In this document: positions 1 through 64,000 of the stretch, piece after piece
Numbering within the stretch: the stretch's first letter is position 1
Layout of the letters: each line of letters starts with the position of its first letter
Assembly: GCF_002564105.1 (NCBI RefSeq)
Contig: NZ_PDBX01000001.1
Span: forward strand, 2,914,001-2,978,000
Source: Collimonas sp. PA-H2
GTDB taxonomy: Bacteria > Pseudomonadota > Gammaproteobacteria > Burkholderiales > Burkholderiaceae_D
Length of the DNA: 64,000 nucleotides
Direction of reading: 5' to 3'
Translations under genes and position numbers: made by a program
Notes under the pieces: model-generated
The model's database searches: none
Seen by the model: only the letters and a program-made list of their open reading frames with translations
What the model was told of the DNA's origin: nothing

Positions 1-43
1 TGTTGGATCCGAGCGCGCCTGCGCCAATAATGCCAATGTTCAT
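1..43 (-). CDS. NAD(P)-binding Rossmann-fold protein, N-terminal fragment
   Basis: Only the first 14 codons are inside the window. Read on the minus strand from the ATG at 43 they give MNIGIIGAGALGSN. This is a classic first beta strand plus GxGxxG dinucleotide-binding loop at the extreme N-terminus. Such starts are typical of NADPH-dependent F420 reductase-like proteins, ketopantoate reductases and similar short oxidoreductases, and the fragment cannot separate these. It lies downstream of, and in the same direction as, the Rrf2 regulator gene, with about 150 bp between them. Confidence 0.6.
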   Translation of the reverse strand, partial: MNIGIIGAGALGSN

Positions 44-196
44 GATTTACTCCAATGTGATTTGATCCGGCTTAGGCCGCCGTGGCCATTGCCACCCCAG
101 GATTGAGGCGGCGAATTGCTTGTGATACAACGTCCAATTTTCTATAAAAGAATATGTGTCAATGACACTATTACATTTAAAGCAAAAAAAAACCTA

Positions 197-640
197 TCAT
201 CTATCTGGTAGTGCAAACTTCCCAAGTCGCGACACTTCGACGGCGATATCAGCGATCGTGACCTTGGAGAGCTCAGTTTCGAGCGCCTTTCGCGCCCGTT
301 CCAGCACCGGGCGCATGGCCTCCTGGATATTGCTGCCAACCGGACAAACGGCACTGGGCGGTGTTCGATGCATGGCAAAGAGTTCCGTATCCTCGACCGC
401 CCGGTAAACATCGAGAAGACGAATCCTGTCGGCAGGCTTCGCGAGCAAAGCGCCGCCGCCGGCGCCCAACTGCGACTTCGTCAAACCGGCGTCGGCGAGC
501 CGCGACAGCAAGCCTCGGATGACCACAGGCCCGGTATTCACCGAAGTGGCCAAGTCTTCTGAACGCAACGGCTTGCCGCCGCTCACCGCAAGTGCAGCGA
601 GCGTGTGGACGGCAACGGCGAATCGGGTGCTGGTTGGCAT
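197..640 (-). CDS. Rrf2 family transcriptional regulator
   Basis: This 147-residue protein has the usual length and layout of the Rrf2 family: an N-terminal winged helix-turn-helix (about residues 5-65, including the recognition region around VIRGLLSRLADAGL), then a glycine-rich wing (GAGGGALLAKP) and a long dimerisation helix. It has a single cysteine (C99, in CPVGS) instead of the three clustered cysteines of Fe-S regulators such as IscR and NsrR. It therefore more likely belongs to the cluster-free YwnA-like group that senses oxidants or electrophiles. Its target is probably the adjacent oxidoreductase or pirin genes. No strong ribosome-binding site is visible before the ATG. Confidence 0.85.
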   Translation of the reverse strand: MPTSTRFAVAVHTLAALAVSGGKPLRSEDLATSVNTGPVVIRGLLSRLADAGLTKSQLGAGGGALLAKPADRIRLLDVYRAVEDTELFAMHRTPPSAVCPVGSNIQEAMRPVLERARKALETELSKVTIADIAVEVSRLGKFALPDR

Positions 641-727
641 ATAGGGAATCCGTAAATAAAAACGTAATATACACTTTTGCTTATTCGTTCACTTCCCGAT
701 GTCAGGGGTTCGTTCAACGCGCTCTTA

Positions 728-1594
728 TCATGCCTGTTTGAGGACGCCCTGGCTGTGCAAGCGGCTGCCAATCTTTGCGATATTGCGTTCGCCTTGCGCA
801 AGTGCTGCAGCATTGGTGTGAACGGAGTAGTAACCGGTGACCAGATCGTAAGGGTGCTTAATGGCAGAGCCGAGAACGAAGCCCGTGTCGGACGTTGCTT
901 CAAAATGGATTTCGCCTTCGGATTCTTCAAAAACAACGAGCTCGCCCGAGGATATGTGTTCAGCTGCCGACACGCCGCCTTCATGAACGGCGACCCATGC
1001 CACATCGTGGCCTTTGGGAGGAATAAAGCTCCAGCGCTCACCGGCCTTCAGTCGCACATCGAGGTAGGTCATACCCGCTGGCGCAGCAACAATGCTTTTA
1101 TGCCCTTCGTATTCGCCCATGATGATTCGGGCGGGCCCAACTGTCTCAAAGGCGGAAGCGTCGAGATACTGGCTGTGAGGTTCGGCCAATTCGAGTTCTG
1201 GCGGCATCGCCACCCAAAGCTGAAATCCTTTGCCGCGCTCCTTGCCGTGTAGCCCTCCGGTATGCCAGACGCCGCTGCTTGCGCGCATCCATTCGACGCC
1301 TCCCGTATCGATAATGCCTTCGCGCCCGGTGGTTTCCTTGTAGAAGGCCTGGCCGGACAGGATCAGCGTCAGTGTCGCGATGCCGGAATGGGGGTGGAAT
1401 CCAAACTTGGGCGCGTTTGCAGCATCGGCTTCGAAATGGTCAAGAAATATGAACGGCTTGATCAGTTCGCCGATATCGCCCGGACTGGCCAAGCGGGTAA
1501 TGGCCCCGTGCGCATGTCCGCGCGTGCGCAATGCCACCTTGCGCTGTTGTTGCCCCTCACGCTCGGATCGCGTGGGCTGTGTGTAAATGGTCAT
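728..1594 (-). CDS. Pirin family cupin protein
   Basis: A 288-residue bicupin of the pirin family. The frame stays open for 81 codons upstream, but the ATG at 1594 is preceded by GGAGAG at good spacing and begins the conserved domain, so I use it. The N-terminal cupin shows HPHSG (H67, H69) and H111. In most pirins the third histidine is followed two residues later by a glutamate metal ligand (HSE or HAE). Here the segment is HTGG, so that glutamate is replaced by glycine. Pirins are iron-binding proteins with quercetinase or redox-regulatory roles; no substrate can be assigned. It follows the aldo/keto reductase gene in the same direction. Confidence 0.88.
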   Translation of the reverse strand: MTIYTQPTRSEREGQQQRKVALRTRGHAHGAITRLASPGDIGELIKPFIFLDHFEADAANAPKFGFHPHSGIATLTLILSGQAFYKETTGREGIIDTGGVEWMRASSGVWHTGGLHGKERGKGFQLWVAMPPELELAEPHSQYLDASAFETVGPARIIMGEYEGHKSIVAAPAGMTYLDVRLKAGERWSFIPPKGHDVAWVAVHEGGVSAAEHISSGELVVFEESEGEIHFEATSDTGFVLGSAIKHPYDLVTGYYSVHTNAAALAQGERNIAKIGSRLHSQGVLKQA

Positions 1595-1755
1595 TTTTTC
1601 TCTCCATGCCATAAGTTTCATGATCGGATTTGCCGCGCCTCTCACCAGATCGGCAAGCATCATCTTGATGCACCCGCGTGTCGAATTGAAGGTGAAGCGT
1701 TGATGAAAGAATATATCCGGGCAATCCATCTGAACAGACGAAATATTTAGATGTA

Positions 1756-1778
1756 ATCCATCTTCTGAATAGATGGAT
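1756..1778. promoter_or_regulatory. Inverted repeat with LysR-type box features
   Basis: ATCCATCT and AGATGGAT form a perfect 8-bp dyad around a 7-base spacer. The inner part fits ATC-N9-GAT and T-N11-A, the usual LysR operator pattern. It sits just past the aldo/keto reductase stop and upstream of the pirin gene. Two LysR genes lie nearby, so it may be an operator for the pirin gene. A hairpin in the reductase mRNA is the alternative, but no T-run follows it. Confidence 0.35.
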
Positions 1779-1799
1779 CGTGAGCGATTACGATCCTCG

Positions 1800-2657
1800 T
1801 TAGTCCCAAGCCGGAGCGAGGTGGGGAGGACTGACAATCCTGCTTCCTGGACTGCGAAGCGTCGCTATCGTCTGCATATCCTCTTGGGAAAGTTCGAAAT
1901 CGAAGACGCGGACGTTGTCGACGATGCGCTCGATTTTCTCGGTGCGCGAAAGAGCGACGATGTGCGGCTGCTGGATCAACCATCTTAAGACGATTTGCGC
2001 AATTGTTCGCTCATTGCGAGCGGCTATTTCCTTCAGGACGGGACTTTCGAAGACGCGTCCGAGCGCCATGCCGCAATAGGCCATCAGGCTAGTCTTGTTG
2101 ACATCGACCGCCTTGAGCAGCACGCTCTGGTCCAGGAAAGGGTGGTACTCCACCTGGTTCGTTACGATCGGGTGCCGCGAAAGTTTGATCGCGGATTGCA
2201 TCATGTCGGCGTTGAAGTTGCTGACGCCGATATGCCGAACCTTTCCCGCATCGACAGACCGGTTCAGGCCTTCGATCTGCTCAGCAATTGAAACGCTTCC
2301 GCGCGGCCAATGCACCAGAAGGAGATCGATATGATCGGATTGGAGATTGAGTAGGCTCTGATCAACCGATGCGGAAAATCGTTCTGCGGGATAGTTATCG
2401 ACCCACACCTTGGTCGTCACGAAGATGTCGTGACGAGGAATGCCGGATGCGCGGATCGCGGCGCCGACGTCGGCTTCATTTTGGTACATCTGGGCCGTAT
2501 CGATATGCCGGAAACCATGGCGCAGCGCGGCTACCAGGATCTCCTCAAGGCGCGGGCCTGACATGCCATAGGTGCCGAACCCGAGACGCGGAAGATGCGC
2601 CCCGCCAATGGCAAGGGCTGCGGACGCGATAGGCGAATATAGTGAAGTGGTGGACAT
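1800..2657 (-). CDS. Aldo/keto reductase
   Basis: A 285-residue NADPH-dependent aldo/keto reductase with the (beta/alpha)8 barrel signature. The catalytic tetrad is visible: D53 and Y58 (in HIDTAQMYQNE), K83 (in TTKVW) and H116 (in LLVHWP). GFGTYG at the start of the barrel and the C-terminal LSRTEKIERI segment for cofactor phosphate binding also fit. The ATG at 2657 was chosen over one 24 bases upstream because GGAGG precedes it. Its substrate is probably a small aldehyde or ketone. It lies between a LysR gene and a pirin gene on the same strand and is likely controlled by that LysR protein. Confidence 0.9.
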   Translation of the reverse strand: MSTTSLYSPIASAALAIGGAHLPRLGFGTYGMSGPRLEEILVAALRHGFRHIDTAQMYQNEADVGAAIRASGIPRHDIFVTTKVWVDNYPAERFSASVDQSLLNLQSDHIDLLLVHWPRGSVSIAEQIEGLNRSVDAGKVRHIGVSNFNADMMQSAIKLSRHPIVTNQVEYHPFLDQSVLLKAVDVNKTSLMAYCGMALGRVFESPVLKEIAARNERTIAQIVLRWLIQQPHIVALSRTEKIERIVDNVRVFDFELSQEDMQTIATLRSPGSRIVSPPHLAPAWD

Positions 2658-2781
2658 TGATCCCTCCTCGATTTTTTTCATTCCAATTCATCATGGAATG
2701 ATCTCTCGTGAAGGGGGCAGGCGCCAGACAGAATTTTTCGATACTGTCCATCGGCAGCCGCGATGGATGCGAAGCGGATGG

Positions 2782-3738
2782 CTAGCGCTTCGACCTGGAA
2801 GGGCTTTTGCCCGGTGCTTTGCCTGCGGGAATTGTGCTTGCCGGGGAAGGCATTTGCTTCAAGCGCTCGATGAACCAGCGCCCGGCAGGGCCAGGCGGCG
2901 ATGATGTTTGCCAGATGGCCGACATTGGCAAAATCAATCCCTCCGGAGGCACATCTTCGATCCGCAATACGGACAAGCGGCCGTTTTCGATATCGCCGCG
3001 TACGATATGCAGCGGCATGCCGCCCCATCCCAGGCCGTTCAAGAGGAAATGATGCTTGGCGAAGAGATCGCCGAGCCGCCAGGTCAAAGGCGACATCACG
3101 CCAAACTCACGACCCTTCGACAAATCCGAGCGGTCCGTCAAAACAATTTGTGTGTGTCTTGCCAAGACATCTTTAGGAATCTTCCCCTTGTGGGAGGCCA
3201 AGGGATGATCGCTGGCGCAGACCATGAGAAATGTAATGCCGGCCAGCCGCTCATAGGCCATCTTCGGCGGAATATGAGGCAGCGAGCCGACGATCCCAAC
3301 GCTACAGCGCTGATCCAGAACGGGCTGCATTGCCCCTCCCAAAGCTTCAACATAGACGCGCAGCGCAACGCCTGGATAATGCTGCCTGAACTCCTTTGCG
3401 ACTTGCGTCACCGCGTCAATCGGATACATGACATCCACGACGACGGACAGCTCCGGTTCTAATCCGGTCGCTATGCCTTTCGCGCGGGCCTTCAGGAGAT
3501 CGACGCCGGTAACGATACTGCGCGCATCGGCGAGCAGGACAACGCCGGCGGGCGTAAGTTTTGGATAGCGGCCGGACCTGTCAAACAGCTCGACGCCAAT
3601 CTGTTCTTCAAAATTGCTTATGGTTTGGCTGACGACCGACTGCGCTCTATACAGTTTGCGCGAGGCAGCGGAGAAGCTGCCCTCATCGACGGCAGTAATA
3701 AAGGTCCGCAATTGATCAAGCGATACACCGTCAAGCAT
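2782..3738 (-). CDS. LysR family transcriptional regulator
   Basis: A 318-residue LysR-type regulator. Residues about 6-64 form the winged helix-turn-helix (LDQLRTFITAVDEGSFSAAS and the following helices). The rest is a periplasmic-binding-protein-like effector domain. The frame continues much further upstream as a shadow of the next gene, so the start is set at the ATG at 3738 where the LysR domain begins. No strong ribosome-binding site is seen. It lies upstream of, and co-directional with, the aldo/keto reductase gene and is a candidate regulator of it. The C-terminal tail is proline-, serine- and lysine-rich. Confidence 0.88.
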   Translation of the reverse strand: MLDGVSLDQLRTFITAVDEGSFSAASRKLYRAQSVVSQTISNFEEQIGVELFDRSGRYPKLTPAGVVLLADARSIVTGVDLLKARAKGIATGLEPELSVVVDVMYPIDAVTQVAKEFRQHYPGVALRVYVEALGGAMQPVLDQRCSVGIVGSLPHIPPKMAYERLAGITFLMVCASDHPLASHKGKIPKDVLARHTQIVLTDRSDLSKGREFGVMSPLTWRLGDLFAKHHFLLNGLGWGGMPLHIVRGDIENGRLSVLRIEDVPPEGLILPMSAIWQTSSPPGPAGRWFIERLKQMPSPASTIPAGKAPGKSPSRSKR

Positions 3739-3818
3739 GGGGAATGAATATCGTCGCAGTCGATGGAGAAATCGATCATATCCGGTTTCCGCCAGATGGA
3801 CAATCGCGCTCCGCCTGC

Positions 3819-4772
3819 CTACTTTTCCTTGCTCTCCTGCGCCAAGGGATGCCAGGAATCGTCTGCCAGCTCGGCGGCAAGGAAATCGAGCAAGGCCCTG
3901 ACAGCTGGAATCATCCCGCGCCGTGACGGAAATACGGCGTGGATGATGCCCGAGCGTGCGCTTAACCGCGGCAGTAGCCTGGTCAGCGTGCCGGCTTCCA
4001 TTTCTTTCACCACGGCTAGCGCGGGCATATAGGCGACGCCTATGCCTTGCAATGCGGCGGTGCGTAGCGTGAGCAGGTCGTCCGTGTGCAGGCGAGGCGT
4101 ATGCACGAGTTCTTCGGAATTGCCATCCTTGTCTTGAGCACGCCAGGTGACCTTGTCGCCGGCATAGCCCATGGCGACGATGGGCATTTTTGCCAAGTCC
4201 GCCAGTTGCGCAGGCGCGCCATGCCGGAGCACGAGTTTGGGGCTGGCGACCAGAATCATTTTCGACGGGCCGAAGGCGCGCATGGCGAGCTCCGAATCTT
4301 CCAGCGGCGGCACCCTGACACGAATGGCGATGTCGATTCCTTCGTCGACGACATCGACGCGGCGATTGGTGGCGTCGAGCGCGATGCGTACCTGCGGCTC
4401 GGCCGCCAGGAACCTGGCCAGGATGTCGGCCAGGCCGCCCTGGAGAAGGCCGACCGGGCAGCTCATGCGTATCAATCCCTGCGGCGAGGATAGCGTTTGA
4501 TGCACGGCGTCTTTTGCCGACTGCGCTTCCGCAATCAAGGCCACGCAATGGCCATAAAAGGTCTTGCCGATCTCGGTCAGGGAGAGCCTACGCGTGGTGC
4601 GGTTGAGCAAGCGCACCCCCAGCTCCGCTTCCAGCGTGCTGACGCGCCGGCTCAGCTTGGAGGTCTGCATGCCGAGCGCCTCGGCTGCAGCGGAATAGCT
4701 GCCGGCATCGACGACCTTGGCGAAAAAGACAAGATTATTCAGGTCATTGATCGGTGTCACGCCCGCCTCCAT
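3819..4772 (-). CDS. LysR family transcriptional regulator (CrgA-like)
   Basis: This 317-residue LysR regulator has an N-terminal helix-turn-helix (LNNLVFFAKVVDAGSYSAAA to RLSLTEIG) and a substrate domain of the CrgA/AaeR-like group, which includes the SCPVGLLQ segment and a segment rich in DVVDEGIDIAIRV. It is transcribed divergently from the pirin gene at 4939. The shared 166-bp intergenic region contains an interrupted dyad. That arrangement usually means the regulator controls the divergent gene and itself. The inducer is unknown. Confidence 0.9.
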   Translation of the reverse strand: MEAGVTPINDLNNLVFFAKVVDAGSYSAAAEALGMQTSKLSRRVSTLEAELGVRLLNRTTRRLSLTEIGKTFYGHCVALIAEAQSAKDAVHQTLSSPQGLIRMSCPVGLLQGGLADILARFLAAEPQVRIALDATNRRVDVVDEGIDIAIRVRVPPLEDSELAMRAFGPSKMILVASPKLVLRHGAPAQLADLAKMPIVAMGYAGDKVTWRAQDKDGNSEELVHTPRLHTDDLLTLRTAALQGIGVAYMPALAVVKEMEAGTLTRLLPRLSARSGIIHAVFPSRRGMIPAVRALLDFLAAELADDSWHPLAQESKEK

Positions 4773-4823
4773 TGCTTGGTTTTCATTTATTTTTCTATTT
4801 TCGACAAAGATCCATTCTATTTC

Positions 4824-4841
4824 AACCCATTAATCTGGGTT
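4824..4841. promoter_or_regulatory. Candidate LysR operator in divergent promoter
   Basis: AACCCA and TGGGTT form a perfect 6-bp dyad with a 6-base spacer, centred between the divergent LysR (start 4772) and pirin (start 4939) genes. Position and symmetry suit a regulator binding site. The assignment rests on location only. Confidence 0.4.
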
Positions 4842-4938
4842 TGTTGCTGGACTATGATGGCCTCATCAACTCGCAAGGCAAGGTGCAATGGCACTGAGCA
4901 ATAAGAGCTCACGTACTTGACGACTCTTGGAGAGCAAC

Positions 4939-5637
4939 ATGTTGCAGATTCGAAATTTAGATTCCCTCGCGGGCAGCGACTTGACCTGGCTGAAGGCCAA
5001 ACACCATTTCGCGCTACACGGGCACGACAATGCGGCTCACGAGCCGTTGGGAAGCCTGGTCGTCTTGAACGACGACGAAGTGGCGCCCGGCGCAGGATTT
5101 CCCATGCATGGCCACCGCGACATGGAAATCGTGACCTATGTCAGGGAGGGTCTGCTCGAACACACAGACACGACCGGCGGACGCGGCCAGATTGCCGCGG
5201 GCAATGTCCAGGCATTTTCCGCAGGCAGCGGCATCCGCCACTCGGAAACCAATCCTGGCAGCGGGCCGCTGAAGCTTTTCCAGATCTGGCTACGTCCACG
5301 TCGCCTCGGCATTGCGCCGCGCTGGTCGACCAAGCCTTTTCCCAAGGCCGAACGGGCCAATCGCTGGGTAGTGCTGGCGAGCGGCCTGCCCGGCGACCAG
5401 GAAGCTATTGCTATCGAAGCGGATGCACGCGTGCTTGGCGCGACGCTCACACGCGGCCAGTCCATCGGCTATGAAATCGGCGCTTCCCGCTACGGCTACC
5501 TGGTGGTCGCGCGCGGCGCGGTTTCGGTCAACGGATTGCGTCTCGATGCACGCGACGGCATCGCGGCCAAGGATGTTTCAAAGATTGTCGTCGCAGCAAT
5601 CGACGATGCCGAAGTTGTTCTTGTTGACGCAGCTTGA
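4939..5637 (+). CDS. Pirin family protein (YhhW-like)
   Basis: A 232-residue pirin with a complete metal site in the N-terminal cupin: H57 and H59 (PMHGHRD) and H101/E103 (IRHSE). This matches the YhhW-like quercetinase group. The ATG at 4939 follows GGAGAG; the TTG 12 bases upstream is not needed. It is transcribed away from a LysR gene and is followed, after a pyrimidine-rich 57-bp gap, by a DoxX gene. This pirin-DoxX pairing under LysR control is common in proteobacteria and suggests a response to aromatic or redox-active compounds, though no substrate can be read from the sequence. Confidence 0.92.
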   Translation: MLQIRNLDSLAGSDLTWLKAKHHFALHGHDNAAHEPLGSLVVLNDDEVAPGAGFPMHGHRDMEIVTYVREGLLEHTDTTGGRGQIAAGNVQAFSAGSGIRHSETNPGSGPLKLFQIWLRPRRLGIAPRWSTKPFPKAERANRWVVLASGLPGDQEAIAIEADARVLGATLTRGQSIGYEIGASRYGYLVVARGAVSVNGLRLDARDGIAAKDVSKIVVAAIDDAEVVLVDAA

Positions 5638-5694
5638 TTTTTCCATCTTTCCATTTTTTATTTCTTATTTTTCATTCTCTTTAAGGAGCACATC

Positions 5695-6135
5695 ATGTCC
5701 ACACCTAACAAATACTTGCCTTTGATCGGCCGTATTCTCATCAGCGCGCCCTTCATCATGAGCGGCCTCGGAAAACTGACTTCCTACGAGGCTACCGTCG
5801 GCTACATCGCCAGCGTTGGCTTGCCGCTGGCCGGATTAGGCTTTGCCATCGCGGTGCTGATGGAAGCCGGCGGCGGCGCCTTGCTCCTGCTGGGCTACCG
5901 CACGCGCCTGGTTGCTCCCTTGATGGCCTTGTTCACGCTGGCGACAGCGATTTTCTTCCACCACAACTTTGCGGATCAGAACCAGATGATCCACTTCCTC
6001 AAGAACATCATGCTGGTGGGTGGCTTGCTCAACATCGCCTACTTCGGCGCCGGCCCGGTCAGTCTCGACAGCGCGGCGAGCAGGCAAGCCTTGGCGCCGG
6101 TGGGCGCCAAGCCTGACAACCGCGCATCTTCCTGA
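5695..6135 (+). CDS. DoxX family membrane protein
   Basis: A 146-residue integral membrane protein with four predicted transmembrane helices and the DoxX/SURF4-like start (PLIGRILISAPFIMSGLGKL). The conserved HHNFADQNQMIHFLKNIMLVGG segment includes the typical family histidines. The ATG follows AAGGAGC at good spacing. DoxX proteins are associated with quinone or thiosulfate oxidation and oxidative-stress complexes; in this pirin-DoxX context a redox-protective role is an inference. It is probably co-transcribed with the pirin gene upstream. Confidence 0.88.
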   Translation: MSTPNKYLPLIGRILISAPFIMSGLGKLTSYEATVGYIASVGLPLAGLGFAIAVLMEAGGGALLLLGYRTRLVAPLMALFTLATAIFFHHNFADQNQMIHFLKNIMLVGGLLNIAYFGAGPVSLDSAASRQALAPVGAKPDNRASS

Positions 6136-6270
6136 GGCAGAAACTGACATTCGCATGGTCATGCGGGGGAACACTTGTTCGCGGGGCTAATGCGGCCTAA
6201 ACTAGGCTGGCATAGCGAAACATGACTCCGATGGAAACCGGCCTGCGCGACACCCTATTCAGACCATGAG

Positions 6271-7080
6271 ATGAAAGACCAAGTCAAGTACAACAGGAGC
6301 GCTGAAATCCCCGGCCTCGTACTAAGCGAAGCGCACTTCTCAGAGTTCAGTTTCGCGCCTCACTACCATCTCGACTATCACGTTGGCCTCGTGACAGAAG
6401 GTGTGCAACGTCAAGAGTTTCGCGGCGCATCGTTGATTTTGACTCCTGGCACTATCCAGTTGATGCCACCTGGGGAGGTACATGATGGCGCAGTCGCAAC
6501 GAACCAGTCGTACACACTCAAGACTTTCCGCCTTTCGCCCGCGCTGCTAAGCAGGCTGGCTGCTGATTTTGCGGGAAATGACAGGTTTCCCGCGCTTGCA
6601 GCGCTGCTGCTCGAAGATCCAGCCTTAGCCAGGCATTTGGCGCATATGCATGAGTGGTTCGGTTCCGAGCAAGACGATTCGCCGCTGCAACATGAGTCCT
6701 GCTTGCTGACCCTCTTCGAAAATTTGTTCGGACGCGCACGCATTCTATCTCCCTCTTCAACCAGCGGCACCTTGTCGGTTTTTCAGTTGCGCCGTATCCG
6801 AGATTATTGCGAGGCGCAATTGGCCCAGAAAGTAACACTGGACGAGCTGGCAAAGGTCATTGCTCTCGACCGCTTTCAGTTCCTGAAATTTTTCAAGCGG
6901 ACCGTGGGCATGACACCGCACGCCTGGCTTCTTCGCATGCGGCTCGAACGCGCGTGTGCCCTGCTAAGTCAACCAGATAGATGCCTCACACAAGTGGCCC
7001 AAGAGGTCGGATTCTACGATCAGAGCCATTTTAACCGGGCCTTTCGGCAGGCCTTTGGGGTGGCGCCTTCCCAATACTGA
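6271..7080 (+). CDS. AraC family transcriptional regulator
   Basis: A 269-residue regulator with an N-terminal AraC-type cupin sensor (HYHLDYHVGLVTEG, then MPPGEVHDG, about residues 25-80) and a C-terminal double helix-turn-helix (about 170-268) ending in the family signature VAQEVGFYDQSHFNRAFRQ and GVAPSQY. Such proteins usually activate an adjacent exporter or metabolic gene. No obvious divergent partner exists here; the nearest downstream gene is the threonine-aldolase-like gene 266 bp away, and the target is unknown. Confidence 0.92.
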   Translation: MKDQVKYNRSAEIPGLVLSEAHFSEFSFAPHYHLDYHVGLVTEGVQRQEFRGASLILTPGTIQLMPPGEVHDGAVATNQSYTLKTFRLSPALLSRLAADFAGNDRFPALAALLLEDPALARHLAHMHEWFGSEQDDSPLQHESCLLTLFENLFGRARILSPSSTSGTLSVFQLRRIRDYCEAQLAQKVTLDELAKVIALDRFQFLKFFKRTVGMTPHAWLLRMRLERACALLSQPDRCLTQVAQEVGFYDQSHFNRAFRQAFGVAPSQY

Positions 7081-7121
7081 CTTTGGAATCGTCCACTCGC
7101 CATCCTGGACACCCATCCGTC

Positions 7122-7171
7122 CTACTCCCCGTGGAGGAGTGCATTGCTCCGTGCAAGCCAAAGGGGAGTAG
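7122..7171 (+). promoter_or_regulatory. Structured leader upstream of the PLP lyase gene
   Basis: CTACTCCCC (7122-7130) pairs perfectly with GGGGAGTAG (7163-7171) around a 32-base insert that itself holds a GGAG/CTCC stem. It lies in the 266-bp gap between the AraC and threonine-aldolase-like genes, about 175 bases before the latter's ATG. It could be a cis-acting RNA element or a terminator-like hairpin of the AraC gene; there is no T-run. No known riboswitch family was recognised. I see no gene in the rest of this gap. Confidence 0.3.
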
Positions 7172-7346
7172 CGCCACAGAAAATTCAATTTTTTACAAGC
7201 GCCACGCTGCCTCGATGAATAAGCTATACAACTGCGCGGTGTTTCCGTCCTCGGCCGAGGACTGCCTGACTAGCGATTCACCGGCGTTGAAGAGGGAGCG
7301 GCGCCAGCGCGCTTCGCAATACGAATAACCTACCGGTAACCGACTT

Positions 7347-8423
7347 ATGAGCAACTACAGTTTTCTTGACGACTACAGCGAGGGCGCACATCCACAGATT
7401 TTGCAAGCGCTCACGGCAACCAACGCGGTCCAGCAGGCTCCCTATGGGGAGGATGCATATTCGCACAAGGCGAAGGCAAGAATTCGAAGTCACCTTGTCA
7501 ACCCGGACTGCTCGATATTTTTTGTTGCAAGCGGGACCTTGGCCAACATCGTCATGATCGGAAGTTTTCTTCGTCCGCATGAGGCAGTTATCGCGGCGGC
7601 GTCCGGGCACATAGTGGTGCGTGAAACCGGCGCTATCGAGGCAATTGGGCATAAGATAATCACCGTCCCACCGGTTAACGGCAAGCTCACACCCGATAGC
7701 ATACGCGCTGCATTGGAAGCGAATGCGCATTTTCCTCATATGGCCAAGCCCCGCTTGGTATACGTGTCGAATGCGACGGAGATCGGCACCATTTACTCCA
7801 AGGCGGAACTTCAAGCGATCTCAATCTTGTGCAGGGAACGAGATCTGATTCTATTTCTGGATGGTGCGCGCCTTGGCGCCGCCCTTGCCGGGCGCCAAAA
7901 CGACTTGACCTTGGCTGACATCGGACTGTTGACAGATGCATTCTGGATTGGCGGCACCAAGGTCGGCGCGCTCCTCGGGGAGGCAATCGTGATAAGCAAT
8001 CCATCGCTGGCTAAAGACTTTGCTTTCCATATCAAGCAGCGTGGCGGCTTGTTGGCCAAAGGAAGGATTCTTGCTCTTCAATTTCATGAGCTATTCGGAC
8101 CGGAAAATTTGTTTTTCAATTTGGCCCGGCACTCCACTGCAATGGCTGAAAAATTGGCGGCCGGAATAGTAAAAGCGGGATACCAGCTGGCGGCTAATAC
8201 CGAGACCAACCAGATTTTCCCCATCTTGCCGAACGCGTTGATCGAGTCGCTCAACAAATTCTTCGCATTCTATGTGTGGGAAAAGCGGGATGAACTAAGC
8301 TCAGTCATTAGGCTGGTGACTTCTTGGGCGACAGAAGAGGCGCAGGTTGACCGCTTGGTCGAAGCCATCAATAGCTGGACTGTAAGTGCTGCAAACGTCC
8401 AGCCGACAACGCCGTTGAGCTAA
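7347..8423 (+). CDS. Threonine aldolase-like PLP-dependent enzyme
   Basis: A 358-residue fold-type I PLP enzyme of the beta-eliminating lyase / low-specificity threonine aldolase group. The cofactor lysine is K205 in IGGTKVGALLGEA, preceded by the phosphate and ring-binding segment LFLDGARLGAAL (D172, R175) and the glycine-rich loop VASGTLAN (about 60-67). The family cleaves L-threonine or related beta-hydroxy amino acids to glycine and an aldehyde; the true substrate could be a different beta-hydroxy amino acid. It stands alone, with a structured leader upstream and a strong terminator downstream. Confidence 0.88.
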   Translation: MSNYSFLDDYSEGAHPQILQALTATNAVQQAPYGEDAYSHKAKARIRSHLVNPDCSIFFVASGTLANIVMIGSFLRPHEAVIAAASGHIVVRETGAIEAIGHKIITVPPVNGKLTPDSIRAALEANAHFPHMAKPRLVYVSNATEIGTIYSKAELQAISILCRERDLILFLDGARLGAALAGRQNDLTLADIGLLTDAFWIGGTKVGALLGEAIVISNPSLAKDFAFHIKQRGGLLAKGRILALQFHELFGPENLFFNLARHSTAMAEKLAAGIVKAGYQLAANTETNQIFPILPNALIESLNKFFAFYVWEKRDELSSVIRLVTSWATEEAQVDRLVEAINSWTVSAANVQPTTPLS

Positions 8424-8461
8424 TGCCACTCTGCGATCCAACATAATCGCAAACAAAACCA

Positions 8462-8491
8462 ACGCAGCCCCTGAAAAGGCTGCGTTTTTTT
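8462..8491 (+). terminator. Rho-independent terminator
   Basis: ACGCAGCC and GGCTGCGT form a perfect 8-bp stem with an 8-base loop, followed by seven T residues. It lies 39 bases after the stop of the threonine-aldolase-like gene and clearly ends that transcript. Confidence 0.9.
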
Positions 8492-8878
8492 ATTGTTTAC
8501 ACTTTAATGCGCACATTGATGCATGTTTCTGGCGAGCGCCTCCTCCTCCATTCTGACAAACTGCGCCGCAACTCTCTTCGGCCTGAGGCAACGGCTGGCT
8601 TGTCGCTCATGCATGGTTTTTCTTTCTCTCTGCAACGACTGCGGCCGGAGATCCGGCGCCAGCTGCAGATACCTTCCGCCGGTCAGTAGCACGACCCTGA
8701 GCCCCTTCCCGAGCTGGCGAGAAAACCATGATTCCGGCCGTTCCCCCACCCGATCTCGGCAACTCGCATGCCTTCCATGCATGCAAAGCGTGCCAAACGA
8801 TCGTTTGTCACCAACATTCCCATCACCCAGAATCGCTTCATACCAGACAACAACTGGCCAACCAGATTGGAGTGCGAC
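8492..8878. other. Intergenic region, no gene recognised
   Basis: About 390 bp between the terminator and the DUF2917 gene. Open frames cross it on both strands, but none has a start with a ribosome-binding site or a recognisable product. It presumably holds the promoter of the DUF2917 operon. Confidence 0.5.
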
Positions 8879-9175
8879 ATGAAAACAAGTCAAGTTACCC
8901 GATTTCCTATGAAGAAAGGCGAAGTGATCACAATGACAAAACCAAAAGATTGCGTCATTCAAGTTGATAGCGGCCGTTTGTGGATAACCCAGACCAACCA
9001 AAGCGATGACATTTTCATTGAAGCTGGTAGTGCATGCACGCCCAAGGAAAACGGTTTCCTGGTGGCTGAGGCAATGAGCCATACGGTGATGTCGATGAGA
9101 TACGTAAAGCCCGTGCCGGCGCATGCTGAAAATGATGATAAAGCCCAGTCGGGCATTTCGCTTGAAGGAGCCTGA
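8879..9175 (+). CDS. DUF2917 domain protein
   Basis: A 98-residue small cupin-like protein matching the DUF2917 pattern: a start with MKKGEVITM, then CVIQVDSGRLWITQ and a short region ending SMRYV. The ATG at 8879 was chosen because GGAG lies six bases upstream; the longer open frame from 8768 has no such signal. The function of DUF2917 is unknown; in Burkholderiales such genes commonly sit beside regulators and membrane proteins. It is the first gene of a six-gene run, ending four bases before the next ATG. Confidence 0.8.
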   Translation: MKTSQVTRFPMKKGEVITMTKPKDCVIQVDSGRLWITQTNQSDDIFIEAGSACTPKENGFLVAEAMSHTVMSMRYVKPVPAHAENDDKAQSGISLEGA

Positions 9176-9178
9176 GAG

Positions 9179-10351
9179 ATGAAGGTTTCCGCATATTTGA
9201 CTAGTCCATCGGCGCAGCTCGGCTTGGCGGTCGGGATTCTGATGTATGGCAGCTATGGATTGGCACATCATGCTTTCGGAAAAACAGGATTGATCGCTCT
9301 TTGTGCCTTTGTCGGCGTATTCATTCCGTATTACTCCAAGTTGAGCAACAAGCTGGAGGAGCTTGTCAATCTTCGCAGCGCACGGTTAAGCCTGGGACGT
9401 CTGGTAAGGTTTCTGCCGCAGTTGTTGTTCAATATCGGGATTTTCCTGGCCCTGGTCTTGGCCGGCGTATTCCCTGACAGCAGCCTGGATGCATTGGGTG
9501 GCGTGCTTGGCATCGCTTTAGTAACAACTTGCGCCTCGCAAGGCATGCAGTACCTGGCTTTGGCCATGGCCAATCGAGAGATAGGGGACAAGAACCGCAA
9601 TGTGCTCATCGCCCTGTCAACCAATATTGTCGTGACTGCCGTGGCTACAGTCGGTTGGCCATGGGCCAAGACAGCTTTCATTACGTTCGGCATTGGCTTT
9701 GGCCTGCTCTTTTTTGCAGTGGGATTGCTGTCGGATTGGCGCTCGATGGTGTTTCGACGCGGCGGCGTCGGCGTGTTCTTCGGTACCTTCAACCCTACCC
9801 ATAGCACGCATCTGGCATTGATTCGCGATGCCATCAAGGCCCGCGGTTTGAAGAAGGTGTATCTGCACTGCACAACCGTACCCAAGCTTCATGCCCAGGC
9901 ACTGCAACGCGGCGAGATTCGCATCTCCCAATACGAACGCGGCATGCGTGTGTATGAAACCACCGAACGTGCTGATGTCCATGTCAACTATTTTCCGACA
10001 GGACGCAAGTTTTATGAGTATGAAACCCGTCTGGCCATGATGCAGGCGGCGGTGGCTGATGCCGGCCTGTCCGATGTGGTCGAAGTACTGTCCTTGCCGG
10101 AGGCGTATGACAAAGGTGGTTTTTACGCTGTGCTGGCGCACGTCAAGCGATTGAACAAGGGACAAGCTGTGCACGGCATTCATGGCAGCGACCTTGGCGG
10201 CATGTGGGTGCGAGGCATATATGACGAATCCGGCTGGATCTACCCCTATCCAGTGGTCCGCCGAGACAAGGTGTCGGCCACTGCTATCAGGAATGGCGCA
10301 ACCGGTTTGACCACCCGAAAAGTCGAACAAATGATGGAAGCATTACGATAA
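9179..10351 (+). CDS. Membrane domain fused to nucleotidyltransferase-like domain
   Basis: A 390-residue fusion. Residues about 10-185 hold roughly six hydrophobic helices. Residues about 197-390 are a cytidylyltransferase / nicotinate-nucleotide adenylyltransferase-like Rossmann domain. The active-site motif is GTFNPTHSTH (202-211), a variant of GTFDPxHxGH in which the usual glycine is serine-threonine. The C-terminal VSATAIRNG (from about 365) matches the second nucleotide-binding motif ISSTxIR. This suggests a membrane-tethered enzyme that joins a nucleotide to a phosphorylated small molecule. The substrate is unknown. It is translated right after the DUF2917 gene. Confidence 0.8.
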   Translation: MKVSAYLTSPSAQLGLAVGILMYGSYGLAHHAFGKTGLIALCAFVGVFIPYYSKLSNKLEELVNLRSARLSLGRLVRFLPQLLFNIGIFLALVLAGVFPDSSLDALGGVLGIALVTTCASQGMQYLALAMANREIGDKNRNVLIALSTNIVVTAVATVGWPWAKTAFITFGIGFGLLFFAVGLLSDWRSMVFRRGGVGVFFGTFNPTHSTHLALIRDAIKARGLKKVYLHCTTVPKLHAQALQRGEIRISQYERGMRVYETTERADVHVNYFPTGRKFYEYETRLAMMQAAVADAGLSDVVEVLSLPEAYDKGGFYAVLAHVKRLNKGQAVHGIHGSDLGGMWVRGIYDESGWIYPYPVVRRDKVSATAIRNGATGLTTRKVEQMMEALR

Positions 10352-10405
10352 ATCGATGCAAGCAGCTGCAGGCAAACACAACTCTCACATTAAGGAAATT
10401 GAATC

Positions 10406-11041
10406 ATGAGCATTCATCATCTTCCAGCACCCCGCGCCATAACGGTATATCCGAATTCAGAAGAGTTGACGATCAAGATTGTGGAAAATGAAGATGAGCG
10501 CCTCAAGGCCATGCTGGTAAGGGCCATCGTTTATATGCATGAGCAGCAGTGTCCGTTCAGTGAAGAATTTGACCTGAATGATCACACATCCACCCAGATC
10601 GTTGGACTGGACCAGGATGGCGAGCCGGTATTGACGGCCCGCATCCGATATTTCAATAAGCTTGCAAAAATCGAACGCTTGGCGATACGCAGTGAGTACC
10701 GTGGCCGTGGTTATGCCCATCGCTTGCTGCATTTTATCTTGAGCATATGCCGGCAAAAGGGCTTCTCCTGCTTTTACTTGCATGCGCAGGCTCGCTTGCA
10801 ATTTTTCTACGAAGGCTATGGTTTTCGTCCGGTGGGTGGTGATTTCGCCTTTTCCGATCACGATTATATCGAGATGGTTCTGGAAGAAAGTGAAAAGCAA
10901 CCTCAGCCTTCGGAACAGATTGGCCATTGGCCGATGTTTCTCAACCGGCCCGAGAACAACCTGGACCAAGCCGGGCCATTGGAGTACGGCATTTCCTGCG
11001 ACCGCTTGCAGCATGGCTTGAGCGAGGGAGTGCGAGCATGA
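10406..11041 (+). CDS. GNAT family N-acetyltransferase
   Basis: A 211-residue protein with a GNAT domain at about residues 20-155. IERLAIRSEYRGRGYAHRLLHF is the acetyl-CoA-binding motif A (RxxGxG/A type), and FFYEGYGFRPVGGDF is the typical C-terminal part. A 50-residue tail rich in Q and P follows. It acylates an amine of unknown identity. The stop overlaps the ATG of the M20 peptidase gene, so the two are translationally coupled. Together with an exported M20 enzyme this hints at making and trimming an N-acyl amino acid or peptide, which is inference. Confidence 0.85.
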   Translation: MSIHHLPAPRAITVYPNSEELTIKIVENEDERLKAMLVRAIVYMHEQQCPFSEEFDLNDHTSTQIVGLDQDGEPVLTARIRYFNKLAKIERLAIRSEYRGRGYAHRLLHFILSICRQKGFSCFYLHAQARLQFFYEGYGFRPVGGDFAFSDHDYIEMVLEESEKQPQPSEQIGHWPMFLNRPENNLDQAGPLEYGISCDRLQHGLSEGVRA

Positions 11042-12240
11042 AGCGCTGCCTTGCAGCTGCTGCGCTGAGCCTGGCTCTGGGCGCCGCCGCGGCTGCCGAA
11101 GGCATGGAGCCGCACTACCGCGAGCTGCTTGAACGCCTGGTGAACATCAACACCGAAACCCGCAACCTTGCAGGGTTGGCGCAGGTCCGCCAATTGCTGA
11201 TTCCGCAATTCGAATCGCTTGGCCTGGTGCTCACCAGGCACCGCCTGGCGCAAGATGGACGTGAAGTACTGAGCTTTGAAATGCCAGGGGCGAAGCCTAA
11301 GGTAATGCTGGTGGGACATCTCGATACGGTATTCCCTGTCACGGGGGGCTTCCAGAAGCTGGAAGACCAAGGCAATCGTCTGGTCGGCCCTGGCGTCATA
11401 GACATGAAGGGTGGTGTAGTGCTTTTGCTCAACGTATTGGAGCAGCTCAAGAAACAAGGCGGGCTGGACCAGGTACGGGTGGTGCTCAATGACGATGAAG
11501 AGATCGGCTCGCCCAACTCCAAAGCCGTGATACGCAATCTGGCTCAAGGACTGCCATTCGGCTTGGTGTTCGAACCTGGCCTGGAAGATGGCTCTGTCGT
11601 AAGCAGCCAATCTGGTGTTCGCTGGATCAAACTGACGACCACCGGCAAGGCCGCGCATGCCGGCCTGGAACCGGAAAAAGGGATAGATGCCTGCCTGGAT
11701 CTGGCAATCAAAGTCAAGAAGGTGAGCGCGTTAGCGCAGTCCGGCAAAGGCCTGACGATCAATCCCGGTCTGATTGCGGGCGGCAGCAAACCTAACGTGG
11801 TGTGCGAGGACGCTAGCGTCACATTTGACATCCGCTTTCGTTCGCTGGCCGACTGGCAGGACGTTTCCCATGCTATCCATCACATCAGTGCGGTTAGCGA
11901 TGTCTACAACCCGCTTTTGCAGCAAGGCGCGCATACAGAGATGACGCAGCTGGCGGAAATGCCTCTGCTGCCGACCGCCAGCACCGCCGAACTGCTTGAG
12001 CGTATCCAGATCAGTGCCCGCTCACTCGGACAAACCGTGCGTGCTCGTGCCGTCGGCTATGGCAGCGACGGTAATAATCTGGCTGAAACAGGCATGCAAT
12101 TACTGGTTGGCGTGGGCCCTTATGGCGGCGGCATGCATTCAGACCAAGAGTTCATGCTACTGAGTTCTTATCAGGAGCGCCTGTCGCTCCTCACCTTGTT
12201 GATCACCCAACTTTCTTACTCACAAAAAGGCACATCATGA
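11038..12240 (+). CDS. Exported M20 family metallopeptidase
   Basis: A 400-residue zinc peptidase of the glutamate carboxypeptidase / ArgE/DapE group with an N-terminal signal peptide (cleavage near AAAAA-EG, residues about 1-21). Metal and catalytic residues are visible: H94 and D96 in VGHLDTV, D122 in GVIDMKGG, and E154/E155 in NDDEEIGS. A dimerisation domain follows (GKAAHAGLEPEKGID). The ATG at 11038 overlaps the GNAT stop; the longer in-frame extension upstream is a shadow of the GNAT gene. It should act in the periplasm on an N-acylated or C-terminally blocked amino acid or short peptide. Confidence 0.9.
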   Translation: MKRCLAAAALSLALGAAAAAEGMEPHYRELLERLVNINTETRNLAGLAQVRQLLIPQFESLGLVLTRHRLAQDGREVLSFEMPGAKPKVMLVGHLDTVFPVTGGFQKLEDQGNRLVGPGVIDMKGGVVLLLNVLEQLKKQGGLDQVRVVLNDDEEIGSPNSKAVIRNLAQGLPFGLVFEPGLEDGSVVSSQSGVRWIKLTTTGKAAHAGLEPEKGIDACLDLAIKVKKVSALAQSGKGLTINPGLIAGGSKPNVVCEDASVTFDIRFRSLADWQDVSHAIHHISAVSDVYNPLLQQGAHTEMTQLAEMPLLPTASTAELLERIQISARSLGQTVRARAVGYGSDGNNLAETGMQLLVGVGPYGGGMHSDQEFMLLSSYQERLSLLTLLITQLSYSQKGTS

Positions 12241-12779
12241 AAGCATTAGTCGTTATCGATATCCAACGCGAATACATCTCGCCAGGCCGTAAGTTCCAGA
12301 TCCATGGCATCGGTCCATCACTGAAGAACGCTTATGCGATGCTGCGCTTCGCCCGTACGCAGGACTGGCCCATCGTGCATGTGCAGCATCTGCAAGACGG
12401 CGAAATATTCAACCGAGAGTCTGACGTCTCCGACTTCATCGACAGTTTTGTACCAGAGGCCAACGAGGTGCTGGCGGTCAAGAACAACTACTCATCGTTT
12501 TCCTCTCCTGCCTTTGTCAAGTTCGCGGCGGATCACCCGGATCATGAGTTTGTCGTCATTGGTTACGGCACCACGATGTGCTGCCTGTCCACTATTGTGG
12601 ACGGCTACCATCGGGGCTACCGTTTCGCGTTGGTGGAAGATGCTTGCGCCGCCCTGGCAGTTGGCGAGCACTCAGAGGCCTCGATGCATGATCATGCCGT
12701 CGCCATTCTGGGACCGTTTTCCCGCCGCACGAACACCGAGGAAGAAACCACGCTGAATTCATTTACTGCAAAGATCTGA
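12237..12779 (+). CDS. Isochorismatase-type cysteine hydrolase
   Basis: A 180-residue cysteine hydrolase of the isochorismatase-like superfamily. The catalytic triad is D8 (VVIDIQREY), K82 (AVKNNYSSF) and a cysteine at 115 or 116 (GTTMCCLSTIVDG), with the preceding cis-peptide region GYG. Members cleave amides (nicotinamide, carbamoylsarcosine, ureidoacrylate) or the isochorismate vinyl ether. Length and the cysteine favour an amidase. Its ATG overlaps the M20 stop, so it is in the same operon. The substrate is unknown. Confidence 0.88.
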   Translation: MKALVVIDIQREYISPGRKFQIHGIGPSLKNAYAMLRFARTQDWPIVHVQHLQDGEIFNRESDVSDFIDSFVPEANEVLAVKNNYSSFSSPAFVKFAADHPDHEFVVIGYGTTMCCLSTIVDGYHRGYRFALVEDACAALAVGEHSEASMHDHAVAILGPFSRRTNTEEETTLNSFTAKI

Positions 12780-12820
12780 CCGTCTTTACAACGTTACCCT
12801 ATTACCAGAAAGAGGTTTTC

Positions 12821-13603
12821 ATGCAAACCGTTCACTCTCCAGCTTTGATGCCTTGCCAAGCAAGCGCAACCGGTACTTTGCAGCTCACGCAACGTGTTGC
12901 GGGTCCGGCTGATGGCCCGCCTATCCTGATTGCCACCATGCACGGCAAAGAAGCGGTGCTGGCTCCGCCATTGGCAGACTTGGGATTCCAGGTGTTGCTG
13001 CCGCTTGAGTATGACACCGACCTGCTGGGGACTTTCTCCGGCGACGTGCGGCGCCCAGGCACGGCGTTTGAGGCGGCTTTGGAGAAAGCGCGCCGCGCTT
13101 GTATAGCTACTGGCGTGCCACGCGCGATCTCCAGCGAGGGCTCGTACCGGCCATGCCAGACCCTGTTTCCCGCCGCCCGCAACGCCGAGATACTCGCCTT
13201 TGTCGACTTGGAGAGCGGGCAAGAGTTCGTGGAGTACATGACCGATCTGCCCACGCGCTTTGTCAAAGACCGGGTTCCGGCAGATTTTTCTTCTCCCCAA
13301 GTGCAAGCCCTGTTGTCGGCAATGGGGTGGCCCGACGTGCGCGCGATGGTTGTTCCGGAAGACCCGGGGCAAGGCGTGGTACAGCCCGAGTGGGTATTCA
13401 AGGGATTGGCTGACGCCCCTTCTCTGATTGAAGCGATGCGAGTGTGCGCTGCCCACTCCAGCGACGGCTGGGTGCATCTGGAAAGCGACCTGCGCGCGCA
13501 TATGAATCCTACACGCATGGCTGCAGTCGCTCGCGTGGGTGAGCGTTTAGTGCAACGCCTGCGCCGCCAAGGTTATGGCCAGCCGCTGCAATGGGCTGCC
13601 TGA
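12821..13603 (+). CDS. DUF6671-like protein
   Basis: A 260-residue protein that resembles the DUF6671 family by its pattern: an early ATMHGKEAVLAPPL segment and then YDTDLLGTFSGDV-R. Later parts contain SEGSYRP and WVHLESDLRAHMNPTRM. The family has no established function known to me. The spaced His, Asp, Glu and Cys residues could form a metal site, but this is not demonstrated. It is the last gene of the DUF2917 operon, with GAAAGAGG before the ATG, and is convergent with the LysR gene that follows. Confidence 0.6.
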   Translation: MQTVHSPALMPCQASATGTLQLTQRVAGPADGPPILIATMHGKEAVLAPPLADLGFQVLLPLEYDTDLLGTFSGDVRRPGTAFEAALEKARRACIATGVPRAISSEGSYRPCQTLFPAARNAEILAFVDLESGQEFVEYMTDLPTRFVKDRVPADFSSPQVQALLSAMGWPDVRAMVVPEDPGQGVVQPEWVFKGLADAPSLIEAMRVCAAHSSDGWVHLESDLRAHMNPTRMAAVARVGERLVQRLRRQGYGQPLQWAA

Positions 13604-13627
13604 AGAGACGGATCCCGCTTTCAAGCC

Positions 13628-13653
13628 GCCTGCAAATGGTTGCGATTGCAGGC
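13628..13653. terminator. Hairpin between convergent genes
   Basis: GCCTGCAA and TTGCAGGC form a perfect 8-bp stem with a 10-base loop, 25 bases past the DUF6671-like gene and before the end of the convergent LysR gene. There is no T-run on either side, so termination is plausible but not proven. Confidence 0.4.
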
Positions 13654-13706
13654 TGTCAATGACAGCAAGATGAGCGCGTCCCAGGGACATGGTCATCTTG
13701 CTTCAT

Positions 13707-14615
13707 TTACTCTGGCCGCGACATGGCGAGCTGAAGCCAATTGACAAATGCCTGCACCGAGGGATCGCGCCGCGGCCCATGGCACAGATAGAAGGAGCGC
13801 GGACTCACCAGCCGTTCTTTTAATGGTGCGACCAACAGTCCTTCCGCTAACAGCGAGTCGACCAGCGGCGAGTTCCCCAGAGCGACGCCATGGCCCATGG
13901 TGGCCGCCTGGATCAGCTGATCCAGGTGGCTGAAGCGAAAACCGATATCGTTCAACTGCAGGTCGGCGCCCAGCTGCTCGAACCAGTAAGGCCATTGCAG
14001 CCATGGCCAGGCGTTTTGCGGATCGCCTAGATGCAATAAAGTGTGATGCTGCAAATCGTCCACGCAAGTCAACTTACGCCCGCTGCGCTGCAACAGCGCC
14101 GGGCTGCATACTGGAAACACCTCTTCCTTGGCAAGACAAATATCGCTGTCAGCTGAAATCATGTCCGGGGAACAGTAGCGAATCGCGATATCCACCACGC
14201 CTTGCTTGAGGTCGACCAGGCGATTGTCCGCGTCGATATGCAGTGCGACTTCGGGGCATTGGGCACGGAAACGAGCCAGCCTCGGCACCAGCCAAAGCGC
14301 TGCAAATGAAGTCGTGGTGGATACCTTGACGCCGCGCTGGGTGAACTCTTTGCGCAGGCTGGCTACCGTTCCCGACAGATGATTCAGCGACTCATTCACT
14401 GCTTCAAACAGCACTCGTCCCTGCTCGGTCAACTCTAATGCCCGATGGCGTCGCTCAAACAGCACCAGGCCCAAAGATTCTTCCAGCTTCTTGACCTGTC
14501 GGCTAATGGCCGATTGGGTGAGAAAAATCTCATCGCCTGCCTTGGAAAAACTCAGCTGCCTTGCCGCAGCTTCAAAACCGACCAACAAATCCAGGGGGGG
14601 AAGCCGTCGCGTCAT
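13707..14615 (-). CDS. LysR family transcriptional regulator (GcvA-like)
   Basis: A 302-residue LysR regulator. The N-terminal LPPLDLLVGFEAAARQLSFSKAG and FLTQSAISRQVKKLEE form the helix-turn-helix, and the effector domain shows the GcvA-group segments FEAVNESLNHL and LVDLKQGVVDIAIRY. It is convergent with the DUF2917 operon and divergent from the small RiPP precursor at 15050, 435 bp away. It could control either neighbour; the intergenic dyads at 14755 and 14845 are candidate binding sites for it or for another regulator. Confidence 0.9.
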   Translation of the reverse strand: MTRRLPPLDLLVGFEAAARQLSFSKAGDEIFLTQSAISRQVKKLEESLGLVLFERRHRALELTEQGRVLFEAVNESLNHLSGTVASLRKEFTQRGVKVSTTTSFAALWLVPRLARFRAQCPEVALHIDADNRLVDLKQGVVDIAIRYCSPDMISADSDICLAKEEVFPVCSPALLQRSGRKLTCVDDLQHHTLLHLGDPQNAWPWLQWPYWFEQLGADLQLNDIGFRFSHLDQLIQAATMGHGVALGNSPLVDSLLAEGLLVAPLKERLVSPRSFYLCHGPRRDPSVQAFVNWLQLAMSRPE

Positions 14616-14754
14616 ATGGGGTAATCGTCCTTTTGGTGCAAATTGCTGCGGTTAGTAAGAAAAATGATTGGCAAATCGAGCAGCTGCCATTTGAGCGGAA
14701 TTTTAAATTGCGTTGATCCCTAATACATCGTTTAGCAACGATTCTTGATCGCAT

Positions 14755-14767
14755 ATTACGTAGTAAT
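14755..14767. promoter_or_regulatory. Palindrome in the LysR-RiPP intergenic region
   Basis: ATTAC-GTA-GTAAT is a perfect short inverted repeat 140 bp upstream of the LysR start. It lies in the shared promoter region and could be an operator. There is no direct evidence beyond symmetry and position. Confidence 0.3.
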
Positions 14768-14844
14768 TTTCACTAAAAAGACGATTACTCCTACTTGTAG
14801 GTGCGACAATTTAACATATGATATGTGGCAACATTTTTAAAAAG

Positions 14845-14860
14845 AACAGACCTGTCTGTT
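14845..14860. promoter_or_regulatory. Strong dyad upstream of the RiPP precursor (operator-like)
   Basis: AACAGAC and GTCTGTT form a 7-bp dyad around CT, flanked by an A-run and a T-run. It resembles TetR-family operators with a CAGAC/GTCTG core. It lies 190 bp before the precursor ATG, between divergent genes, so an operator is more likely than a terminator, although a small hairpin with a T-run is also possible. No TetR gene is in the window. Confidence 0.4.
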
Positions 14861-15049
14861 TTTTGTTACAAATCATGGATAATTGAAGCGCCTGCACTAT
14901 CCATTTGGCGTGATTGTGGGATAGCATCCAATCGGCGGAAGTGATCCGGATTGCAACATGTCCCTCATGCCGTCGATGGTAAAACCCGCACTACTTGAGC
15001 ATTCCATGCTGCCCGAAAGGCAGTCCACAACTAAAGGAAGGTGCTACTT

Positions 15050-15130
15050 ATGAAAATTCTTTTCACTCTTAAAAATATGCTTACTCGCCAAAAAAGCCTG
15101 AAGGCATACGCCTGGTACATCTGGTATTGA
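15050..15130 (+). CDS. Tryptorubin-like RiPP precursor peptide (putative atropopeptide)
   Basis: An uncalled 26-codon ORF, starting MKILFTLKNMLTRQ and ending KSLKAYAWYIWY followed by TGA. GGAAGG (15036-15041) lies eight bases before the ATG, so it is well set for translation. The last six residues, AWYIWY, are as I remember the sequence of tryptorubin A, the founding atropopeptide from Streptomyces. That compound is made from the C-terminus of a short precursor by one cytochrome P450 that cross-links the aromatic residues. The basic, hydrophobic first 20 residues would be the leader. A P450 gene follows 111 bp downstream on the same strand. The core identity and partner enzyme make the assignment strong. 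Release of the core from the leader needs a protease that is not apparent here. Confidence 0.85.
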   Translation: MKILFTLKNMLTRQKSLKAYAWYIWY

Positions 15131-15161
15131 ACCTGCAAGCCATCACCTGATTTACAGGGAT

Positions 15162-15182
15162 GCGGTTGGAGCTTCCAACCGC
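15162..15182 (+). promoter_or_regulatory. Hairpin between precursor and P450 genes
   Basis: GCGGTTGGA and TCCAACCGC form a perfect 9-bp stem with a 3-base loop, 32 bases past the precursor stop. There is no T-run. It likely protects the precursor mRNA 3' end or partly attenuates transcription, so that the peptide is made in excess over the enzyme, a common RiPP arrangement. Confidence 0.55.
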
Positions 15183-15201
15183 GTTCGGTGAAGCCCTGAT
15201 C

Positions 15202-15220
15202 GGCCCGCCGGACGCGGGCC
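15202..15220 (+). promoter_or_regulatory. Second hairpin before the P450 gene
   Basis: GGCCCGC and GCGGGCC form a perfect 7-bp GC stem with a 5-base loop, ending 22 bases before the P450 ATG. Together with the hairpin just upstream it would fold the short precursor-P450 spacer almost completely, leaving the GGAGAG ribosome-binding site free. Confidence 0.45.
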
Positions 15221-15241
15221 TCCACTTCATGGAGAGCATCG

Positions 15242-16276
15242 ATGCCAAGTACTGGCAAGCACATTCGAACTACTGTTTTTACACCTAGGCTCCAGGCTCT
15301 TTTGCACGATCATCGCGGCGAGGAAGTGTTCCGGCTGGATGCGAACACCGTCGGTGTCGCCGGGACCGCATTGACCCACCAGATCCTCAGCGCCAGGCCG
15401 GCCACCGAATTCGAGCGGCCGACATTCAAGCCCCTCCACGGACGCTCCATTCCCCGCGCCGACGCTCTGAAATTGATGCAAGCGATCGGCAGCGATGTGA
15501 GGGCAGCATTGAAGAAGCCTGTATCCGAAACGGTCGATCTTGCGGGCGACTGGCCGCACGTCGGGCACGTTTACTTGCGCGATCTTGTTCTCGGTGGCGA
15601 CCCGTACCGGTTGCGCATCCTCATGGACCGCATACTGGAACTGACGCCCAAGCTGACCTGGGCGCTCATCGCCGCTGGAGCGGCGCCATCCGTCCGGCTC
15701 CAACCGGAAGCATCCGCCATCGCGAAACTGACCGCCAGCGCCTCGACTTATAACGACCGCCGCTATGCCATGGGAATGTATCGCCGCACAGCCGCCCCGG
15801 TCTGTTTCACCATCTCCACGCTGGTCGCCAACGCACTCTGGCTCGGATTGCCATTCGACAAAGACACCTCGAACCGCAACATCCTGTATGAGGCCCTGCG
15901 GCTGCTGCCGCCGTCCTGGAACATCTTGAGGAACGCGTCCCCCGAGTACGCCGCCCTCGATTCCCGGATCGGTCCCGACGACGATGTCCTGATCTTGCCG
16001 CTTCTCAGTCACCGCGACCCGGCAATCTGGGACGACGCCGATGAGTTCCGTCCCGAGCGCTGGGAGAGCATCAACCCCAGCGAGCAGCCCGGCTACCTTC
16101 CTTTCGGCCACACCTCCGAACGCTGCTGGGGACAGCATATGGTGATGCCCCTGGCCGAGAGGCTTCTCGATATCCTGCGCAACGACGGCCTTGCCGTCAG
16201 CCCGCGGCAAATTACGGCTGAAGTACCGCTTGCCGGCCTGCTTGGCGTCTTCCAGGTCAAAGTCGTCCGGCAATAA
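15242..16276 (+). CDS. Short divergent cytochrome P450 (tryptorubin-type cross-linking enzyme)
   Basis: A 344-residue protein, shorter than the usual 390-410 residues. P450 landmarks are present: the K-helix ExxR as EALR (E217, R220), the PERW segment at about 271, and the heme-ligand loop PFGHTSERCWG with the proximal cysteine at about 295. The loop deviates from FGxGxRxCxG by having serine in place of the second glycine. The I-helix lacks a clear AGxxT oxygen-activation motif. GGAGAG precedes the ATG. Its position right after the AWYIWY precursor argues that it installs the aromatic C-C and C-N cross-links of a tryptorubin-like peptide. It needs ferredoxin partners encoded elsewhere. Confidence 0.85.
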   Translation: MPSTGKHIRTTVFTPRLQALLHDHRGEEVFRLDANTVGVAGTALTHQILSARPATEFERPTFKPLHGRSIPRADALKLMQAIGSDVRAALKKPVSETVDLAGDWPHVGHVYLRDLVLGGDPYRLRILMDRILELTPKLTWALIAAGAAPSVRLQPEASAIAKLTASASTYNDRRYAMGMYRRTAAPVCFTISTLVANALWLGLPFDKDTSNRNILYEALRLLPPSWNILRNASPEYAALDSRIGPDDDVLILPLLSHRDPAIWDDADEFRPERWESINPSEQPGYLPFGHTSERCWGQHMVMPLAERLLDILRNDGLAVSPRQITAEVPLAGLLGVFQVKVVRQ

Positions 16277-16799
16277 GGTGAAGTTCCTTTGCTTGCGAAG
16301 TTGACCATATCCGCTTGATCCAGCCGCCGCTGCCGCTCCCAGGCAGCACCCGGCTGGTACGATCCCGCAAAGCCGGGCGCGCATAGATCGACAGCGATCT
16401 GTTTCGCGCTGCGGCGCCGCTTACCTCGAGCCATCTGTGCTGCCGAGGGACTGTTCCTGTCACTTTGCGTAAATCCTATCAATTTTGACAGTTGTTCAAA
16501 TATGAATTGAGGAACAATCTTGCTGCGGACTTCATGTTTGCGGAGCAGCAGATATGCATATTGAACGTTGGAAAAAAGATAAATATCTCGCCCCGTCTTC
16601 CCACCTGAACTCTGCCTTACCTTGATGTCTCAGTACCAGCCTGGATGTCGGATAAACATCTTGGCACGCTACCGCCACCGCCATTACATTAGCGGATCGT
16701 GCCGCCGTCTCAAGATTGCCGGAACTCCAGGCAGTAACGTGTATTCCTTTGTCTTCACAAGCCTTACCTTTCTTAACGAAGTTGATGCGAGGAGAAACA
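16277..16799. other. Intergenic region, no gene recognised
   Basis: About 520 bp with no convincing frame. TTGTTC (16492-16497) and GAACAA (16512-16517) form an inverted repeat with a 14-base spacer, a possible operator for the following operon. The local AT content is raised near 16485-16600, as expected of a promoter region. Confidence 0.4.
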
Positions 16800-18332
16800 A
16801 TGCGAGCTTCACAAATACGGCGTCATCTTGGCAGCGCAGCGACAGCGTTGCCCCGTACCGCGTCACGTGCGTTAACCGCGCAAGACGGTGCCAGCGAATT
16901 CTTGCTCAATCTTGAATTCTCGCCGCGCGACTATGTCGCCTACCTGCTTTCAATCGATGCGGAAATCGAACACTGCCTGATGGTGCAGTACCTGTACGCG
17001 GCCTATTCCCTGGGCGGACCTCAGGTGCCGCCGGTGTTTCGCGATACGGTACGCAACTGGCAAGAGGTGATTCTTGGCATTGCCAAGGAAGAGATGGGGC
17101 ATTTGATCTCTGTGCAAAATGTGCTGCGGCTGATTGGCGCGCCGCTGCACTTCGAGCGCGAAGATTACCCGTGGGATGTGCCGTTTTACCCGTTCCCGTT
17201 CATGCTGCAGCCGCTGACCCTGGATTCGCTTGCCAAGTATGTGTACACGGAAGCGGCAGTGGGCTGGAATGGCGGCGCCCTGGGCGATGAAATCAGGGCG
17301 CGGGTCGCCACCCAGACTTCGAATCCGCACCAGGTCGCGGAATTATTCGACACGCTGATTCCGCTGGTGGAAGACCCGCTGTATCTGCCCGACTATGTAT
17401 TCCAGCCCGACACTTTTTCATGCCAGGCTAATTTCGCCGAATGGGGGCGGGGCTACCAGGGCGGCAACCGCGGCAACAGCGAAGGCAGGAGCGTAGGCAA
17501 GACGCCGGACGTGCTGGTGGTCCCTGTGACTTGCCGCGACGATGCGGTGAACGCCTTGAAGGCAATCGCCAAGCAAGGGGAAGCCCCGCATGGATCGGAA
17601 CCGTCGCATTTTGTGCGGTTTTTGCGCGTGTACGTTGAAATGCGCGCGGCGCAGAACAATCAACCCTGCAGCCTTGAGCAGTGGAACAATGCGCGCCCGG
17701 ATGATTTCCTGGCGGATGCATGGGCGCACTCCTACCCTGACATCGGCGCGGCGCTCCAGGCCAGCCACGGGACATGGAGTGCATCGCGCCCGGTTGCGAT
17801 CAATCCCTATGTGTCGCTCGATACCGACGAAGAGCCGGAGCAAGGGGGCACGCCGGCTACGGCAATCACCGATCCGGAATCGGCACTGTGGGCGACGCTG
17901 CACAATGTGCGCTATCGCATGCTGCTGACCTATCTGATCCACAGCTTCACGCTGTACGGCGGCTTGAATGCAGCGGGATTGATCACGCCACGCGGCACAA
18001 TTGTGAATGCTACGTTCGGGGAAATGTATAACCTGCGCGCCATCTCGGAAGTCCTGATGCAATCCCCGGTTTCTGCGACGGATCCCAATGCAGGATTCGC
18101 CGGTCCGCCATTCCAGATGCCCTACACACTGAACAGCCCGTTCGGTGAAGCCGACCGCTGGATCGGTCATCTCGACCTGCTCACCGCTTCCGAGGGCTTG
18201 ATTGCGGCCCTGCTGGCGACCAGCAGCCCGGCCCGGCATGCCTACCTGCACAGTTTGCGCGAAGCGGATAAAAGCATGATCGCGATTGCGAAGCGCATTT
18301 TGTCCGGCAGCATCGATCCCGCCTTACTTTAG
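16800..18332 (+). CDS. Ferritin-like protein related to iminophenyl-pyruvate dimer synthase
   Basis: A 510-residue protein. The start at 16800 follows AGGAG; the upstream in-frame part has no such signal. The first helix, IDAEIEHCLMVQYLYAAYSL, closely resembles the ferritin-like domain of VioB (ELSVMLQYLYAAYSI), and GIAKEEMGHL gives an ExxH-type metal-binding helix, so it fits the PF12902 type. VioB/RebD-like enzymes dimerise imino acids, but many members of this domain family have unknown roles. It opens an operon with a LodA-like pair, a radical SAM protein and an FAD enzyme, so a role in oxidising or modifying that oxidase is likelier than pigment synthesis. Confidence 0.75.
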   Translation: MRASQIRRHLGSAATALPRTASRALTAQDGASEFLLNLEFSPRDYVAYLLSIDAEIEHCLMVQYLYAAYSLGGPQVPPVFRDTVRNWQEVILGIAKEEMGHLISVQNVLRLIGAPLHFEREDYPWDVPFYPFPFMLQPLTLDSLAKYVYTEAAVGWNGGALGDEIRARVATQTSNPHQVAELFDTLIPLVEDPLYLPDYVFQPDTFSCQANFAEWGRGYQGGNRGNSEGRSVGKTPDVLVVPVTCRDDAVNALKAIAKQGEAPHGSEPSHFVRFLRVYVEMRAAQNNQPCSLEQWNNARPDDFLADAWAHSYPDIGAALQASHGTWSASRPVAINPYVSLDTDEEPEQGGTPATAITDPESALWATLHNVRYRMLLTYLIHSFTLYGGLNAAGLITPRGTIVNATFGEMYNLRAISEVLMQSPVSATDPNAGFAGPPFQMPYTLNSPFGEADRWIGHLDLLTASEGLIAALLATSSPARHAYLHSLREADKSMIAIAKRILSGSIDPALL

Positions 18333-18341
18333 GAGCCCGCC

Positions 18342-19757
18342 ATGCCGATCTTAGAACTCCGCATCCTGCCGCCCATCGCCATCGGACGCTTGGGAGCTGC
18401 AGCAACACCGCTGGAAGCGTTTGACCTGGAAGTCAATCCCGATCAGCCGTTTGACTACCGCCGGATCGTGCCGCGCCCGAGCTTTGACGTCGATCCGGCG
18501 AGCGGCGAAATCCTGCGCAGTTATGTACCGGACACCATCCGCTTCAAGGATGAAAACAAGAAAATCCGGCCGGTCGCACCTTTCCTGGAAGTCTATGCGC
18601 GCACCAGCGAGCTGCCGGAAGAACTGCAGCCATTGACGCTGGCCTTGCTGCAAGCGGAAAACCTGGACCTGAGCGCGCTGCATTGGGATATCGATCTGGG
18701 CAACATCAAGATCTACCGCCGCACCAATAATAAAAACGACAAGATCCACGCCAGCCTGCATACCCTGAAAGACCATCAGCGCCATGCGATGGAAGGCCAT
18801 TGTCCCAATTTTCACCCACGCAAAAAACTGCCGCTTGGCTACATCCAGTTCATCAAACCGAGCGCGCTATTCCCGGAAATCCGGCTGCGCTATACGCCGG
18901 CTGCCGGCATTGTGTATGGCACCCGGATGAAACGGCGCGAATCGTACCAGGACCTGGAGTTGCACGATGATCCGGTGATCGATCACGAAGACCTGGTGCT
19001 GTACGACGAAAAAAACGGCGACTGGCTGAACTACACCGAAAGCACCGGCCCGACGCTTACCAACCCGGCCGGCATCTACGCCGGCTACGCCGATAAAGAC
19101 GGCAACCAGGTCAGCTGGGGCTACCTTGACGATGAATGCGACGGCGTCGCGCGCATCGGCTTGACGCGCAAGGATGGCAGCCAGTTATGGGCGCACGGCT
19201 ATATCGGCGCCGGGCCGCCGGCGTTCGCGCCGGACACGCTGCCGATCCGGGTCGTGTCGGACGAAATGGAGCAAATCCTGTACGGCCCGGAAGTGGCGGA
19301 AGAAAGCGTGTCGCTCGACGCCGCAACGGAAATCGTATTACGGGCCCTGGAAACGGTGCGACTGATGAATTCGGCCGTGATGAACGGCAACCCATTCAAT
19401 GGGCAACTGAACGTGGCGAGCACCATGGTGCGGCAAAACAGCGCCGATTTCGAACGCTATTACGAACCGATTGCAGCTCCATCCATCGTCGACAACCTCG
19501 CCTTGCGCGCCTTGCATGAGCGGGTATTCAGCACCTTGAGCGCCGGTGGCGCGCCATGGTTCGCCAAGGTATTGCGCCAGCCTGAGGAAATCGGCGACCT
19601 GTCGTCGGAAGGATTGCGCAAGATGCCGGCCCTGATGCGCGGCGCCGATGGCCGCAGCCTGACCCTGACCCGGCGTCACATCAACATGGTGATCAAGGCC
19701 GCGCGCAATGCGATGTTTGGCCAAACCAATCCAGACGGAGACAAAAATGTCCGGTAA
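18342..19757 (+). CDS. LodA/GoxA-like protein, N-terminal module
   Basis: A 471-residue protein. Its start (ILPPIAIGRLGAAATPLEAF) parallels the LodA opening FHPAIGVARVGNS. A later stretch, GYLDDECDGVARI and PPAFAPDTLPIRVVSDEM, fits the LodA region before the catalytic domain. LodA-type oxidases, which carry a cysteine tryptophylquinone (CTQ) cofactor, are about 700-730 residues. This protein plus the next (471 + 274 = 745) adds up to one whole enzyme, so I read it as the N-terminal part of a split LodA. It ends inside the first codons of the next gene, with an 11-bp overlap. The family assignment is from remembered motifs and should be checked. Confidence 0.55.
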   Translation: MPILELRILPPIAIGRLGAAATPLEAFDLEVNPDQPFDYRRIVPRPSFDVDPASGEILRSYVPDTIRFKDENKKIRPVAPFLEVYARTSELPEELQPLTLALLQAENLDLSALHWDIDLGNIKIYRRTNNKNDKIHASLHTLKDHQRHAMEGHCPNFHPRKKLPLGYIQFIKPSALFPEIRLRYTPAAGIVYGTRMKRRESYQDLELHDDPVIDHEDLVLYDEKNGDWLNYTESTGPTLTNPAGIYAGYADKDGNQVSWGYLDDECDGVARIGLTRKDGSQLWAHGYIGAGPPAFAPDTLPIRVVSDEMEQILYGPEVAEESVSLDAATEIVLRALETVRLMNSAVMNGNPFNGQLNVASTMVRQNSADFERYYEPIAAPSIVDNLALRALHERVFSTLSAGGAPWFAKVLRQPEEIGDLSSEGLRKMPALMRGADGRSLTLTRRHINMVIKAARNAMFGQTNPDGDKNVR

Positions 19758-20571
19758 AAACTTGACGATCCGCGCCAGCAACCTGACGGCGCAAATCCAT
19801 CATCGCGGCGCAGGGAATCCGGCCTCGGTGCTGCCACGCAGCGCCATCTCCAACTGCTTCCCAGGGCTCGAATTCGATTTCCGGAATTTATGGCGGCGTG
19901 CTTTCGAAGGCATCGTTCTGGTTGAAAACAACAACTACGTCGTCGAAGCCGATCCGCAATTCCAGCATCTGGCGACACGCCGCTTGCTGCGCTTTGCCGG
20001 CCTGGATGTCGGCACCATGGTCGCTACCAGCGGACCGGTAATGCCGAATGGTTCCTCCGGCACCTTGGCCAGTTCCGCCAATCCGAATGCGGTCTCGTTC
20101 ATGGAATGGTCGAATTCCTTCGCCCGCATCATGCACTTGCAGGGGCAGGTGGTTGAGTGTGAATTTACCGCCTATGCCGGCGCCACCGATGAAGTGCTGC
20201 TAACGTCGGAAACCGAAACGCTGAAGGTTAGTCTGACCATGCGCCGTTTCTTTGAAGACGAAACCGCCACCATCAACAGCGACATGCTGCAACCGGGGGA
20301 GTTGACCCAAGGTTTGTGTGCGCCCTGGCAAAACGACTATCGCGAATGCGCCTGCTATTACTGGGCCGCGTCACGTCCGGACTATGTGAACGTGGAGCCG
20401 GGCCAGGACGGTCTTTCCAAAGGCGATATGTGGTTTGCAAAGAAACGCACCGGCACTTACATTCCAGATAATCGGGTCGATACCCGTCTGTGGTCTTACG
20501 ATGACTTATTCAAATCCTGGCAAGAGGATCTGCAGTTCGTCATCCGCGGGAAAGATGCTGATGAAGCTTGA
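19747..20571 (+). CDS. LodA-like protein, C-terminal (putative CTQ-bearing) module
   Basis: A 274-residue protein in the +1 frame relative to the previous gene. Its own GGAG lies seven bases before the ATG at 19747, so it is translated separately. GELTQGLCAPWQNDYRECACYYW (about 184-206) resembles the LodA region ELTKALALPWQADF that contains the tryptophan converted to CTQ. W194 is then the candidate quinone tryptophan, and C138, 56 residues upstream, a candidate partner (the spacing in LodA is 65). Several other cysteines (C37, C191, C201, C203) could be sites for the adjacent radical SAM enzyme. This is motif-level inference. Confidence 0.55.
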   Translation: MSGKNLTIRASNLTAQIHHRGAGNPASVLPRSAISNCFPGLEFDFRNLWRRAFEGIVLVENNNYVVEADPQFQHLATRRLLRFAGLDVGTMVATSGPVMPNGSSGTLASSANPNAVSFMEWSNSFARIMHLQGQVVECEFTAYAGATDEVLLTSETETLKVSLTMRRFFEDETATINSDMLQPGELTQGLCAPWQNDYRECACYYWAASRPDYVNVEPGQDGLSKGDMWFAKKRTGTYIPDNRVDTRLWSYDDLFKSWQEDLQFVIRGKDADEA

Positions 20572-22000
20572 TCAGGCGGCGCCGCACGCTTGCAGCCGGA
20601 CTCCCGCAGCATCGGCCGCTGCCGCGTCGGCAGCCGGCATGGCCCCCGCGCTGGCAGCACGTATCGCCGAGGCTTCACGGCCACGGCAACGCGACGCCCA
20701 TCTGATCGAAGATGCGCAAGGCGCACAGCTGCTGGTGGTGAACGGCAGTCGTTTATTCCATTTGCCGCCCGCACTGGCAGCCGAATTTCGGGCAGCGCTG
20801 GATGGCATGGACGACTCCGTCGTGCAAGGCTTGATCGCCAGCAGCGGCTTGCAATCGGCGCCGCTGATCGACGATACGCCGCTGGCTGCGCCGCCGGTGC
20901 ATGCCTTGTCGCTGGCGATTGCACAGAAGTGCAATCTTGGATGTACCTATTGTTACGCACAGCAGGGCGAGTTTGGCGGCAAAGCCAAAAACATGGAATT
21001 GGAGACGGCCAAGCAAGCCGTCGACCTGTTGCTGGCCAAGGCCGCGCCCGGATCCAAGGTTAGCCTGGCTTTCATGGGCGGCGAGCCGCTGGCCAATCGT
21101 CCGGCGCTGCGTGCAGTCACCCGCTATGCACAAGAACAGGCCGGGCAACGCTCAGTCGATTGCCGGTTTTCGATCACGACCAATGGCAGTCTATTGCAAA
21201 CGGACGATGCCGATTTTTTCGAGGAACACGGTTTTGCCGTTACCGTCAGCCTGGATGGCCCGGCCGAGCAGCACAACCGCTTGCGGCCCTTTAAAGGCGG
21301 CAAAGGCTCTTTTGATCAGATCATCGAACGTGTGGCGCCGCTGCTGGAGCAGCAACGCCGGATGCAAGTATCGGCGAGGGTGACCGTCACGCCATTCAAT
21401 CTGAACCTGCCGCGCACGCTGGATTTATTCATCGATATGGGCTTCCATAGCGTCGGCTTTTCGCCACTGTTGCGAGCCTCCAACGGACAGGCGGAAATGG
21501 CACCGGAGGATATGGAAGACATGTTGCAGGGGATGATCGCCTGCGGCCTGGCGTTTGAACAGAATGTCATGCTGGGGCGGCGCTACCCCTTCATGAATAT
21601 GCAAAATGCCCTGCGTGAAATTCAGCGCGGCACGCATCGTCCTTACCCCTGCGGCGCCGGCGCCGGTTATTTCGGCGTTTCTGCTGAAGGCGAACTTTCG
21701 GCCTGCCATCGCTTTGTCGGCGATGAGGCTGGCAAGATGGGCGATCTTGCCACAGGCGTCGACGCCGGCCGCCAGACCGTATGGCTGGAACAACGCCACG
21801 TACACCAGCAACAGCCCTGCAATTCCTGCTGGGCGCGCTATATGTGCGGCGGCGGCTGCCATCATGAAGTACTGGCGCGCGGCCGCAGCGCCTGCGACTA
21901 CATCCGCGGCTGGCTGCATTACACCATCGGTGCACACGGCCGCCTCGGCCAGCTCGCGCCAGCCTGGTTTGCCGGCTCCGACAGCGCACACACGGGGTGA
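20561..22000 (+). CDS. Radical SAM/SPASM maturase
   Basis: A 479-residue radical SAM protein. The [4Fe-4S] motif is C124-N-L-G-C128-T-Y-C131. A C-terminal SPASM region contains CGAGAGYFGVSAEGELSACHRF, then PCNSCWARYMCGGGCHHE, the usual auxiliary-cluster cysteines. The layout is that of peptide-modifying enzymes such as QhpD, which forms thioether cross-links in quinohemoprotein amine dehydrogenase. The exact start is uncertain (20555 or 20561); it overlaps the previous gene either way. Its context with a CTQ-like protein and an FAD monooxygenase suggests that it modifies the LodA-like subunit. Confidence 0.85.
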   Translation: MKLDQAAPHACSRTPAASAAAASAAGMAPALAARIAEASRPRQRDAHLIEDAQGAQLLVVNGSRLFHLPPALAAEFRAALDGMDDSVVQGLIASSGLQSAPLIDDTPLAAPPVHALSLAIAQKCNLGCTYCYAQQGEFGGKAKNMELETAKQAVDLLLAKAAPGSKVSLAFMGGEPLANRPALRAVTRYAQEQAGQRSVDCRFSITTNGSLLQTDDADFFEEHGFAVTVSLDGPAEQHNRLRPFKGGKGSFDQIIERVAPLLEQQRRMQVSARVTVTPFNLNLPRTLDLFIDMGFHSVGFSPLLRASNGQAEMAPEDMEDMLQGMIACGLAFEQNVMLGRRYPFMNMQNALREIQRGTHRPYPCGAGAGYFGVSAEGELSACHRFVGDEAGKMGDLATGVDAGRQTVWLEQRHVHQQQPCNSCWARYMCGGGCHHEVLARGRSACDYIRGWLHYTIGAHGRLGQLAPAWFAGSDSAHTG

Positions 22001-22001
22001 C

Positions 22002-23486
22002 ATGCAGCATCAGGCTGATATGTTCATCATCGGCGCGGGCCCGGCCGGCTTGTGTGCGGCGCTGCGTTTGCAGCAACTCGGCTATCGCGTTGTGCTGATC
22101 GAACGCAGCGCTGCCTGGCCACGGCCCCAGATTGGCGAAGCCCTGACCCCCGGCGTAAAAAACATTATCGACTTTCTGGACGCCAACCAGGCCCTGGAGA
22201 AAGTGCCCCACCTGACCCGTTTGCCAACCCGCCTGAGCTGGCGCAGCAGGACTGCCGAAACGGTAGTCCACGCCGACGCCGCGGTAGTCGATCGTTCGGC
22301 CCTCGATGCGGCCTTGCTGCAACTGGCGATTGCACGTGGTGTAGAAGTGCACCAGCCAGCCAGTCTCGATAGCGTTGCCGGCAGCGCAGGAGACTGGCGA
22401 CTGGTTTTTTCAACGCCAGGCGCCGTGCATCAAGTGCATGCCCGGATGATTCTGGATGCCCATGGACGTCAAAGCAGCCAACCCCGGCAATTGCTGTGTG
22501 CGCCGCGTTTATCCGCCATGTGGGCAGAAATTGCGGAAAGCGACATCCCGTCCGAATTAGCGCATGTCACTCAGGTGGAAGCGCTGGAGCAAGGCTGGCT
22601 GTGGGGCACCCGCCTGCCGGACCGGCGTTATCGCATCATGCTGCTATCCGATCCAGTTACTTCCCGCCAGCTCAGTTCCAGCCGGCCCGAATCGTGGCTG
22701 CGCCATAATTGCAGCGCAAGCAGCTTGTTCGCCAGCGTGGCCCAGCAGCCACTTTGCAGTCCCTTGCAAATGTGTGTGGCGACGCCGTATGTGGCGATCG
22801 ACAGCTGGCAGGACGGCCGTCTAAAACTTGGCGACGCGGCATTTGCCTTAGACCCGATATCATCGTCCGGAGTAGAAAAGGCGATGCGGTTTTCATTGCA
22901 GGCAGCGATAGCGATTCACACCTTGCTGCAGGCTGGTAATGCGGCGCAACGAACCCTGGCGCATGATTTTTACCGGCAGCGCTTGATTGAAACCCATGCC
23001 CGCCATCATTTCTGGACGGCGGCATATTATAAGCAGGCCTGGTGCAGCCAGCAGCCATTCTGGCAGGAGCGCTCAACGCCAAAGATAGCAGCGGTGCCCG
23101 GCAATCACGAAGCCTCGCTCATGATCGAGGCGCTGCAACGGGAAATTGAACAGCTAGCCAATTACCGCGAACCGGTAATTCAAGCCGGCCTGGATATGCA
23201 AACCAGTCAGATGATTCGCTTCCATCACCTGGTGCAGATAGTTTCGCTTCCCTGCGTAACGGGCGACAAAGTCGAATTGCTGCCTGCCATGCGGCATCCG
23301 CACCTGGAACGCCCGCTGGCGTTTTGGGAAAACGAAGCGATACTGCCGCGCCTAGGGATTTTATCGCAAAAAACCACGCTATCTTCAATGCTCGACATAC
23401 TGGGTCAATCCATGCCCCTTCAAAAAGCCCGGCGTTTGCTGACCTGGCTGTGGCAGCGTGGACTAGTGGAAATTGTGAGCGATTGA
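22002..23486 (+). CDS. FAD-dependent monooxygenase (LodB/QhpG-like)
   Basis: A 494-residue flavoprotein. The dinucleotide fold opens with MFIIGAGPAGL (GxGxxG at 11-16), then VVLIERS, and the second FAD-contact motif GRLKLGDAAFALDPISSSG is present at about residue 270. A C-terminal extension of about 200 residues follows. LodB and QhpG, needed to hydroxylate the tryptophan that becomes CTQ in LodA and in quinohemoprotein amine dehydrogenase, belong to this halogenase-like group. It starts two bases after the radical SAM gene and closes the operon. A halogenase is the alternative, but the K-x5-W-x-W-I halogenase signature is not evident. Confidence 0.8.
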   Translation: MQHQADMFIIGAGPAGLCAALRLQQLGYRVVLIERSAAWPRPQIGEALTPGVKNIIDFLDANQALEKVPHLTRLPTRLSWRSRTAETVVHADAAVVDRSALDAALLQLAIARGVEVHQPASLDSVAGSAGDWRLVFSTPGAVHQVHARMILDAHGRQSSQPRQLLCAPRLSAMWAEIAESDIPSELAHVTQVEALEQGWLWGTRLPDRRYRIMLLSDPVTSRQLSSSRPESWLRHNCSASSLFASVAQQPLCSPLQMCVATPYVAIDSWQDGRLKLGDAAFALDPISSSGVEKAMRFSLQAAIAIHTLLQAGNAAQRTLAHDFYRQRLIETHARHHFWTAAYYKQAWCSQQPFWQERSTPKIAAVPGNHEASLMIEALQREIEQLANYREPVIQAGLDMQTSQMIRFHHLVQIVSLPCVTGDKVELLPAMRHPHLERPLAFWENEAILPRLGILSQKTTLSSMLDILGQSMPLQKARRLLTWLWQRGLVEIVSD

Positions 23487-24248
23487 TTGTGGCGGAGAGG
23501 GTGTATCCGCTCTCCGGCCGTCTCAAAGCCCGGCGGTATCAATGCCACTAATTAGCACGATTTTTAGAAATGGAATCATGAAGCCGGATGGAATGGCTTC
23601 ATGCTCAGCCTAGTCATCGCTTTGCTCCGTCGTGTCGTACTTACGATGTTTCGCAAAGTCGGCGCCAAGTTCCAATCCTGATGTGGTTTGACGATGCGGC
23701 TACCACAATCCATAGAACGAGAAAATTGCGGCAAGGGCTGCGACATTGTTTACCTCCTGAAGCTAAACACATCACGGGGGATCTCCCTTAACGTGGATCC
23801 GATCCTCATGAACCGCTTCCGTGCATGGGATTCGGTTTCCGCAAGTTCGCGTGCAGCCGTTCGGAACACGAGGAGTTCGAAGAGAGCAGATGAGGTCTTG
23901 CATCTACGATGCGTTTCAATAAGCTAGACGGAACTGTCTGTTTTGACAAAAGTTGATAAATAAAAATTGCGATATCGGTTAACTTTGTGGGCGTTGAAAA
24001 CATATATGGATACAGACAGGGAAATTTAACGCCGCTGATTGCAATGTGATTTTTTCGTGCGTTCGCTTGCTTGCTGGAAGACGCATTGCCTTGCAGAAAT
24101 AAAAGCCGGTGAATTCATCTGGTCCGTAAATATAAAGAAATGCATTTTCTTGCCGCTTGCTGCAATGGTGGCTGCTGTCTTGTCGCGGCGGAGCCATTCA
24201 TGCTGTCTGGCCTGTGCGGAACACATGCTTGAAAAGAGGGGATAAACC
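23487..24248. other. Long intergenic region, no gene recognised
   Basis: About 760 bp between the FAD enzyme and pilL. Frames here are short, without good starts, and match nothing I know. AGAC and GTCT form a small dyad (23926-23939) followed by CTGTCTGTTTT-like sequence similar to that at 14852. The part from 23920 to 24170 is AT-rich and probably carries the promoter of the pil operon. Confidence 0.45.
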
Positions 24249-24872
24249 ATGAATTTGAGAATGGCGGGATCGCGCTTGCGAATCGTTTTTTCCGTACTGC
24301 TGCTAGGCTTCTGGGCGGGCTGTATCGATGGCCATGCCGCGCCCTCGCTGGCGATGTCGCCGGCAATGGCGGATCCCCTTGCCGCAACGCCAGCAGACAA
24401 TACGGTGTCCGCCTTTCCGTCGACGGTCGCCCCTGCGGAACAGCCTGCAATCATGCATCAGCGGTTGACGGACGCGGAACCCTTTGCAAGCACTCCCGCG
24501 GCGCCGCGGCTTTCTGCCAGCGAGCAGCGCAGCGCTGACATCGCGGCGACAATTACCGTGGTTGCGGAAAAAAACATCATACCGCCGGCAACGCCGGTTG
24601 CGGCGGCGCCCACGGCCCAGCAATGGGAAGTCAAAATCTCCGATCGCACATTGAATGCCACCTTCGCGCGCTGGTCCCACAGCGCCGGCTGGCAGCTGAG
24701 CTGGGAACTGCCTGCCGATTATGCGGTGGAAACCCATGCTGTCATCAATGGCACTTTTGAAGATGCGGTCAGCGCGGTAGGCCTCAGCCTTGGCGCGGCT
24801 AATGCGCCGGTCAAGATGATCTTCTACGCAGGAAACAAGGTTCTTCGAGTAATTGCCAAAGGGCGGGGATGA
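24249..24872 (+). CDS. pilL: PilL-like protein with TcpQ domain
   Basis: A 207-residue exported protein. An N-terminal hydrophobic signal (IVFSVLLLGFWAGC) may be a lipoprotein signal with the cysteine at the end. A low-complexity Ala/Pro-rich linker follows. The C-terminal 85 residues (QQWEVKISDRTLNATFARWS to VLRVIAKGRG) are the TcpQ/PilL domain, which helps the type IVb pilus secretin. It is the first gene of the pil operon, and its stop overlaps the pilN start. PilL of R64 is longer, so this is a short version. Confidence 0.75.
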   Translation: MNLRMAGSRLRIVFSVLLLGFWAGCIDGHAAPSLAMSPAMADPLAATPADNTVSAFPSTVAPAEQPAIMHQRLTDAEPFASTPAAPRLSASEQRSADIAATITVVAEKNIIPPATPVAAAPTAQQWEVKISDRTLNATFARWSHSAGWQLSWELPADYAVETHAVINGTFEDAVSAVGLSLGAANAPVKMIFYAGNKVLRVIAKGRG

Positions 24873-26533
24873 TGCGGATAAAACTATGCGTGACGACCGC
24901 AGCAATCCTGCTGCTGGCCGGCTGTACCGGATTGCAGGAGCACATCGTTGACCGCGGCATCGAAAGCGGGGAACGGGCAGGTCGCCTGGCAAAGGAAGTC
25001 GGTCATAGCGAAGCGCTTGCCAGTGAACGCAGCAATGTCGTCCATGAGGCGGGTATCTGGCTGGGCAGCAAAACCGTCAAGCTGGAGCGCTCCACGCTGC
25101 CGCCGCTGTTCTATGAACCGGCAGTGTTCGATCGGACGGTTTCTTCCTTGAGCGAAGTGGCCGAGCGCATCACGCTGCGTTCTGGCTTGCCGACCAAAGT
25201 CCTGCCGGAAGCCTTGCAGGTGGCGTCCGGCAAAGCCCATGCGAACCGGCCGCAGGCAATGGGTGGCGCCAATGGAGACGCCGGTGCGCCGGCGTTTCCG
25301 TCAAGCGCGATGCCTGTGATTGGCGGAACCGCCAATACCGACGCCCAGGCTGCTGTACATATTTCCTTTAGTGGCGGCAGCTTCAAGAGCCTGCTCGATG
25401 CAATTGCCGCGCGATATGGCGTGTACTGGAAATACGTGGACGGCACGATTCAGTTTTTCTATACCGAAACCCGCAGCTTCCAGATCCGTGCGATTCCAGG
25501 CGAATCGGCATTGACCGCGTCGGTCAACAGCGGTTCGGTGACGGGCGACGGCGGTGGCAGCGCCGGTGGCGGCAGTGCCGCATCGAACGGCGGCAGCGCC
25601 AGCTCCAGCAATACCCAGAATACCGCGGTGAAATCGCTGCTGTCGGTTTATCCGAGCATAGAGAAATCGGTGGCAGCGATGCTGTCGACGCATGGAAAAG
25701 TGGTGTCGTCGCCGGCGACCGGCATCATCACCGTGGTCGACACGCCGGACGCCATGGCGCGCATCGCTGATTTCATTGAAAGCGAAAACAAATCCTTGTC
25801 GCAGCAGGTGATGCTCAACGTTACTGTGTTGTCGGTGACCTCCAGCGAGATTGACAACTACGGCATCGACTGGAAACTGGTGTACGGCGACCTGTTCAAG
25901 AAATACGGCATCACCAATACCTTTTCGGCAGGCAGCGATATTGGCAGCACTTCTTTCTCCGCGGGCATACTAAGCACGGCTACCAGCAAGTTCGCAGGCA
26001 GCTCGCTCATGATCAACGCCTTGTCGAGTCAAGGCAAGGTACGGCGCCAGACCACAGCTTCGGTAGTGACCTTGAACAACCAGCCAGTGCCAGTACAGGT
26101 CGCGACTCAAACCTCGTACCTGAAACAGTCGGAAATCACGCTCACGCCGAACGTCGGATCCACCGCTTCGCTGACGCCGGGAACCGTGACTGCCGGTTTC
26201 AACATGACGATCCTGCCGCACGTCTTGAGCAACGGCACGGTGATGTTGCAGTTTTCTGTCGATATTTCGACCTTGCGCCAGCTGCGCAAAGTCGCCAGCG
26301 GCAATAACACGATCGAAACGCCGGAGGTCGATACCCGTAACTTCCTGCAGCGCGTATCGATGAAGTCGAATGAAACACTGGTCATCAGCGGCTTTGAACA
26401 GAACGAAGACGATCTTAACCGCCAGGGCGTCGGCAAGGCGAATAACTATCTGTTCGGCGGCGGCTTCCGGGCGCAGGGCAACAAGGAGGTGATCGTCATT
26501 CTAGTGACGCCGGTCGCCACCGACGGCGCCTGA
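24869..26533 (+). CDS. pilN: PilN-type outer-membrane secretin lipoprotein
   Basis: A 554-residue secretin. Its lipobox is LLAGC with the lipidated cysteine at about 19. The N-terminal domains include the ring-building motif VHISFSGGSFKSLLDAIAARYGVYWK. A Gly/Ser-rich loop lies at about 220-250. The C-terminal secretin core (about 330-550) contains VATQTSYLKQ and NETLVISGFEQNEDD. PilN of R64 forms the outer-membrane channel through which the thin pilus passes. It overlaps pilL by four bases. Confidence 0.9.
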   Translation: MMRIKLCVTTAAILLLAGCTGLQEHIVDRGIESGERAGRLAKEVGHSEALASERSNVVHEAGIWLGSKTVKLERSTLPPLFYEPAVFDRTVSSLSEVAERITLRSGLPTKVLPEALQVASGKAHANRPQAMGGANGDAGAPAFPSSAMPVIGGTANTDAQAAVHISFSGGSFKSLLDAIAARYGVYWKYVDGTIQFFYTETRSFQIRAIPGESALTASVNSGSVTGDGGGSAGGGSAASNGGSASSSNTQNTAVKSLLSVYPSIEKSVAAMLSTHGKVVSSPATGIITVVDTPDAMARIADFIESENKSLSQQVMLNVTVLSVTSSEIDNYGIDWKLVYGDLFKKYGITNTFSAGSDIGSTSFSAGILSTATSKFAGSSLMINALSSQGKVRRQTTASVVTLNNQPVPVQVATQTSYLKQSEITLTPNVGSTASLTPGTVTAGFNMTILPHVLSNGTVMLQFSVDISTLRQLRKVASGNNTIETPEVDTRNFLQRVSMKSNETLVISGFEQNEDDLNRQGVGKANNYLFGGGFRAQGNKEVIVILVTPVATDGA

Positions 26534-26551
26534 CAGGATACGGCCCGCATC

Positions 26552-27832
26552 ATGCCCATCCATATTACACAGATCAGCACGCGCAAATTCATTTGCGGCC
26601 TTTTCTGGCAATCGCTGTCGCGGCCCCGCGATCTGCTGCGCGAAGCTGCCGAACTGGGCGGCAAGATCGACTCCGACCTGCTGGTGCTGCGCAACGAGCA
26701 TGGCAATGCGCAGGCCGGCTATGCGCATACCCGTGACGGCGCGCGGCGCGGCATGTATTCGCTGGCCGCGGCGATCTCGAACAGGATCGCGGCCGATGGC
26801 GGCTATTACGACGAAGGCAGGCAACCGGCAAATAACTGGCTCGCCGCGTTCAGGCTGCCCGACGATATGTGGGCCTACTTCGCGGTGCGCGATTCCAATT
26901 TTTTGCCGAATGGGGATTTTGCCGGCAGCCGTGAAGAAGTCATCGACAGGCTGCTGGGCGATTATGCGCTGGGCGGCTGGAATATCGTCATCGGCGATGC
27001 AGAATTGGAGGCGCTTGGCTTTCATCATTTTTCCAAATGCTCGATCGAGACGCTGCTGGAAGATGAAAAGAAAGGTCGGATCCGTACCAGGAGATGGTGG
27101 GCGCTGCGTCAAGTCCGGCCCCGTTTGTCGCCGTTGCATCTGATCGTGATTGCCGGGATCCTGATTTTGCTTACGGCTGCCGGTGCGCTTTCCTGGAACA
27201 CCTACAAGCAAAAGAAGGAACAGGAAGAACGTGACCGCGCGCTTGAGGCCGCGCGCCGAAAAATGCTGGGCAAAGCGGTTCCGGGGCAGATGCCGCATCC
27301 ATGGCCGGCGGCGCCGCTGCCGCAGGCCATGGCCAAGGCATGCGTCGACAAGCTGACCTGGATTGCGCCGGGCGGCTGGACCCTCGACGAATTCGTTTGC
27401 AGCGCGCAAAAGGTCAGCTACAAATGGTCGCGCGGCAGCTCGACCGCCGGTTACTTGCTGGCCAAGCTGCCGCAGGCAGCGCTAGAGATCAATGGCGACA
27501 AGGCCGGCTATGCGGAATCGTTGGCGCTGCCGGCCGGCGGCGACGAGAAATTGCTGGATGCCGAGCAGGCGCTGCGGCCATTGCAGAGCCGCTTTCAGCT
27601 GCTTGGCATGCCGTTGAAAATAGCGCTGGTGCCGCCACCCAAGCCTATGCCAGGCATCGCGGAAAAAGACGTGCCGCTGCCGGACTGGCAGACGTATTCA
27701 TTGAAAGCAAGTACAAGCGGCATGCCGCCACTGGAGGTGGCCGCGATTCTCGAAAAACCGGGAATCCGGATTCAAAAAATTTCATATCGCGCGAGCACAT
27801 GGACGTTTGAAGGGGTCATGTATGTCAAATAA
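26552..27832 (+). CDS. pilO2: PilO2-type pilus assembly protein
   Basis: A 426-residue protein with a cytoplasmic N-terminal half, one transmembrane helix at about residues 192-212 (LIVIAGILILLTAAGAL) and a periplasmic C-terminal half. This matches the type IVb PilO2 family in place, length and topology. It helps link the inner-membrane platform to the secretin. Its position between the secretin and pilP is as in the R64 pil region. Confidence 0.85.
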   Translation: MPIHITQISTRKFICGLFWQSLSRPRDLLREAAELGGKIDSDLLVLRNEHGNAQAGYAHTRDGARRGMYSLAAAISNRIAADGGYYDEGRQPANNWLAAFRLPDDMWAYFAVRDSNFLPNGDFAGSREEVIDRLLGDYALGGWNIVIGDAELEALGFHHFSKCSIETLLEDEKKGRIRTRRWWALRQVRPRLSPLHLIVIAGILILLTAAGALSWNTYKQKKEQEERDRALEAARRKMLGKAVPGQMPHPWPAAPLPQAMAKACVDKLTWIAPGGWTLDEFVCSAQKVSYKWSRGSSTAGYLLAKLPQAALEINGDKAGYAESLALPAGGDEKLLDAEQALRPLQSRFQLLGMPLKIALVPPPKPMPGIAEKDVPLPDWQTYSLKASTSGMPPLEVAAILEKPGIRIQKISYRASTWTFEGVMYVK

Positions 27833-28346
27833 GATGAAACGGTTTCTTGTCATTTCCTGTCTTGTACTCCCTGGCGCGGTGCAGGCCGACTCCATTGCCG
27901 ACAGCCTGTCGCGGATTGAAGCCGAAACGCTGATTTTGAAGGCGCAGGAAAAACAGATCCAGGTGAAGGCGCAGATTGCCGATCGCGAGGCGGAGATCGC
28001 CAGTAAGCAGCTGGCCAGCGGCCGCGCCAGCCGCTCCGCTACCTTGACCGATCCGACTGTCAAAGGCGTGGAAGGGATAGGGCGTAATCTGGTTGCTTCG
28101 CTGCTCCTGGAAAATGGCAGCAGCATTGACGTCAAAGCCGGCGAGACGCTTGCCAACGGCATGAGGATCGTATCGATCCGGTCTAACGAAGTCATTGCCG
28201 AAACCCAGGGCCGGCGGCGTGTCAGGCTGGCCCCGGCGGCGCCTCAGGCGCCGGCCGGCGCCACCGCCTATCCAGCCTATCCGACCGCCATGGTAGCGCT
28301 GCCGCCGCTGGCTCCCATGACCCCGGCCAAGGGAGCGGCGCGATGA
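27822..28346 (+). CDS. pilP: PilP-type pilus biogenesis protein
   Basis: A 174-residue exported protein with a clear signal peptide (FLVISCLVLPGAVQADS). A helical segment (about 35-75) comes next, and the conserved IDVKAGETLANGMRIVSIRSNEV region is typical of PilP of type IVb systems. The ATG at 27822 lies inside the end of pilO2, an 11-bp overlap; the upstream TTG extension is not needed. It is presumed to bridge the PilO2 platform and the secretin. Confidence 0.85.
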   Translation: MSNKMKRFLVISCLVLPGAVQADSIADSLSRIEAETLILKAQEKQIQVKAQIADREAEIASKQLASGRASRSATLTDPTVKGVEGIGRNLVASLLLENGSSIDVKAGETLANGMRIVSIRSNEVIAETQGRRRVRLAPAAPQAPAGATAYPAYPTAMVALPPLAPMTPAKGAAR

Positions 28347-29953
28347 ACTTGTCTAGCGTGCAGAAACAACGCCAGGCCGGCGCCAGCATGGCAGCTGGCG
28401 GCCACAGCTTGTCGTCGCAGGCTGCGTACATCGATTTCTCTGCTATCAATATCCTCAGCAAGAAGGGTATTTACGCCTGCGGCCAGGAAGAAAGAAAATT
28501 TCTCTGCCTGTTGTCCGACGACCGCCTGCTGATTGCTGAAGGCCATGGCCTCAATCCACATGTGCTGTCGTATCGCGCCCGACTGGAGCGCATGAAGCAC
28601 GCATACAGTGCCGTCTTCACGCCTATCGCGACCATACATGAGGCATATCAGGTCGATGCGCCGGATGACGGCGGCCGGAGGCAGGAGCACTCCATGATGC
28701 AGGTGACAGCCAAGGGCTTGTTGACCAAGGCCTGTCTGGACCGCGCCTCGGACATCCATATCCGGGTGCGCAAGCACAGCACCGAGTTCTATTTCCGCAT
28801 CCATAACGACCTGGTCAAGGTCGGCGCCCAGACCCGCGAATACGGCGAGCGGCTGCTGGCAACCATGTACGGCGCCATGACGGCGGTTTCAGACAACTCG
28901 TACAAGCCGACCGAGCGCCAGGATGCCAGCATCGGCGACCGCGACAAGCTGCCGGACATGCTGTACGGGGTACGCATCGCTACCGCGCCGACCAATGAGG
29001 GCAGCGTGATGATCTTGCGTCTGCTATATAACGACGCCGGCGAGAATAGCGACGTGCGCCATCTCGGCTTTGACGCGGTGCAGGCCGGGCAGGTGCAGGT
29101 ACTGAAGGAACAGCCGATCGGCTTGAACATCATCAGCGGCCCTACCGGATCGGGCAAGTCGACCACTCTGCAGCATGTGCTGGCTGGTGAAATCGCCGAA
29201 TCGGACGGCCGGATCCATGTGCTTACTATCGAAGACCCGATCGAGTACCCGATAGCCGGCGCAGTCCAGACTTCGGTGACTAACGCCAGCACAGAAGAAG
29301 AGCGTTCGCGTCTGTTTTCGGCAGCAATCGCCAACGCCATGCGGCTCGATCCCGACACCATGATGATCGGCGAGATTCGCGACCGCGCTTCGGCGCAGAA
29401 TGGCTTGCGCGCCGCCATGACCGGGCACCAGGTATGGACCACGGTCCATGCCAACAGTGCGCTGGCGATCGTCGACCGCCTGGTTGATCTCGGCTTGCCG
29501 CTGAGCCTGGTGGCCGACCATAGCGTGGTCACCGGCCTGGTCAGCCAGCGCCTGGTCAAGCTGCTGTGCCAGCACTGCAAGAAGAAGCTGGTCGAGCACG
29601 AACATGAAGTGAGCGGCGCCATCCTGGCGCGCGTCCGCCGCACCGTCGGTGCGGCGCTGCCTGCGGTCTGCATTGCCGGTCCGGGTTGTGAACATTGCCG
29701 CTCGCAGGGCACCACCGGCCGTACCGTGGTCGCGGAGGTGATTCTGCCGGATCCACGCTTCTATGAATACATCCGTGCCGGCGAAAAAATCCGTGCATAT
29801 GAATACTGGCTGCGCGAACTAGGCGGCAAGACCATACTCCAGCACGCGATAGAGAAAGTGGCGGCAGGCATGGTCGATCCGCGCATGGCGGAAAAGACGG
29901 TTGGCCATTTGCGCACCCAGCACCACCTGAACGGGACTGCCGATGCAGCTTGA
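28343..29953 (+). CDS. pilQ: PilQ-type pilus assembly ATPase (GspE family)
   Basis: A 536-residue secretion ATPase. Walker A is GPTGSGKST (about 266-274), the Asp box is IHVLTIEDPIEYP, the Walker B/His region is DPDTMMIGEIRD and HQVWTTVHAN, and four cysteines in CQHCKKK and CEHC form the zinc-binding C-terminal part. It powers pilus extension. In R64 nomenclature PilQ is the ATPase, not the secretin. The start overlaps the pilP stop by four bases and the end overlaps pilR. Confidence 0.92.
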   Translation: MNLSSVQKQRQAGASMAAGGHSLSSQAAYIDFSAINILSKKGIYACGQEERKFLCLLSDDRLLIAEGHGLNPHVLSYRARLERMKHAYSAVFTPIATIHEAYQVDAPDDGGRRQEHSMMQVTAKGLLTKACLDRASDIHIRVRKHSTEFYFRIHNDLVKVGAQTREYGERLLATMYGAMTAVSDNSYKPTERQDASIGDRDKLPDMLYGVRIATAPTNEGSVMILRLLYNDAGENSDVRHLGFDAVQAGQVQVLKEQPIGLNIISGPTGSGKSTTLQHVLAGEIAESDGRIHVLTIEDPIEYPIAGAVQTSVTNASTEEERSRLFSAAIANAMRLDPDTMMIGEIRDRASAQNGLRAAMTGHQVWTTVHANSALAIVDRLVDLGLPLSLVADHSVVTGLVSQRLVKLLCQHCKKKLVEHEHEVSGAILARVRRTVGAALPAVCIAGPGCEHCRSQGTTGRTVVAEVILPDPRFYEYIRAGEKIRAYEYWLRELGGKTILQHAIEKVAAGMVDPRMAEKTVGHLRTQHHLNGTADAA

Positions 29954-31019
29954 CATCAACCGGCGCTGGGCCAGGTTGCAGTTTGGCGGCAACGCCAGGC
30001 TGCGCCTGTATCGCAAGATCGCCAAGATGCTGGCCAATGGGCTACCGCTGCTGAAGATACTGGAAGAGTTGCAGGCGCGCGCCTCGCATGGCGGCAAGAA
30101 GCCTAACGAGCCGCTCGCGATTGTGCTGGACGACTGCCGGCGGATGGTGCAGAACGGCCGTATGTTGTCCGAAGCTCTGCTGTGGTGGATCCCTGGCACT
30201 GAGCAGATGATCATCATGGCTGGCGAGCAGGCCGGCCGCCTGGAAGGTACGTTGGTGGCAGTGATCGATGTGGTGCAATCAGGTAAGAAAATCAAGGCGG
30301 TGATTATCGGCGGCGTGGCCTATCCGATTGCCATCTTCGTCTTGATCGTGGCTTATATCTATATTTTCGGCACCCGTGTGATTCCGCAGTTCGCCCGCAT
30401 GGTTGACCCCGCCACCTGGCATGGCGCAGCGCGCTCGCTTTACCTGATGTCGCAGCTGGTGCAGCAATGGATGCCATACCTGGTGATTGCGCTGGTGCTG
30501 CTTATGTCCGCCATAGTGGCGTCGATGCCGCGCTGGTGCGGCAATCTGCGGGTGCTCCTGGATCGCTTCGCTCCCTATTCGGTATACCGGCTGATGGTCG
30601 GCAGCAGCTTCCTGATGGCGTTCTCTGCCCTGCAATTTGCCGGCGTTACTGTTGAGCGCTCTCTGAGCCGGCTGGCCAATGCTGCCCAGCCATGGTTGCG
30701 CGAACGGCTGGACGGCGCTTTGCTCGGCGTCAAGTCGGGACTGAACTGCGGCGAAGCACTCAGGCGCGCAGGTTACGGCTTTCCTTCAGACGAGGTGGTC
30801 GACGATCTGTGCGTCTATGCCGGCTACAAAGGTTTCGGCGAAGCGCTCAAGATCATGGCCGACGAATGGATGGAAGAGGGCGTTGAAATCATCACCAGGC
30901 AAATGAAAGTGTTGAACGGTGTGGCGATTGTGCTGCTGGCAATCGTCATCGGGTGGCTGGTGACCGGATTCTTTGGCATTCAGCAGGAAATTGCCGCCAT
31001 GGCCCGGGCGGTTCATTGA
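29943..31019 (+). CDS. pilR: PilR-type inner-membrane platform protein (GspF family)
   Basis: A 358-residue GspF-fold protein with two helical cytoplasmic domains and three hydrophobic helices: about residues 115-137 (IIGGVAYPIAIFVLIVAYIYIF), 170-195 and the C-terminal GVAIVLLAIVIGWLVTGFFG. The ATG lies 11 bases before the pilQ stop. PilR anchors the assembly ATPase in the inner membrane. Length and order match the R64 pil region. Confidence 0.9.
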   Translation: MQLDINRRWARLQFGGNARLRLYRKIAKMLANGLPLLKILEELQARASHGGKKPNEPLAIVLDDCRRMVQNGRMLSEALLWWIPGTEQMIIMAGEQAGRLEGTLVAVIDVVQSGKKIKAVIIGGVAYPIAIFVLIVAYIYIFGTRVIPQFARMVDPATWHGAARSLYLMSQLVQQWMPYLVIALVLLMSAIVASMPRWCGNLRVLLDRFAPYSVYRLMVGSSFLMAFSALQFAGVTVERSLSRLANAAQPWLRERLDGALLGVKSGLNCGEALRRAGYGFPSDEVVDDLCVYAGYKGFGEALKIMADEWMEEGVEIITRQMKVLNGVAIVLLAIVIGWLVTGFFGIQQEIAAMARAVH

Positions 31020-31041
31020 GTTTTTAACCAAGGGGAACAAT

Positions 31042-31584
31042 ATGCAAAATACACGCTTCATGAAATCGAAAAAACCTTACACCATTCGCCGCCAACGCGG
31101 CGCCTCCCTACTGGAAGGTATTGCCTATCTGGGGATCGCGGCGATTGTGATCCTGGGCGCGGTATCGCTGCTGATGAGCGCGTTCAGCAGCGCCCAGACC
31201 AATCGCTCGTCGGAAGAAGTCATTTCGATACGCACCGGCGTGAAAAAATTGTACATGGGGCAGTCGGCAGCCTATGGCGACGGCTCGCTGAATGAACAGC
31301 TGGCGACTGCCAAGGTTTTCCCGAGCACGCTGGCGGTGAGCGGCGCCAACGTTACCAATACCTGGAACGGTGCGGTGGCGGTCACCGGCGCCGGCGCCAA
31401 TTTCACCATTTCGTACGCTGGCGTGCCGCAGGATGTTTGCATCAATCTGGTGAGCGGCAATACCGGCTGGGTGAATGTGGCGGTCAACGGCGGCGATGCA
31501 ATTGCTCAATTCCCGGTAACGCCGACCGCGGCGACCGCTGCCTGCACCACGGCAGCCAATGAGATTGTCTGGACCGCGCTTTAA
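31042..31584 (+). CDS. pilS: Type IVb major pilin PilS
   Basis: A 180-residue prepilin. A leader of about 20 residues ends with RRQRG; cleavage falls after glycine, before ASLLEG with glutamate at +5, then a hydrophobic helix (IAYLGIAAIVILGAVSLLM). Long leaders are typical of type IVb pilins. Near the C-terminus two cysteines (PQDVCINLV and AACTTA) may form the pilin disulfide loop. AGGGGAAC precedes the ATG. No prepilin peptidase gene lies in this cluster, so one from elsewhere must process it. Confidence 0.88.
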   Translation: MQNTRFMKSKKPYTIRRQRGASLLEGIAYLGIAAIVILGAVSLLMSAFSSAQTNRSSEEVISIRTGVKKLYMGQSAAYGDGSLNEQLATAKVFPSTLAVSGANVTNTWNGAVAVTGAGANFTISYAGVPQDVCINLVSGNTGWVNVAVNGGDAIAQFPVTPTAATAACTTAANEIVWTAL

Positions 31585-31614
31585 CAGCGGACGGCGCAGC
31601 TCAAGGGAGACGTG

Positions 31615-32091
31615 ATGTGGATGACATGGATACTGGTGGCGATGATGAGCCTGACCGGCTATTTTTTCCTGGAAGACCAGCTGAAGAGCCCGCAGCCACC
31701 GATCCAGAAAACGCTGGATCTGGCCGCCAGCATGGCCACCTACCGACAGACCGTGATTGCCTATTTGTCCCGCAATCCCGCGTTTGCCGGCGATGCAGTG
31801 CCGGAAGCCGCCTTATCCAGCTATTTGCCGTCTTGGTATGTCAGCTATCCGTCATGGAAAAATTATCTGAGCGCCGACGGCACGATCGTGATCTATGCCC
31901 CGAACCTGCCGCCGCTTGACATCGTTCCCGATATTGCACGCCTGTCGCAAAATTCTCTGCTGGCCGGCGTTGCCGATCTCAAGAGCGGCACGCTGCATAC
32001 GCCGGCGGCAGGCGATACCGGGATTCCGTTGCCGGCCGGAGTGGCGCTGCCGGATGGCGGTCCGGTCTGGCTCGCCAGGCGCAACCAATGA
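31615..32091 (+). CDS. pilM: PilM-like protein of type IVb pilus
   Basis: A 158-residue protein with an N-terminal hydrophobic anchor (WMTWILVAMMSLTGYFFLE) and a small periplasmic domain with SYLPSWYVSYPSWKNYLSADG. This matches the R64-type PilM, which has no relation to the actin-like PilM of type IVa pili. A GTG directly precedes the ATG used. Here it lies between pilS and pilV, whereas in R64 pilM precedes pilN, so the gene order is rearranged. Confidence 0.7.
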   Translation: MWMTWILVAMMSLTGYFFLEDQLKSPQPPIQKTLDLAASMATYRQTVIAYLSRNPAFAGDAVPEAALSSYLPSWYVSYPSWKNYLSADGTIVIYAPNLPPLDIVPDIARLSQNSLLAGVADLKSGTLHTPAAGDTGIPLPAGVALPDGGPVWLARRNQ

Positions 32092-32098
32092 CAACGTA

Positions 32099-33703
32099 AT
32101 GAGAACCAGCATGCCAAAGCCGCAGCAAGGATTTACCTTAATCGAACTGATGGGCGCGCTAGCCATCGGCGTCCTGATGGTGATCGGCCTGAGCGCGATG
32201 ATTGATCGCTCTCTGGATGACAGCAAGGGCCAGCAGGCAGCCTTGCATCAGGCCCAGGTGAGTGCCGCCGCGCTGAAATATATCAGCCAGAACTATGCTG
32301 CCTTGGCCGGCGCCGGCGGCGCCACCGCAAACAGCCCGCAGGCGGTCCCGGTATCGGCGCTGGTCACGCTCGGACTCTTGCCGGCCAGTTTCAATGCCAG
32401 CAACGCCTACGGCCAGACGCCTTGCCTGCTGGTTTTACAGTCGCAGCCGAATCGCCTGGATGCCTTGCTGGTGACAGAAGGCGGTACGGCCATCCCCGAT
32501 AAGGAGATCGCCTATATAGCCAGTAACACAGGCCAGGGGGGCGGCTATATCACCAGCGACACGCCGGCCCAGGCCCGCGGCGCATTCGGGTCCTGGAGCC
32601 TGGGTGCCTCCAGGGCGCCGGCGCTCAGCACATATCTGAGTAAAAATTGCTCCGGCGCTATAGCTGCCAGGGGACACTTGGCGACCGCGATTTTCTACGA
32701 CGGCCCCGGCCAGCTCTCGACCGACTTCGTGTATCGCAATACGGTGGTCAATCATCCTGAACTGAACCAGATGACCACTGCGCTCGGCATGCGAAAAGTG
32801 GTAAGGGAAGACAGTTCCGATGCACTCTGTTCCAGCGCCGACGCCAGCAGCAACGGCCGCATCGCGGTCGACGCCGGCGGTGTGGTGCTGAGCTGCCAGA
32901 GCGGTATCTGGCGGCGGCACGGCGCCGGCTCATGGAAGGAGCCGGTAGCCACCTTTGCCGACCTGCCGCCCGCCACCGCCGGCAACCAGCTCGGCGACGT
33001 GCGCATGGTGACCGCATTGCACCTCGCGTTCATGTGGGACAACGGCGCCTGGTGTCCGCTGGCGGTGGACCAAGACGGCAACCTCAACGTGCCGGGCAAC
33101 ATGAAAGCGCAAACCGTGCAAATGACGCAGGTGGTCAATGCCGGTACGCGCTGCGAACAGAACGGCGTCATGGCGATCGATGCCAGCGGCATGGGAATCT
33201 CCTGCCAGTCAGGCATCTGGCGCAAATTTGCGGAAAGCAAGATCGTTACGCCGGCAATCTGGAGCTTCAGCTTCAAGCAAGCGCCGTCCGACGGCAATTA
33301 TGAGCAGGCTTTCGACCTCACCACGCTGGGCGGCAGCCGTCCCCTGTTCATCAGCGGCGCCAACCGCTGCAAGTCCTACGACGTCAACGAGGCGTCCACC
33401 TTCATCGAGTACCTGGATGCCGATGGCGTGTCCCTGGGTTACGCCGGCGGCTGTGTCAGCCTCAGCAATAATGTGACCGGCTTTGCGCCGGCGCCGGACT
33501 ACGGCCAGCATTATTGTAAGAGCGACACCTACCCCACCGACGACTGTGTGCCGAAAAGGCAGAATATCCGTGTCATGGCCGGCAATTACATGGCCTTGCA
33601 GAAAATCCCGGAAAACGCGAAGTATCTGCATATCAGCATGAAATCCAGAGGCAGCAGCGGCAACTACACGCAATTGACAGCCTATGTTTTCAACAGCATT
33701 TAG
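32099..33703 (+). CDS. pilV: PilV-type minor pilin / tip adhesin
   Basis: A 534-residue prepilin with a short leader ending QQG, then [19 protein letters not shown]. The start is uncertain (32099 or 32111). Two copies of a cysteine-containing repeat are seen, [20 protein letters not shown] and [20 protein letters not shown]. These are the shufflon-type PilV repeats. The C-terminal 150 residues, the receptor-binding part in R64, contain further paired cysteines. No shufflon cassettes or Rci recombinase gene are present, so the tip is fixed. PilV sits at the pilus tip and mediates recognition of cells or surfaces. Confidence 0.85.
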
Positions 33704-34154
33704 GCCGATGGCGGCAGTGGCCTTGCTGAGCTTGCTGTTGCCGGCATTGCCGGCGGCGGCTTGCTGGCGCGAAGCCGCTGCCAGATACGGCGTCAACGCC
33801 GATTTACTGTACGCGATAGCAAAGACCGAATCCAGTCTTAATCCGCAGGCGCTCAATCGCAACCGGGATGGGTCTTACGATGTCGGGCTGATGCAGATCA
33901 ACAGCCGCTGGCTGCCAACCTTGCGCCAATACGGGGTCGATGAGAAACGGCTGTACGATCCCTGCGTCAGTATCCAGGTCGGGGCCTGGATATTGGCGCA
34001 AAACATGCGCCGGCTGGGCAATTCCTGGGATGCGGTGGGGGCTTACAACTCGGGTAATCCGGCCTTGGGCTTGCGATACGCACTGCGGGTCTATCGCAAT
34101 ATCGCGCCGGAGATTCTGGCGGATCGGGCGCATCAGTTGAGCACGGAAAAATAA
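33684..34154 (+). CDS. Lytic transglycosylase (R64 PilT / IagB type)
   Basis: A 156-residue exported transglycosylase. A signal peptide ([15 protein letters not shown]) is followed by an SLT domain with the catalytic glutamate in AKTESSLNP and the partner motif [12 protein letters not shown], then GAYNSGNP. It locally opens peptidoglycan for pilus assembly. In R64 this gene is called pilT, which must not be confused with the retraction ATPase. The start (33684 or 33708) is unsure; it overlaps or abuts pilV. Confidence 0.9.
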
Positions 34155-34187
34155 TGGCACAAAATTTCTCAGGTTTTTTTGAGGAAA

Positions 34188-34445
34188 TCATTTAACTCGG
34201 TTTGATATTCTTTCTTGTTGACTGATGAATTCCTTTACCGATCCGCATGTTTCAAGGGACGCGTAACCGTTGGTCGATGCAGCATCCAGGCGCAAGCTTA
34301 CAGCGGCGCTGGCTGGCAGTGTGCTGCCCATGGTTCCGGTTGTGGCAAGAAAGGTATCTGCACGCAATTTAGTCGAACATGAAGATTTTCCTATCCAGTG
34401 CATAGATTGGGCCGGATATTCTCTTCCGGCCCACTGTTGCGGCAT
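34188..34445 (-). CDS. Small hypothetical ORF downstream of the putative effector gene
   Basis: An 85-codon frame starting 13 bases after the stop of the gene at 34458 and read in the same direction. No ribosome-binding site or recognisable domain is seen, and composition is only moderately gene-like. It may be a small partner of the upstream protein or non-coding. The convergent pilT-like gene ends 34 bases beyond it. Confidence 0.25.
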   Translation of the reverse strand: MPQQWAGREYPAQSMHWIGKSSCSTKLRADTFLATTGTMGSTLPASAAVSLRLDAASTNGYASLETCGSVKEFISQQERISNRVK

Positions 34446-34457
34446 TGCGATCTGTGA

Positions 34458-36194
34458 TCAATCGGGGAGTGTTTTCGCCGCAATGTTTTTTGTACTGCTC
34501 GCAGTCGCGGCGATCTTAAAAGCCGGAGCCTTTTTTTCCACCATCGCCGACAGCAAGGCCAGTTCGTCCGGCAGCATCACGCCATCGCTGATCTTGTCGT
34601 TGATAGCCGCGATCTTGTTCTGCATGCTGTCGCCGTCGAGCGATGATCTATCTTCTGTAAATATTTCCTTAATGAATTCCTCTACTGTTTTTCCGGTTGT
34701 CAATGCTTCTGCTTTTGCGGTTGCCAATGCATCCAATTTTTTGTGCCCATTGTCTAAAATTAGCTCTTGCACCTTCTGGTTCCGAACGATTTCATGTTCG
34801 GCATCGTGATATCCGGTTCTTTGCTGGGTGACCAGGCGATTATAGGGAATGCGGCCCTGCCACGATCCATGACGTTCCGGGGTAAACATATCCTCGTGTT
34901 CCAGGTAAATCACGTTATGCCCAAACAAGGCCAGTGGCTCCAGGGCGCCGCTGCGAATGCCGATCAATGCCGGACTTTTTACCTTTTGCAGCAGGGTATC
35001 AACAAAATACCATTGATGTTCTCTTTCCTTCAATTGCCCATGATCGGCCCAGAATTTTCCGATATCCGGTGTCTCCTTGGTCTGATATGGATGCCGATTT
35101 TCCGTTTTTTTTCCGGCCACTTCATTCTTGAAACCATCGGCAATATAAAAGCAATCTATGCCTTTTTTGCCCTTTTCGTCGCTCTTTCCGCTGCTTTTAC
35201 CCGCGCTTTTCAAGGCGTCGCGAATCTGCTCAAACATGATGGGATTTGAAATGGCTTCGGCTTCGCGTGCATTTGCATTGGGCCTGTTGGCCACCCATAG
35301 CGCCACCGAATTATCTTTTATATTGTTGTCTTTGATGTAGCTATCGACGATCTTATCGATGGCGCTTCTGGTTTCCGGCGCGATCATGTTAGCGACTTTT
35401 GCGCGCATTTCTGCGCTTTTTTCTGTCAGAACATTGCCTTTCGAGAAGTCGTCGCCCCAGTGTTTTGCCATTACTGCCGTTGAAATCGAGATATGGAACA
35501 TATGCTCGTTTTGGGCGCCTGAAGTCAAAGGCGAAGCGTCGCCTTCGACTTTCTGAAATTTCTGCCGCGCGGCCGGATCATTCAGGCTTTCGCGCGCACT
35601 TTTCAAATTATCCGTTTTCGATTCGCCTTTGAAACTGACCAGAGAGACCCTGCTACCGGGGGCGCTGACCCCGTTTGCGGCCAGAGATTTTTTCACCGAT
35701 TCCAAAGCTTCCCTGGCATGCTTTTCCTGAGTTTCGTCACCTTCCTGGAAAGCTATGGTCAGCTTCAAGCGCGGTTCAATCAGCATGCTCAAGGTTGCGG
35801 TATAACGATCTCCTGTTGCATAACCAGGCAGGAAAGTATGGATTGGAGCGTCCTCCGGCAGCTTATCCCATGCGGCTTTATCCCGTGGATGCGGGTATAG
35901 CGCACCTACCCCGCTTTCTATATTGCGCTGCTGGCGAGCCTGGACTGCCGATGTGGAATTTCCCCCTATCTGCGTTGCCAGCAATTTTCCACGCACGTGT
36001 GCCTCCGACACCATGACACGCGTGATGTCTCTGTTTACAGATTCGATGATGCAGTCCTGTTTTTCTTTATGAGCATCGACATCGCTTGTAGTGTTGCTGG
36101 AAGCAGTGGGGGTGTTGCCTGCCATGGGGCTCTGTTGACGGATCTGAGATCCGTTGGCGCTCGATATCATGATATTGCCATTACCTTTCTGCAT
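34458..36194 (-). CDS. Hypothetical protein, candidate type III secreted effector
   Basis: A 578-residue protein I cannot place in a family. The first 60 residues are rich in Ser, Asn, Gln and Thr, low in hydrophobic residues and without a signal peptide, as in type III secreted proteins. The middle is soluble and mixed, with a conserved-looking segment around ALIGIRSGALEPLALFGHNV (about 415-435). Translation may begin at 36194 or at a second ATG at 36170. A near-consensus hrp box lies 81 bp upstream (36275-36302). The gene is lower in GC than the pil genes around it and stands on the opposite strand, which suggests separate acquisition. A glycosyltransferase-like activity is possible but unsupported. 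Confidence 0.6.
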   Translation of the reverse strand: MQKGNGNIMISSANGSQIRQQSPMAGNTPTASSNTTSDVDAHKEKQDCIIESVNRDITRVMVSEAHVRGKLLATQIGGNSTSAVQARQQRNIESGVGALYPHPRDKAAWDKLPEDAPIHTFLPGYATGDRYTATLSMLIEPRLKLTIAFQEGDETQEKHAREALESVKKSLAANGVSAPGSRVSLVSFKGESKTDNLKSARESLNDPAARQKFQKVEGDASPLTSGAQNEHMFHISISTAVMAKHWGDDFSKGNVLTEKSAEMRAKVANMIAPETRSAIDKIVDSYIKDNNIKDNSVALWVANRPNANAREAEAISNPIMFEQIRDALKSAGKSSGKSDEKGKKGIDCFYIADGFKNEVAGKKTENRHPYQTKETPDIGKFWADHGQLKEREHQWYFVDTLLQKVKSPALIGIRSGALEPLALFGHNVIYLEHEDMFTPERHGSWQGRIPYNRLVTQQRTGYHDAEHEIVRNQKVQELILDNGHKKLDALATAKAEALTTGKTVEEFIKEIFTEDRSSLDGDSMQNKIAAINDKISDGVMLPDELALLSAMVEKKAPAFKIAATASSTKNIAAKTLPD

Positions 36195-36274
36195 GTGTGC
36201 AAAGCATCATTCGCTACATGCATCGATGTATTCCTGGTGCGCCGGGTGGCCGCAGCTACGGGCGATACATATCA

Positions 36275-36302
36275 TGAGTGGGAGTTGCGGGTAATTAGTT
36301 GC
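36275..36302 (-). promoter_or_regulatory. Near-match hrp box before the putative effector gene
   Basis: On the minus strand GCAAC is followed by 16 bases and CCACTCA. The consensus is GGAAC(C), 15-16 bases, CCACNNA, so only the second base of the -35 part differs. The CCACTCA half equals that of the boxes at 41195, 43922 and 54175. It would place the gene at 34458-36194 under HrpL. Confidence 0.6.
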
Positions 36303-36446
36303 ATCGCCTGTTGTCATGCGGAAAAAACGGCGCCGGCATGCGCCTTGCGCGGCCGTGGGCGCAAGCGAACGTTGCGGAAATGCGAGAATGGCTGACGAAA
36401 CTATCTGGCGTATCGATAGGTTACGGTCGTTGCCTGGAGCCTGCCG

Positions 36447-37112
36447 TCATTGCGTGGCGGTGATCAGGCGTGCTTGCTGGCGCAGCACGATTTCGCTGCG
36501 GGCGGCGCTATCCAGCGGCGCCGAGATTGCTTGCTGCGGGGATCGGGCAATTGCGGCAGCCGGTGGCTTGTCAAGGTTGACGCCGTGATTTTCCTGGATC
36601 GTCATTGCGGCATGCAGCATTGTCGTCCTGGCCCGCGCATTGGCACTTCCCGCATTCAACTGCAGGGCGCGGTCATAGGCCTGGCCTGCCAGTTTTAGGT
36701 AAACGTCGCCCAGGTTTTCATGGGCGACTTCGTAGGCCGGATTGTTGCGTAGTGCATTCTCAAGCGCGTCGCGGGCATCCTGGTAGTCGCCGCGGCCGGC
36801 ATACAGCGCGGCCAGGTTGTTGTAGGGTTCCGGCAAAGAGGGAAAATCACGGGTCATCTCCGCAAATGCGGCAATGGCGTCCGCCGTCCGTTCCTGCGCC
36901 GCCAGGATCAGCCCCTTCATGAACATCATCCGGGCCGCGCGCGGGTGCTGGGCGAGGTAGTTGTCCGCTCCGCTCAAGGCTTCCGCATAGCGCTGGCCAC
37001 GGAACAGTGCATCGACCGCAGTCATGTCATCCGCGCAGGCAGGCGCGGCGCATAAAACAGTCAGGCAGATCGACGCGAATGCACTGCGTGCTGATGCGGT
37101 GTAGGATCTCAT
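36447..37112 (-). CDS. Exported TPR-repeat protein
   Basis: A 221-residue protein with a signal peptide (AFASICLTVLCAAPACADD) and three to four tetratricopeptide repeats (about residues 30-155: GQRYAEALSGADNYLAQHP, AQERTADAIAAF, PYNNLAALYAGRGDYQDA and HENLGDVYLKLA). A Gln/Ala-rich tail ends the protein. TPR proteins act as scaffolds; here it follows the retraction ATPase gene by 38 bp in the same direction, so a role in the pilus locus is possible. Similar exported TPR proteins also occur alone in Burkholderiales. Confidence 0.8.
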   Translation of the reverse strand: MRSYTASARSAFASICLTVLCAAPACADDMTAVDALFRGQRYAEALSGADNYLAQHPRAARMMFMKGLILAAQERTADAIAAFAEMTRDFPSLPEPYNNLAALYAGRGDYQDARDALENALRNNPAYEVAHENLGDVYLKLAGQAYDRALQLNAGSANARARTTMLHAAMTIQENHGVNLDKPPAAAIARSPQQAISAPLDSAARSEIVLRQQARLITATQ

Positions 37113-37150
37113 GGTTGCACCTTTCGGAAACGGATAAGCATGGCGACGGA

Positions 37151-38245
37151 CTAGCGCTTGCTGTTGATCATTTCGTGCAGCTCCATGCGGTTATGCGCGG
37201 CGCGCATCGCATCCTTGGCCGAAATCGCTTTCTTGCTGACTAGCTGCAACAGATCGTCGTTCAGGCTGCGCGACATATTGTCTTCGCGCCGCTTGATGAA
37301 GTCGGTGATCAAATGAAGCTTGCCTGGATCGACAATCAGCGCTGCAATCTGCTGGTTGTTGTTGAAGATCATTTCGCTGGCCAGCACGAAGGTTTCGCCG
37401 CCTTCGGCCGGAATCAGGCTCTGGCAAATCACGCCGATCAGCGAATTGGCTAGCGCCGCGGCGCGCTGTTCGCGCTGTTCCGGCGCGAAGAAGGCCAGCA
37501 GCTTGGTGATTGCGCTGAGAGCGCTGTTGGTATGCATGGTGGCCAGCACCAGATGGCCGGATTCGCCGGCGTGCAGCACCGTGTCGGCGGTTTCAAAATC
37601 GCGGATCTCGCCGACCATCAGGACGTCTGGCTTTTGCCGCAGCGCTTCGCGCAGGCCGGATGAAAAACTGGGAGTATCAGTCGGCACTTCCTTTTGCGAC
37701 ACGATAGACAGCTTGCGTTCCAGCTCATATTCGATCGGCTGCTCGATGGTGATGATGTGGCAGCTGCGATGGGTGTTGACGTAGTCCAGCATGGAAGCGA
37801 TCGTTGTCGTCTTGCCGGAGCCGGTGGGGCCGGTGACCAGGATGATGCCCTTGCTGGCTTCCAGCATGGTCCTGACGTACTGCGGCAAACCGGTCTGATC
37901 CAGCGGGATCGGATGCAGCGGCAGGCGGCGGATCGAAATCGCGATTTTTTCGGCTGCGTTCATGCGATAGACATTGCAGCGCAACCGGCACTGGGTCAGC
38001 ACAAAAGGGCGGTCCAGCGCACCTTCCAGCACCTTGTCTTCCCAATCTTCATCGATCGCCTTGAGCACCGGGCGCATGTCTTCGATCACCACCGGTTCGC
38101 TGTTGATCTCTTGCCAGCCGCGCGGCGTCTTGATCATCATGGGTGCGTCTTGTTCGATATGAATATCGGTGAAAGTCTTCCCACTGTTTACCAGATCGAG
38201 AATTTCATAAATCAAATCGCGGGATAGGAAAGAATCGTTGTTCAT
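37151..38245 (-). CDS. PilT/PilU-like pilus retraction ATPase
   Basis: A 364-residue ATPase. Walker A is GPTGSGKTT, the Asp box ITIEQPIEYEL, Walker B VLMVGEIRD and the His box LVLATMHTNSA. It lacks the zinc cysteines and N-terminal domain of extension ATPases, so it belongs to the retraction group (PilT, PilU, BfpF). The ATG at 38245 begins the domain; the longer upstream frame is a hydrophobic shadow. It is next to an R64-like pilus cluster, which in R64 itself lacks such an ATPase, so these pili may retract. A sigma70-like promoter lies just upstream. Confidence 0.88.
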   Translation of the reverse strand: MNNDSFLSRDLIYEILDLVNSGKTFTDIHIEQDAPMMIKTPRGWQEINSEPVVIEDMRPVLKAIDEDWEDKVLEGALDRPFVLTQCRLRCNVYRMNAAEKIAISIRRLPLHPIPLDQTGLPQYVRTMLEASKGIILVTGPTGSGKTTTIASMLDYVNTHRSCHIITIEQPIEYELERKLSIVSQKEVPTDTPSFSSGLREALRQKPDVLMVGEIRDFETADTVLHAGESGHLVLATMHTNSALSAITKLLAFFAPEQREQRAAALANSLIGVICQSLIPAEGGETFVLASEMIFNNNQQIAALIVDPGKLHLITDFIKRREDNMSRSLNDDLLQLVSKKAISAKDAMRAAHNRMELHEMINSKR

Positions 38246-38262
38246 GAATACTCTCAAGTAAA

Positions 38263-38290
38263 AAAATAGCGTCAAGAATAGCACTGTCAA
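38263..38290 (-). promoter_or_regulatory. Sigma70-like promoter of the retraction ATPase gene
   Basis: On the minus strand TTGACA (38290-38285) and TATTTT (38268-38263) are separated by 16 bases and lie just before the ATG at 38245. The short distance gives a leader of about 10-15 bases. Confidence 0.4.
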
Positions 38291-38731
38291 CAGCTACCTG
38301 CATGTAGCAAGCGCCATAAGAAATACCTGTTTTTTACCTGTCGGCCGGCAAAAATATGATGTCCATGAACCGGATTGTAAAGATAGATTGCCGCACCGTG
38401 TCTCAACAAATATTACGCGCTCGCGCAAATCACAATTGTCGATGAATGATTGCGAATTTAGCTTGAAGTTTTACAATTTGTTGCTGTAAAGTATTGCTGT
38501 TTTGTCTCTGTCCTCATCCGGAAAGCGGTCGCGCCGGAGTGAGTCATGCCGTCTTTCTCTTCTGAGTAAATGTATGCCGCGCACGTCAATATTCTCTACC
38601 TGGAAAATTCAATATCAACCTGGAGCGATGGCCGCAGTTGACTCTCGAAAGCGGATCGCGAGCGCCGCCGGCTGGCCGCAGAAAGGCATCTCGCCAAGCA
38701 TAGTTTTCTGCGCCGTAAAGAGGAGCGTCTT
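38291..38731. other. Divergent intergenic region
   Basis: About 440 bp between the retraction ATPase and the response regulator genes. It is AT-rich near 38330-38510 and carries no convincing gene. It marks the border between the pilus and type III secretion regions. Confidence 0.4.
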
Positions 38732-39415
38732 GTGAGGATTGCATGTTGTGTACGCGATGAACAGGGCTTCATCCACCTGCAGGCAATCCTGGCGAAAGCC
38801 GGTTTCGATTGCGAACGATTTTTATCGGAAATCCTGCTGCTGCGCGCGTTGCGCCGCAATGCTTTCGATTTGATCCTGGTCGACCTCAGCGGCGGGCAGC
38901 CGGATCGCGAGAGTCTGCTGTCATGGCTCAATTGCCGCGCGGATGAACAGACGCCGGTGATTTTTCTGTCCCCCGCCGTCAGCGCCGAACAGCTGGCATT
39001 TTCGCTGGATGCAGGAGCGGACGACTTCGTCGAAAAGCCGTTCGAGGCGATTGTGCTGGTGGCGCGCATCCATGCGCTGCTCAGGCGCAGTAACCGGAAA
39101 AATGTTCGCAGCACCATTGAGTTACTCGATTTTGCGCTGGACCGCGGCGCCAGCAGCCTGCATGACAAGGGCGTGGCAGTGGAGCTGACGCCGCGCGAGT
39201 TCACCATGGCCTGGCTGTTTTTCTCGACGCCTGGAAAATATATTTCACGCGAAGCAATCAGCACCGCAATCTGGGGCGTGGACAGTGAAATTGCCGGCCG
39301 CACCATTGAACAGCACATCTATAAACTACGTAAGAAACTCAATCTTGGCAGTGAACGCGGCGTCATGATCCGTACCGCGTACACCCAGGGCTATCGACTG
39401 GAACTGCGGGAATGA
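38732..39415 (+). CDS. Orphan OmpR-type response regulator
   Basis: A 227-residue regulator with a receiver domain (phosphoacceptor D51 in LILVDLSG, conserved lysine in VEKPFE) and a C-terminal winged helix (about 130-225, ending GVMIRTAYTQGYRLEL). It starts with GTG, preceded by AGGAG. No histidine kinase gene is nearby. It sits directly before the sigma54 activator gene of the type III cluster, so it probably feeds into control of secretion, as HrpG does in other systems; its kinase must be elsewhere. Confidence 0.85.
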   Translation: MRIACCVRDEQGFIHLQAILAKAGFDCERFLSEILLLRALRRNAFDLILVDLSGGQPDRESLLSWLNCRADEQTPVIFLSPAVSAEQLAFSLDAGADDFVEKPFEAIVLVARIHALLRRSNRKNVRSTIELLDFALDRGASSLHDKGVAVELTPREFTMAWLFFSTPGKYISREAISTAIWGVDSEIAGRTIEQHIYKLRKKLNLGSERGVMIRTAYTQGYRLELRE

Positions 39416-39568
39416 ACTCCGCTGGGTTCAACGTCCGCGACTCTGGCCTCATCGTTCGACGATAGCCGCATCGGCAAATCGCGACATTCTCAAAATTGCT
39501 CTTGAAACGCAAAATCGGCGCCTTGCTAGCTTACCATGCATACCAGGCGATTGATCAAGGACACGAGA

Positions 39569-41122
39569 ATGAGCAATGTGAATTTAATTTCCGGTGCGCC
39601 GCAGCCGCAGCATGCTGAACGGGTCCGTCCGGCGGGCGATTTGAGCGACGGCGCGCTGAGCCATCCGCGTCGATTTTTAGAACCGGGAAAACCGCGCCGC
39701 CGCACGTTTGCGATCTGCATCGATACGCCGGTTCTGCTGGCGCGCATCAGGCGTATCGCTACCACGCTGTTTGTCAGCCTGCGCGAGCTGGATCCGGAAA
39801 ACGTCGCCGCCGCCATCATTCAGGAACCGAGCCTGACAGTGCTGCTTGGCCTGGAGAACAGCTGCTTCCTGGATGTGGCGCGGCAATGCCATGAACGTGC
39901 GCTTGATACCCAGGACAGCCTGATCCGGCTGGTGGATGGCGCCGATTATGGCGCTTGCGTTGAGACTGCGTCGATCTGCCTGGCTGTCAACACGCCGAAG
40001 AGTGACTTGCGTTTCCGCGAACTGTTGGCGAAATTCTGTGAACCTGGCTTTGCCGACCATGTATTTATTCCGCAAAGCGAGTTGCCTGCTGCCGACGCAA
40101 AAGGGGAGCAGCATATTGCCGATATCGATCATGAGGTCTATGCGTTGGCGCGAAAAATAGCCGCCACCGACGTCGACATCGTACTGCTTGGTGAAACCGG
40201 CACCGGCAAAGACTGGCTGGCGCGCTATATCCACCAGCAATCCGGCAGCCAGGGGCCGTTCATGGCGATCAACTGTGCGGCGATTCCGGAGGCCCTGGCG
40301 GAAGCCGAATTGTTCGGTGTCGAAGTAGGCGCCTTCACCGGCGCTACAAAATCCCGCGCCGGGCGGATTGAAGCGGCGCGCGACGGCGTCTTGTACCTGG
40401 ATGAAATCGACAGCATGCCGCTGACACTGCAGGCCAAGCTATTGAGGGCGCTGCAGGACCGCGGAGTGGAGCGGGTCGGATCGACGGTGTTCAGGGCGTG
40501 CAATTTCAGGGTCATCGTCTCGACTAAAGTGTCGCTGGCGAAGCTGGTGGAACAAGGGAAGTTCAGGGCGGATTTACACTACCGCTTGAGCGTGGTGGAA
40601 CTGCAGCTGCCGGTGCTGCGTTCGCAGCCGGCGCGCCTGCTGTCTTTGTTCTGGCGTTGCGCTGCTGAAGCCGCCAGGCGTTTCAACACGCGCCTTGCCG
40701 CCAGCTCGCGCACAGCTTTGGAGGCGCAGATACTGGCTCACCGCTGGGACGGCAATATCCGTGAATTGCGCGCGGCGGCGCAACGCTTCGCATTGGGGTT
40801 CCAGCCTCTGCCCGATACCGGAGATGCGCTTGACAGGCGCTCTTTGAAGGAAGTATTGCTGCAGTATGAACGGAGCTTGCTGGAATCGACCATGTTGCGT
40901 TGCGATAGCAATGTCGCGCGTGCCTCGAAAGAATTGCATATCGAACCGCATGTGCTGTACTACAAATTGAAAATCCTGGGTATTCAGTCGGGTACAGCTA
41001 CGGAGAAGGACGGTGCCTCGCTTGTAGTGAAAGAGTCTGATGGCGGCCCCAGGAAGAAGAAAATCATGGCTCCTGTGCGGCCGGCCGATAGCGACAGCTG
41101 CAAGCAGCTTGCCGCAGGATAG
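39569..41122 (+). CDS. Sigma54-dependent activator (HrpR/HrpS-like)
   Basis: A 517-residue enhancer-binding protein. The AAA+ domain shows Walker A GETGTGKD, the sigma54-contact loop GAFTGA, Walker B VLYLDEIDS and the arginine-finger region KFRADLHYRL. A C-terminal Fis-type helix-turn-helix follows (SNVARASKELHIEPHVLYYKL). The first 190 residues are not a standard receiver and are longer than in HrpR/HrpS. AAGGA precedes the ATG at 39569. The only clear sigma54 promoter here is before hrpL, so this is the likely activator of hrpL. A basic 50-residue tail is unusual. Confidence 0.88.
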   Translation: MSNVNLISGAPQPQHAERVRPAGDLSDGALSHPRRFLEPGKPRRRTFAICIDTPVLLARIRRIATTLFVSLRELDPENVAAAIIQEPSLTVLLGLENSCFLDVARQCHERALDTQDSLIRLVDGADYGACVETASICLAVNTPKSDLRFRELLAKFCEPGFADHVFIPQSELPAADAKGEQHIADIDHEVYALARKIAATDVDIVLLGETGTGKDWLARYIHQQSGSQGPFMAINCAAIPEALAEAELFGVEVGAFTGATKSRAGRIEAARDGVLYLDEIDSMPLTLQAKLLRALQDRGVERVGSTVFRACNFRVIVSTKVSLAKLVEQGKFRADLHYRLSVVELQLPVLRSQPARLLSLFWRCAAEAARRFNTRLAASSRTALEAQILAHRWDGNIRELRAAAQRFALGFQPLPDTGDALDRRSLKEVLLQYERSLLESTMLRCDSNVARASKELHIEPHVLYYKLKILGIQSGTATEKDGASLVVKESDGGPRKKKIMAPVRPADSDSCKQLAAG

Positions 41123-41194
41123 TTGCGCCTGAAATCCCACCCCGTCCTGCGCCGACGCAACGCGGCAGGGCGACAGGCATAGATTGCCGCCGAT

Positions 41195-41222
41195 GGAACT
41201 GCTGACAGCCAATCCCCACTCA
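41195..41222 (+). promoter_or_regulatory. hrp box of the sctI-sctL operon
   Basis: GGAACT, then 15 bases, then CCACTCA: a near-perfect HrpL-dependent promoter, 113 bp before the sctI start. Confidence 0.85.
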
Positions 41223-41334
41223 TCGATATGCCACGTGAAGCGGCCACCCGGAGCCTTCGTCATGGCGATCCAAGCCAGGTCGTGAGCACGACGGGCTCCA
41301 ATAGAACGTCGTATAACACTTCCAAGGAGAGGGT

Positions 41335-41742
41335 ATGAACTTGCCAGTCAATAGTTCAGCGAATGTATTGAGCAGCACCAACAAGCAAAGCAATGTGCAG
41401 CTGGAGTTGCCGCCGTCCGACAGTGCCGATGCGGCCCAGTTCGCTGCGGCGCTGGCGCAGCATGCCAAACCGAATGCCGTGCTCAACTCGGCGATACACA
41501 GCAACAGCCGGGTATCGCTGGGCGACAAGATCATGGGGCGCGCCGGTGAACTGGCAGGCGATTTGAAGGCCGACCAGGCACACGTGTCGCAAATGCTGGA
41601 TCAAGCCACCCGGGTCGGCGATTCCGCTTCGCTGATGAAGGCGATGCTGGCATTGAGCGATTACCAGATGCGGGTCCAGTTCGTATCGAAAACGGTATCC
41701 AAGGCGACTTCATCGCTCGACCAGCTGACGCGCCTGCAGTGA
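41335..41742 (+). CDS. sctI: Type III secretion inner rod protein SctI (HrpB-like)
   Basis: A 135-residue protein. The N-terminal half is Ser/Asn/Gln/Ala-rich and unfolded-looking. The C-terminal helix ASLMKAMLALSDYQMRVQFVSKTVSK is the signature of the YscI/HrpB rod family. It forms the rod or adaptor between the export gate and the needle. GGAGAGGG precedes the ATG. Its stop overlaps the sctJ start. It is first in an operon headed by an hrp box. Confidence 0.85.
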   Translation: MNLPVNSSANVLSSTNKQSNVQLELPPSDSADAAQFAAALAQHAKPNAVLNSAIHSNSRVSLGDKIMGRAGELAGDLKADQAHVSQMLDQATRVGDSASLMKAMLALSDYQMRVQFVSKTVSKATSSLDQLTRLQ

Positions 41743-42593
41743 TGGCCATCACCACTTATCTTCTGCAGCGCATAAAGATCAGCGCTGGCACGGTGCGGCG
41801 TAGCGGTGCGCGATTTCTGGCCTTGCTGCTGATGCTCGGCATGTGCGCCTGCAGCGAGAAAGTGAGCTTGCAGAGCGGCCTGAATGACGCCGACGCCAAC
41901 GAAATCGTCATGCTGCTGAATCGCCAGGGCATGGATGCCCAGAAACTGAGCGGCAAGGCTGGCGTCACGGTGATGATCAAGGATGGCGACATCTCGCGCG
42001 CTACCGCGGCGATGCAGGCTGCCGGCTTGCCGAAGCGAAGCCTCGCCCAGCTAGGCGATGTATTCAAGAAGGAAGGCATGATCTCAACCCCGTTGGAAGA
42101 GCGGATTCGCTATATCCACGGCTTGTCGCAGGAGCTGGAATATACCTTGCAGCAGTTCGACAATGTGGTCACGGCGCGGGTGCATGTGGTCCTGCCGGAA
42201 CGGGTAGCCCCGGGCGAACCGATACAGCCGTCCTCGGCCGCGGTTTTCATCAAGCACCGCGAGCCATTCGATGAAGACATGCTGTTGCCGCGCATACGCA
42301 ATCTGGTGGCTTCCAGCATTCCAGGACTGTCCGGCGAGGACGGGCGCGCCAAGGTGTCGGTCGTGCTGATTCCTGCCGAACCCGCCGCTGCCGGCGTCGA
42401 ATGGCAGATGGTTGGCCCGTTCCAGGTTGTCGCTGATTCTGCACCAGCCTTGCGAAATCTGATTGCCGGTCTGGCGAGCCTGGCGTTGCTTAGTCTCTTG
42501 CTAGTGCTGGCTTTGCTGCTGCTGCGCAAGCGCAAGATCGCGAACTGGATCGTGGCGCGCATGCCCAAGCTGGCCTTCTTGGTGCATCCATGA
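41742..42593 (+). CDS. sctJ: Type III secretion inner ring lipoprotein SctJ (HrcJ)
   Basis: A 283-residue YscJ/HrcJ protein. The signal ends in LMLGMCAC, giving a lipid-modified cysteine at 35 or 37. Ring domains 1 and 2 follow, with LQSGLNDADANEIVMLLNRQG and LEERIRYIHGLSQELEYTLQQ and the VHVVLPER motif. A C-terminal transmembrane helix (about 245-265) and a basic end complete it. It forms the inner-membrane ring of the basal body together with SctD. Confidence 0.95.
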   Translation: MAITTYLLQRIKISAGTVRRSGARFLALLLMLGMCACSEKVSLQSGLNDADANEIVMLLNRQGMDAQKLSGKAGVTVMIKDGDISRATAAMQAAGLPKRSLAQLGDVFKKEGMISTPLEERIRYIHGLSQELEYTLQQFDNVVTARVHVVLPERVAPGEPIQPSSAAVFIKHREPFDEDMLLPRIRNLVASSIPGLSGEDGRAKVSVVLIPAEPAAAGVEWQMVGPFQVVADSAPALRNLIAGLASLALLSLLLVLALLLLRKRKIANWIVARMPKLAFLVHP

Positions 42594-42638
42594 GCCCCGC
42601 CTTGGCGGCTTGTCAAAAAATGAACGGAAGGGGTGCCA

Positions 42639-43265
42639 ATGTTCACGCCAGCATTCCTTGATTGGTGGTTTTCGCCATGGTCTTATGGCGCGTACGGCAA
42701 GGGAATCGCGCTGTTGCCCGCAGCGACCGGCGCGCTGGGACAGCGCGATGGCTATCGGCTATGGTGCTGCCAGGCTGGCGTTGCTCCAGACTTTCCGGCG
42801 CTGTGCGAACCCGGTTGGAGCATTGCGGCCAGCACAGACGGCGGCCAGCTGGCATTGACCGCGCAACTTTTTTCCGGATTGATTGCAGCACGCAACCACG
42901 ATCAGGACGAGTTGTCTGCATTGCCATTTCCCGATCGAAAATGGTGTATTTCGACGGCTGCAATCCAGCCTTTGCAACAATATCCGGGTGTGGCGTTGGC
43001 CGGCGTGCCGCTGCCGACGCGCGGCCTTTATCAACTGGCGGCACACCTGACGCAAGGCTTTCCGGGCATGTGGCCGCGTTTGCGTAGCTTGCTGGAGCCG
43101 GTTGCGGCTGAAACAGTCGACCGCATCCTGCAAGATAGGCCTGGGCAAGAACTGGCGCAGCCGGCGCTGTCGGCGCGCGCGCAAAAATGCTGGCGCATCT
43201 GCCGGTTGCGCGCCGAAGCGAGCTTGACGGCGGCAATGCTCGGCCACCCACTTCCCATTCAGTGA
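42639..43265 (+). CDS. sctK: SctK-like accessory protein (HrpD-like)
   Basis: A 208-residue protein between sctJ and sctL, the place of hrpD/sctK in Hrp1 clusters. It has little strong sequence signature; the C-terminal part (CWRICRLRAEASLTAAMLGHP) fits the SctK family. SctK is part of the cytoplasmic sorting platform that links the export apparatus to SctQ. The ATG at 42639 follows GGAAGGGG. The assignment relies mainly on synteny. Confidence 0.65.
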   Translation: MFTPAFLDWWFSPWSYGAYGKGIALLPAATGALGQRDGYRLWCCQAGVAPDFPALCEPGWSIAASTDGGQLALTAQLFSGLIAARNHDQDELSALPFPDRKWCISTAAIQPLQQYPGVALAGVPLPTRGLYQLAAHLTQGFPGMWPRLRSLLEPVAAETVDRILQDRPGQELAQPALSARAQKCWRICRLRAEASLTAAMLGHPLPIQ

Positions 43266-43272
43266 GATTCCC

Positions 43273-43866
43273 ATGCAATTTTGTGTTGAAGTGATTGATA
43301 TCGCTAGCACGCTGCGCGCGGACGGCGGCGTGCTGAGCGCCGCCTCGTTGGCACTGACGAAAGATGCCAGCGTGGCCGCCGCGGTGTTGCTGAATGAGGC
43401 ACGTGCACAGGCGCAGCTCCTGCGTGAACAAGCAGTGCTGGACGCACAGGCTGCGGTGCAGCAGCGCGAGCAGCAATCCTTGCGGGAAGTACAGGACCTA
43501 TTGCAAGCGTTGGAACAAAGACACGCTGCAATGCTGGATGGCGTCCAGGATACCGTGCTCGAGCTTGCCGCCGGCCTGTTCGGACGCCTGGTGGCGGAGA
43601 TGCCGCCGGCCGAACGCATCGCCGCCGCCCTGCAGCGCGTCCTGGCCGAAGCGCCGCCCAAGCTGGTTGCGCCCGTTCTGCGTGTGCATCCGGAAGATCT
43701 TGCGCTACTGCCCGCGACCGCCTGGGATGTCAAACCGGATCCCCGTCTGTCCCGCGGCTGCTGCCGGCTGGAAGCAGATAGCGGGGAATGGTGCTGCAGC
43801 TTCGATGCTGCTGTCAGCGCACTGTCGACGGCGCTGAGCCACGCCGCCGCCATGCCGCCTGGCTGA
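43273..43866 (+). CDS. sctL: Type III secretion stator protein SctL (HrpE-like)
   Basis: A 197-residue FliH/HrpE-type protein. A long central coiled coil (about 45-90: LLNEARAQAQLLREQAVLDAQ onward) is followed by a globular domain that includes LRVHPEDLALLP. SctL regulates the ATPase SctN and ties it to SctQ. It lies seven bases after sctK and ends the operon. Confidence 0.88.
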   Translation: MQFCVEVIDIASTLRADGGVLSAASLALTKDASVAAAVLLNEARAQAQLLREQAVLDAQAAVQQREQQSLREVQDLLQALEQRHAAMLDGVQDTVLELAAGLFGRLVAEMPPAERIAAALQRVLAEAPPKLVAPVLRVHPEDLALLPATAWDVKPDPRLSRGCCRLEADSGEWCCSFDAAVSALSTALSHAAAMPPG

Positions 43867-43921
43867 TAGGGTTGATCGAAGCGCCGGGCATAGAAATTCT
43901 ACGGAATCCTTCCTGCCAAAG

Positions 43922-43949
43922 CGAACCGTCTCGCATGCAGCGCCACTCA
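43922..43949 (+). promoter_or_regulatory. hrp box of the hrpF-hrpG-sctC operon
   Basis: CGAACC, then 15 bases, then CCACTCA. Only the first base differs from GGAACC. It lies 56 bp before the first ATG of the hrpF-like gene. Confidence 0.85.
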
Positions 43950-44004
43950 TCCATAGGTCGACCGCGTCAGCGTTCGCTTTATCTACTATCCTGAGAGGAG
44001 CATC

Positions 44005-44232
44005 ATGTCGAGTATTGAAACGGTACCGGTACTGCGTCACCTGAGCAGCAAGCTGGATAGCTGCAACCAGCAGCTAGATGGCTATATGCAAGACCAGGCC
44101 AACGGCGCGCAGGTTGACGGCGCGGAATTCCTGAAGATGATTGAGCAGCGCACCGTGACCCAGCAGGCGATGGAGGCGCAGCTCAAGCTCAAGGAAAAGC
44201 CTCTGCGTACTGTTCTCAGCGATAACCATTGA
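44005..44232 (+). CDS. hrpF: HrpF-like small type III secretion protein
   Basis: A 75-residue helical protein matching HrpF of Pseudomonas syringae and Erwinia in size and position, directly upstream of hrpG and sctC. GAGAGGAG precedes the ATG. The sequence is mostly amphipathic helix with many Gln and Leu residues. It is needed for secretion in those systems by an unclear mechanism and may act as a small export or pilin-assembly factor. The call rests on synteny and length. Confidence 0.65.
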   Translation: MSSIETVPVLRHLSSKLDSCNQQLDGYMQDQANGAQVDGAEFLKMIEQRTVTQQAMEAQLKLKEKPLRTVLSDNH

Positions 44233-44236
44233 CGCC

Positions 44237-44653
44237 ATGAGCGACGAACAATTGCAAGCGTGGCTAGCGCAGCTTCCTCTGGGCCAGGTGCTGGATATCG
44301 ATGGCGAATCTATCTACCTAAAACTGCATGGCGATGGCGCCGAGCTGGGCGCGCTGCTGCTGCCGGCGCCGACCCCTCTCCAGGTGCGCAACGCCCTGCA
44401 GGCGGGTTTTTCAAATGCCCGCCTGTACGGCGCCGGGCTGGCCTATCAACGCAATGAAAACAAGCTGATGCTGATGCAATGGCTGCCTGGCGTATCTGCC
44501 TGGCAGGACGCAGCCGATCCGCTGGAGCAGCTGCTGGATCAGCTGGCAGGCTGGCGCGCCGCCGGCGTTTCGCAAAACGCTGCGCCGGCAGCAGTCGGCA
44601 TTAATCCGGATGAGCGTCGTGTCCGCATGCAACTAACTGGAAGCCGATCATGA
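44237..44653 (+). CDS. hrpG: HrpG-like chaperone/regulator
   Basis: A 138-residue acidic protein with the fold pattern of CesT/class I type III chaperones (LQAWLAQLPLGQVLDIDGESIYLKL, then GAELGALLLPAP). It lies between hrpF and sctC, as hrpG does in P. syringae, where it controls HrpV. It starts four bases after the hrpF stop and overlaps sctC by four bases. It is not related to the HrpG response regulator of Ralstonia. Confidence 0.65.
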   Translation: MSDEQLQAWLAQLPLGQVLDIDGESIYLKLHGDGAELGALLLPAPTPLQVRNALQAGFSNARLYGAGLAYQRNENKLMLMQWLPGVSAWQDAADPLEQLLDQLAGWRAAGVSQNAAPAAVGINPDERRVRMQLTGSRS

Positions 44654-46503
44654 TTTTACTAAATACCAAGCGACTGCTGATGTGGCCGCTGCTGGCCTTG
44701 CTGCTGTGCTGGAGCGACGGCGCCAGTGCTGCGGTGCCGGCGAGCTGGAAGGAGTCGGGTTTCGCCATCAACGCCAGCGGCATGACTTTGCGCCAGGTGC
44801 TCAATGAATTCGGCCTGGCCTACGGCGTGCATGTCGCGCTGAGCGCGCCTGGCGACGTCGTGCTGAAAGGACGCTTGCAGGGAGCTAACGGTTCTGAGTT
44901 CCTGGAGCGCCTGGCGCTCGCCAACCGGTTCCGCTGGTTTGTCTACAACGACAAGCTCAGCATCGTGCCGGGCGACGACAATACCTCGCTGCGGCTGGAA
45001 GTGGGTGAAGACGCTGTGCCGGACGCCAAGGCAGCGCTGCTCGGGCTCGGTCTGCTGGACAGCCGCTTCGGCTGGGGTGAAATCCCCGATGAAGGCGTGG
45101 TGGTGGTCAGCGGTCCGCGCGAATACGTCAACCTGGTGCGCGGCGTCCTGCTGCCTGAGGGAAAAAAAGCGCCGGTGCAAGGAAAGCAGGTCATGGTGTT
45201 CCGCTTGAAATATGCCAGCGCCACCGATCGCGTGATCAGCACCCGCGGCCAGCAGCAGACCGTGCCGGGGATTAAGACCATCCTGTCCGGCCTGCTGACC
45301 AACGACAACCAGCGCGTCGGCCGCGAAAGCGAGAAATTCGACCTGCACGGAAAGAATCGCTCTTATCAGGCCAAGATGGGCGCCGGCGCTGCTACCGAAG
45401 TGGCTTCCAGCAACGGCGGTGAACAAGGCGAGGTCCAGCGCAACGGCAGTGGCATGAACAAGGCCGGCAGGCGGCCGGCACGGGATGAAGACGATGAGCA
45501 GGACGAGGACGGCAAAGCTCGTAACCGACCGAGGAATTCCGCGCCGCGCATCGACGCCGATCCCTCGCTCAACGCCATCATCATCTACGATACGGGCAGC
45601 AAGCGCGAGATGTACAAAAACCTGATCGCAGAGCTGGACATCGAGCCGCAGCAGGTAGAGATCGAAGCCGTGATCGTCGACATCGACCGTAGCAAGCTGG
45701 CGGCGATGGGGGCGGAATGGGGCTTCTCTCTGGGCGCGGTAAGCGCCACCATCAACGGCAGCGCCGGCGACTCCAAGGGCGTTGAGACGCCGATTGCCGG
45801 TTCGACGCTGTTGATACGGAACGCGGCGAATTTCTATGCCCGCCTGAACGCCATGGAAGGCGCCGGCGAGGCGCATGTACTGGCCAAGCCGACCGTGATG
45901 ACGCTGGAAAACGTCGCGGCAGTGCTGGACCTCAGCCAGACCGTCTATATCCCGCTGACCGGCGAGCGGGTCGCCGACCTGGCCGATATCACCGCCGGCA
46001 CCATGCTCAAGGTCTTGCCGCGCATCGTGCGCGAAGGCGACCGGGTGCGAGTGCGGCTGGACGTGGATATCGAAGACGGATCGCTGTCGCAGTCGTCGGC
46101 CAGGCCCAACGCGACACGTACCACCGTGACCACCCAGGCCATCATCGACCAGCAGCAGACCTTGATGATAGGCGGCTACCATTCAGATTCGAAGAGCCTG
46201 GACAACAAGAAAATCCCCTTTCTTGGCGACATACCGGTGCTGGGCGCCTTGTTTAGTAACAATTCGAATTCGTCCAGCAATCGCGAGCGCCTGTTCCTGA
46301 TCACGCCGCGCCTGATCGGGTCGGCCGGACTGCCGGCGGCGGCCAGGTCGGCAGCCGCTGAACAGGCCAGGCGGCTGGTGAGCGCCAGCAGCGAAGGGGG
46401 AGAGGCAGCTAAGGCGAAGCTGGCGCCGGTGTATGGCAAGGATGGCGGTATGCGGCTGCAGCTGTCTTCCGGTTTGAACTGCGGGCAATCGTGCGGACGT
46501 TGA
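44650..46503 (+). CDS. sctC: Type III secretion secretin SctC (HrcC)
   Basis: A 617-residue outer-membrane secretin. A signal peptide (MWPLLALLLCWSDGASAA) precedes the N-domains, which include LKGRLQGANGSEFLERLAL and VSGPREYVNLV. An acidic, disordered loop (about 255-300) carries ARDEDDEQDEDGKARNRPR. The secretin core follows with VEIEAVIVDIDRSKL and IDQQQTLMIGGYHSDS. It forms the outer ring. The acidic loop is longer than usual. Confidence 0.95.
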   Translation: MILLNTKRLLMWPLLALLLCWSDGASAAVPASWKESGFAINASGMTLRQVLNEFGLAYGVHVALSAPGDVVLKGRLQGANGSEFLERLALANRFRWFVYNDKLSIVPGDDNTSLRLEVGEDAVPDAKAALLGLGLLDSRFGWGEIPDEGVVVVSGPREYVNLVRGVLLPEGKKAPVQGKQVMVFRLKYASATDRVISTRGQQQTVPGIKTILSGLLTNDNQRVGRESEKFDLHGKNRSYQAKMGAGAATEVASSNGGEQGEVQRNGSGMNKAGRRPARDEDDEQDEDGKARNRPRNSAPRIDADPSLNAIIIYDTGSKREMYKNLIAELDIEPQQVEIEAVIVDIDRSKLAAMGAEWGFSLGAVSATINGSAGDSKGVETPIAGSTLLIRNAANFYARLNAMEGAGEAHVLAKPTVMTLENVAAVLDLSQTVYIPLTGERVADLADITAGTMLKVLPRIVREGDRVRVRLDVDIEDGSLSQSSARPNATRTTVTTQAIIDQQQTLMIGGYHSDSKSLDNKKIPFLGDIPVLGALFSNNSNSSSNRERLFLITPRLIGSAGLPAAARSAAAEQARRLVSASSEGGEAAKAKLAPVYGKDGGMRLQLSSGLNCGQSCGR

Positions 46504-46529
46504 GATAGGTTTTATTTCGGAAGGGGAAG

Positions 46530-46560
46530 CGGAGCATGTGCGAGCATGTTCCGTTTTTTT
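46530..46560 (+). terminator. Rho-independent terminator after sctC
   Basis: CGGAGCATG and CATGTTCCG form a 9-bp stem with one G-T pair and a 6-base loop, followed by seven T residues, 27 bases after the sctC stop. There is no gene between here and 46797. Confidence 0.85.
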
Positions 46561-46707
46561 ACGCGCAAGATTAGCTTCCTTTGTAGGCGGGGCTGTGCCC
46601 ACGCGGATGGTTCTGAGCACGAAAATCCGCAACATCTGGTGGGTAAGATTTCCTGCCAACCCTACGAAACGCAAGCATTGATGCAGGCTTTTTTCAGTTA
46701 ACGGGAA

Positions 46708-46738
46708 AAGGGGAAGAACGATCGTCGTCCTTCCCCTT
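46708..46738 (-). terminator. Terminator of the 56-residue ORF
   Basis: AAGGGGAAG and CTTCCCCTT pair around an inner ACGA/TCGT stem. On the minus strand T residues follow. It lies 59 bases past the stop of the small gene at 46797-46967. Confidence 0.6.
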
Positions 46739-46796
46739 GCTTCTTCAGAAAGCTGATGAACAGAGCGCCTTCACTCCTCTCTTGCGGTTGTGACTG

Positions 46797-46967
46797 TCAG
46801 CGGCCGATGATGTCGCTGGCGTCATTCCCGGGCTTTTTGTCCGCTAACAACTGTGATTTCGATTCCTCGTATGATTGCGACTGCGGCTGCGGCTCTGTTT
46901 TAAGCGCTGCGACGCCGGGAACCACACTCGAAAGCAAACTCGCGCCGAATTTCATTAATGCACCCAT
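46797..46967 (-). CDS. HrpL-controlled 56-residue protein (putative pilin or secreted peptide)
   Basis: A small uncalled gene, read from the ATG at 46967 with AGGAG six bases upstream. The product starts MGALMKFGASLLSSVVPGVA and continues with a Gln/Ser/Glu/Lys-rich hydrophilic tail ending in DASDIIGR. A perfect hrp box lies 78 bp upstream. The leader, ribosome-binding site and MG start resemble those of the neighbouring 72-residue gene, so the two look like a duplicated promoter with diverged products. It may be a small secreted protein, a pilin-like subunit or a membrane-active peptide. Confidence 0.65.
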   Translation of the reverse strand: MGALMKFGASLLSSVVPGVAALKTEPQPQSQSYEESKSQLLADKKPGNDASDIIGR

Positions 46968-47044
46968 GTATTTCTCCTGATAATGAAAAATGAATCGTTT
47001 AGATGATTGAGCGTCGCCCTTTGCATCAATGGCTTGGCTTTATA

Positions 47045-47072
47045 TAAGTGGATAACTGAGGCCAATTGTTCC
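47045..47072 (-). promoter_or_regulatory. hrp box of the 56-residue gene
   Basis: On the minus strand GGAACA, 15 bases, CCACTTA. It agrees with the hrp consensus at every fixed position except the sixth base. Confidence 0.85.
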
Positions 47073-47120
47073 ATTTTTTGCGCATTTCCAGCTTGATGCG
47101 GTGGCAATGCAAGGGCAATA

Positions 47121-47157
47121 AAAAAGGAGTTTGACGCTGATCGTCAAACTCCTTTTT
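47121..47157. terminator. Strong bidirectional terminator
   Basis: A perfect 16-bp stem (AAAAAGGAGTTTGACG with its complement) and a 5-base loop, with A- and T-runs built into the stem. It ends the 72-residue gene (minus strand) and insulates it from the promoter of the 56-residue gene. Confidence 0.9.
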
Positions 47158-47213
47158 CACAGAGGTGAAAAGGCGGCAGCAGTGCTGCCGTCTTCCCACC
47201 GCATTACATCGCT

Positions 47214-47432
47214 TTAGATCTGCCCCATTGCTTCGGACTGCTTGGCATTACGTGCAGTCTGGGCATCCGCCTGTTTGGTTGCGATCGACAGCAAGGCTTG
47301 AGTACGACCTTGTTTTGCCATTGCACCGGATTGCGCCTCAGTTGCATCTGCATCTCCGGTTTGATCTGCAGCGATACCGGTAGTAATTTCGCTCGAACCA
47401 GCTGCGATGCCACGTCCAATTTTGTTACCCAT
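47214..47432 (-). CDS. HrpL-controlled 72-residue protein, candidate Hrp pilin
   Basis: The start is the ATG at 47432, with GAGGAG upstream; the frame runs further upstream only as non-coding extension. The product begins MGNKIGRGIAAGSSEITTGI, has no cysteine, and its C-terminal half is an Ala/Gln/Lys/Ser-rich amphipathic helix (ALLSIATKQADAQTARNAKQ), much like HrpA pilins. No sctF needle gene or other hrpA was recognised, so this is a strong candidate for the pilus subunit. A perfect hrp box lies 76 bp upstream and a strong terminator downstream, so it is expressed alone and probably highly. Confidence 0.65.
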   Translation of the reverse strand: MGNKIGRGIAAGSSEITTGIAADQTGDADATEAQSGAMAKQGRTQALLSIATKQADAQTARNAKQSEAMGQI

Positions 47433-47507
47433 ATATTTCTCCTCGAAGTTAAAAAAATGATTAAGTAAATTGACCATCGCATGTTGTGTCGATAGCGCAG
47501 TCTTCCA

Positions 47508-47535
47508 TAAGTGGATTGGCAGCGGAAGATGTTCC
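47508..47535 (-). promoter_or_regulatory. hrp box of the 72-residue gene
   Basis: On the minus strand GGAACA, 15 bases, CCACTTA. It has the same first and last blocks as the box at 47045 and nearly the same distance to the ATG. Confidence 0.85.
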
Positions 47536-47580
47536 ATTTTTCTTACATTTTTTTCCGTTGAATGCTGCCGCATAAAAGCT

Positions 47581-47608
47581 GGAACTGTATGGTCGTCCAG
47601 GTGACATA
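47581..47608 (+). promoter_or_regulatory. Degenerate hrp box candidate
   Basis: GGAACT, 15 bases, then TGACATA, where CCACNNA is expected (two mismatches). It lies 80 bp before the ATG of the 69-residue gene. Spacing is right but the -10 block is weak. Confidence 0.35.
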
Positions 47609-47687
47609 TGAACAACCGCGATATGCCGCGGCCGGTATGAAATATCCGTCTATCTTGACCAGTGCATCACTTCAACCAAGGAAAACC

Positions 47688-47897
47688 ATGACAGTCAATC
47701 TGCAGCAGTACAGCAATGCCAGCCAGGCGAATGATTTGGAGCAGTTGCGCAATGCCCAGAACGCGCAGCAGCAGTCGCAAAAAATCTCCAACCAGGCTAC
47801 CGACGACGCCTTGTGGCGCATGGCGCAAAACAACGAGATGGCGAAGATCAAGGGCATGTCGAAACTGGCGGAAACGGCCAATCAGCTGGGTTCCTGA
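47688..47897 (+). CDS. Small helical type III secretion protein (needle/pilin-like)
   Basis: A 69-residue, cysteine-free protein rich in Gln, Asn, Ala and Ser (MTVNLQQYSNASQANDLEQL; end MSKLAETANQLGS). The composition and predicted long helices are like those of type III needle, rod or HrpA-type subunits. It is followed 93 bp downstream by a chaperone-like gene. It could be the pilus subunit instead of, or beside, the 72-residue protein. I cannot assign it more exactly. Confidence 0.55.
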   Translation: MTVNLQQYSNASQANDLEQLRNAQNAQQQSQKISNQATDDALWRMAQNNEMAKIKGMSKLAETANQLGS

Positions 47898-47990
47898 GCG
47901 AACACGGCAAGCAATCCCAGACCACCATGGCGGTGTCGCGGCAAGAAGGATGCCTGCGCATCGCCATCATCATTGCAAGAGGACGGCAGC

Positions 47991-48416
47991 TTGACAGACG
48001 AATGCGTAGTAAGAATGCAGCGTTTCCTGGCGGAGATGGCGGAGTTCGGCGGACAGGCCGGCGCGCCGCTCATCGAGCTCCAGTTCGGCGATGTTGCGAC
48101 TGTCACCTCGTTGCTGCTGGAAGCGCCTGGACCCAGCCTGTCGATCACAGCGCATCTGCCGCGCCAGGAAGAGTTTTCTTTTTTCGACATGTCGCATTGC
48201 TGGAATTTTTTCTCGGATACGGCGCTGACCGCATACAGTGAATTGCTATGGCATGCCGATAGCGGCCACTATGTCGTGATCCGCCAGATTCCGGTTCTTG
48301 ACTTGCCGGACGAGCGCAGCGTGATGGATGCGATCATGGATACCTCGGCCGAGGCCGCAAGCTGGCTGAGCCGGGTCAGCGGGCAAGCCGTGGCTGCTCT
48401 GATCATCGAGAGCTGA
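47991..48416 (+). CDS. CesT-like type III chaperone (or HrpV-like regulator)
   Basis: A 141-residue acidic protein. I place the start at the TTG at 47991, since GAGG precedes it and no ATG is better placed; the ATG at 48015 is the alternative. Segments such as LIELQFGDVATVTSLLLEAPG and SGHYVVIRQIPVLDLPD suit a class I chaperone fold. Position and size also fit HrpV, the anti-activator usually found near sctC. The partner is unknown. Confidence 0.5.
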   Translation: MTDECVVRMQRFLAEMAEFGGQAGAPLIELQFGDVATVTSLLLEAPGPSLSITAHLPRQEEFSFFDMSHCWNFFSDTALTAYSELLWHADSGHYVVIRQIPVLDLPDERSVMDAIMDTSAEAASWLSRVSGQAVAALIIES

Positions 48417-48489
48417 CTGCCTGTCGCCCTGTGCCTGGCACAGTACACCAAGCGCGCATGCAACCAACTTGGCTGCATGCGCCGTTGCT

Positions 48490-48993
48490 TCAGCCCAGCA
48501 CCGTGCGGATGCTGGATCTTACCCGCGAAACCCGCGAGCGCACGGTGCCTATCGGGATCTGCAGTTCCTGCGCCGCTTCCTCATAAGTGCAATTTCCTTC
48601 CAGGACTGCTTCAAAAGTGCTGCGGATTTTCGCCGGCAGCTGTTCCAGCATTGCTTGCACCTTGCCGACGATCTGGCGATTTTCAAGCAGGCTGAGCGGA
48701 TCGGCGCGCAGATCGGCGATTTCCTCAATGGCCTCGTCGTCCATGGCGTCGCACAGGCTGGCGCAGTTGCGCCGCACCTGATTGCGCGCCAGGTTGAGGG
48801 CAATGCCGAACAGCCAGGTGGACGGCTTGGACATGCCGTTGAAGCGGTCGGCGCAGCGGCTGGCTTCCACAAAAGTGTTTTGCACGACATCCTCGGCGTC
48901 CTCGCTGTTGCGGACGTAACGCTGGACAAACTTGAACAGGTGATGATGGTGTTCGCGGAACAGCAGGTCGAGGTCGATTGCGGTATGACTCAT
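48490..48993 (-). CDS. hrpL: ECF sigma factor HrpL
   Basis: A 167-residue extracytoplasmic-function sigma factor. Region 2 is LFREHHHHLFKFVQRYVRNSEDAEDVVQNTF and region 4 is TYEEAAQELQIPIGTVRSRVSRVRSSIR. The ATG at 48993 follows AGGAG; the upstream in-frame extension covers the promoter. A consensus sigma54 promoter lies 45 bp upstream, as for hrpL of P. syringae and Erwinia. HrpL recognises the hrp boxes seen throughout this region. Its place between the small-gene block and sctW agrees. Confidence 0.92.
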   Translation of the reverse strand: MSHTAIDLDLLFREHHHHLFKFVQRYVRNSEDAEDVVQNTFVEASRCADRFNGMSKPSTWLFGIALNLARNQVRRNCASLCDAMDDEAIEEIADLRADPLSLLENRQIVGKVQAMLEQLPAKIRSTFEAVLEGNCTYEEAAQELQIPIGTVRSRVSRVRSSIRTVLG

Positions 48994-49037
48994 GAAGGTT
49001 CTCCTGGAAAAACGCCAAAACAGCGTTCCTGGATATT

Positions 49038-49053
49038 TGCAACCGTCGTGCCA
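49038..49053 (-). promoter_or_regulatory. Sigma54 promoter of hrpL
   Basis: On the minus strand TGGCACG, four bases, TTGCA: an exact match to the -24/-12 consensus, 45 bp before the hrpL ATG. It places hrpL under sigma54 and an enhancer-binding protein, most likely the one encoded at 39569. Confidence 0.9.
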
Positions 49054-49203
49054 TTTATCTGGAATATTCAAGTCATTGAATTCAAACGATTTATTTTTAT
49101 CGAGATCGCAGGTTTTTATAGAAATTCGAAAAGTCGACGATTCCGTTTGAGAAAAATTCAAACAATTTCCAAACGCGGTTTTGCATGCCAGACTGGCTCG
49201 AAT

Positions 49204-49232
49204 GGAACTGCGACGCCATCCGCCGCCACATA
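49204..49232 (+). promoter_or_regulatory. hrp box of the sctW operon
   Basis: GGAACT, 16 bases, CCACATA. The -10 half ends only six bases before the ATG at 49239, so the transcript would be leaderless or begin a few bases from that ATG. Confidence 0.75.
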
Positions 49233-49238
49233 GTAGAC

Positions 49239-50420
49239 ATGACCGATTTCTCGATAAATACCAAAGCAGCGAAACTCGCCGCCACAGCCGCCGACAACCG
49301 GGCGCAGTCTTCTATCCAATCCACCATGAAGCTGATGGATACGCTGGGGTTCGAGGCGCTCGAGGGCGTCCCTCCGCATCCGCATCCGCGCCAGCATGTT
49401 CCCCCCCGCATGCGGCTAGCCAATGCTGCCAGGCGCGGACGCAGCAACGGCTTGCAGCAAAGCGGGAAAAAAGACGGCGAGCACGATCCGCATTTGCATG
49501 CCGCCTCCCTGGAGGCGCTGGAGCAGTTGCAGCGCGGCGGAGAAGCCGCCATGGATACCTATCTGTTGTCGCAGTTCGACGTGCTGGAGCGGCATAGTTT
49601 GCTGCGCCACGCGATCGGCATCAGCGACGGCAAGGATCAAGAGGTGCTGGAACGGGCCATGGATAGACTGCTGGAGCAGCATGGCGACGCCATCGAGGTA
49701 GGGCTGGGTCATGCCGCAGAATTCCAGACGGCATTGCACCTGATGGACAGCCGCGCAGCGGAAAATGGCAGAGCGCACGATCCTGGCGCCTTGCAGCAGC
49801 TGCGCGCGATGTATGGCGTCAAAGGCAAGCAGGAAGCAACGCTGACTGCGGCGAGCCTGGCCAAAGTCCTGCTGGAGAAGTTTGGGCATGGCAATTTCAT
49901 GCAAGCCCTGGCCGGCTTGCGTTCGACCATGGCCGCCAATTTGCGCGCCCAGGGTGGCGATCTCGGGCCGCGCATGTGGTTGTCGATGTCGGATGCTGCA
50001 AGTTTCAATGCAGTGCAGTCCGGCTTTGCGATTGGCCGCGGCTTGCGCGTCAAGCTCCATCAGGCCGGCGTCATGCCGCATGGCAGCGATGCGGCGACTG
50101 GCGTGGCTCTGCTGGGCGTCGCCGACAAGGAAAATGCCGACATCGATGCCTTCGTCGGCAACATTGTCGCCGGCGCCGGCATGCAAACGGCGCTGCAGCA
50201 GGTTTTTACCTACAAGCATCTGGGCGACGCGGTCGCCTTGCTGCCCGCCAGCCTATGGCCGCAAGAAAAGCCGACGCATCGTGCGGTACTGCTGGATGGG
50301 TTGACGCGGCGCGCCGCTGACGCAACGTCCGGTCTGGTGGCATCGCATGATGCCGCGGACAGCCTGCAGCGGCAGCTGCAAAGCCAGGTCACGTTTAAGA
50401 ACAGCGACCGGGATAAATGA
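49239..50420 (+). CDS. sctW: Type III secretion gatekeeper SctW (HrpJ-like)
   Basis: A 393-residue HrpJ/YopN-family protein. Features include an unfolded N-terminus, a His/Pro-rich stretch (PPHPHPRQHVPPR) and the HrpJ domain around SLEALEQLQRGGEAAMDTYL and LERAMDRLLEQHGDAI. It controls the switch from translocator to effector secretion. The frame is open from 49185, but an hrp box occupies 49204-49232, so the ATG at 49239 is the earliest one that could lie in an HrpL transcript; the next is at 49326. Its stop overlaps the next gene. Confidence 0.88.
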   Translation: MTDFSINTKAAKLAATAADNRAQSSIQSTMKLMDTLGFEALEGVPPHPHPRQHVPPRMRLANAARRGRSNGLQQSGKKDGEHDPHLHAASLEALEQLQRGGEAAMDTYLLSQFDVLERHSLLRHAIGISDGKDQEVLERAMDRLLEQHGDAIEVGLGHAAEFQTALHLMDSRAAENGRAHDPGALQQLRAMYGVKGKQEATLTAASLAKVLLEKFGHGNFMQALAGLRSTMAANLRAQGGDLGPRMWLSMSDAASFNAVQSGFAIGRGLRVKLHQAGVMPHGSDAATGVALLGVADKENADIDAFVGNIVAGAGMQTALQQVFTYKHLGDAVALLPASLWPQEKPTHRAVLLDGLTRRAADATSGLVASHDAADSLQRQLQSQVTFKNSDRDK

Positions 50421-50752
50421 TGGAAAACATCTTGCTGAATCTTGTCAACGCTGCGCAACGCGAACGCGCGGTTGCCAGTCAGTGTATCGAGGATGACATC
50501 ACGTTGCTGGCCTATCCGCTGGCAGACGGTGTGCTGGTCGGGATTGGCTATGGCGGCGGTCGCGCGCATGAGGTCAAGACCGAAACCGTGTTGGAGCGGC
50601 GTGCACACAATTTTTCACGCTATGGCGCCTGGCTGCCGGCGATGTTGAAGGACGGCAGCTGGTATTTGCTGCGACGGATTACCGGTCCGTCTGACGACCA
50701 TTGCGCTCTGAGCGCGGACGATCTTCGTATTGCCCTGGAGCTCCTATGCTGA
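50417..50752 (+). CDS. SycN-like type III chaperone
   Basis: A 111-residue protein between sctW and sctV. In the Yersinia virA operon, tyeA, sycN, yscX and yscY lie there. Pattern and size (ITLLAYPLADGVLVGIGYGG, then a C-terminal helix ALSADDLRIALELL) suit a class I chaperone such as SycN. It may serve SctW or the next protein. Two adjacent ATGs (50417, 50420) are possible starts. The assignment is by synteny and fold pattern. Confidence 0.55.
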   Translation: MMENILLNLVNAAQRERAVASQCIEDDITLLAYPLADGVLVGIGYGGGRAHEVKTETVLERRAHNFSRYGAWLPAMLKDGSWYLLRRITGPSDDHCALSADDLRIALELLC

Positions 50753-51189
50753 ACAATTTACAGACTGTCCGCCCGCTGCGCCCCGGAGCGCTCGGCTCAC
50801 ACAACGATGTAGGGGAAATCCGCAGCCTCGAACAGCCGTTGCCGCTGGAGGCGATTTCCAGCGGCGAGCTGTATCCGGGCGAGGCGGCAGCCTCGCTGCA
50901 ACAGCCGTCCAGTGCGATGGACAGCGCTATCAGTGCACTCACCGATTTCCTGGGAACCCTGCTGACAGTCGCCAGTCCTGCCTGGATGGGAGATCCTGTA
51001 CCAAAAATGCGCGGCTTGCAGCGTTGCCTGATCGAGCACTCTCTTGGATTGGAAGAACAGCAGCGGCATGGCTGCCTGGCGGCAGTCTCGGTAGTCGAAC
51101 ATGCTGTCCAGCTACGCCTGAGGTTCCAGCAAATGCGCATGACAGATGCTGAGATGGAAGCTAATGCGATCCCTGGAGAAACCGCATGA
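50746..51189 (+). CDS. SctX-like type III secretion protein
   Basis: A 147-residue protein. The N-terminal third is unfolded and lacks hydrophobic segments; the C-terminal half is helical (LQRCLIEHSLGLEEQQRHGC and VVEHAVQLRLRFQQMRM). Size and place before a YscY-sized gene and sctV suggest YscX/SctX, a secreted early substrate that binds SctY and SctV. The sequence signature is weak. It starts inside the last codons of the preceding gene. Confidence 0.5.
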   Translation: MLNNLQTVRPLRPGALGSHNDVGEIRSLEQPLPLEAISSGELYPGEAAASLQQPSSAMDSAISALTDFLGTLLTVASPAWMGDPVPKMRGLQRCLIEHSLGLEEQQRHGCLAAVSVVEHAVQLRLRFQQMRMTDAEMEANAIPGETA

Positions 51190-51491
51190 AAGCAATGAAA
51201 AACAGTGAAGTACTGTCGGATGAATTGAAACTGGCGATCGGTCTGGTCTGGGGTTGCCTCAATACCAGGCAGTTCGAGGCTGCCTGCAGGCTGGCGCATG
51301 GCTGCCTGGCCGTATGGCCTGACGAGCTGCGTTTGAGTTTGATGGCAGCCTACGCCTCGGTGGAAATGCAGCAGCCGCTGGAACCCCGGGTCCTGCAGGT
51401 GTTGAACCGCGGCGACTGCAAGGAATGGAGCGACCTGGTATATCGGCGCGCCGGGGATGAAATTTGTCTGAAGGGAGCCGGCAATGCATGA
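51186..51491 (+). CDS. SctY-like TPR chaperone
   Basis: A 101-residue helical protein. The repeat LGLVWGCLNTRQFEAACRLAHGCLAVWPDELRLSLMAAY-like pattern (a TPR-type helix pair at about residues 17-60) matches the YscY/SctY chaperone of SctX. It overlaps the preceding gene by four bases and sctV by eight. SctX/SctY are typical of Ysc-type systems, so finding them in an Hrp1-type cluster is notable. Confidence 0.5.
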   Translation: MKAMKNSEVLSDELKLAIGLVWGCLNTRQFEAACRLAHGCLAVWPDELRLSLMAAYASVEMQQPLEPRVLQVLNRGDCKEWSDLVYRRAGDEICLKGAGNA

Positions 51492-53574
51492 AATCGTTCT
51501 CCAGCTGAATGCGTTCGCCGAGAAAGTGGCGAAACGCGCTGAATTGTTTGCCGCCGCGCTGGTGATCGCCATCGTCCTGATGCTGGTGCTGCCGATGCCG
51601 GTCTGGCTGCTGGATATCCTGATCGCGCTCAATCTTTGCGTCGCCGGCCTGATGGTGGTGGTGTCGATGTACATGCCAGGACCAACTGCGTTTTCCACCT
51701 TCCCGGCGGTGCTGCTGCTGACTACCTTGTTCCGGCTGGCGCTGGAAGTGTCCACCACGCGCCAGATCCTGCTGGAGGCCAACGCCGGCCATATCGTCGA
51801 GACCTTCGGCAATTTTGTCGTCGGCGGCAACCTTGTGGTCGGCCTGGTGGTGTTCCTGATTTTGACGGTGGTGCAGTTCATCGTCATCACCAAAGGCTCC
51901 GAACGGGTATCCGAAGTGGCGGCACGCTTTACGCTGGACGCCATGCCCGGCAAACAGATGTCGATCGACAGCGATCTGCGGGCCGGCCTGCTGACCGCGG
52001 AGGAAGCCAAGCACAAACGTTCGGAATTGTCCAAGGAAAGCCAGCTCCACGGTGCGATGGACGGTGCGATGAAATTCGTCAAGGGCGACGCGATTGCAGG
52101 TATTTTCATTGTTGCAGTCAATCTGATCGGCGGCATTTCCATCGGCGTGCTGCAAAATAACCTGGCCGCAGTCGACGCCATGCATCTGTATTCGGTGCTG
52201 ACGATCGGCGATGCCCTGATAGCACAGATTCCGGCATTGCTGATTTCCCTTACCGCCGGCATGATCACCACCCGAGTGGCCGACGACAACCGAAAAAACG
52301 GAGAACAGCCGAGCAACATCGGCCAGGATATCGTCGCGGAACTGTTCAGCGAGCCGAAAGCGCTCGCCACGGCTAGCGTGATCATGCTGCTGTTTGGCTT
52401 TATTCCTGGCATGCCTACCCTGGTATTTTTGATACTGGCGGCGACATTGGCGACTGCCGGCGCGGTCGGTCTGCTCAAGCCAAAGGCTTTGCTGGAGCAG
52501 CAGCGGCGTGTCAATGCCAGTGAAAGCGAAAATGCGCGCATCGTCGACCTGACTACGTTTGCCGCCACCAAGCCATTCATCGTTCGCATGCCCCTGGTGC
52601 TGAAGGAAACGCCGGCCGCCGAAGCGATCACCATCGCGGTGCGCGTCATGCGCAACTGCATACTGGAAAAGCGCGGCATTCCCGATCTCCAGGTGATTGA
52701 CTTTGAATTCAATAGCACGATACCTGACGGCAGGATTCACTTCCTGATGTCGGAGGTGCCGTTGATCGATGTCGAAATCCGCAGCGGTTGGGCATCGGCG
52801 GTCGAATCCGTGGCGCGGCTCGAAGAGCTGGGCTTCACTGCGCTGGAAGATACATTGACCGGCACCCGGCGGCGCCGCACCTGGGTCCAGGCCGCGGATC
52901 CAGGTAAATTGCGCGAAGCCGGCGTCATCTATGAAATGTGGGAAGCAGTCTTTGCCGCCGACGTCGAAGTCGAAATGATGCGCAACTGCCAGATGTTCGT
53001 CGGCGTGCACGAAGTGCAGCGCTTTACGCGTTGGGCCGAACGGCGCTATCCCGAACTGGGCAAGGAACTGGGCCGTTCGGTGCCGCTGCCGCGGCTGGCC
53101 GAAGTGATACAGCGCCTGGCGCGCGAACGGGTATCGATTCGCAATGCCCGCCTGATCCTCGAAACCATTCTCGAATGGGCCGCCAAGGAGCGCGATCCCG
53201 ATGTGCTGGCCGACTATGTACGCCTGGCGCTCAAGCGCCAACTATGCCACGAAGCGGCGCGCGACGGCCTGATCGAGGTACTGCTGCTGGCGCCCGAGCT
53301 GGAAGACCAGTTGCGTAACGGGATCCGCCAGACCAGCCAGGGCAGCTACCTGGATATTTCTCCCGAAATCCAGCAAGCCCTGCTCGATCGCCTGGGCGAA
53401 CTGGTGGGTACCGGCGGCACCGCCGCGGCGTTGCCGGTGCTGGTGACCGCGGCGGACATCCGCCGATCGGTGCGCAAGCTGATTGAGGAGGAATTTTTCT
53501 CGGTATCGGTGTTTGCGTTCTCGGAGCTGACGCAGCATTCGCGGATACAGCCGGTCGGCATGATCGAGCTATGA
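51484..53574 (+). CDS. sctV: Type III export gate protein SctV (HrcV)
   Basis: A 696-residue FHIPEP-family protein. The N-terminal half has about eight transmembrane helices (LFAAALVIAIVLMLVLPMPV onward) and the conserved LTTLFRLALEVSTTRQILL and KGSERVSEVAARFTLDAMPGKQMSID cytoplasmic loops. The C-terminal cytosolic domain (about 350-696) forms the nonamer ring that binds chaperone-substrate complexes. It is the most conserved gene of the cluster and overlaps sctY by eight bases. Confidence 0.97.
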   Translation: MHEIVLQLNAFAEKVAKRAELFAAALVIAIVLMLVLPMPVWLLDILIALNLCVAGLMVVVSMYMPGPTAFSTFPAVLLLTTLFRLALEVSTTRQILLEANAGHIVETFGNFVVGGNLVVGLVVFLILTVVQFIVITKGSERVSEVAARFTLDAMPGKQMSIDSDLRAGLLTAEEAKHKRSELSKESQLHGAMDGAMKFVKGDAIAGIFIVAVNLIGGISIGVLQNNLAAVDAMHLYSVLTIGDALIAQIPALLISLTAGMITTRVADDNRKNGEQPSNIGQDIVAELFSEPKALATASVIMLLFGFIPGMPTLVFLILAATLATAGAVGLLKPKALLEQQRRVNASESENARIVDLTTFAATKPFIVRMPLVLKETPAAEAITIAVRVMRNCILEKRGIPDLQVIDFEFNSTIPDGRIHFLMSEVPLIDVEIRSGWASAVESVARLEELGFTALEDTLTGTRRRRTWVQAADPGKLREAGVIYEMWEAVFAADVEVEMMRNCQMFVGVHEVQRFTRWAERRYPELGKELGRSVPLPRLAEVIQRLARERVSIRNARLILETILEWAAKERDPDVLADYVRLALKRQLCHEAARDGLIEVLLLAPELEDQLRNGIRQTSQGSYLDISPEIQQALLDRLGELVGTGGTAAALPVLVTAADIRRSVRKLIEEEFFSVSVFAFSELTQHSRIQPVGMIEL

Positions 53575-53604
53575 CTGGATATGCATTTTAGGGATTGGAA
53601 AAAC

Positions 53605-54072
53605 ATGGCTTTGCGCATCGTCGATAAACTGGACCTGGAGGTGATGTATGAAGCCGAGCGCTCATCGTACAACCAGATGTTCCGAGAGCTGGTGACCAAA
53701 CAGATATACCTCGCCGAGACGTCCGGATATCAGGCGATCGGCTTTGAACTGGACGGACGTTGCATAGGCGGAGCCATGCTGTGCCCAAAGTACGCCCATT
53801 TTTCCGTGCTGCCGGAATACCATGGAACCTGGACATTCCTGTGGCGGCAGACACTCGAGTGGATTTTTGCACAACGCTGTCCCGCCTATGCTCCCGTGCA
53901 TGTCGATAATGTGAAATGCCGCCGCTTCATGCAAAGAAACAACTGGGAAATAATTGACACCGTGGGCGAGTTCCAGATTTATGAAATGGACCTGCAGGCC
54001 TTGACGAGGCTGGCAACCCGGCGGTACAGCAGAATAAGCCAGACACAGAAAATGTCTGCTCACGGACTCTGA
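53605..54072 (+). CDS. GNAT-like acetyltransferase domain protein
   Basis: A 155-residue protein starting at the ATG at 53605 (an alternative is 53581). The C-terminal part, APVHVDNVKCRRFMQRNNWEIIDTVGEFQIYEMDL, matches the end of GNAT folds, and GYQAIGFELDGRCIGGAMLCP is the central strand pair. It sits between sctV and sctD, where P. syringae has no such gene. It might modify a type III component, or be an insertion. It has no separate promoter evident and probably joins the sctW transcript. Confidence 0.6.
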   Translation: MALRIVDKLDLEVMYEAERSSYNQMFRELVTKQIYLAETSGYQAIGFELDGRCIGGAMLCPKYAHFSVLPEYHGTWTFLWRQTLEWIFAQRCPAYAPVHVDNVKCRRFMQRNNWEIIDTVGEFQIYEMDLQALTRLATRRYSRISQTQKMSAHGL

Positions 54073-54174
54073 AAAAATCTCTTTGCGCAGCCGGATAAAG
54101 GAATGACGCAGCGTCATGCAAGCGCGCGTCGCGACCCGCTTGCAGCGGATCTCTGAGCTTCATTGAACGCATTT

Positions 54175-54203
54175 GGAACCCGGGCGCAATTGCTTGCCAC
54201 TCA
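54175..54203 (+). promoter_or_regulatory. hrp box of the sctD-sctU operon
   Basis: GGAACC, 16 bases, CCACTCA: a perfect hrp box, 40 bp before the sctD start. Confidence 0.92.
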
Positions 54204-54243
54204 TGAGCATGGTCCAACCAATCCAACCCGAGAGAACCATTGC

Positions 54244-55287
54244 ATGATGTATGAACTGCGAATCCTGAACGGCCTGCACCGGGGCGCTACCCTGCCTTTG
54301 GATGACACTCCGTTGCTCATAGGTGCGAGTGATATGGCCGACGTCGTGCTGGTGGATCCCGGCATCGAAGAACGGCACGCCACCCTCACGCGTACCGAAA
54401 GCGGTTGGCTTCTGACTGCGGAATCCGGCCAGCTAAGCGATGTTGACAGCGGTCAGGTGCAAAGGGCGATTGACTTGGGCGTCGGCGGATGCGCTTGCAT
54501 CGGCCATGTCTGGATCGGTATCGAAGCCGAAGGCGCGCCATGGGCGCGCGCGCCGGCTGCCAGCGAAGCTGCTGCACTTGAGGTTGCAACCGGCGATCCG
54601 TTGCCGACCGCAGAGAAATTTCCTGAAGCTGAAAACCTCGTTCCGGCGACGTCGGAAGCCGTTGCGTCCGACGGCGCCCAGGGCAGGCGCGGCGGCATCA
54701 AAGGCATGCTGTATACATCCGTTGCAGTGATTACAGTGATAGGCGCAGCGGCCGCCTACGCCATCAATGCCAAACCGCCTGCAAGCGCCATTCCGCGTAA
54801 GACTGACGTTGCGGTCATGCTGGGAAAAACCAGCACCGGTGCGGCAAGGAATCCGGTTGCAGAGGATCCCTCCGCGATTGCCGCCGACCTCGCCAAAACC
54901 ATGTCCCAGGCGGAACTGCAACAAGCGCTGCGGCGACGCCTGCAAAAGGCCGATCTGCTGAGTCGCTTCGATCTGGTCTTGAACGACCAGTCATGGGAGC
55001 TGCGCGCCAATCTGGACGATGACGAAACGGCGCGTTTCGAGCGCGTCCTGATGGGTTTTATCAAAGAGTACAAGATCGGCTTCCCGGTCAACGCTAAGGT
55101 AGTGGGCGCTGAAAACATGCTGCCATTCAAGATACGCCAGGTCATATCCGGCAACAACGCCAGCGTCGTTACGCAGGATGGCGAACGTTTGTATATCGGC
55201 GACCAGGTGCGCGGCATCCGGTTGGTATCGGTGCAGGACACTCATCTGGTGTTCGCCGGCAAGCGCAAGATAGAGGTGAACTGGTGA
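54244..55287 (+). CDS. sctD: Type III inner-membrane ring protein SctD (HrpQ-like)
   Basis: A 347-residue HrpQ/YscD-type protein. An N-terminal FHA-like domain is present (LRILNGLHRGATLPLDDTPLLIG and GIEERHATLTRTESGW, about 4-70). One transmembrane helix lies at about residues 157-176 (YTSVAVITVIGAAAAYAINA), followed by a periplasmic ring-building part that ends with LYIGDQVRGIRLVSVQDTHL. It forms the outer part of the inner-membrane ring. Either of two ATGs (54244, 54247) can be used. It overlaps sctN by four bases. Confidence 0.9.
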   Translation: MMYELRILNGLHRGATLPLDDTPLLIGASDMADVVLVDPGIEERHATLTRTESGWLLTAESGQLSDVDSGQVQRAIDLGVGGCACIGHVWIGIEAEGAPWARAPAASEAAALEVATGDPLPTAEKFPEAENLVPATSEAVASDGAQGRRGGIKGMLYTSVAVITVIGAAAAYAINAKPPASAIPRKTDVAVMLGKTSTGAARNPVAEDPSAIAADLAKTMSQAELQQALRRRLQKADLLSRFDLVLNDQSWELRANLDDDETARFERVLMGFIKEYKIGFPVNAKVVGAENMLPFKIRQVISGNNASVVTQDGERLYIGDQVRGIRLVSVQDTHLVFAGKRKIEVNW

Positions 55288-56648
55288 GCGCTGCAGCGAT
55301 GGTCGAGGCCTTGAGCCAGGTCAGCGCCGACGCCGGACGCTGGTTGCAGCGGTTGCCGGCCAGCCCTGGCTTCAGCAGCCGTGGCAAGGTGTCACAAGTA
55401 CTAGGCACCTTGATTGAAGCCCACATGCCACCGGTAGAGATCGGCGAACTGTGCCAGCTGATCAATCCCCTGACGCCTGACAAGCTGACTTTTGCCGAAG
55501 TGGTCGGCTTTACCGACCGCGCCGCGATATTGTCTTCGCTGAGCCCGCTGGAAGGGATTTCCAATCGGACCGTGATTGAGCCGCTGCGGCGCAGTCATAC
55601 GATCGAGGTCGGCGACCATCTGTTCGGCGCAGTGCTGGACGGCTTCGGCCGCATGCAGTTCCGCGCTCCAGCCGCAGTCGACCTGGTGTCCACCTGGCGC
55701 GCCACCGTGCCGGTGATTCGCGATGCGCCGCAGGCCAGCGAACGGCCGCGGATTGCGACGCTGCTGCCTACCGGCGTGCGCGCCATCGACGGTTTGCTGA
55801 CAATGGGACGCGGCCAGCGGATCGGCGTATTTGCCGGCCCCGGCTGCGGCAAGACCACGCTGATGGCGGCGATTGCCCGCGGCTGCCAGGCCGATGCCAT
55901 TGTGTTCGGCCTGATCGGCGAACGCGGCCGTGAGCTGAACGAATTCCTGGAACATGAGCTCGACGCCGAGCTGGTAAAGAAAACCATCATCGTTTGCGCT
56001 ACCTCTGACCGCACCTCGATGGAGCGCTCGCGCGCCGCGTTTACCGCGACGGCGATTGCGGAAGGTTTTCGCGCCAGGGGACAGAACGTACTGCTGCTGG
56101 TGGATTCGCTCACACGCTTCGCCCGCGCCCAGCGCGAAATAGGCCTGGCGGCGGGCGAGCCGCCGGCGCGCGGCGGCTTCACGCCGTCGGTTTATACCAT
56201 GCTGCCGCGCCTGATCGAACGCGCCGGCAACGTCGCTTCAGGCTCGATCACTGCGATGTATACCGTGCTGGTGGACGGCGAATCCAATTCGGATCCGATC
56301 GGCGACGAGGCGCGCTCGCTGCTGGACGGACATGTGGTCTTGTCACGCAAACTGGCGGAACAAGGGCACTATCCTGCGATAGATGTACTGGCCAGCATCA
56401 GCCGCGTGATGAGCAACGTCGCTCCTGGCGAACAGCGCAAAGCTGCCTCGCATTTTCGCCAGCTGCTGGCCCAGTACCAGGAAATGGAGTTGCTGATCCG
56501 CCTTGGCGAATATAAACAGGGACGCGATCCGTTGGCCGACATGGCCGTCAAGATGCATCCCGAACAGTTGGCGTTTTTACGCCAGGATACACGCGACATG
56601 TCGGCCATCGGTGAGACGCAAAGCCGGCTTGCGGCACTTGCCCAATGA
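55284..56648 (+). CDS. sctN: Type III secretion ATPase SctN (HrcN)
   Basis: A 454-residue F1-type ATPase. Walker A is FAGPGCGKTTLM (about 185-195), the family stretch VFGLIGERGRELNEFLE follows, Walker B is VLLLVDSLTRFARAQREIG, and PPARGGFTPSVYTMLPRLIERAG is the signature loop. It strips chaperones and powers entry of substrates. The frame starts with GTG overlapping the sctD stop; the ATG at 55299 is an alternative. Confidence 0.97.
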   Translation: MSAAAMVEALSQVSADAGRWLQRLPASPGFSSRGKVSQVLGTLIEAHMPPVEIGELCQLINPLTPDKLTFAEVVGFTDRAAILSSLSPLEGISNRTVIEPLRRSHTIEVGDHLFGAVLDGFGRMQFRAPAAVDLVSTWRATVPVIRDAPQASERPRIATLLPTGVRAIDGLLTMGRGQRIGVFAGPGCGKTTLMAAIARGCQADAIVFGLIGERGRELNEFLEHELDAELVKKTIIVCATSDRTSMERSRAAFTATAIAEGFRARGQNVLLLVDSLTRFARAQREIGLAAGEPPARGGFTPSVYTMLPRLIERAGNVASGSITAMYTVLVDGESNSDPIGDEARSLLDGHVVLSRKLAEQGHYPAIDVLASISRVMSNVAPGEQRKAASHFRQLLAQYQEMELLIRLGEYKQGRDPLADMAVKMHPEQLAFLRQDTRDMSAIGETQSRLAALAQ

Positions 56649-57148
56649 GCATGGGAGCGAGCCGCGATAGCCTTGGCAGGTTGCGCGCCAGGCGCGAGCC
56701 GATCGACGTTGCAGAGAAAAGACCGGAAGACAAGCGCCTCGACAAATTGATGGGCGTGCGCCGCCAGCGGCTGGACCGGCTGGAACGCGAGCGCCTGGAT
56801 GCGCGGCAAACCTGGCGCGATTCCCGCGCCAGGCTGCATCAAGCCAAGCGCGGCTGGCGCGCAGCTTTGCAGGAGGCGCAGCAATACTGGCGGCAGGCAC
56901 GCAGCAGTTTCTTTCAAATGGCCATCACCAGCGGCAAATTCCGTCAGAGCAAGGCGGCGTATGACCGTATGAAGCAGAGCGCGAGCTTGCAAAGATTAGC
57001 CGCCTGCCAGCTGGCAACGTCCTGCAAGGATGATGGCCGCGCATTCTTCGCGGCCCATCAGGTGCTGGCAGATGCCCGCAGGCAGCAGGAGAAATTAACT
57101 ATCTTGCGCGATGAACTGCGCGCGTCCGGAAAGCCGGTGGAGGAATAA
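56645..57148 (+). CDS. sctO: Type III secretion stalk protein SctO (HrpO-like)
   Basis: A 167-residue, highly basic and helical protein (Arg-, Lys- and Gln-rich coiled coil, about 20-150) between sctN and sctP, the FliJ/YscO/HrpO position. It forms the central stalk of the ATPase and contacts SctV. Its ATG overlaps the sctN stop by four bases. Confidence 0.85.
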   Translation: MSMGASRDSLGRLRARREPIDVAEKRPEDKRLDKLMGVRRQRLDRLERERLDARQTWRDSRARLHQAKRGWRAALQEAQQYWRQARSSFFQMAITSGKFRQSKAAYDRMKQSASLQRLAACQLATSCKDDGRAFFAAHQVLADARRQQEKLTILRDELRASGKPVEE

Positions 57149-57149
57149 C

Positions 57150-57737
57150 ATGTCAGGTGCAAATCGCATAACAGGAAGTACTTTTGTACGCCGTCCCGAA
57201 AGCCCGAAGCCAGCCTCGGCAGCCCCGCCCTATGTGCCTCGTCCGGTGCGGAAAGGCGGCAGCGCTCCAGGCCCTGCCGCACGCGGAGAGCGGCAGGGCG
57301 TTGCAGATGGTGGTGCTGCGCGACGAACCAGGAGGCCGGCAGAAGGCAGGACGGCAACAGAGAGCGGCGACGCCGCGGCTGAAGGCGGAATGAACGCTTA
57401 TCCGGGTTTTCTCGCTGTGCGCCGGCAGTCGCAAGAGAAATCCGGCGACAGCCTGGCGCAGCTGGACGAACTGGCGGCAGCCGGCCAGGCCGGCATGGAG
57501 CTCGATCACTTGACCGGCGAGCTGGCGCCGCTGGCTGGCCTCGACGGCATTTTCGAAGTGATATTGCCAGACGGTGAAACGTTGGGCGTGGCGGTCAATC
57601 AGTCGGATAAGGCAACTGCGATCTTGCTGACGCCATCGAGCCGGCAGCTTGGCGAACGATTAAAAGGCAAACGGACGGAACTGGAACGGCGTTTGGCGCG
57701 ACATATAGGAAGAGACGTCAGTCTCGCCGTACTGTAG
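57150..57737 (+). CDS. sctP: Needle/pilus-length or substrate-switch protein SctP (HrpP-like)
   Basis: A 195-residue protein starting at the ATG at 57150 (GGAGG precedes it). The N-terminal half is Pro/Ala/Gly/Arg-rich and disordered. The C-terminal part (FEVILPDGETLGVAVNQSDK and LGERLKGKRTELERRLARH) is like the substrate-specificity-switch domain of HrpP. It is shorter than YscP, in line with Hrp systems. Confidence 0.8.
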   Translation: MSGANRITGSTFVRRPESPKPASAAPPYVPRPVRKGGSAPGPAARGERQGVADGGAARRTRRPAEGRTATESGDAAAEGGMNAYPGFLAVRRQSQEKSGDSLAQLDELAAAGQAGMELDHLTGELAPLAGLDGIFEVILPDGETLGVAVNQSDKATAILLTPSSRQLGERLKGKRTELERRLARHIGRDVSLAVL

Positions 57738-57784
57738 CTAGTCTCGCTGGCAGTACGGATCAATTTCGTTGCCGAGAGTTCGTC

Positions 57785-58936
57785 ATGCCAGATTGCAGTG
57801 CTCAATTCTCTTCATTTCAAGAAGCCGCCGTGCTTGCCGTCGGCGATTTGCCGTTCATGTCGCGACAGCGTGTAACGTTGTTGCGCAAGATCGGAGGCGG
57901 TTGCCAGACCAGGCTGGCGTCGCCAGAAGGCGAACTGACGCTGGCCCTGTCCATGAACACAATCGCTGCAACGTCCGCGGAAGATGCTTTGCTGATCACT
58001 GCGTCTTACGGCGTGATCGCCGTAACGCAAGGACAGCGCCTGTTGCGGGCATTGTGCGGGATCGACGTTGGCGCAACCTTTGCCGCCACTGAAACCGGCG
58101 ACTGGCTCAGAGCTGCCGTGCTTGGCCGTCTGCAGCAGACCCCTTTCACAGGCGCCACCGACCTGCAGTTCGGCGCCGCGCCGCATTGGCCTGATCCGGT
58201 TTCTCTGTGCCTGACGGTAAGCGATCAGCAGCATGCCGTCGTCACCGAAATACAAGCAGATGCTTCCGTCATGCTGGCGCTGCTGTCGCGCCACGACTGG
58301 CATGCAAACCCCGGCCGCAGCGCGCCTTGGGCCGGCCTGAATTTTCCGTTCCAGGTCTTGCTGGCCAGGCATGGCCTCGACCTGGCGGCATTGCAGCGCT
58401 TGCAGGCAGGCGACGTGATCATTCCCGACAGCCCCCGCTTCGATTGCCAAGGGGTGGGAACGGTCGACCTGGGCGGACTTTCGATCCAGGTTCAGTATCG
58501 GCCGCCAGGCTCCCTGGAAATTATCAAACTGGAGAAAAAATTGGATCAAAGCGAGATTGAATATGCGGCCGGCGCAGCGCATGGCGTGTTGCCGGACGCC
58601 GCGTGCGAGCTGGCAGAAAGCAGCTTTTCCGCAGCGAGCGATGACGACGCCGTGGCGCAGGACGGCAGCGCAATCGGGGCCGCCAGCAATGCAACAGGAG
58701 CAATCCTGGAAACCTTGGAACAGCTGCCGCTGATGCTCGAATTCCGTTTGGGGCAGCTATGCCTCAGCTTGGGCGAACTGCGCAATCTGGCAGCCGGCTG
58801 TGTCTTGCAGCTTGAAGGCGGCAGCCCGTCAACCGTGGCCATCGTGGCTTGCGGCAGGGCGCTCGGCAAGGGCGAGCTGGTCGATGCCGGCGGCCAGCTG
58901 GGGATCCGCATCACGCAATGGACGGCTCCGCAATGA
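57785..58936 (+). CDS. sctQ: Type III secretion C-ring/sorting platform protein SctQ (HrcQ)
   Basis: A 383-residue full-length SctQ, not split into HrcQa and HrcQb as in P. syringae. The C-terminal SpoA domain starts around LEQLPLMLEFRLGQLCLSLGEL (about 313) and ends KGELVDAGGQLGIRIT; an earlier SpoA-like part is around GDVIIPDSPRFDCQG. It forms the cytoplasmic sorting platform. An in-frame ATG at 58734 is well placed to give a separate C-terminal fragment, as many sctQ genes do, but its ribosome-binding site is weak. Confidence 0.9.
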   Translation: MPDCSAQFSSFQEAAVLAVGDLPFMSRQRVTLLRKIGGGCQTRLASPEGELTLALSMNTIAATSAEDALLITASYGVIAVTQGQRLLRALCGIDVGATFAATETGDWLRAAVLGRLQQTPFTGATDLQFGAAPHWPDPVSLCLTVSDQQHAVVTEIQADASVMLALLSRHDWHANPGRSAPWAGLNFPFQVLLARHGLDLAALQRLQAGDVIIPDSPRFDCQGVGTVDLGGLSIQVQYRPPGSLEIIKLEKKLDQSEIEYAAGAAHGVLPDAACELAESSFSAASDDDAVAQDGSAIGAASNATGAILETLEQLPLMLEFRLGQLCLSLGELRNLAAGCVLQLEGGSPSTVAIVACGRALGKGELVDAGGQLGIRITQWTAPQ

Positions 58937-59589
58937 GCAGCCAGTATGATGTAGTTTCATTTGCGATTCTGCTTGGCTTGCTGTCGCTGGTGCCGCTGAT
59001 CGTGGTGACCACCACTTCGTTCCTGAAGATTTCCCTGGTGCTGCTGGTGCTGCGCAATGCCATCGGCGTCCAGCAAGTGCCGCCGACGCTGGCGATCTAT
59101 GGCATTTCGCTGGCCATGAGCGTGTTCATCATGGCGCCTACGGTGCAGGAAATCGGCAAGCGCGTGCTGACTGTCGATAGCCGCAGCGCCGATGTGCGCG
59201 CCGTGCCGATGCTGGATCAAGCCAGGAATGCATTCGAGCCTCTGCGGGATTTCATGCTGCGTTTCAGCAAGCCTGAACAGCGCGAGGTCTTCCTCGACTC
59301 TGCCAGGAAATTATGGCCGAAGGATGTCGCCAAGGAGGCAAAATCCGACGATGCCCTGGTGCTGATTCCGGCCTTCGTCGTTTCCGAATTGCAGACGGGT
59401 TACGAGATAGGTTTCCTGATCTATATTCCTTTCGTCGTGATCGATCTGCTGATAGGAAACTTGCTGATGGCGCTGGGCATGCAGCAAGTCAGTCCACAAA
59501 CGATTTCCATTCCGCTCAAGCTTTTGCTGTTCGTGCTGATCAACGGCTGGGCGAAATTGCTGAATGCGCTTGCGATGTCATATTTATGA
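58933..59589 (+). CDS. sctR: Type III export apparatus protein SctR (HrcR)
   Basis: A 218-residue FliP-family protein with four transmembrane helices and the conserved VVTTTSFLKISLVLLVLRNA and IPAFVVSELQTGYEIGFLIY segments. The start is taken as the ATG at 58933, which overlaps the sctQ stop; 58918 is also possible. It forms the core of the export channel with SctS and SctT. Confidence 0.95.
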   Translation: MSSQYDVVSFAILLGLLSLVPLIVVTTTSFLKISLVLLVLRNAIGVQQVPPTLAIYGISLAMSVFIMAPTVQEIGKRVLTVDSRSADVRAVPMLDQARNAFEPLRDFMLRFSKPEQREVFLDSARKLWPKDVAKEAKSDDALVLIPAFVVSELQTGYEIGFLIYIPFVVIDLLIGNLLMALGMQQVSPQTISIPLKLLLFVLINGWAKLLNALAMSYL

Positions 59590-59684
59590 CGCGTATTTCC
59601 TGATTCCTTCGCTGATGGTGGCCGCAAGCTCATTGCAGCTGCTGTTGAGGGAAGAGACAAGCAATTGCTAACAAGGCAAAATAA

Positions 59685-59948
59685 ATGGTCGATACGCTCA
59701 ATTTTTTCCAGCAGGGTCTGTGGCTGGTCATCGTCATGTCGGCTCCGCCGCTGATCGTGGCGACCGTCTGCGGCTGTCTCGTCTCGGTGATCCAGGCGAT
59801 CACCCAGATCCAGGACCAGACCTTGCCATACATCGTGAAACTAGTATCGGTCGCCGTGACGCTGGCAATGATGGGGCGCTGGTTCGGCAGCGAACTGATG
59901 CAGCTGACAGATCTGGCCCTGTCGCTGGTGTCGACGGTCGGCCGCTAG
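59685..59948 (+). CDS. sctS: Type III export apparatus protein SctS (HrcS)
   Basis: An 87-residue FliQ-family protein with two transmembrane helices and the signature VIVMSAPPLIVATVCGCLVSV and QAITQIQDQTLPYIVKL. The 95-bp gap from sctR is unusual for this otherwise overlapping operon. SctS surrounds the SctR/T channel. Confidence 0.95.
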   Translation: MVDTLNFFQQGLWLVIVMSAPPLIVATVCGCLVSVIQAITQIQDQTLPYIVKLVSVAVTLAMMGRWFGSELMQLTDLALSLVSTVGR

Positions 59949-59973
59949 CCCTGCCACTGATGAATGGAACAGC

Positions 59974-60771
59974 ATGAGCAACACACTTCTGGTCGACGCC
60001 CAGACCCTGCTGGTTTCGCTGGCATTGATCACGCCGCGCGCCTATCTTTGCCTGTCGATCCTGCCGGCCTTGGGTTCGCGCACCCTGGTCGGGATCGTCC
60101 GCAATGCGGTGGCTATCGCCATCGCCCTGCCGGCTCTGCTGCCGACCTATCATTTCGTCCAGGAGATGCAGCCCGGCTACATGCTGGCCGCTGCGCTGGC
60201 TTTCAAGGAAGCTGCGATCGGCGTGCTGCTGGGCGTGCTGCTGTCGATACCGATCTGGGTCGCGCAATCGATAGGCTCGATCCTGGATACGCAGCGCTCA
60301 CCTATCCAGATCCAGGCTTCCAACGCCTCCATCGACCAGGACGCCAGCGCCGTCGGCGCCCTGCTGCTGCAGGCGACTGTGCTGGTGCTGATACAGTCGG
60401 GGCTGCTGGTCATGATGGTGCGCATGCTGATCGAGAGTTACGGCCTGTGGCCGGCGTTCAGCCTGATGCCGCCCTTCGAGAGCGGACATATGGAAGTGAT
60501 GATGCAACGCTTCGGCGATTTTTTCTGGCATATCGCCGTGTACGGCGGCCCGGTGATCATTCCATTGCTGCTGATCGATTTCGGCTTTGCCATCGTCGGC
60601 GTATTTGCTTCGGGCCTGCAAGTATCGTTTGCCTCCGCCCCCATCAAGAGCCTGACCGGCCTGTTCATCCTGCTGGTGTACTGGGCGACGTTGTCGCACT
60701 ACATCAGCGATGATTTCGCGCACATGCTGGACGTGCCGGCGCAGCTGTTCCAGGCCACATCCAAACCGTGA
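59974..60771 (+). CDS. sctT: Type III export apparatus protein SctT (HrcT)
   Basis: A 265-residue FliR-family protein with six or more hydrophobic helices and the segment GSILDTQRSPIQIQASNASIDQDASAVGAL, typical of SctT. It caps the export gate. It follows sctS by 25 bases. Confidence 0.95.
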   Translation: MSNTLLVDAQTLLVSLALITPRAYLCLSILPALGSRTLVGIVRNAVAIAIALPALLPTYHFVQEMQPGYMLAAALAFKEAAIGVLLGVLLSIPIWVAQSIGSILDTQRSPIQIQASNASIDQDASAVGALLLQATVLVLIQSGLLVMMVRMLIESYGLWPAFSLMPPFESGHMEVMMQRFGDFFWHIAVYGGPVIIPLLLIDFGFAIVGVFASGLQVSFASAPIKSLTGLFILLVYWATLSHYISDDFAHMLDVPAQLFQATSKP

Positions 60772-60780
60772 GCGGCGGCC

Positions 60781-61878
60781 ATGAGTGAAAAGAACGAAGA
60801 ACCTACCGACAAGAAACTTGAGGATGCGCGCAAATCAGGCCAGGTGCCGGTCAGCAAGGATCTGGCCAAGCTTGCCACGCTGACGGCGATAGGCGAACTG
60901 GCGTTCGGCGCCGAGGGATTTTGGCGAGAATCTGTGCAAGCGATGATGAACCTCGCCTTTTCCCGCTTCGACCAGCCTTTTTCTTCCGCCTTGCTGGAAA
61001 TGAGCGGCGCCGGCGAAACCTTGCTGATTACCGTGTTTCTGACGCTCTTGCTCACTTGCTCGATCGTCGGCGTCGCGTCTTACTGGGGGCAATTCGGGGT
61101 CTTGATCGCGACCGAATCGATGAAGCTGAATTTTGACCGGCTCAATCCGGCGAACGGCGTCAAACAGCTTTTCTCCAAGAAAAAGCTGGGAGAGATCGGC
61201 ATGATGCTGCTCAAGACTGCCATTATCGGATTGGTGATTTATAGCGCGATCCATGATGCGTTGCCAACCATTGTGCGTCTGTCAGGCGGCCTGCCGAAGG
61301 ACATCTACTTCGGCTTCATCGCCATCCTGCATTCGATATTCCGGACGATTACCGGTGTCTGCCTATGCTTTGCCCTGGTCGATTTCGGACTGCAAAAGCA
61401 TTTTCACACCAAGTCGCTAAACATGAGCCTGGACGACATTAAGCGCGAATACCGGGAGTCGGAGGGCGATCCGATGGTCAAGGGCATGCGCCAGCACCTG
61501 GCGCGCGAACTGGCCAGTTCCGGACCGGTTGCGAAGACCGGCGAGGCCAATGCCGTTGTTGTCAATCCCACTCATTTTGCGGTCGCCTTGCTATATGACG
61601 TCAATCTGGCGCCGGTGCCGCTAGTGCTGGCCAAGGGGCGTGATGAAACGGCGCAGGCGATGATTGCTTATGCCCGGGAGCGTGGCATACCGGTGATCCG
61701 GCACGTCTGGCTGGCGCGCAGCCTGTATGCAACCGGCCGCCAGGATATGGCGATTCCGAAGGCAAGCTACCAGGCGGTGGCGCATGTCTACGCGGTGGTG
61801 GAAGAATTACGTCATTCAGACCAGCCCGGACGCGAGCCAGAGCTGGAGCGTCATGGCGAAATGCCGGAAAACGGCTGA
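60781..61878 (+). CDS. sctU: Type III export switch protein SctU (HrcU)
   Basis: A 365-residue FlhB-family protein. The N-terminus has EKNEEPTDKKLEDARKSGQVP, then four transmembrane helices, then a cytosolic domain with the autocleavage motif N262-P-T-H265, which splits between N and P to change substrate specificity. It closes the main sct operon. The C-terminal tail (about 345-365) is acidic. Confidence 0.97.
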   Translation: MSEKNEEPTDKKLEDARKSGQVPVSKDLAKLATLTAIGELAFGAEGFWRESVQAMMNLAFSRFDQPFSSALLEMSGAGETLLITVFLTLLLTCSIVGVASYWGQFGVLIATESMKLNFDRLNPANGVKQLFSKKKLGEIGMMLLKTAIIGLVIYSAIHDALPTIVRLSGGLPKDIYFGFIAILHSIFRTITGVCLCFALVDFGLQKHFHTKSLNMSLDDIKREYRESEGDPMVKGMRQHLARELASSGPVAKTGEANAVVVNPTHFAVALLYDVNLAPVPLVLAKGRDETAQAMIAYARERGIPVIRHVWLARSLYATGRQDMAIPKASYQAVAHVYAVVEELRHSDQPGREPELERHGEMPENG

Positions 61879-61880
61879 CC

Positions 61881-62273
61881 ATGGGCGATCTGACGCAACA
61901 GCTGAAGGCAGCATCGCGGATTGAAGAGACCAGCCGCACGCTCGAGCCAGGCGCGGATAACGTGCAGGCTCCGTTCTCAGAGCAGCCTGGCGACAGCACC
62001 GGTTCCGGCCTGCAAGATGATGACTTTGTCGGCGAGTCCGAGACGCTGGCTGGCATTACCGACCGCGCGCTGTACCTGGCAATGAGCCCGGCAGTGGGCT
62101 TGATTCAGCTGCGCGGGCCGATGCTGCGCAGGGAGCGGGCGAAAACCCGTGAATTCGCGGCTCCGGAAGCTGCGGCTCGCAGCGAAAACAGCGGCGCTGG
62201 CGGCATGTGCGGTCTTTGCCGCCCGTCGCATTGCCGTGCTCCGTATTGTTTGGACGGCCGCGATCAGCTGTAA
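61881..62273 (+). CDS. Hypothetical protein downstream of sctU
   Basis: A 130-residue protein that starts three bases after the sctU stop, so it is probably co-translated. The first 70 residues are acidic, Ser/Gly/Glu-rich and disorder-like (GDLTQQLKAASRIEE). The C-terminal 25 residues contain five cysteines (GGMCGLCRPSHCRAPYC), which could bind a metal. The upstream part of another frame here is basic and hydrophobic, so a frameshift near 62150 is possible. I recognise no family; it might be a secreted or regulatory factor. Confidence 0.5.
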   Translation: MGDLTQQLKAASRIEETSRTLEPGADNVQAPFSEQPGDSTGSGLQDDDFVGESETLAGITDRALYLAMSPAVGLIQLRGPMLRRERAKTREFAAPEAAARSENSGAGGMCGLCRPSHCRAPYCLDGRDQL

Positions 62274-62575
62274 GCATATGTGCGGCGTGCCGGTGCGCGG
62301 TCAGCTTCATGTGAAAATCATTCAGGAATCCTGTCGGATATCGGACTGACGTTATCTGAAGCTGTGGCAATTTTCCAGACCGACGGTTTGAGTGCGATTA
62401 CACATCCTCGCCCATCCGGCGCCAGGATTTTCGGCAGCGAACGGGACTGGGAAGCAGATGCCTGCTAAAGTAGTGCTGAAGGTACCTGGAATGCATTTGT
62501 CGCTAAGCGTAAGATGCGTTCCGGCAAGGCGGCAAGCAGGTCTTGTCATCAGATTACTAAAGCAAGGAGATAAGC
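62274..62575. other. Intergenic region
   Basis: About 300 bp between the end of the type III operon and the thiolase gene. No gene or terminator is seen. It should hold the thiolase promoter. Confidence 0.4.
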
Positions 62576-63760
62576 ATGACAAAAGAAGTCGTTATCGTCG
62601 GCGCAGCCCGTACGGCGATCGGGGCATTCGGCGGCGCATTGAAGGATATTGCACCGGGCGAACTGGGTGCGGTGGCGGTCAAGGAAGCGTTTGCGCGCGC
62701 CGGCGTCGATCCTAAGCAGGCCGGCCAGATCATTTTCGGCAACGTAATCCATACCGAGGCGCGCGACATGTATGTATCGCGCGTAGTCGGCCTGAATGCC
62801 GGCATGGGCAAGGAATCCACTGCGCTGACGCTGAACCGCCTGTGCGGCTCGGGTTTGCAAGCCATCATCAGCGCTGCTAACGCCATCCAGCTGGGCGAGA
62901 CCGAGGTCGCGGTCGGCGGCGGCGTGGAAAGCATGAGCCGCTCGCTGTATGCGACCCAGGCTGCACGCTTCGGCGCGCGCATGGGCGACATCAAGATGAT
63001 CGACATGATGGTGGGCGCCTTGTCCGATCCTTTCGGCGGCGGCCATATGGGCATCACCGCTGAAAACGTGGCGGAGAAATACAGCATCTCGCGCGAAGAG
63101 CAGGATGCGTTCGCGCTGGAAAGCCAGAAGCGTGCTACCGCGGCGATTGCCGCCGGCCATTTCAAGTCGCAGATCGTGCCGGTGGAAATCAAGACGCGCA
63201 AGGGCGTCGCGCTGTTCGACACCGACGAATATCCGAAGGCCGACGCCACCATGGAATCGCTGGCCAAGCTCAAGCCGGCGTTCAAGAAAGAGGGCGGCAC
63301 AGTCACCGCCGGCAATGCTTCCGGCATCAACGACGGCGCGGCTGCCTGCGTCTTGATGGCGGCCGACGCTGCCGCGCAAGCCGGCCTGAAGCCGCTGGCG
63401 CGCGTGGTTTCCTACGGTGTGGCGGGGGTCGATCCTACGATCATGGGCACCGGTCCGATTCCGGCAGTTCAGCTGGCGCTGAAACGCGCCGGTCTCAGCC
63501 TGGCTGACATGGCGGTGATTGAATCGAATGAGGCGTTCGCGGCGCAGTCGCTGGGCGTGTGCAAAGGATTGGGGCTGGATCCGGCGCTGACCAACGTCAA
63601 CGGCGGCGCCATCGCCCTCGGCCATCCGCTGGGCGCGAGCGGCACCATCATTGCCGTCAAATGCCTGTATGAGCTGATCCGCACCGGCAAGCGCTATGGC
63701 CTGATCACCATGTGCATCGGCGGCGGCCAGGGCATAGCCTTGATCATCGAGCGTCTCTGA
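62576..63760 (+). CDS. Acetyl-CoA C-acetyltransferase (thiolase)
   Basis: A 394-residue thiolase. The nucleophile cysteine is in [11 protein letters not shown], the histidine in [14 protein letters not shown] and the second cysteine in [10 protein letters not shown]. It condenses two acetyl-CoA or cleaves acetoacetyl-CoA, feeding polyhydroxybutyrate synthesis or fatty-acid degradation. GGAGATAAGC precedes the ATG. It is unrelated to the secretion cluster and marks its edge. Confidence 0.95.
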
Positions 63761-63766
63761 CGCTAG

Positions 63767-63804
63767 CTGCCGCCGGCACTGTCGCCCGACAGTTCCGGCG
63801 GTAG
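63767..63804. terminator. Bidirectional hairpin terminator
   Basis: A long, nearly perfect hairpin (CCGCCGG/CCGGCGG outer and ACTGTCG/CGACAGT inner, one mismatch between them) lies between the convergent thiolase and glutathione S-transferase genes. It lacks a long T-run but is well placed. Confidence 0.65.
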
Positions 63805-63819
63805 TCCGTCATCGGTGGT

Positions 63820-64000
63820 TCAGGAGCGTTTCGGAATCGTCAGGCCGGCTATGACCGCCGGGCGGGCGATGAAGGCGTTGAGTGCCCGCGTGACGTGCGG
63901 AAAATCCGCAATGCCAACCAGGTCGCCGGCTTCGTAAAAGCCGATCAGGTTGCGTACCCACGGAAAGGTGGCGATGTCGGCGATGGTGTAAGCATCGCCC
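63820..64000 (-). CDS. Glutathione S-transferase, C-terminal part
   Basis: The last 59 codons are in the window and read GDAYTIADIATFPWVRNLIG on the minus strand, then TRALNAFIARPAV and the end TIPKRS. The DAYTIADIATFPWV pattern is the conserved N-capping box and helix of the GST C-terminal domain, of the kind seen in YfcG-like disulfide-bond reductases. The rest of the gene lies beyond the right edge. Confidence 0.88.
   Translation of the reverse strand, partial: GDAYTIADIATFPWVRNLIGFYEAGDLVGIADFPHVTRALNAFIARPAVIAGLTIPKRS

Follow-up and report, generated by a model that had tools for sequence, protein, structure and literature searches.

The region described here very probably holds a two-gene atropopeptide cassette of Collimonas, made up of a precursor gene that encodes the core AWYIWY and of a gene for a cytochrome P450 predicted to cross-link the aromatic residues of this core, with a promoter that is likely under the control of a distant TetR regulator. 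Both genes, the KSLK leader motif, the core, the invariant P450 residues, the conserved pairing and a shared inverted repeat can be read directly in the sequence (Table 1). Earlier publications have already described the family, the two-gene layout and the occurrence in Pseudomonadota; new here are the membership of Collimonas in the family and a testable regulatory link to a TetR locus, predicted from the shared repeat. The window, by which we mean the whole stretch of 64,000 nucleotides that was analysed, belongs to a genome of 5.95 Mb in two contigs that is congeneric with the 14 other Collimonas genomes compared.

Table 1. Coordinates of the cassette and of the predicted regulatory elements (positions in the window, or in locus L127 where named)
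Feature	Position	Strand	Evidence
Inverted repeat ACAGACCTGTCTGT, about 190 nt before the precursor; predicted operator of TetR	14846..14859	+	Genome-wide exact copies
Ribosome-binding site of the precursor, AAGGAAGG	15034..15041	+	Sequence; eight bases before the ATG
Atropopeptide (tryptorubin-family) precursor gene, 26 aa	15050..15130	+	NF038372.1 match
KSLK leader motif, residues 15–18	15092..15103	+	Sequence; motif definition excerpted from PMC11450843
Core peptide AWYIWY, residues 21–26	15110..15127	+	Sequence
Atropopeptide-modifying cytochrome P450 gene, 344 aa	15242..16276	+	Pfam p450, homologues, invariant residues, predicted fold
TetR regulator gene	L127:8359-8943		PF00440 TetR_N, 62.1 bits (cut-off 24)
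Gene of a 381-aa protein	L127:5621-6766	+	Inverted repeat upstream

The Precursor Gene and Its P450

The precursor ORF runs from an ATG at 15050 to a TGA at 15128–15130, and its 26 codons translate to MKILFTLKNMLTRQKSLKAYAWYIWY. As defined in excerpts of PMC11450843, an atropopeptide precursor carries a KSLK-type leader motif around residues 17–20 and a C-terminal core xWxxxx with Trp at core position 2, lies adjacent to a P450 of the atropopeptide-modifying clade, and scores over the curated cut-off of the NCBIfam model tryptorubin_fam. Here KSLK occupies residues 15–18 of the 26, the core abuts the stop codon, the adjacent gene encodes a P450 of this clade, and the model (NF038372.1) scores 56.3 bits against a cut-off of 33, with residues 1–26 of 26 matched. 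The earlier note had read this stretch, from the letters alone, as a tryptorubin-like cluster in betaproteobacterial surroundings: a 26-codon ORF with a ribosome-binding site and AWYIWY right at its C-terminus, followed by a P450 gene on the same strand. The sequence and the NF038372.1 match bear out the ORF, the P450 gene begins 111 nt past the precursor stop, and the host is indeed a Collimonas species.

The ribosome-binding site is retained in C. humicola and C. pratensis. The precursor of C. pratensis is the same protein, with four synonymous base changes and no amino-acid change in its gene; C. humicola has three synonymous changes and one amino-acid change; and in C. arenae seven bases differ in synonymous codons and 13 in changed codons. 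The G+C content is 37% in the precursor gene, 62.2% in the P450 gene and 58.3% in the window.

Pfam p450 matches the P450 at 51.6 bits (cut-off 22.8), the match being confined to residues 213–300, and 413 homologues are found at E ≤ 1e-10 among 7,999 candidates scored. The haem ligand C295 (in FGHTSERCWG) and the ExxR residues E217 and R220 are invariant in 23 aligned rows of the family. Counted from the match start, the P450 frames of related loci (L004 left out) are 336–365 aa long, with two exceptions, L026 (103) and L072 (297, at a contig end), so the 344 aa of the Collimonas enzyme are normal for the family and give no sign of truncation. In L026, from Xanthomonas cucurbitae, a precursor ORF is present beside the short frame. 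The AlphaFold2 model of the P450 is of middling quality, with a pLDDT of 77 (the other four models: 37–64) and a pTM of 0.80. In a fold search with this model the 50 matches listed are all P450s, including the biarylitide enzyme P450Blt, at moderate TM-scores (0.45–0.62 to solved P450s among these 50); a sequence search of solved chains likewise gives a P450 as its top match (E 3.3e-13).

The best named relatives of the enzyme are from Collimonas and Paraherbaspirillum, with 96% identity to the C. humicola homologue, 90% to that of C. pratensis and 79% to that of C. arenae. Identity to the P450s of named actinobacterial loci is 59–77%, a relatedness that the earlier note had proposed to check. 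We regard a 385-aa ORF antisense to the P450 gene (15227–16384, minus strand) as a side effect of G+C-rich codon usage.

Pairing and Distribution

A scan of the contig collection gave 139 stretches, 101 of them with a relative of the P450, and the best 80 of these 101 were used (66 from Actinomycetota, 14 from Pseudomonadota). A precursor ORF lies 5′ of the P450 in all 80 loci. It fits a strict pattern, modelled on the motif list of PMC11450843, in 75 of them, and a looser one, set after the ORFs had been viewed, in the other five (L033, L036, L083, L087, L088); one extra, unlikely ORF was caught by the strict pattern in L055. Within 300 nt upstream of the P450, a leader-motif ORF is found in 72 of the 80 loci by the strict pattern and in 77 by the loose one, and the three loci outside this limit (L071, L080, L092) have a precursor that starts 307–313 nt upstream. 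Applied to 7,972 further 300-nt stretches on both strands of these loci, neither pattern finds such an ORF. These counts uphold the expectation that the pairing is not due to chance and that the small ORF is conserved beside P450 genes in other genomes; together with the NF038372.1 score and the clade of the P450, the 80 loci with a precursor agree with the assignment to the atropopeptides. The exact core AWYIWY occurs in 24 of the 80 loci, namely 18 of the 66 actinobacterial ones and six of the 14 from Pseudomonadota (C. humicola and five of the other 13).

Within the genus, the P450 is encoded in four of 15 genomes (the window's own, G005, G007 and G013), and the same four contain a precursor over the cut-off. 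In the genome search NF038372.1 passes its cut-off in these four of 15 Collimonas genomes, and 14 control genomes yield no such score; sub-threshold matches at E ≤ 10 are seen in three further Collimonas genomes and in seven of the 14 controls. In a sample of 399 Burkholderiales genomes, with at most five candidates scored per genome, the P450 is found at E ≤ 1e-60 in one, the window's own. Phage carriage of the cassette is ruled out by searches that gave no relatives: none of 50,697 phage records matches at E ≤ 1e-20, and none of the 23 stretches of viral contigs that fit a pattern encodes a relative. Among plasmid records, 18 of 72,556 match at E ≤ 1e-40, all from Streptomyces or Embleya.

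Extent of the Cassette

We compared positions 4001–30000 of the window with the other three carriers. Collinearity extends from 14721 to 23519 with C. humicola (plus 4001–6155 joined on), from 8758 to 16386 with C. pratensis (with a small insertion at 14907), and from 15050 to 16250 only with C. arenae. C. humicola keeps the right flank, C. pratensis the left flank and C. arenae neither; since the flanks differ across the four Collimonas genomes, the minimal unit is the precursor and the P450 alone. In a comparison of neighbours at four Collimonas, 12 other Pseudomonadota and eight Streptomyces loci, neighbour genes recur inside the Xanthomonas group and inside the Streptomyces group, and besides the P450 and its antisense ORFs no gene family joins Collimonas to another genus.

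The operon downstream of the cassette (16716–23486, plus strand) contains genes for a ferritin-like protein, a LodA-type CTQ quinoprotein, a radical SAM/SPASM protein and a flavoprotein. The quinoprotein is split into two overlapping ORFs (18342–19757 and about 19747–20571). The radical SAM/SPASM protein is QhpD-like (TIGR03906, 318.9 bits, below the cut-off of 453) and the flavoprotein is of the QhpG type (NF049967, 308.1 bits, over the cut-off of 240); it is unusual to see a LodA-type target together with Qhp-type maturases. The short C-terminal LodA protein (19747–20571, plus strand) seems to represent a separate family and not the result of a frameshift error: 1,214 database proteins match it at E ≤ 1e-5, and among the 120 listed most have a length of about 270 aa. 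Yet of 300 genomes sampled from the order only its own has a match at 1e-15.

A Shared Inverted Repeat and a Predicted TetR Regulon

Of the inverted repeats in the 350 nt 5′ of the precursor, the strongest has a 16-bp form, AACAGACCTGTCTGTT (14845–14860), and the 14-bp form listed in Table 1. The 14-bp repeat has three exact copies in its own genome, each 5′ of a gene, where 0.036 are expected per genome. Across the 15 Collimonas genomes there are ten exact copies: three each in the window's genome, C. humicola and C. pratensis, and one in C. arenae, while the remaining 11 have no copy. Nor does the reversed pattern, used as a control, occur in any of the 15 genomes. With one mismatch allowed, the 16-bp form finds the same three sites in the window's genome, and its reversed control gives one match.

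The other two copies in this genome flank a locus (L127) about 2.45 Mb from the cassette. One stands 152 nt before the ORF of the 381-aa protein, the other between a TetR gene and a divergent gene for a diiron oxidase (PF14518) that among solved proteins is closest to HrmI (E 5e-43). Pfam, NCBIfam and the PDB give no match to the 381-aa protein; part of it looks, by eye, similar to acyl-CoA dehydrogenases. A TetR regulon would be expected to have a regulator with a TetR_N domain and the same inverted repeat at the promoters of regulator and target: PF00440 identifies the domain, and the repeat is shared in this way for three of the four Collimonas cassettes. The C. arenae cassette has no repeat upstream, which limits the repeat–cassette link to those three. 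TetR (at least 93% identity) and the diiron oxidase occur in the same four of 15 Collimonas genomes as the cassette, a pattern that would be less telling if these four were close kin, as they may be; two further Collimonas genomes encode TetR proteins at 37–38% identity. The 381-aa gene is present in three of the 15 and is missing from C. arenae.

The copies were found by exact search, so the identity of the aligned copies (eight of ten) is no proof by itself. The TetR–oxidase intergenic regions of the four genomes, picked via their proteins, are invariant in 265 of 381 columns (70%); the longest invariant run, of 27 columns, includes the repeat, and all 14 repeat columns are invariant. No exact copy is found outside Collimonas among the 127 loci compared, no common inverted repeat is evident by eye upstream of the 12 other Pseudomonadota cassettes, and a scan upstream of the precursor found no consensus sigma-70 promoter. 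The words regulator, operator and promoter are absent from the main text of PMC11450843. We predict from these sequence comparisons that the atropopeptide cassette is a further target of the TetR regulator that serves another pathway.

What this pathway may be is suggested by C. pratensis, where the two repeats away from the cassette lie 25 kb apart. One is between TetR and the oxidase; the second stands 83 nt before a gene for a 595-aa AMP ligase, which is followed by the homologue of the 381-aa gene (391 aa there). These genes belong to a run of about 24 kb (L155/L156, G005:C1:2630001-2658500) that lies on one strand up to the oxidase and is bounded by the TetR gene. After the 391-aa gene it encodes an 80-aa carrier protein, an AurF-type N-oxygenase, ketosynthase-III-like proteins and a second AMP ligase, and it also includes a PLP decarboxylase, a citrate-synthase-like protein, a methyltransferase, a TauD-type dioxygenase, an ABC transporter ATPase, an FAD oxidase, an aminotransferase and an aldehyde dehydrogenase. 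The run hence combines two types of predicted N-oxygenase, one AurF-type and one HrmI-like. In the window's genome and in C. humicola the 381-aa gene directly adjoins the oxidase gene, so the rest of the run is absent from that place. Given the TetR gene that bounds the C. pratensis run and the reduced locus here, TetR looks like the local regulator of a biosynthetic cluster that has been reduced in the window's genome and to whose TetR control the cassette would have been attached. By analogy with HrmI, we would guess that the Collimonas oxidase carries out the same type of N-oxygenation, from lysine to a nitro amino acid.

Predicted Product and Mechanism, and Possible Role

The sequence AWYIWY is what we take to be the core of tryptorubin A. 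If the Collimonas pair works like the characterised members from Streptomyces, the leader helix would dock on the P450, KSLK would thread the core into the haem pocket, the P450 would form one to three bonds (from aromatic side chain to side chain, and from side chain to backbone), and a general cellular protease would release the peptide. In excerpts of PMC11450843, the leader is described as recruiting the P450, and the peptide is believed to be set free by a general protease encoded elsewhere; the P450 of tryptorubin A makes a biaryl bond, a C–N bond and a side-chain-to-backbone C–N bond. Judging from the footprinting, TetR would repress the cassette, its own gene together with the divergent HrmI-like oxidase, and the 381-aa gene until a ligand frees it; in C. 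pratensis it would repress the whole biosynthetic run instead of the 381-aa gene alone.

No natural role of atropopeptides is given in the literature cited here, and their shapes are striking. The tryptorubin A core in a two-gene cassette of Collimonas, a Gram-negative soil bacterium, extends the question of the compound's function to another phylum, and the common inverted repeat is a handle for switching the cassette on and for finding co-regulated genes. If Collimonas makes tryptorubin A, the same molecule would have persisted through a transfer between phyla, and this would point to a function beyond Streptomyces biology; the TetR wiring, if true, would give a first view of how an atropopeptide is regulated and a first hint at what it is for. 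Rather speculatively, we can imagine that Collimonas captured an actinobacterial rigid-peptide cassette and that the TetR of another pathway came to control the atropopeptide, the HrmI-like N-oxygenase and, in C. pratensis, the 24-kb run, of which the window's genome keeps the oxidase and the 381-aa protein only. The peptide would then be made in answer to, or together with, a small N-oxidised metabolite.

Alternative Explanations

The same cassette might make another product, with fewer or other bonds, such that a mono-cyclic or shortened relative (e.g., cross-linked WYIW) is formed and not tryptorubin A. We give this a substantial chance, somewhat below even: the core is identical in sequence to that of tryptorubin A and the outcome is set by host and native P450, but the enzyme and its counterpart in the SPB074 locus, which has an identical core, share only 64% identity. 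Moreover, in the excerpted accounts ScaB turns the WYIWY precursor LauA into a tetrapeptide of −2 Da (PMC12352619), and one cluster gives two products with the same core and different modifications (PMC11450843). The calculated mass of WYIW minus 2 H, 665.308, agrees with the m/z of 665.3083 published for scabrirubin CB-1 (excerpt of PMC12352619), which checks our mass arithmetic. For the hexapeptide the calculated [M+H]+ values are 901.424 in the linear form and 899.409, 897.393 and 895.377 after loss of 2, 4 and 6 H, the last being that of the three-bond product. As for the repeat, it is conceivable, if on the unlikely side, that it is not a TetR operator for the cassette, being shared by descent in related Collimonas or serving another regulator. 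Its carriers are four genomes of one genus that may be close kin, the C. arenae cassette does without it, and the identity of its copies comes by construction from the exact search. These points have to be set against three unlinked copies in each of three genomes where 0.036 are expected, the position of each copy 5′ of a gene (the cassette; TetR and the oxidase; the 381-aa gene in the window's genome and C. humicola, or the ligase gene in C. pratensis), and the invariance of all 14 columns inside the longest invariant run of the four TetR–oxidase intergenic regions.

A silent or decaying import, intact in sequence and with no expression in Collimonas, would fit the lack of a consensus promoter in the scan upstream of the precursor and the early stop in the P450 frame of the related locus L026; it is quite improbable, given that both genes are open in four Collimonas genomes and that the precursor changes in C. 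pratensis and C. humicola are mostly synonymous. We attach almost no credence to a larger cluster in which the LysR gene (13707–14615) regulates the cassette or the downstream operon adds tailoring steps. Both adjoin the cassette in the window, the operon on the same strand, and LysR-type ORFs are present in all four Collimonas stretches, at differing places. However, the window's LysR gene is not next to the C. humicola cassette, the operon is not next to the cassette in C. pratensis or C. arenae (its first gene is elsewhere in C. arenae), and neither is common to the 12 other Pseudomonadota loci compared. The flank comparison rules out the LysR gene and the LodA-type operon as parts of the cluster.

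Probable Origin and Transfer

In a quick tree of 88 P450 rows, midpoint-rooted without an outgroup, the 22 rows from Pseudomonadota all fall together (SH-aLRT 99) within Actinomycetota, and C. arenae stands apart from the other Collimonas. The cassette is likely to have its origin in Streptomyces-type bacteria. As far as a midpoint-rooted tree allows, we infer as the simplest reading one early transfer into Pseudomonadota, followed by dissemination among genera of soils and plants; an exchange between these phyla had been proposed before (excerpt of PMC11450843). No tRNA is found in the window, which removes a tRNA-linked island as the origin, and a search via two flanks found no clean empty site in cassette-free Collimonas.

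C. arenae has a more distant cassette at another site (L095, 9.5–10.7 kb, reversed strand), with the precursor MKILMSIKNKFAREKSLKDYAWYIWY, the 79% identical P450 and no repeat upstream; it is probably a separate acquisition or an old paralogue. Burkholderia and Paraburkholderia (L034, P0074, P0084) form a second betaproteobacterial P450 branch (SH-aLRT 100), apart from Collimonas.

Relation to Known Systems

The Collimonas cassette shares with the tryptorubin A cluster of Streptomyces the two genes for precursor and P450, the KSLK leader and the AWYIWY core. It differs in host phylum and in its P450, which is 64% identical to the P450 of the AWYIWY locus of Streptomyces sp. SPB074, presumably the reference tryptorubin A enzyme. 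The plasmid locus of S. clavuligerus (L125), which we assume to be that of amyxirubin/clavorubin, has a P450 with 63% identity and an upstream ORF with KSLK that ends in GKSLKGYAWYIWW (YAWYIWW); its core is therefore AWYIWW, ending in IWW where that of Collimonas ends in IWY. The gene table of the collection that contains this record, incomplete by its own account, enters the P450 and misses the precursor ORF.

The loci of Xanthomonas, Dyella, Luteibacter and Burkholderia (L018–L034, L060, L090) have the P450 clade (SH-aLRT 99) and the precursor layout in common with Collimonas, whereas the inverted repeat is absent from all of them in its exact form. Proteases are reported close to Xanthomonas clusters, in contrast to the unit common to the Collimonas cassettes, which includes no protease. 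According to excerpts of the literature, atropopeptide clusters are found mainly in Streptomyces, Xanthomonas and related genera of two phyla (PMC11450843), five of seven Pseudomonadota precursors were modified in Streptomyces by the P450 ScaB, and no atropopeptide had been reported from Pseudomonadota up to that date (PMC12352619). The earlier note had put the locus forward as a Gram-negative source of this scaffold. As a novelty this is not supported in these words, Pseudomonadota clusters being known already from genome mining; the statement of PMC12352619 on the lack of a reported atropopeptide from Pseudomonadota still stands. With these published clusters and the exact core in six of the 14 Pseudomonadota loci, the claim is limited to Collimonas, and the interpretation as a whole is partly supported. 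In the open-licence literature we found no paper on Collimonas and P450-modified RiPPs and, among the papers listed, none that links Collimonas with the atropopeptide family.

Biarylitides likewise are small peptides cross-linked by a P450, and structures of P450Blt are among the fold matches. To our knowledge, they have no KSLK leader. Their precursor has five residues (excerpt of PMC13417212), in contrast to the 26 of the Collimonas precursor. Within the atropopeptides, the precursor of Xanthomonas vasicola (L031) ends in SSWGLYM, without a second Trp, and corresponds to the xWxxYx type described in excerpts of PMC11450843.
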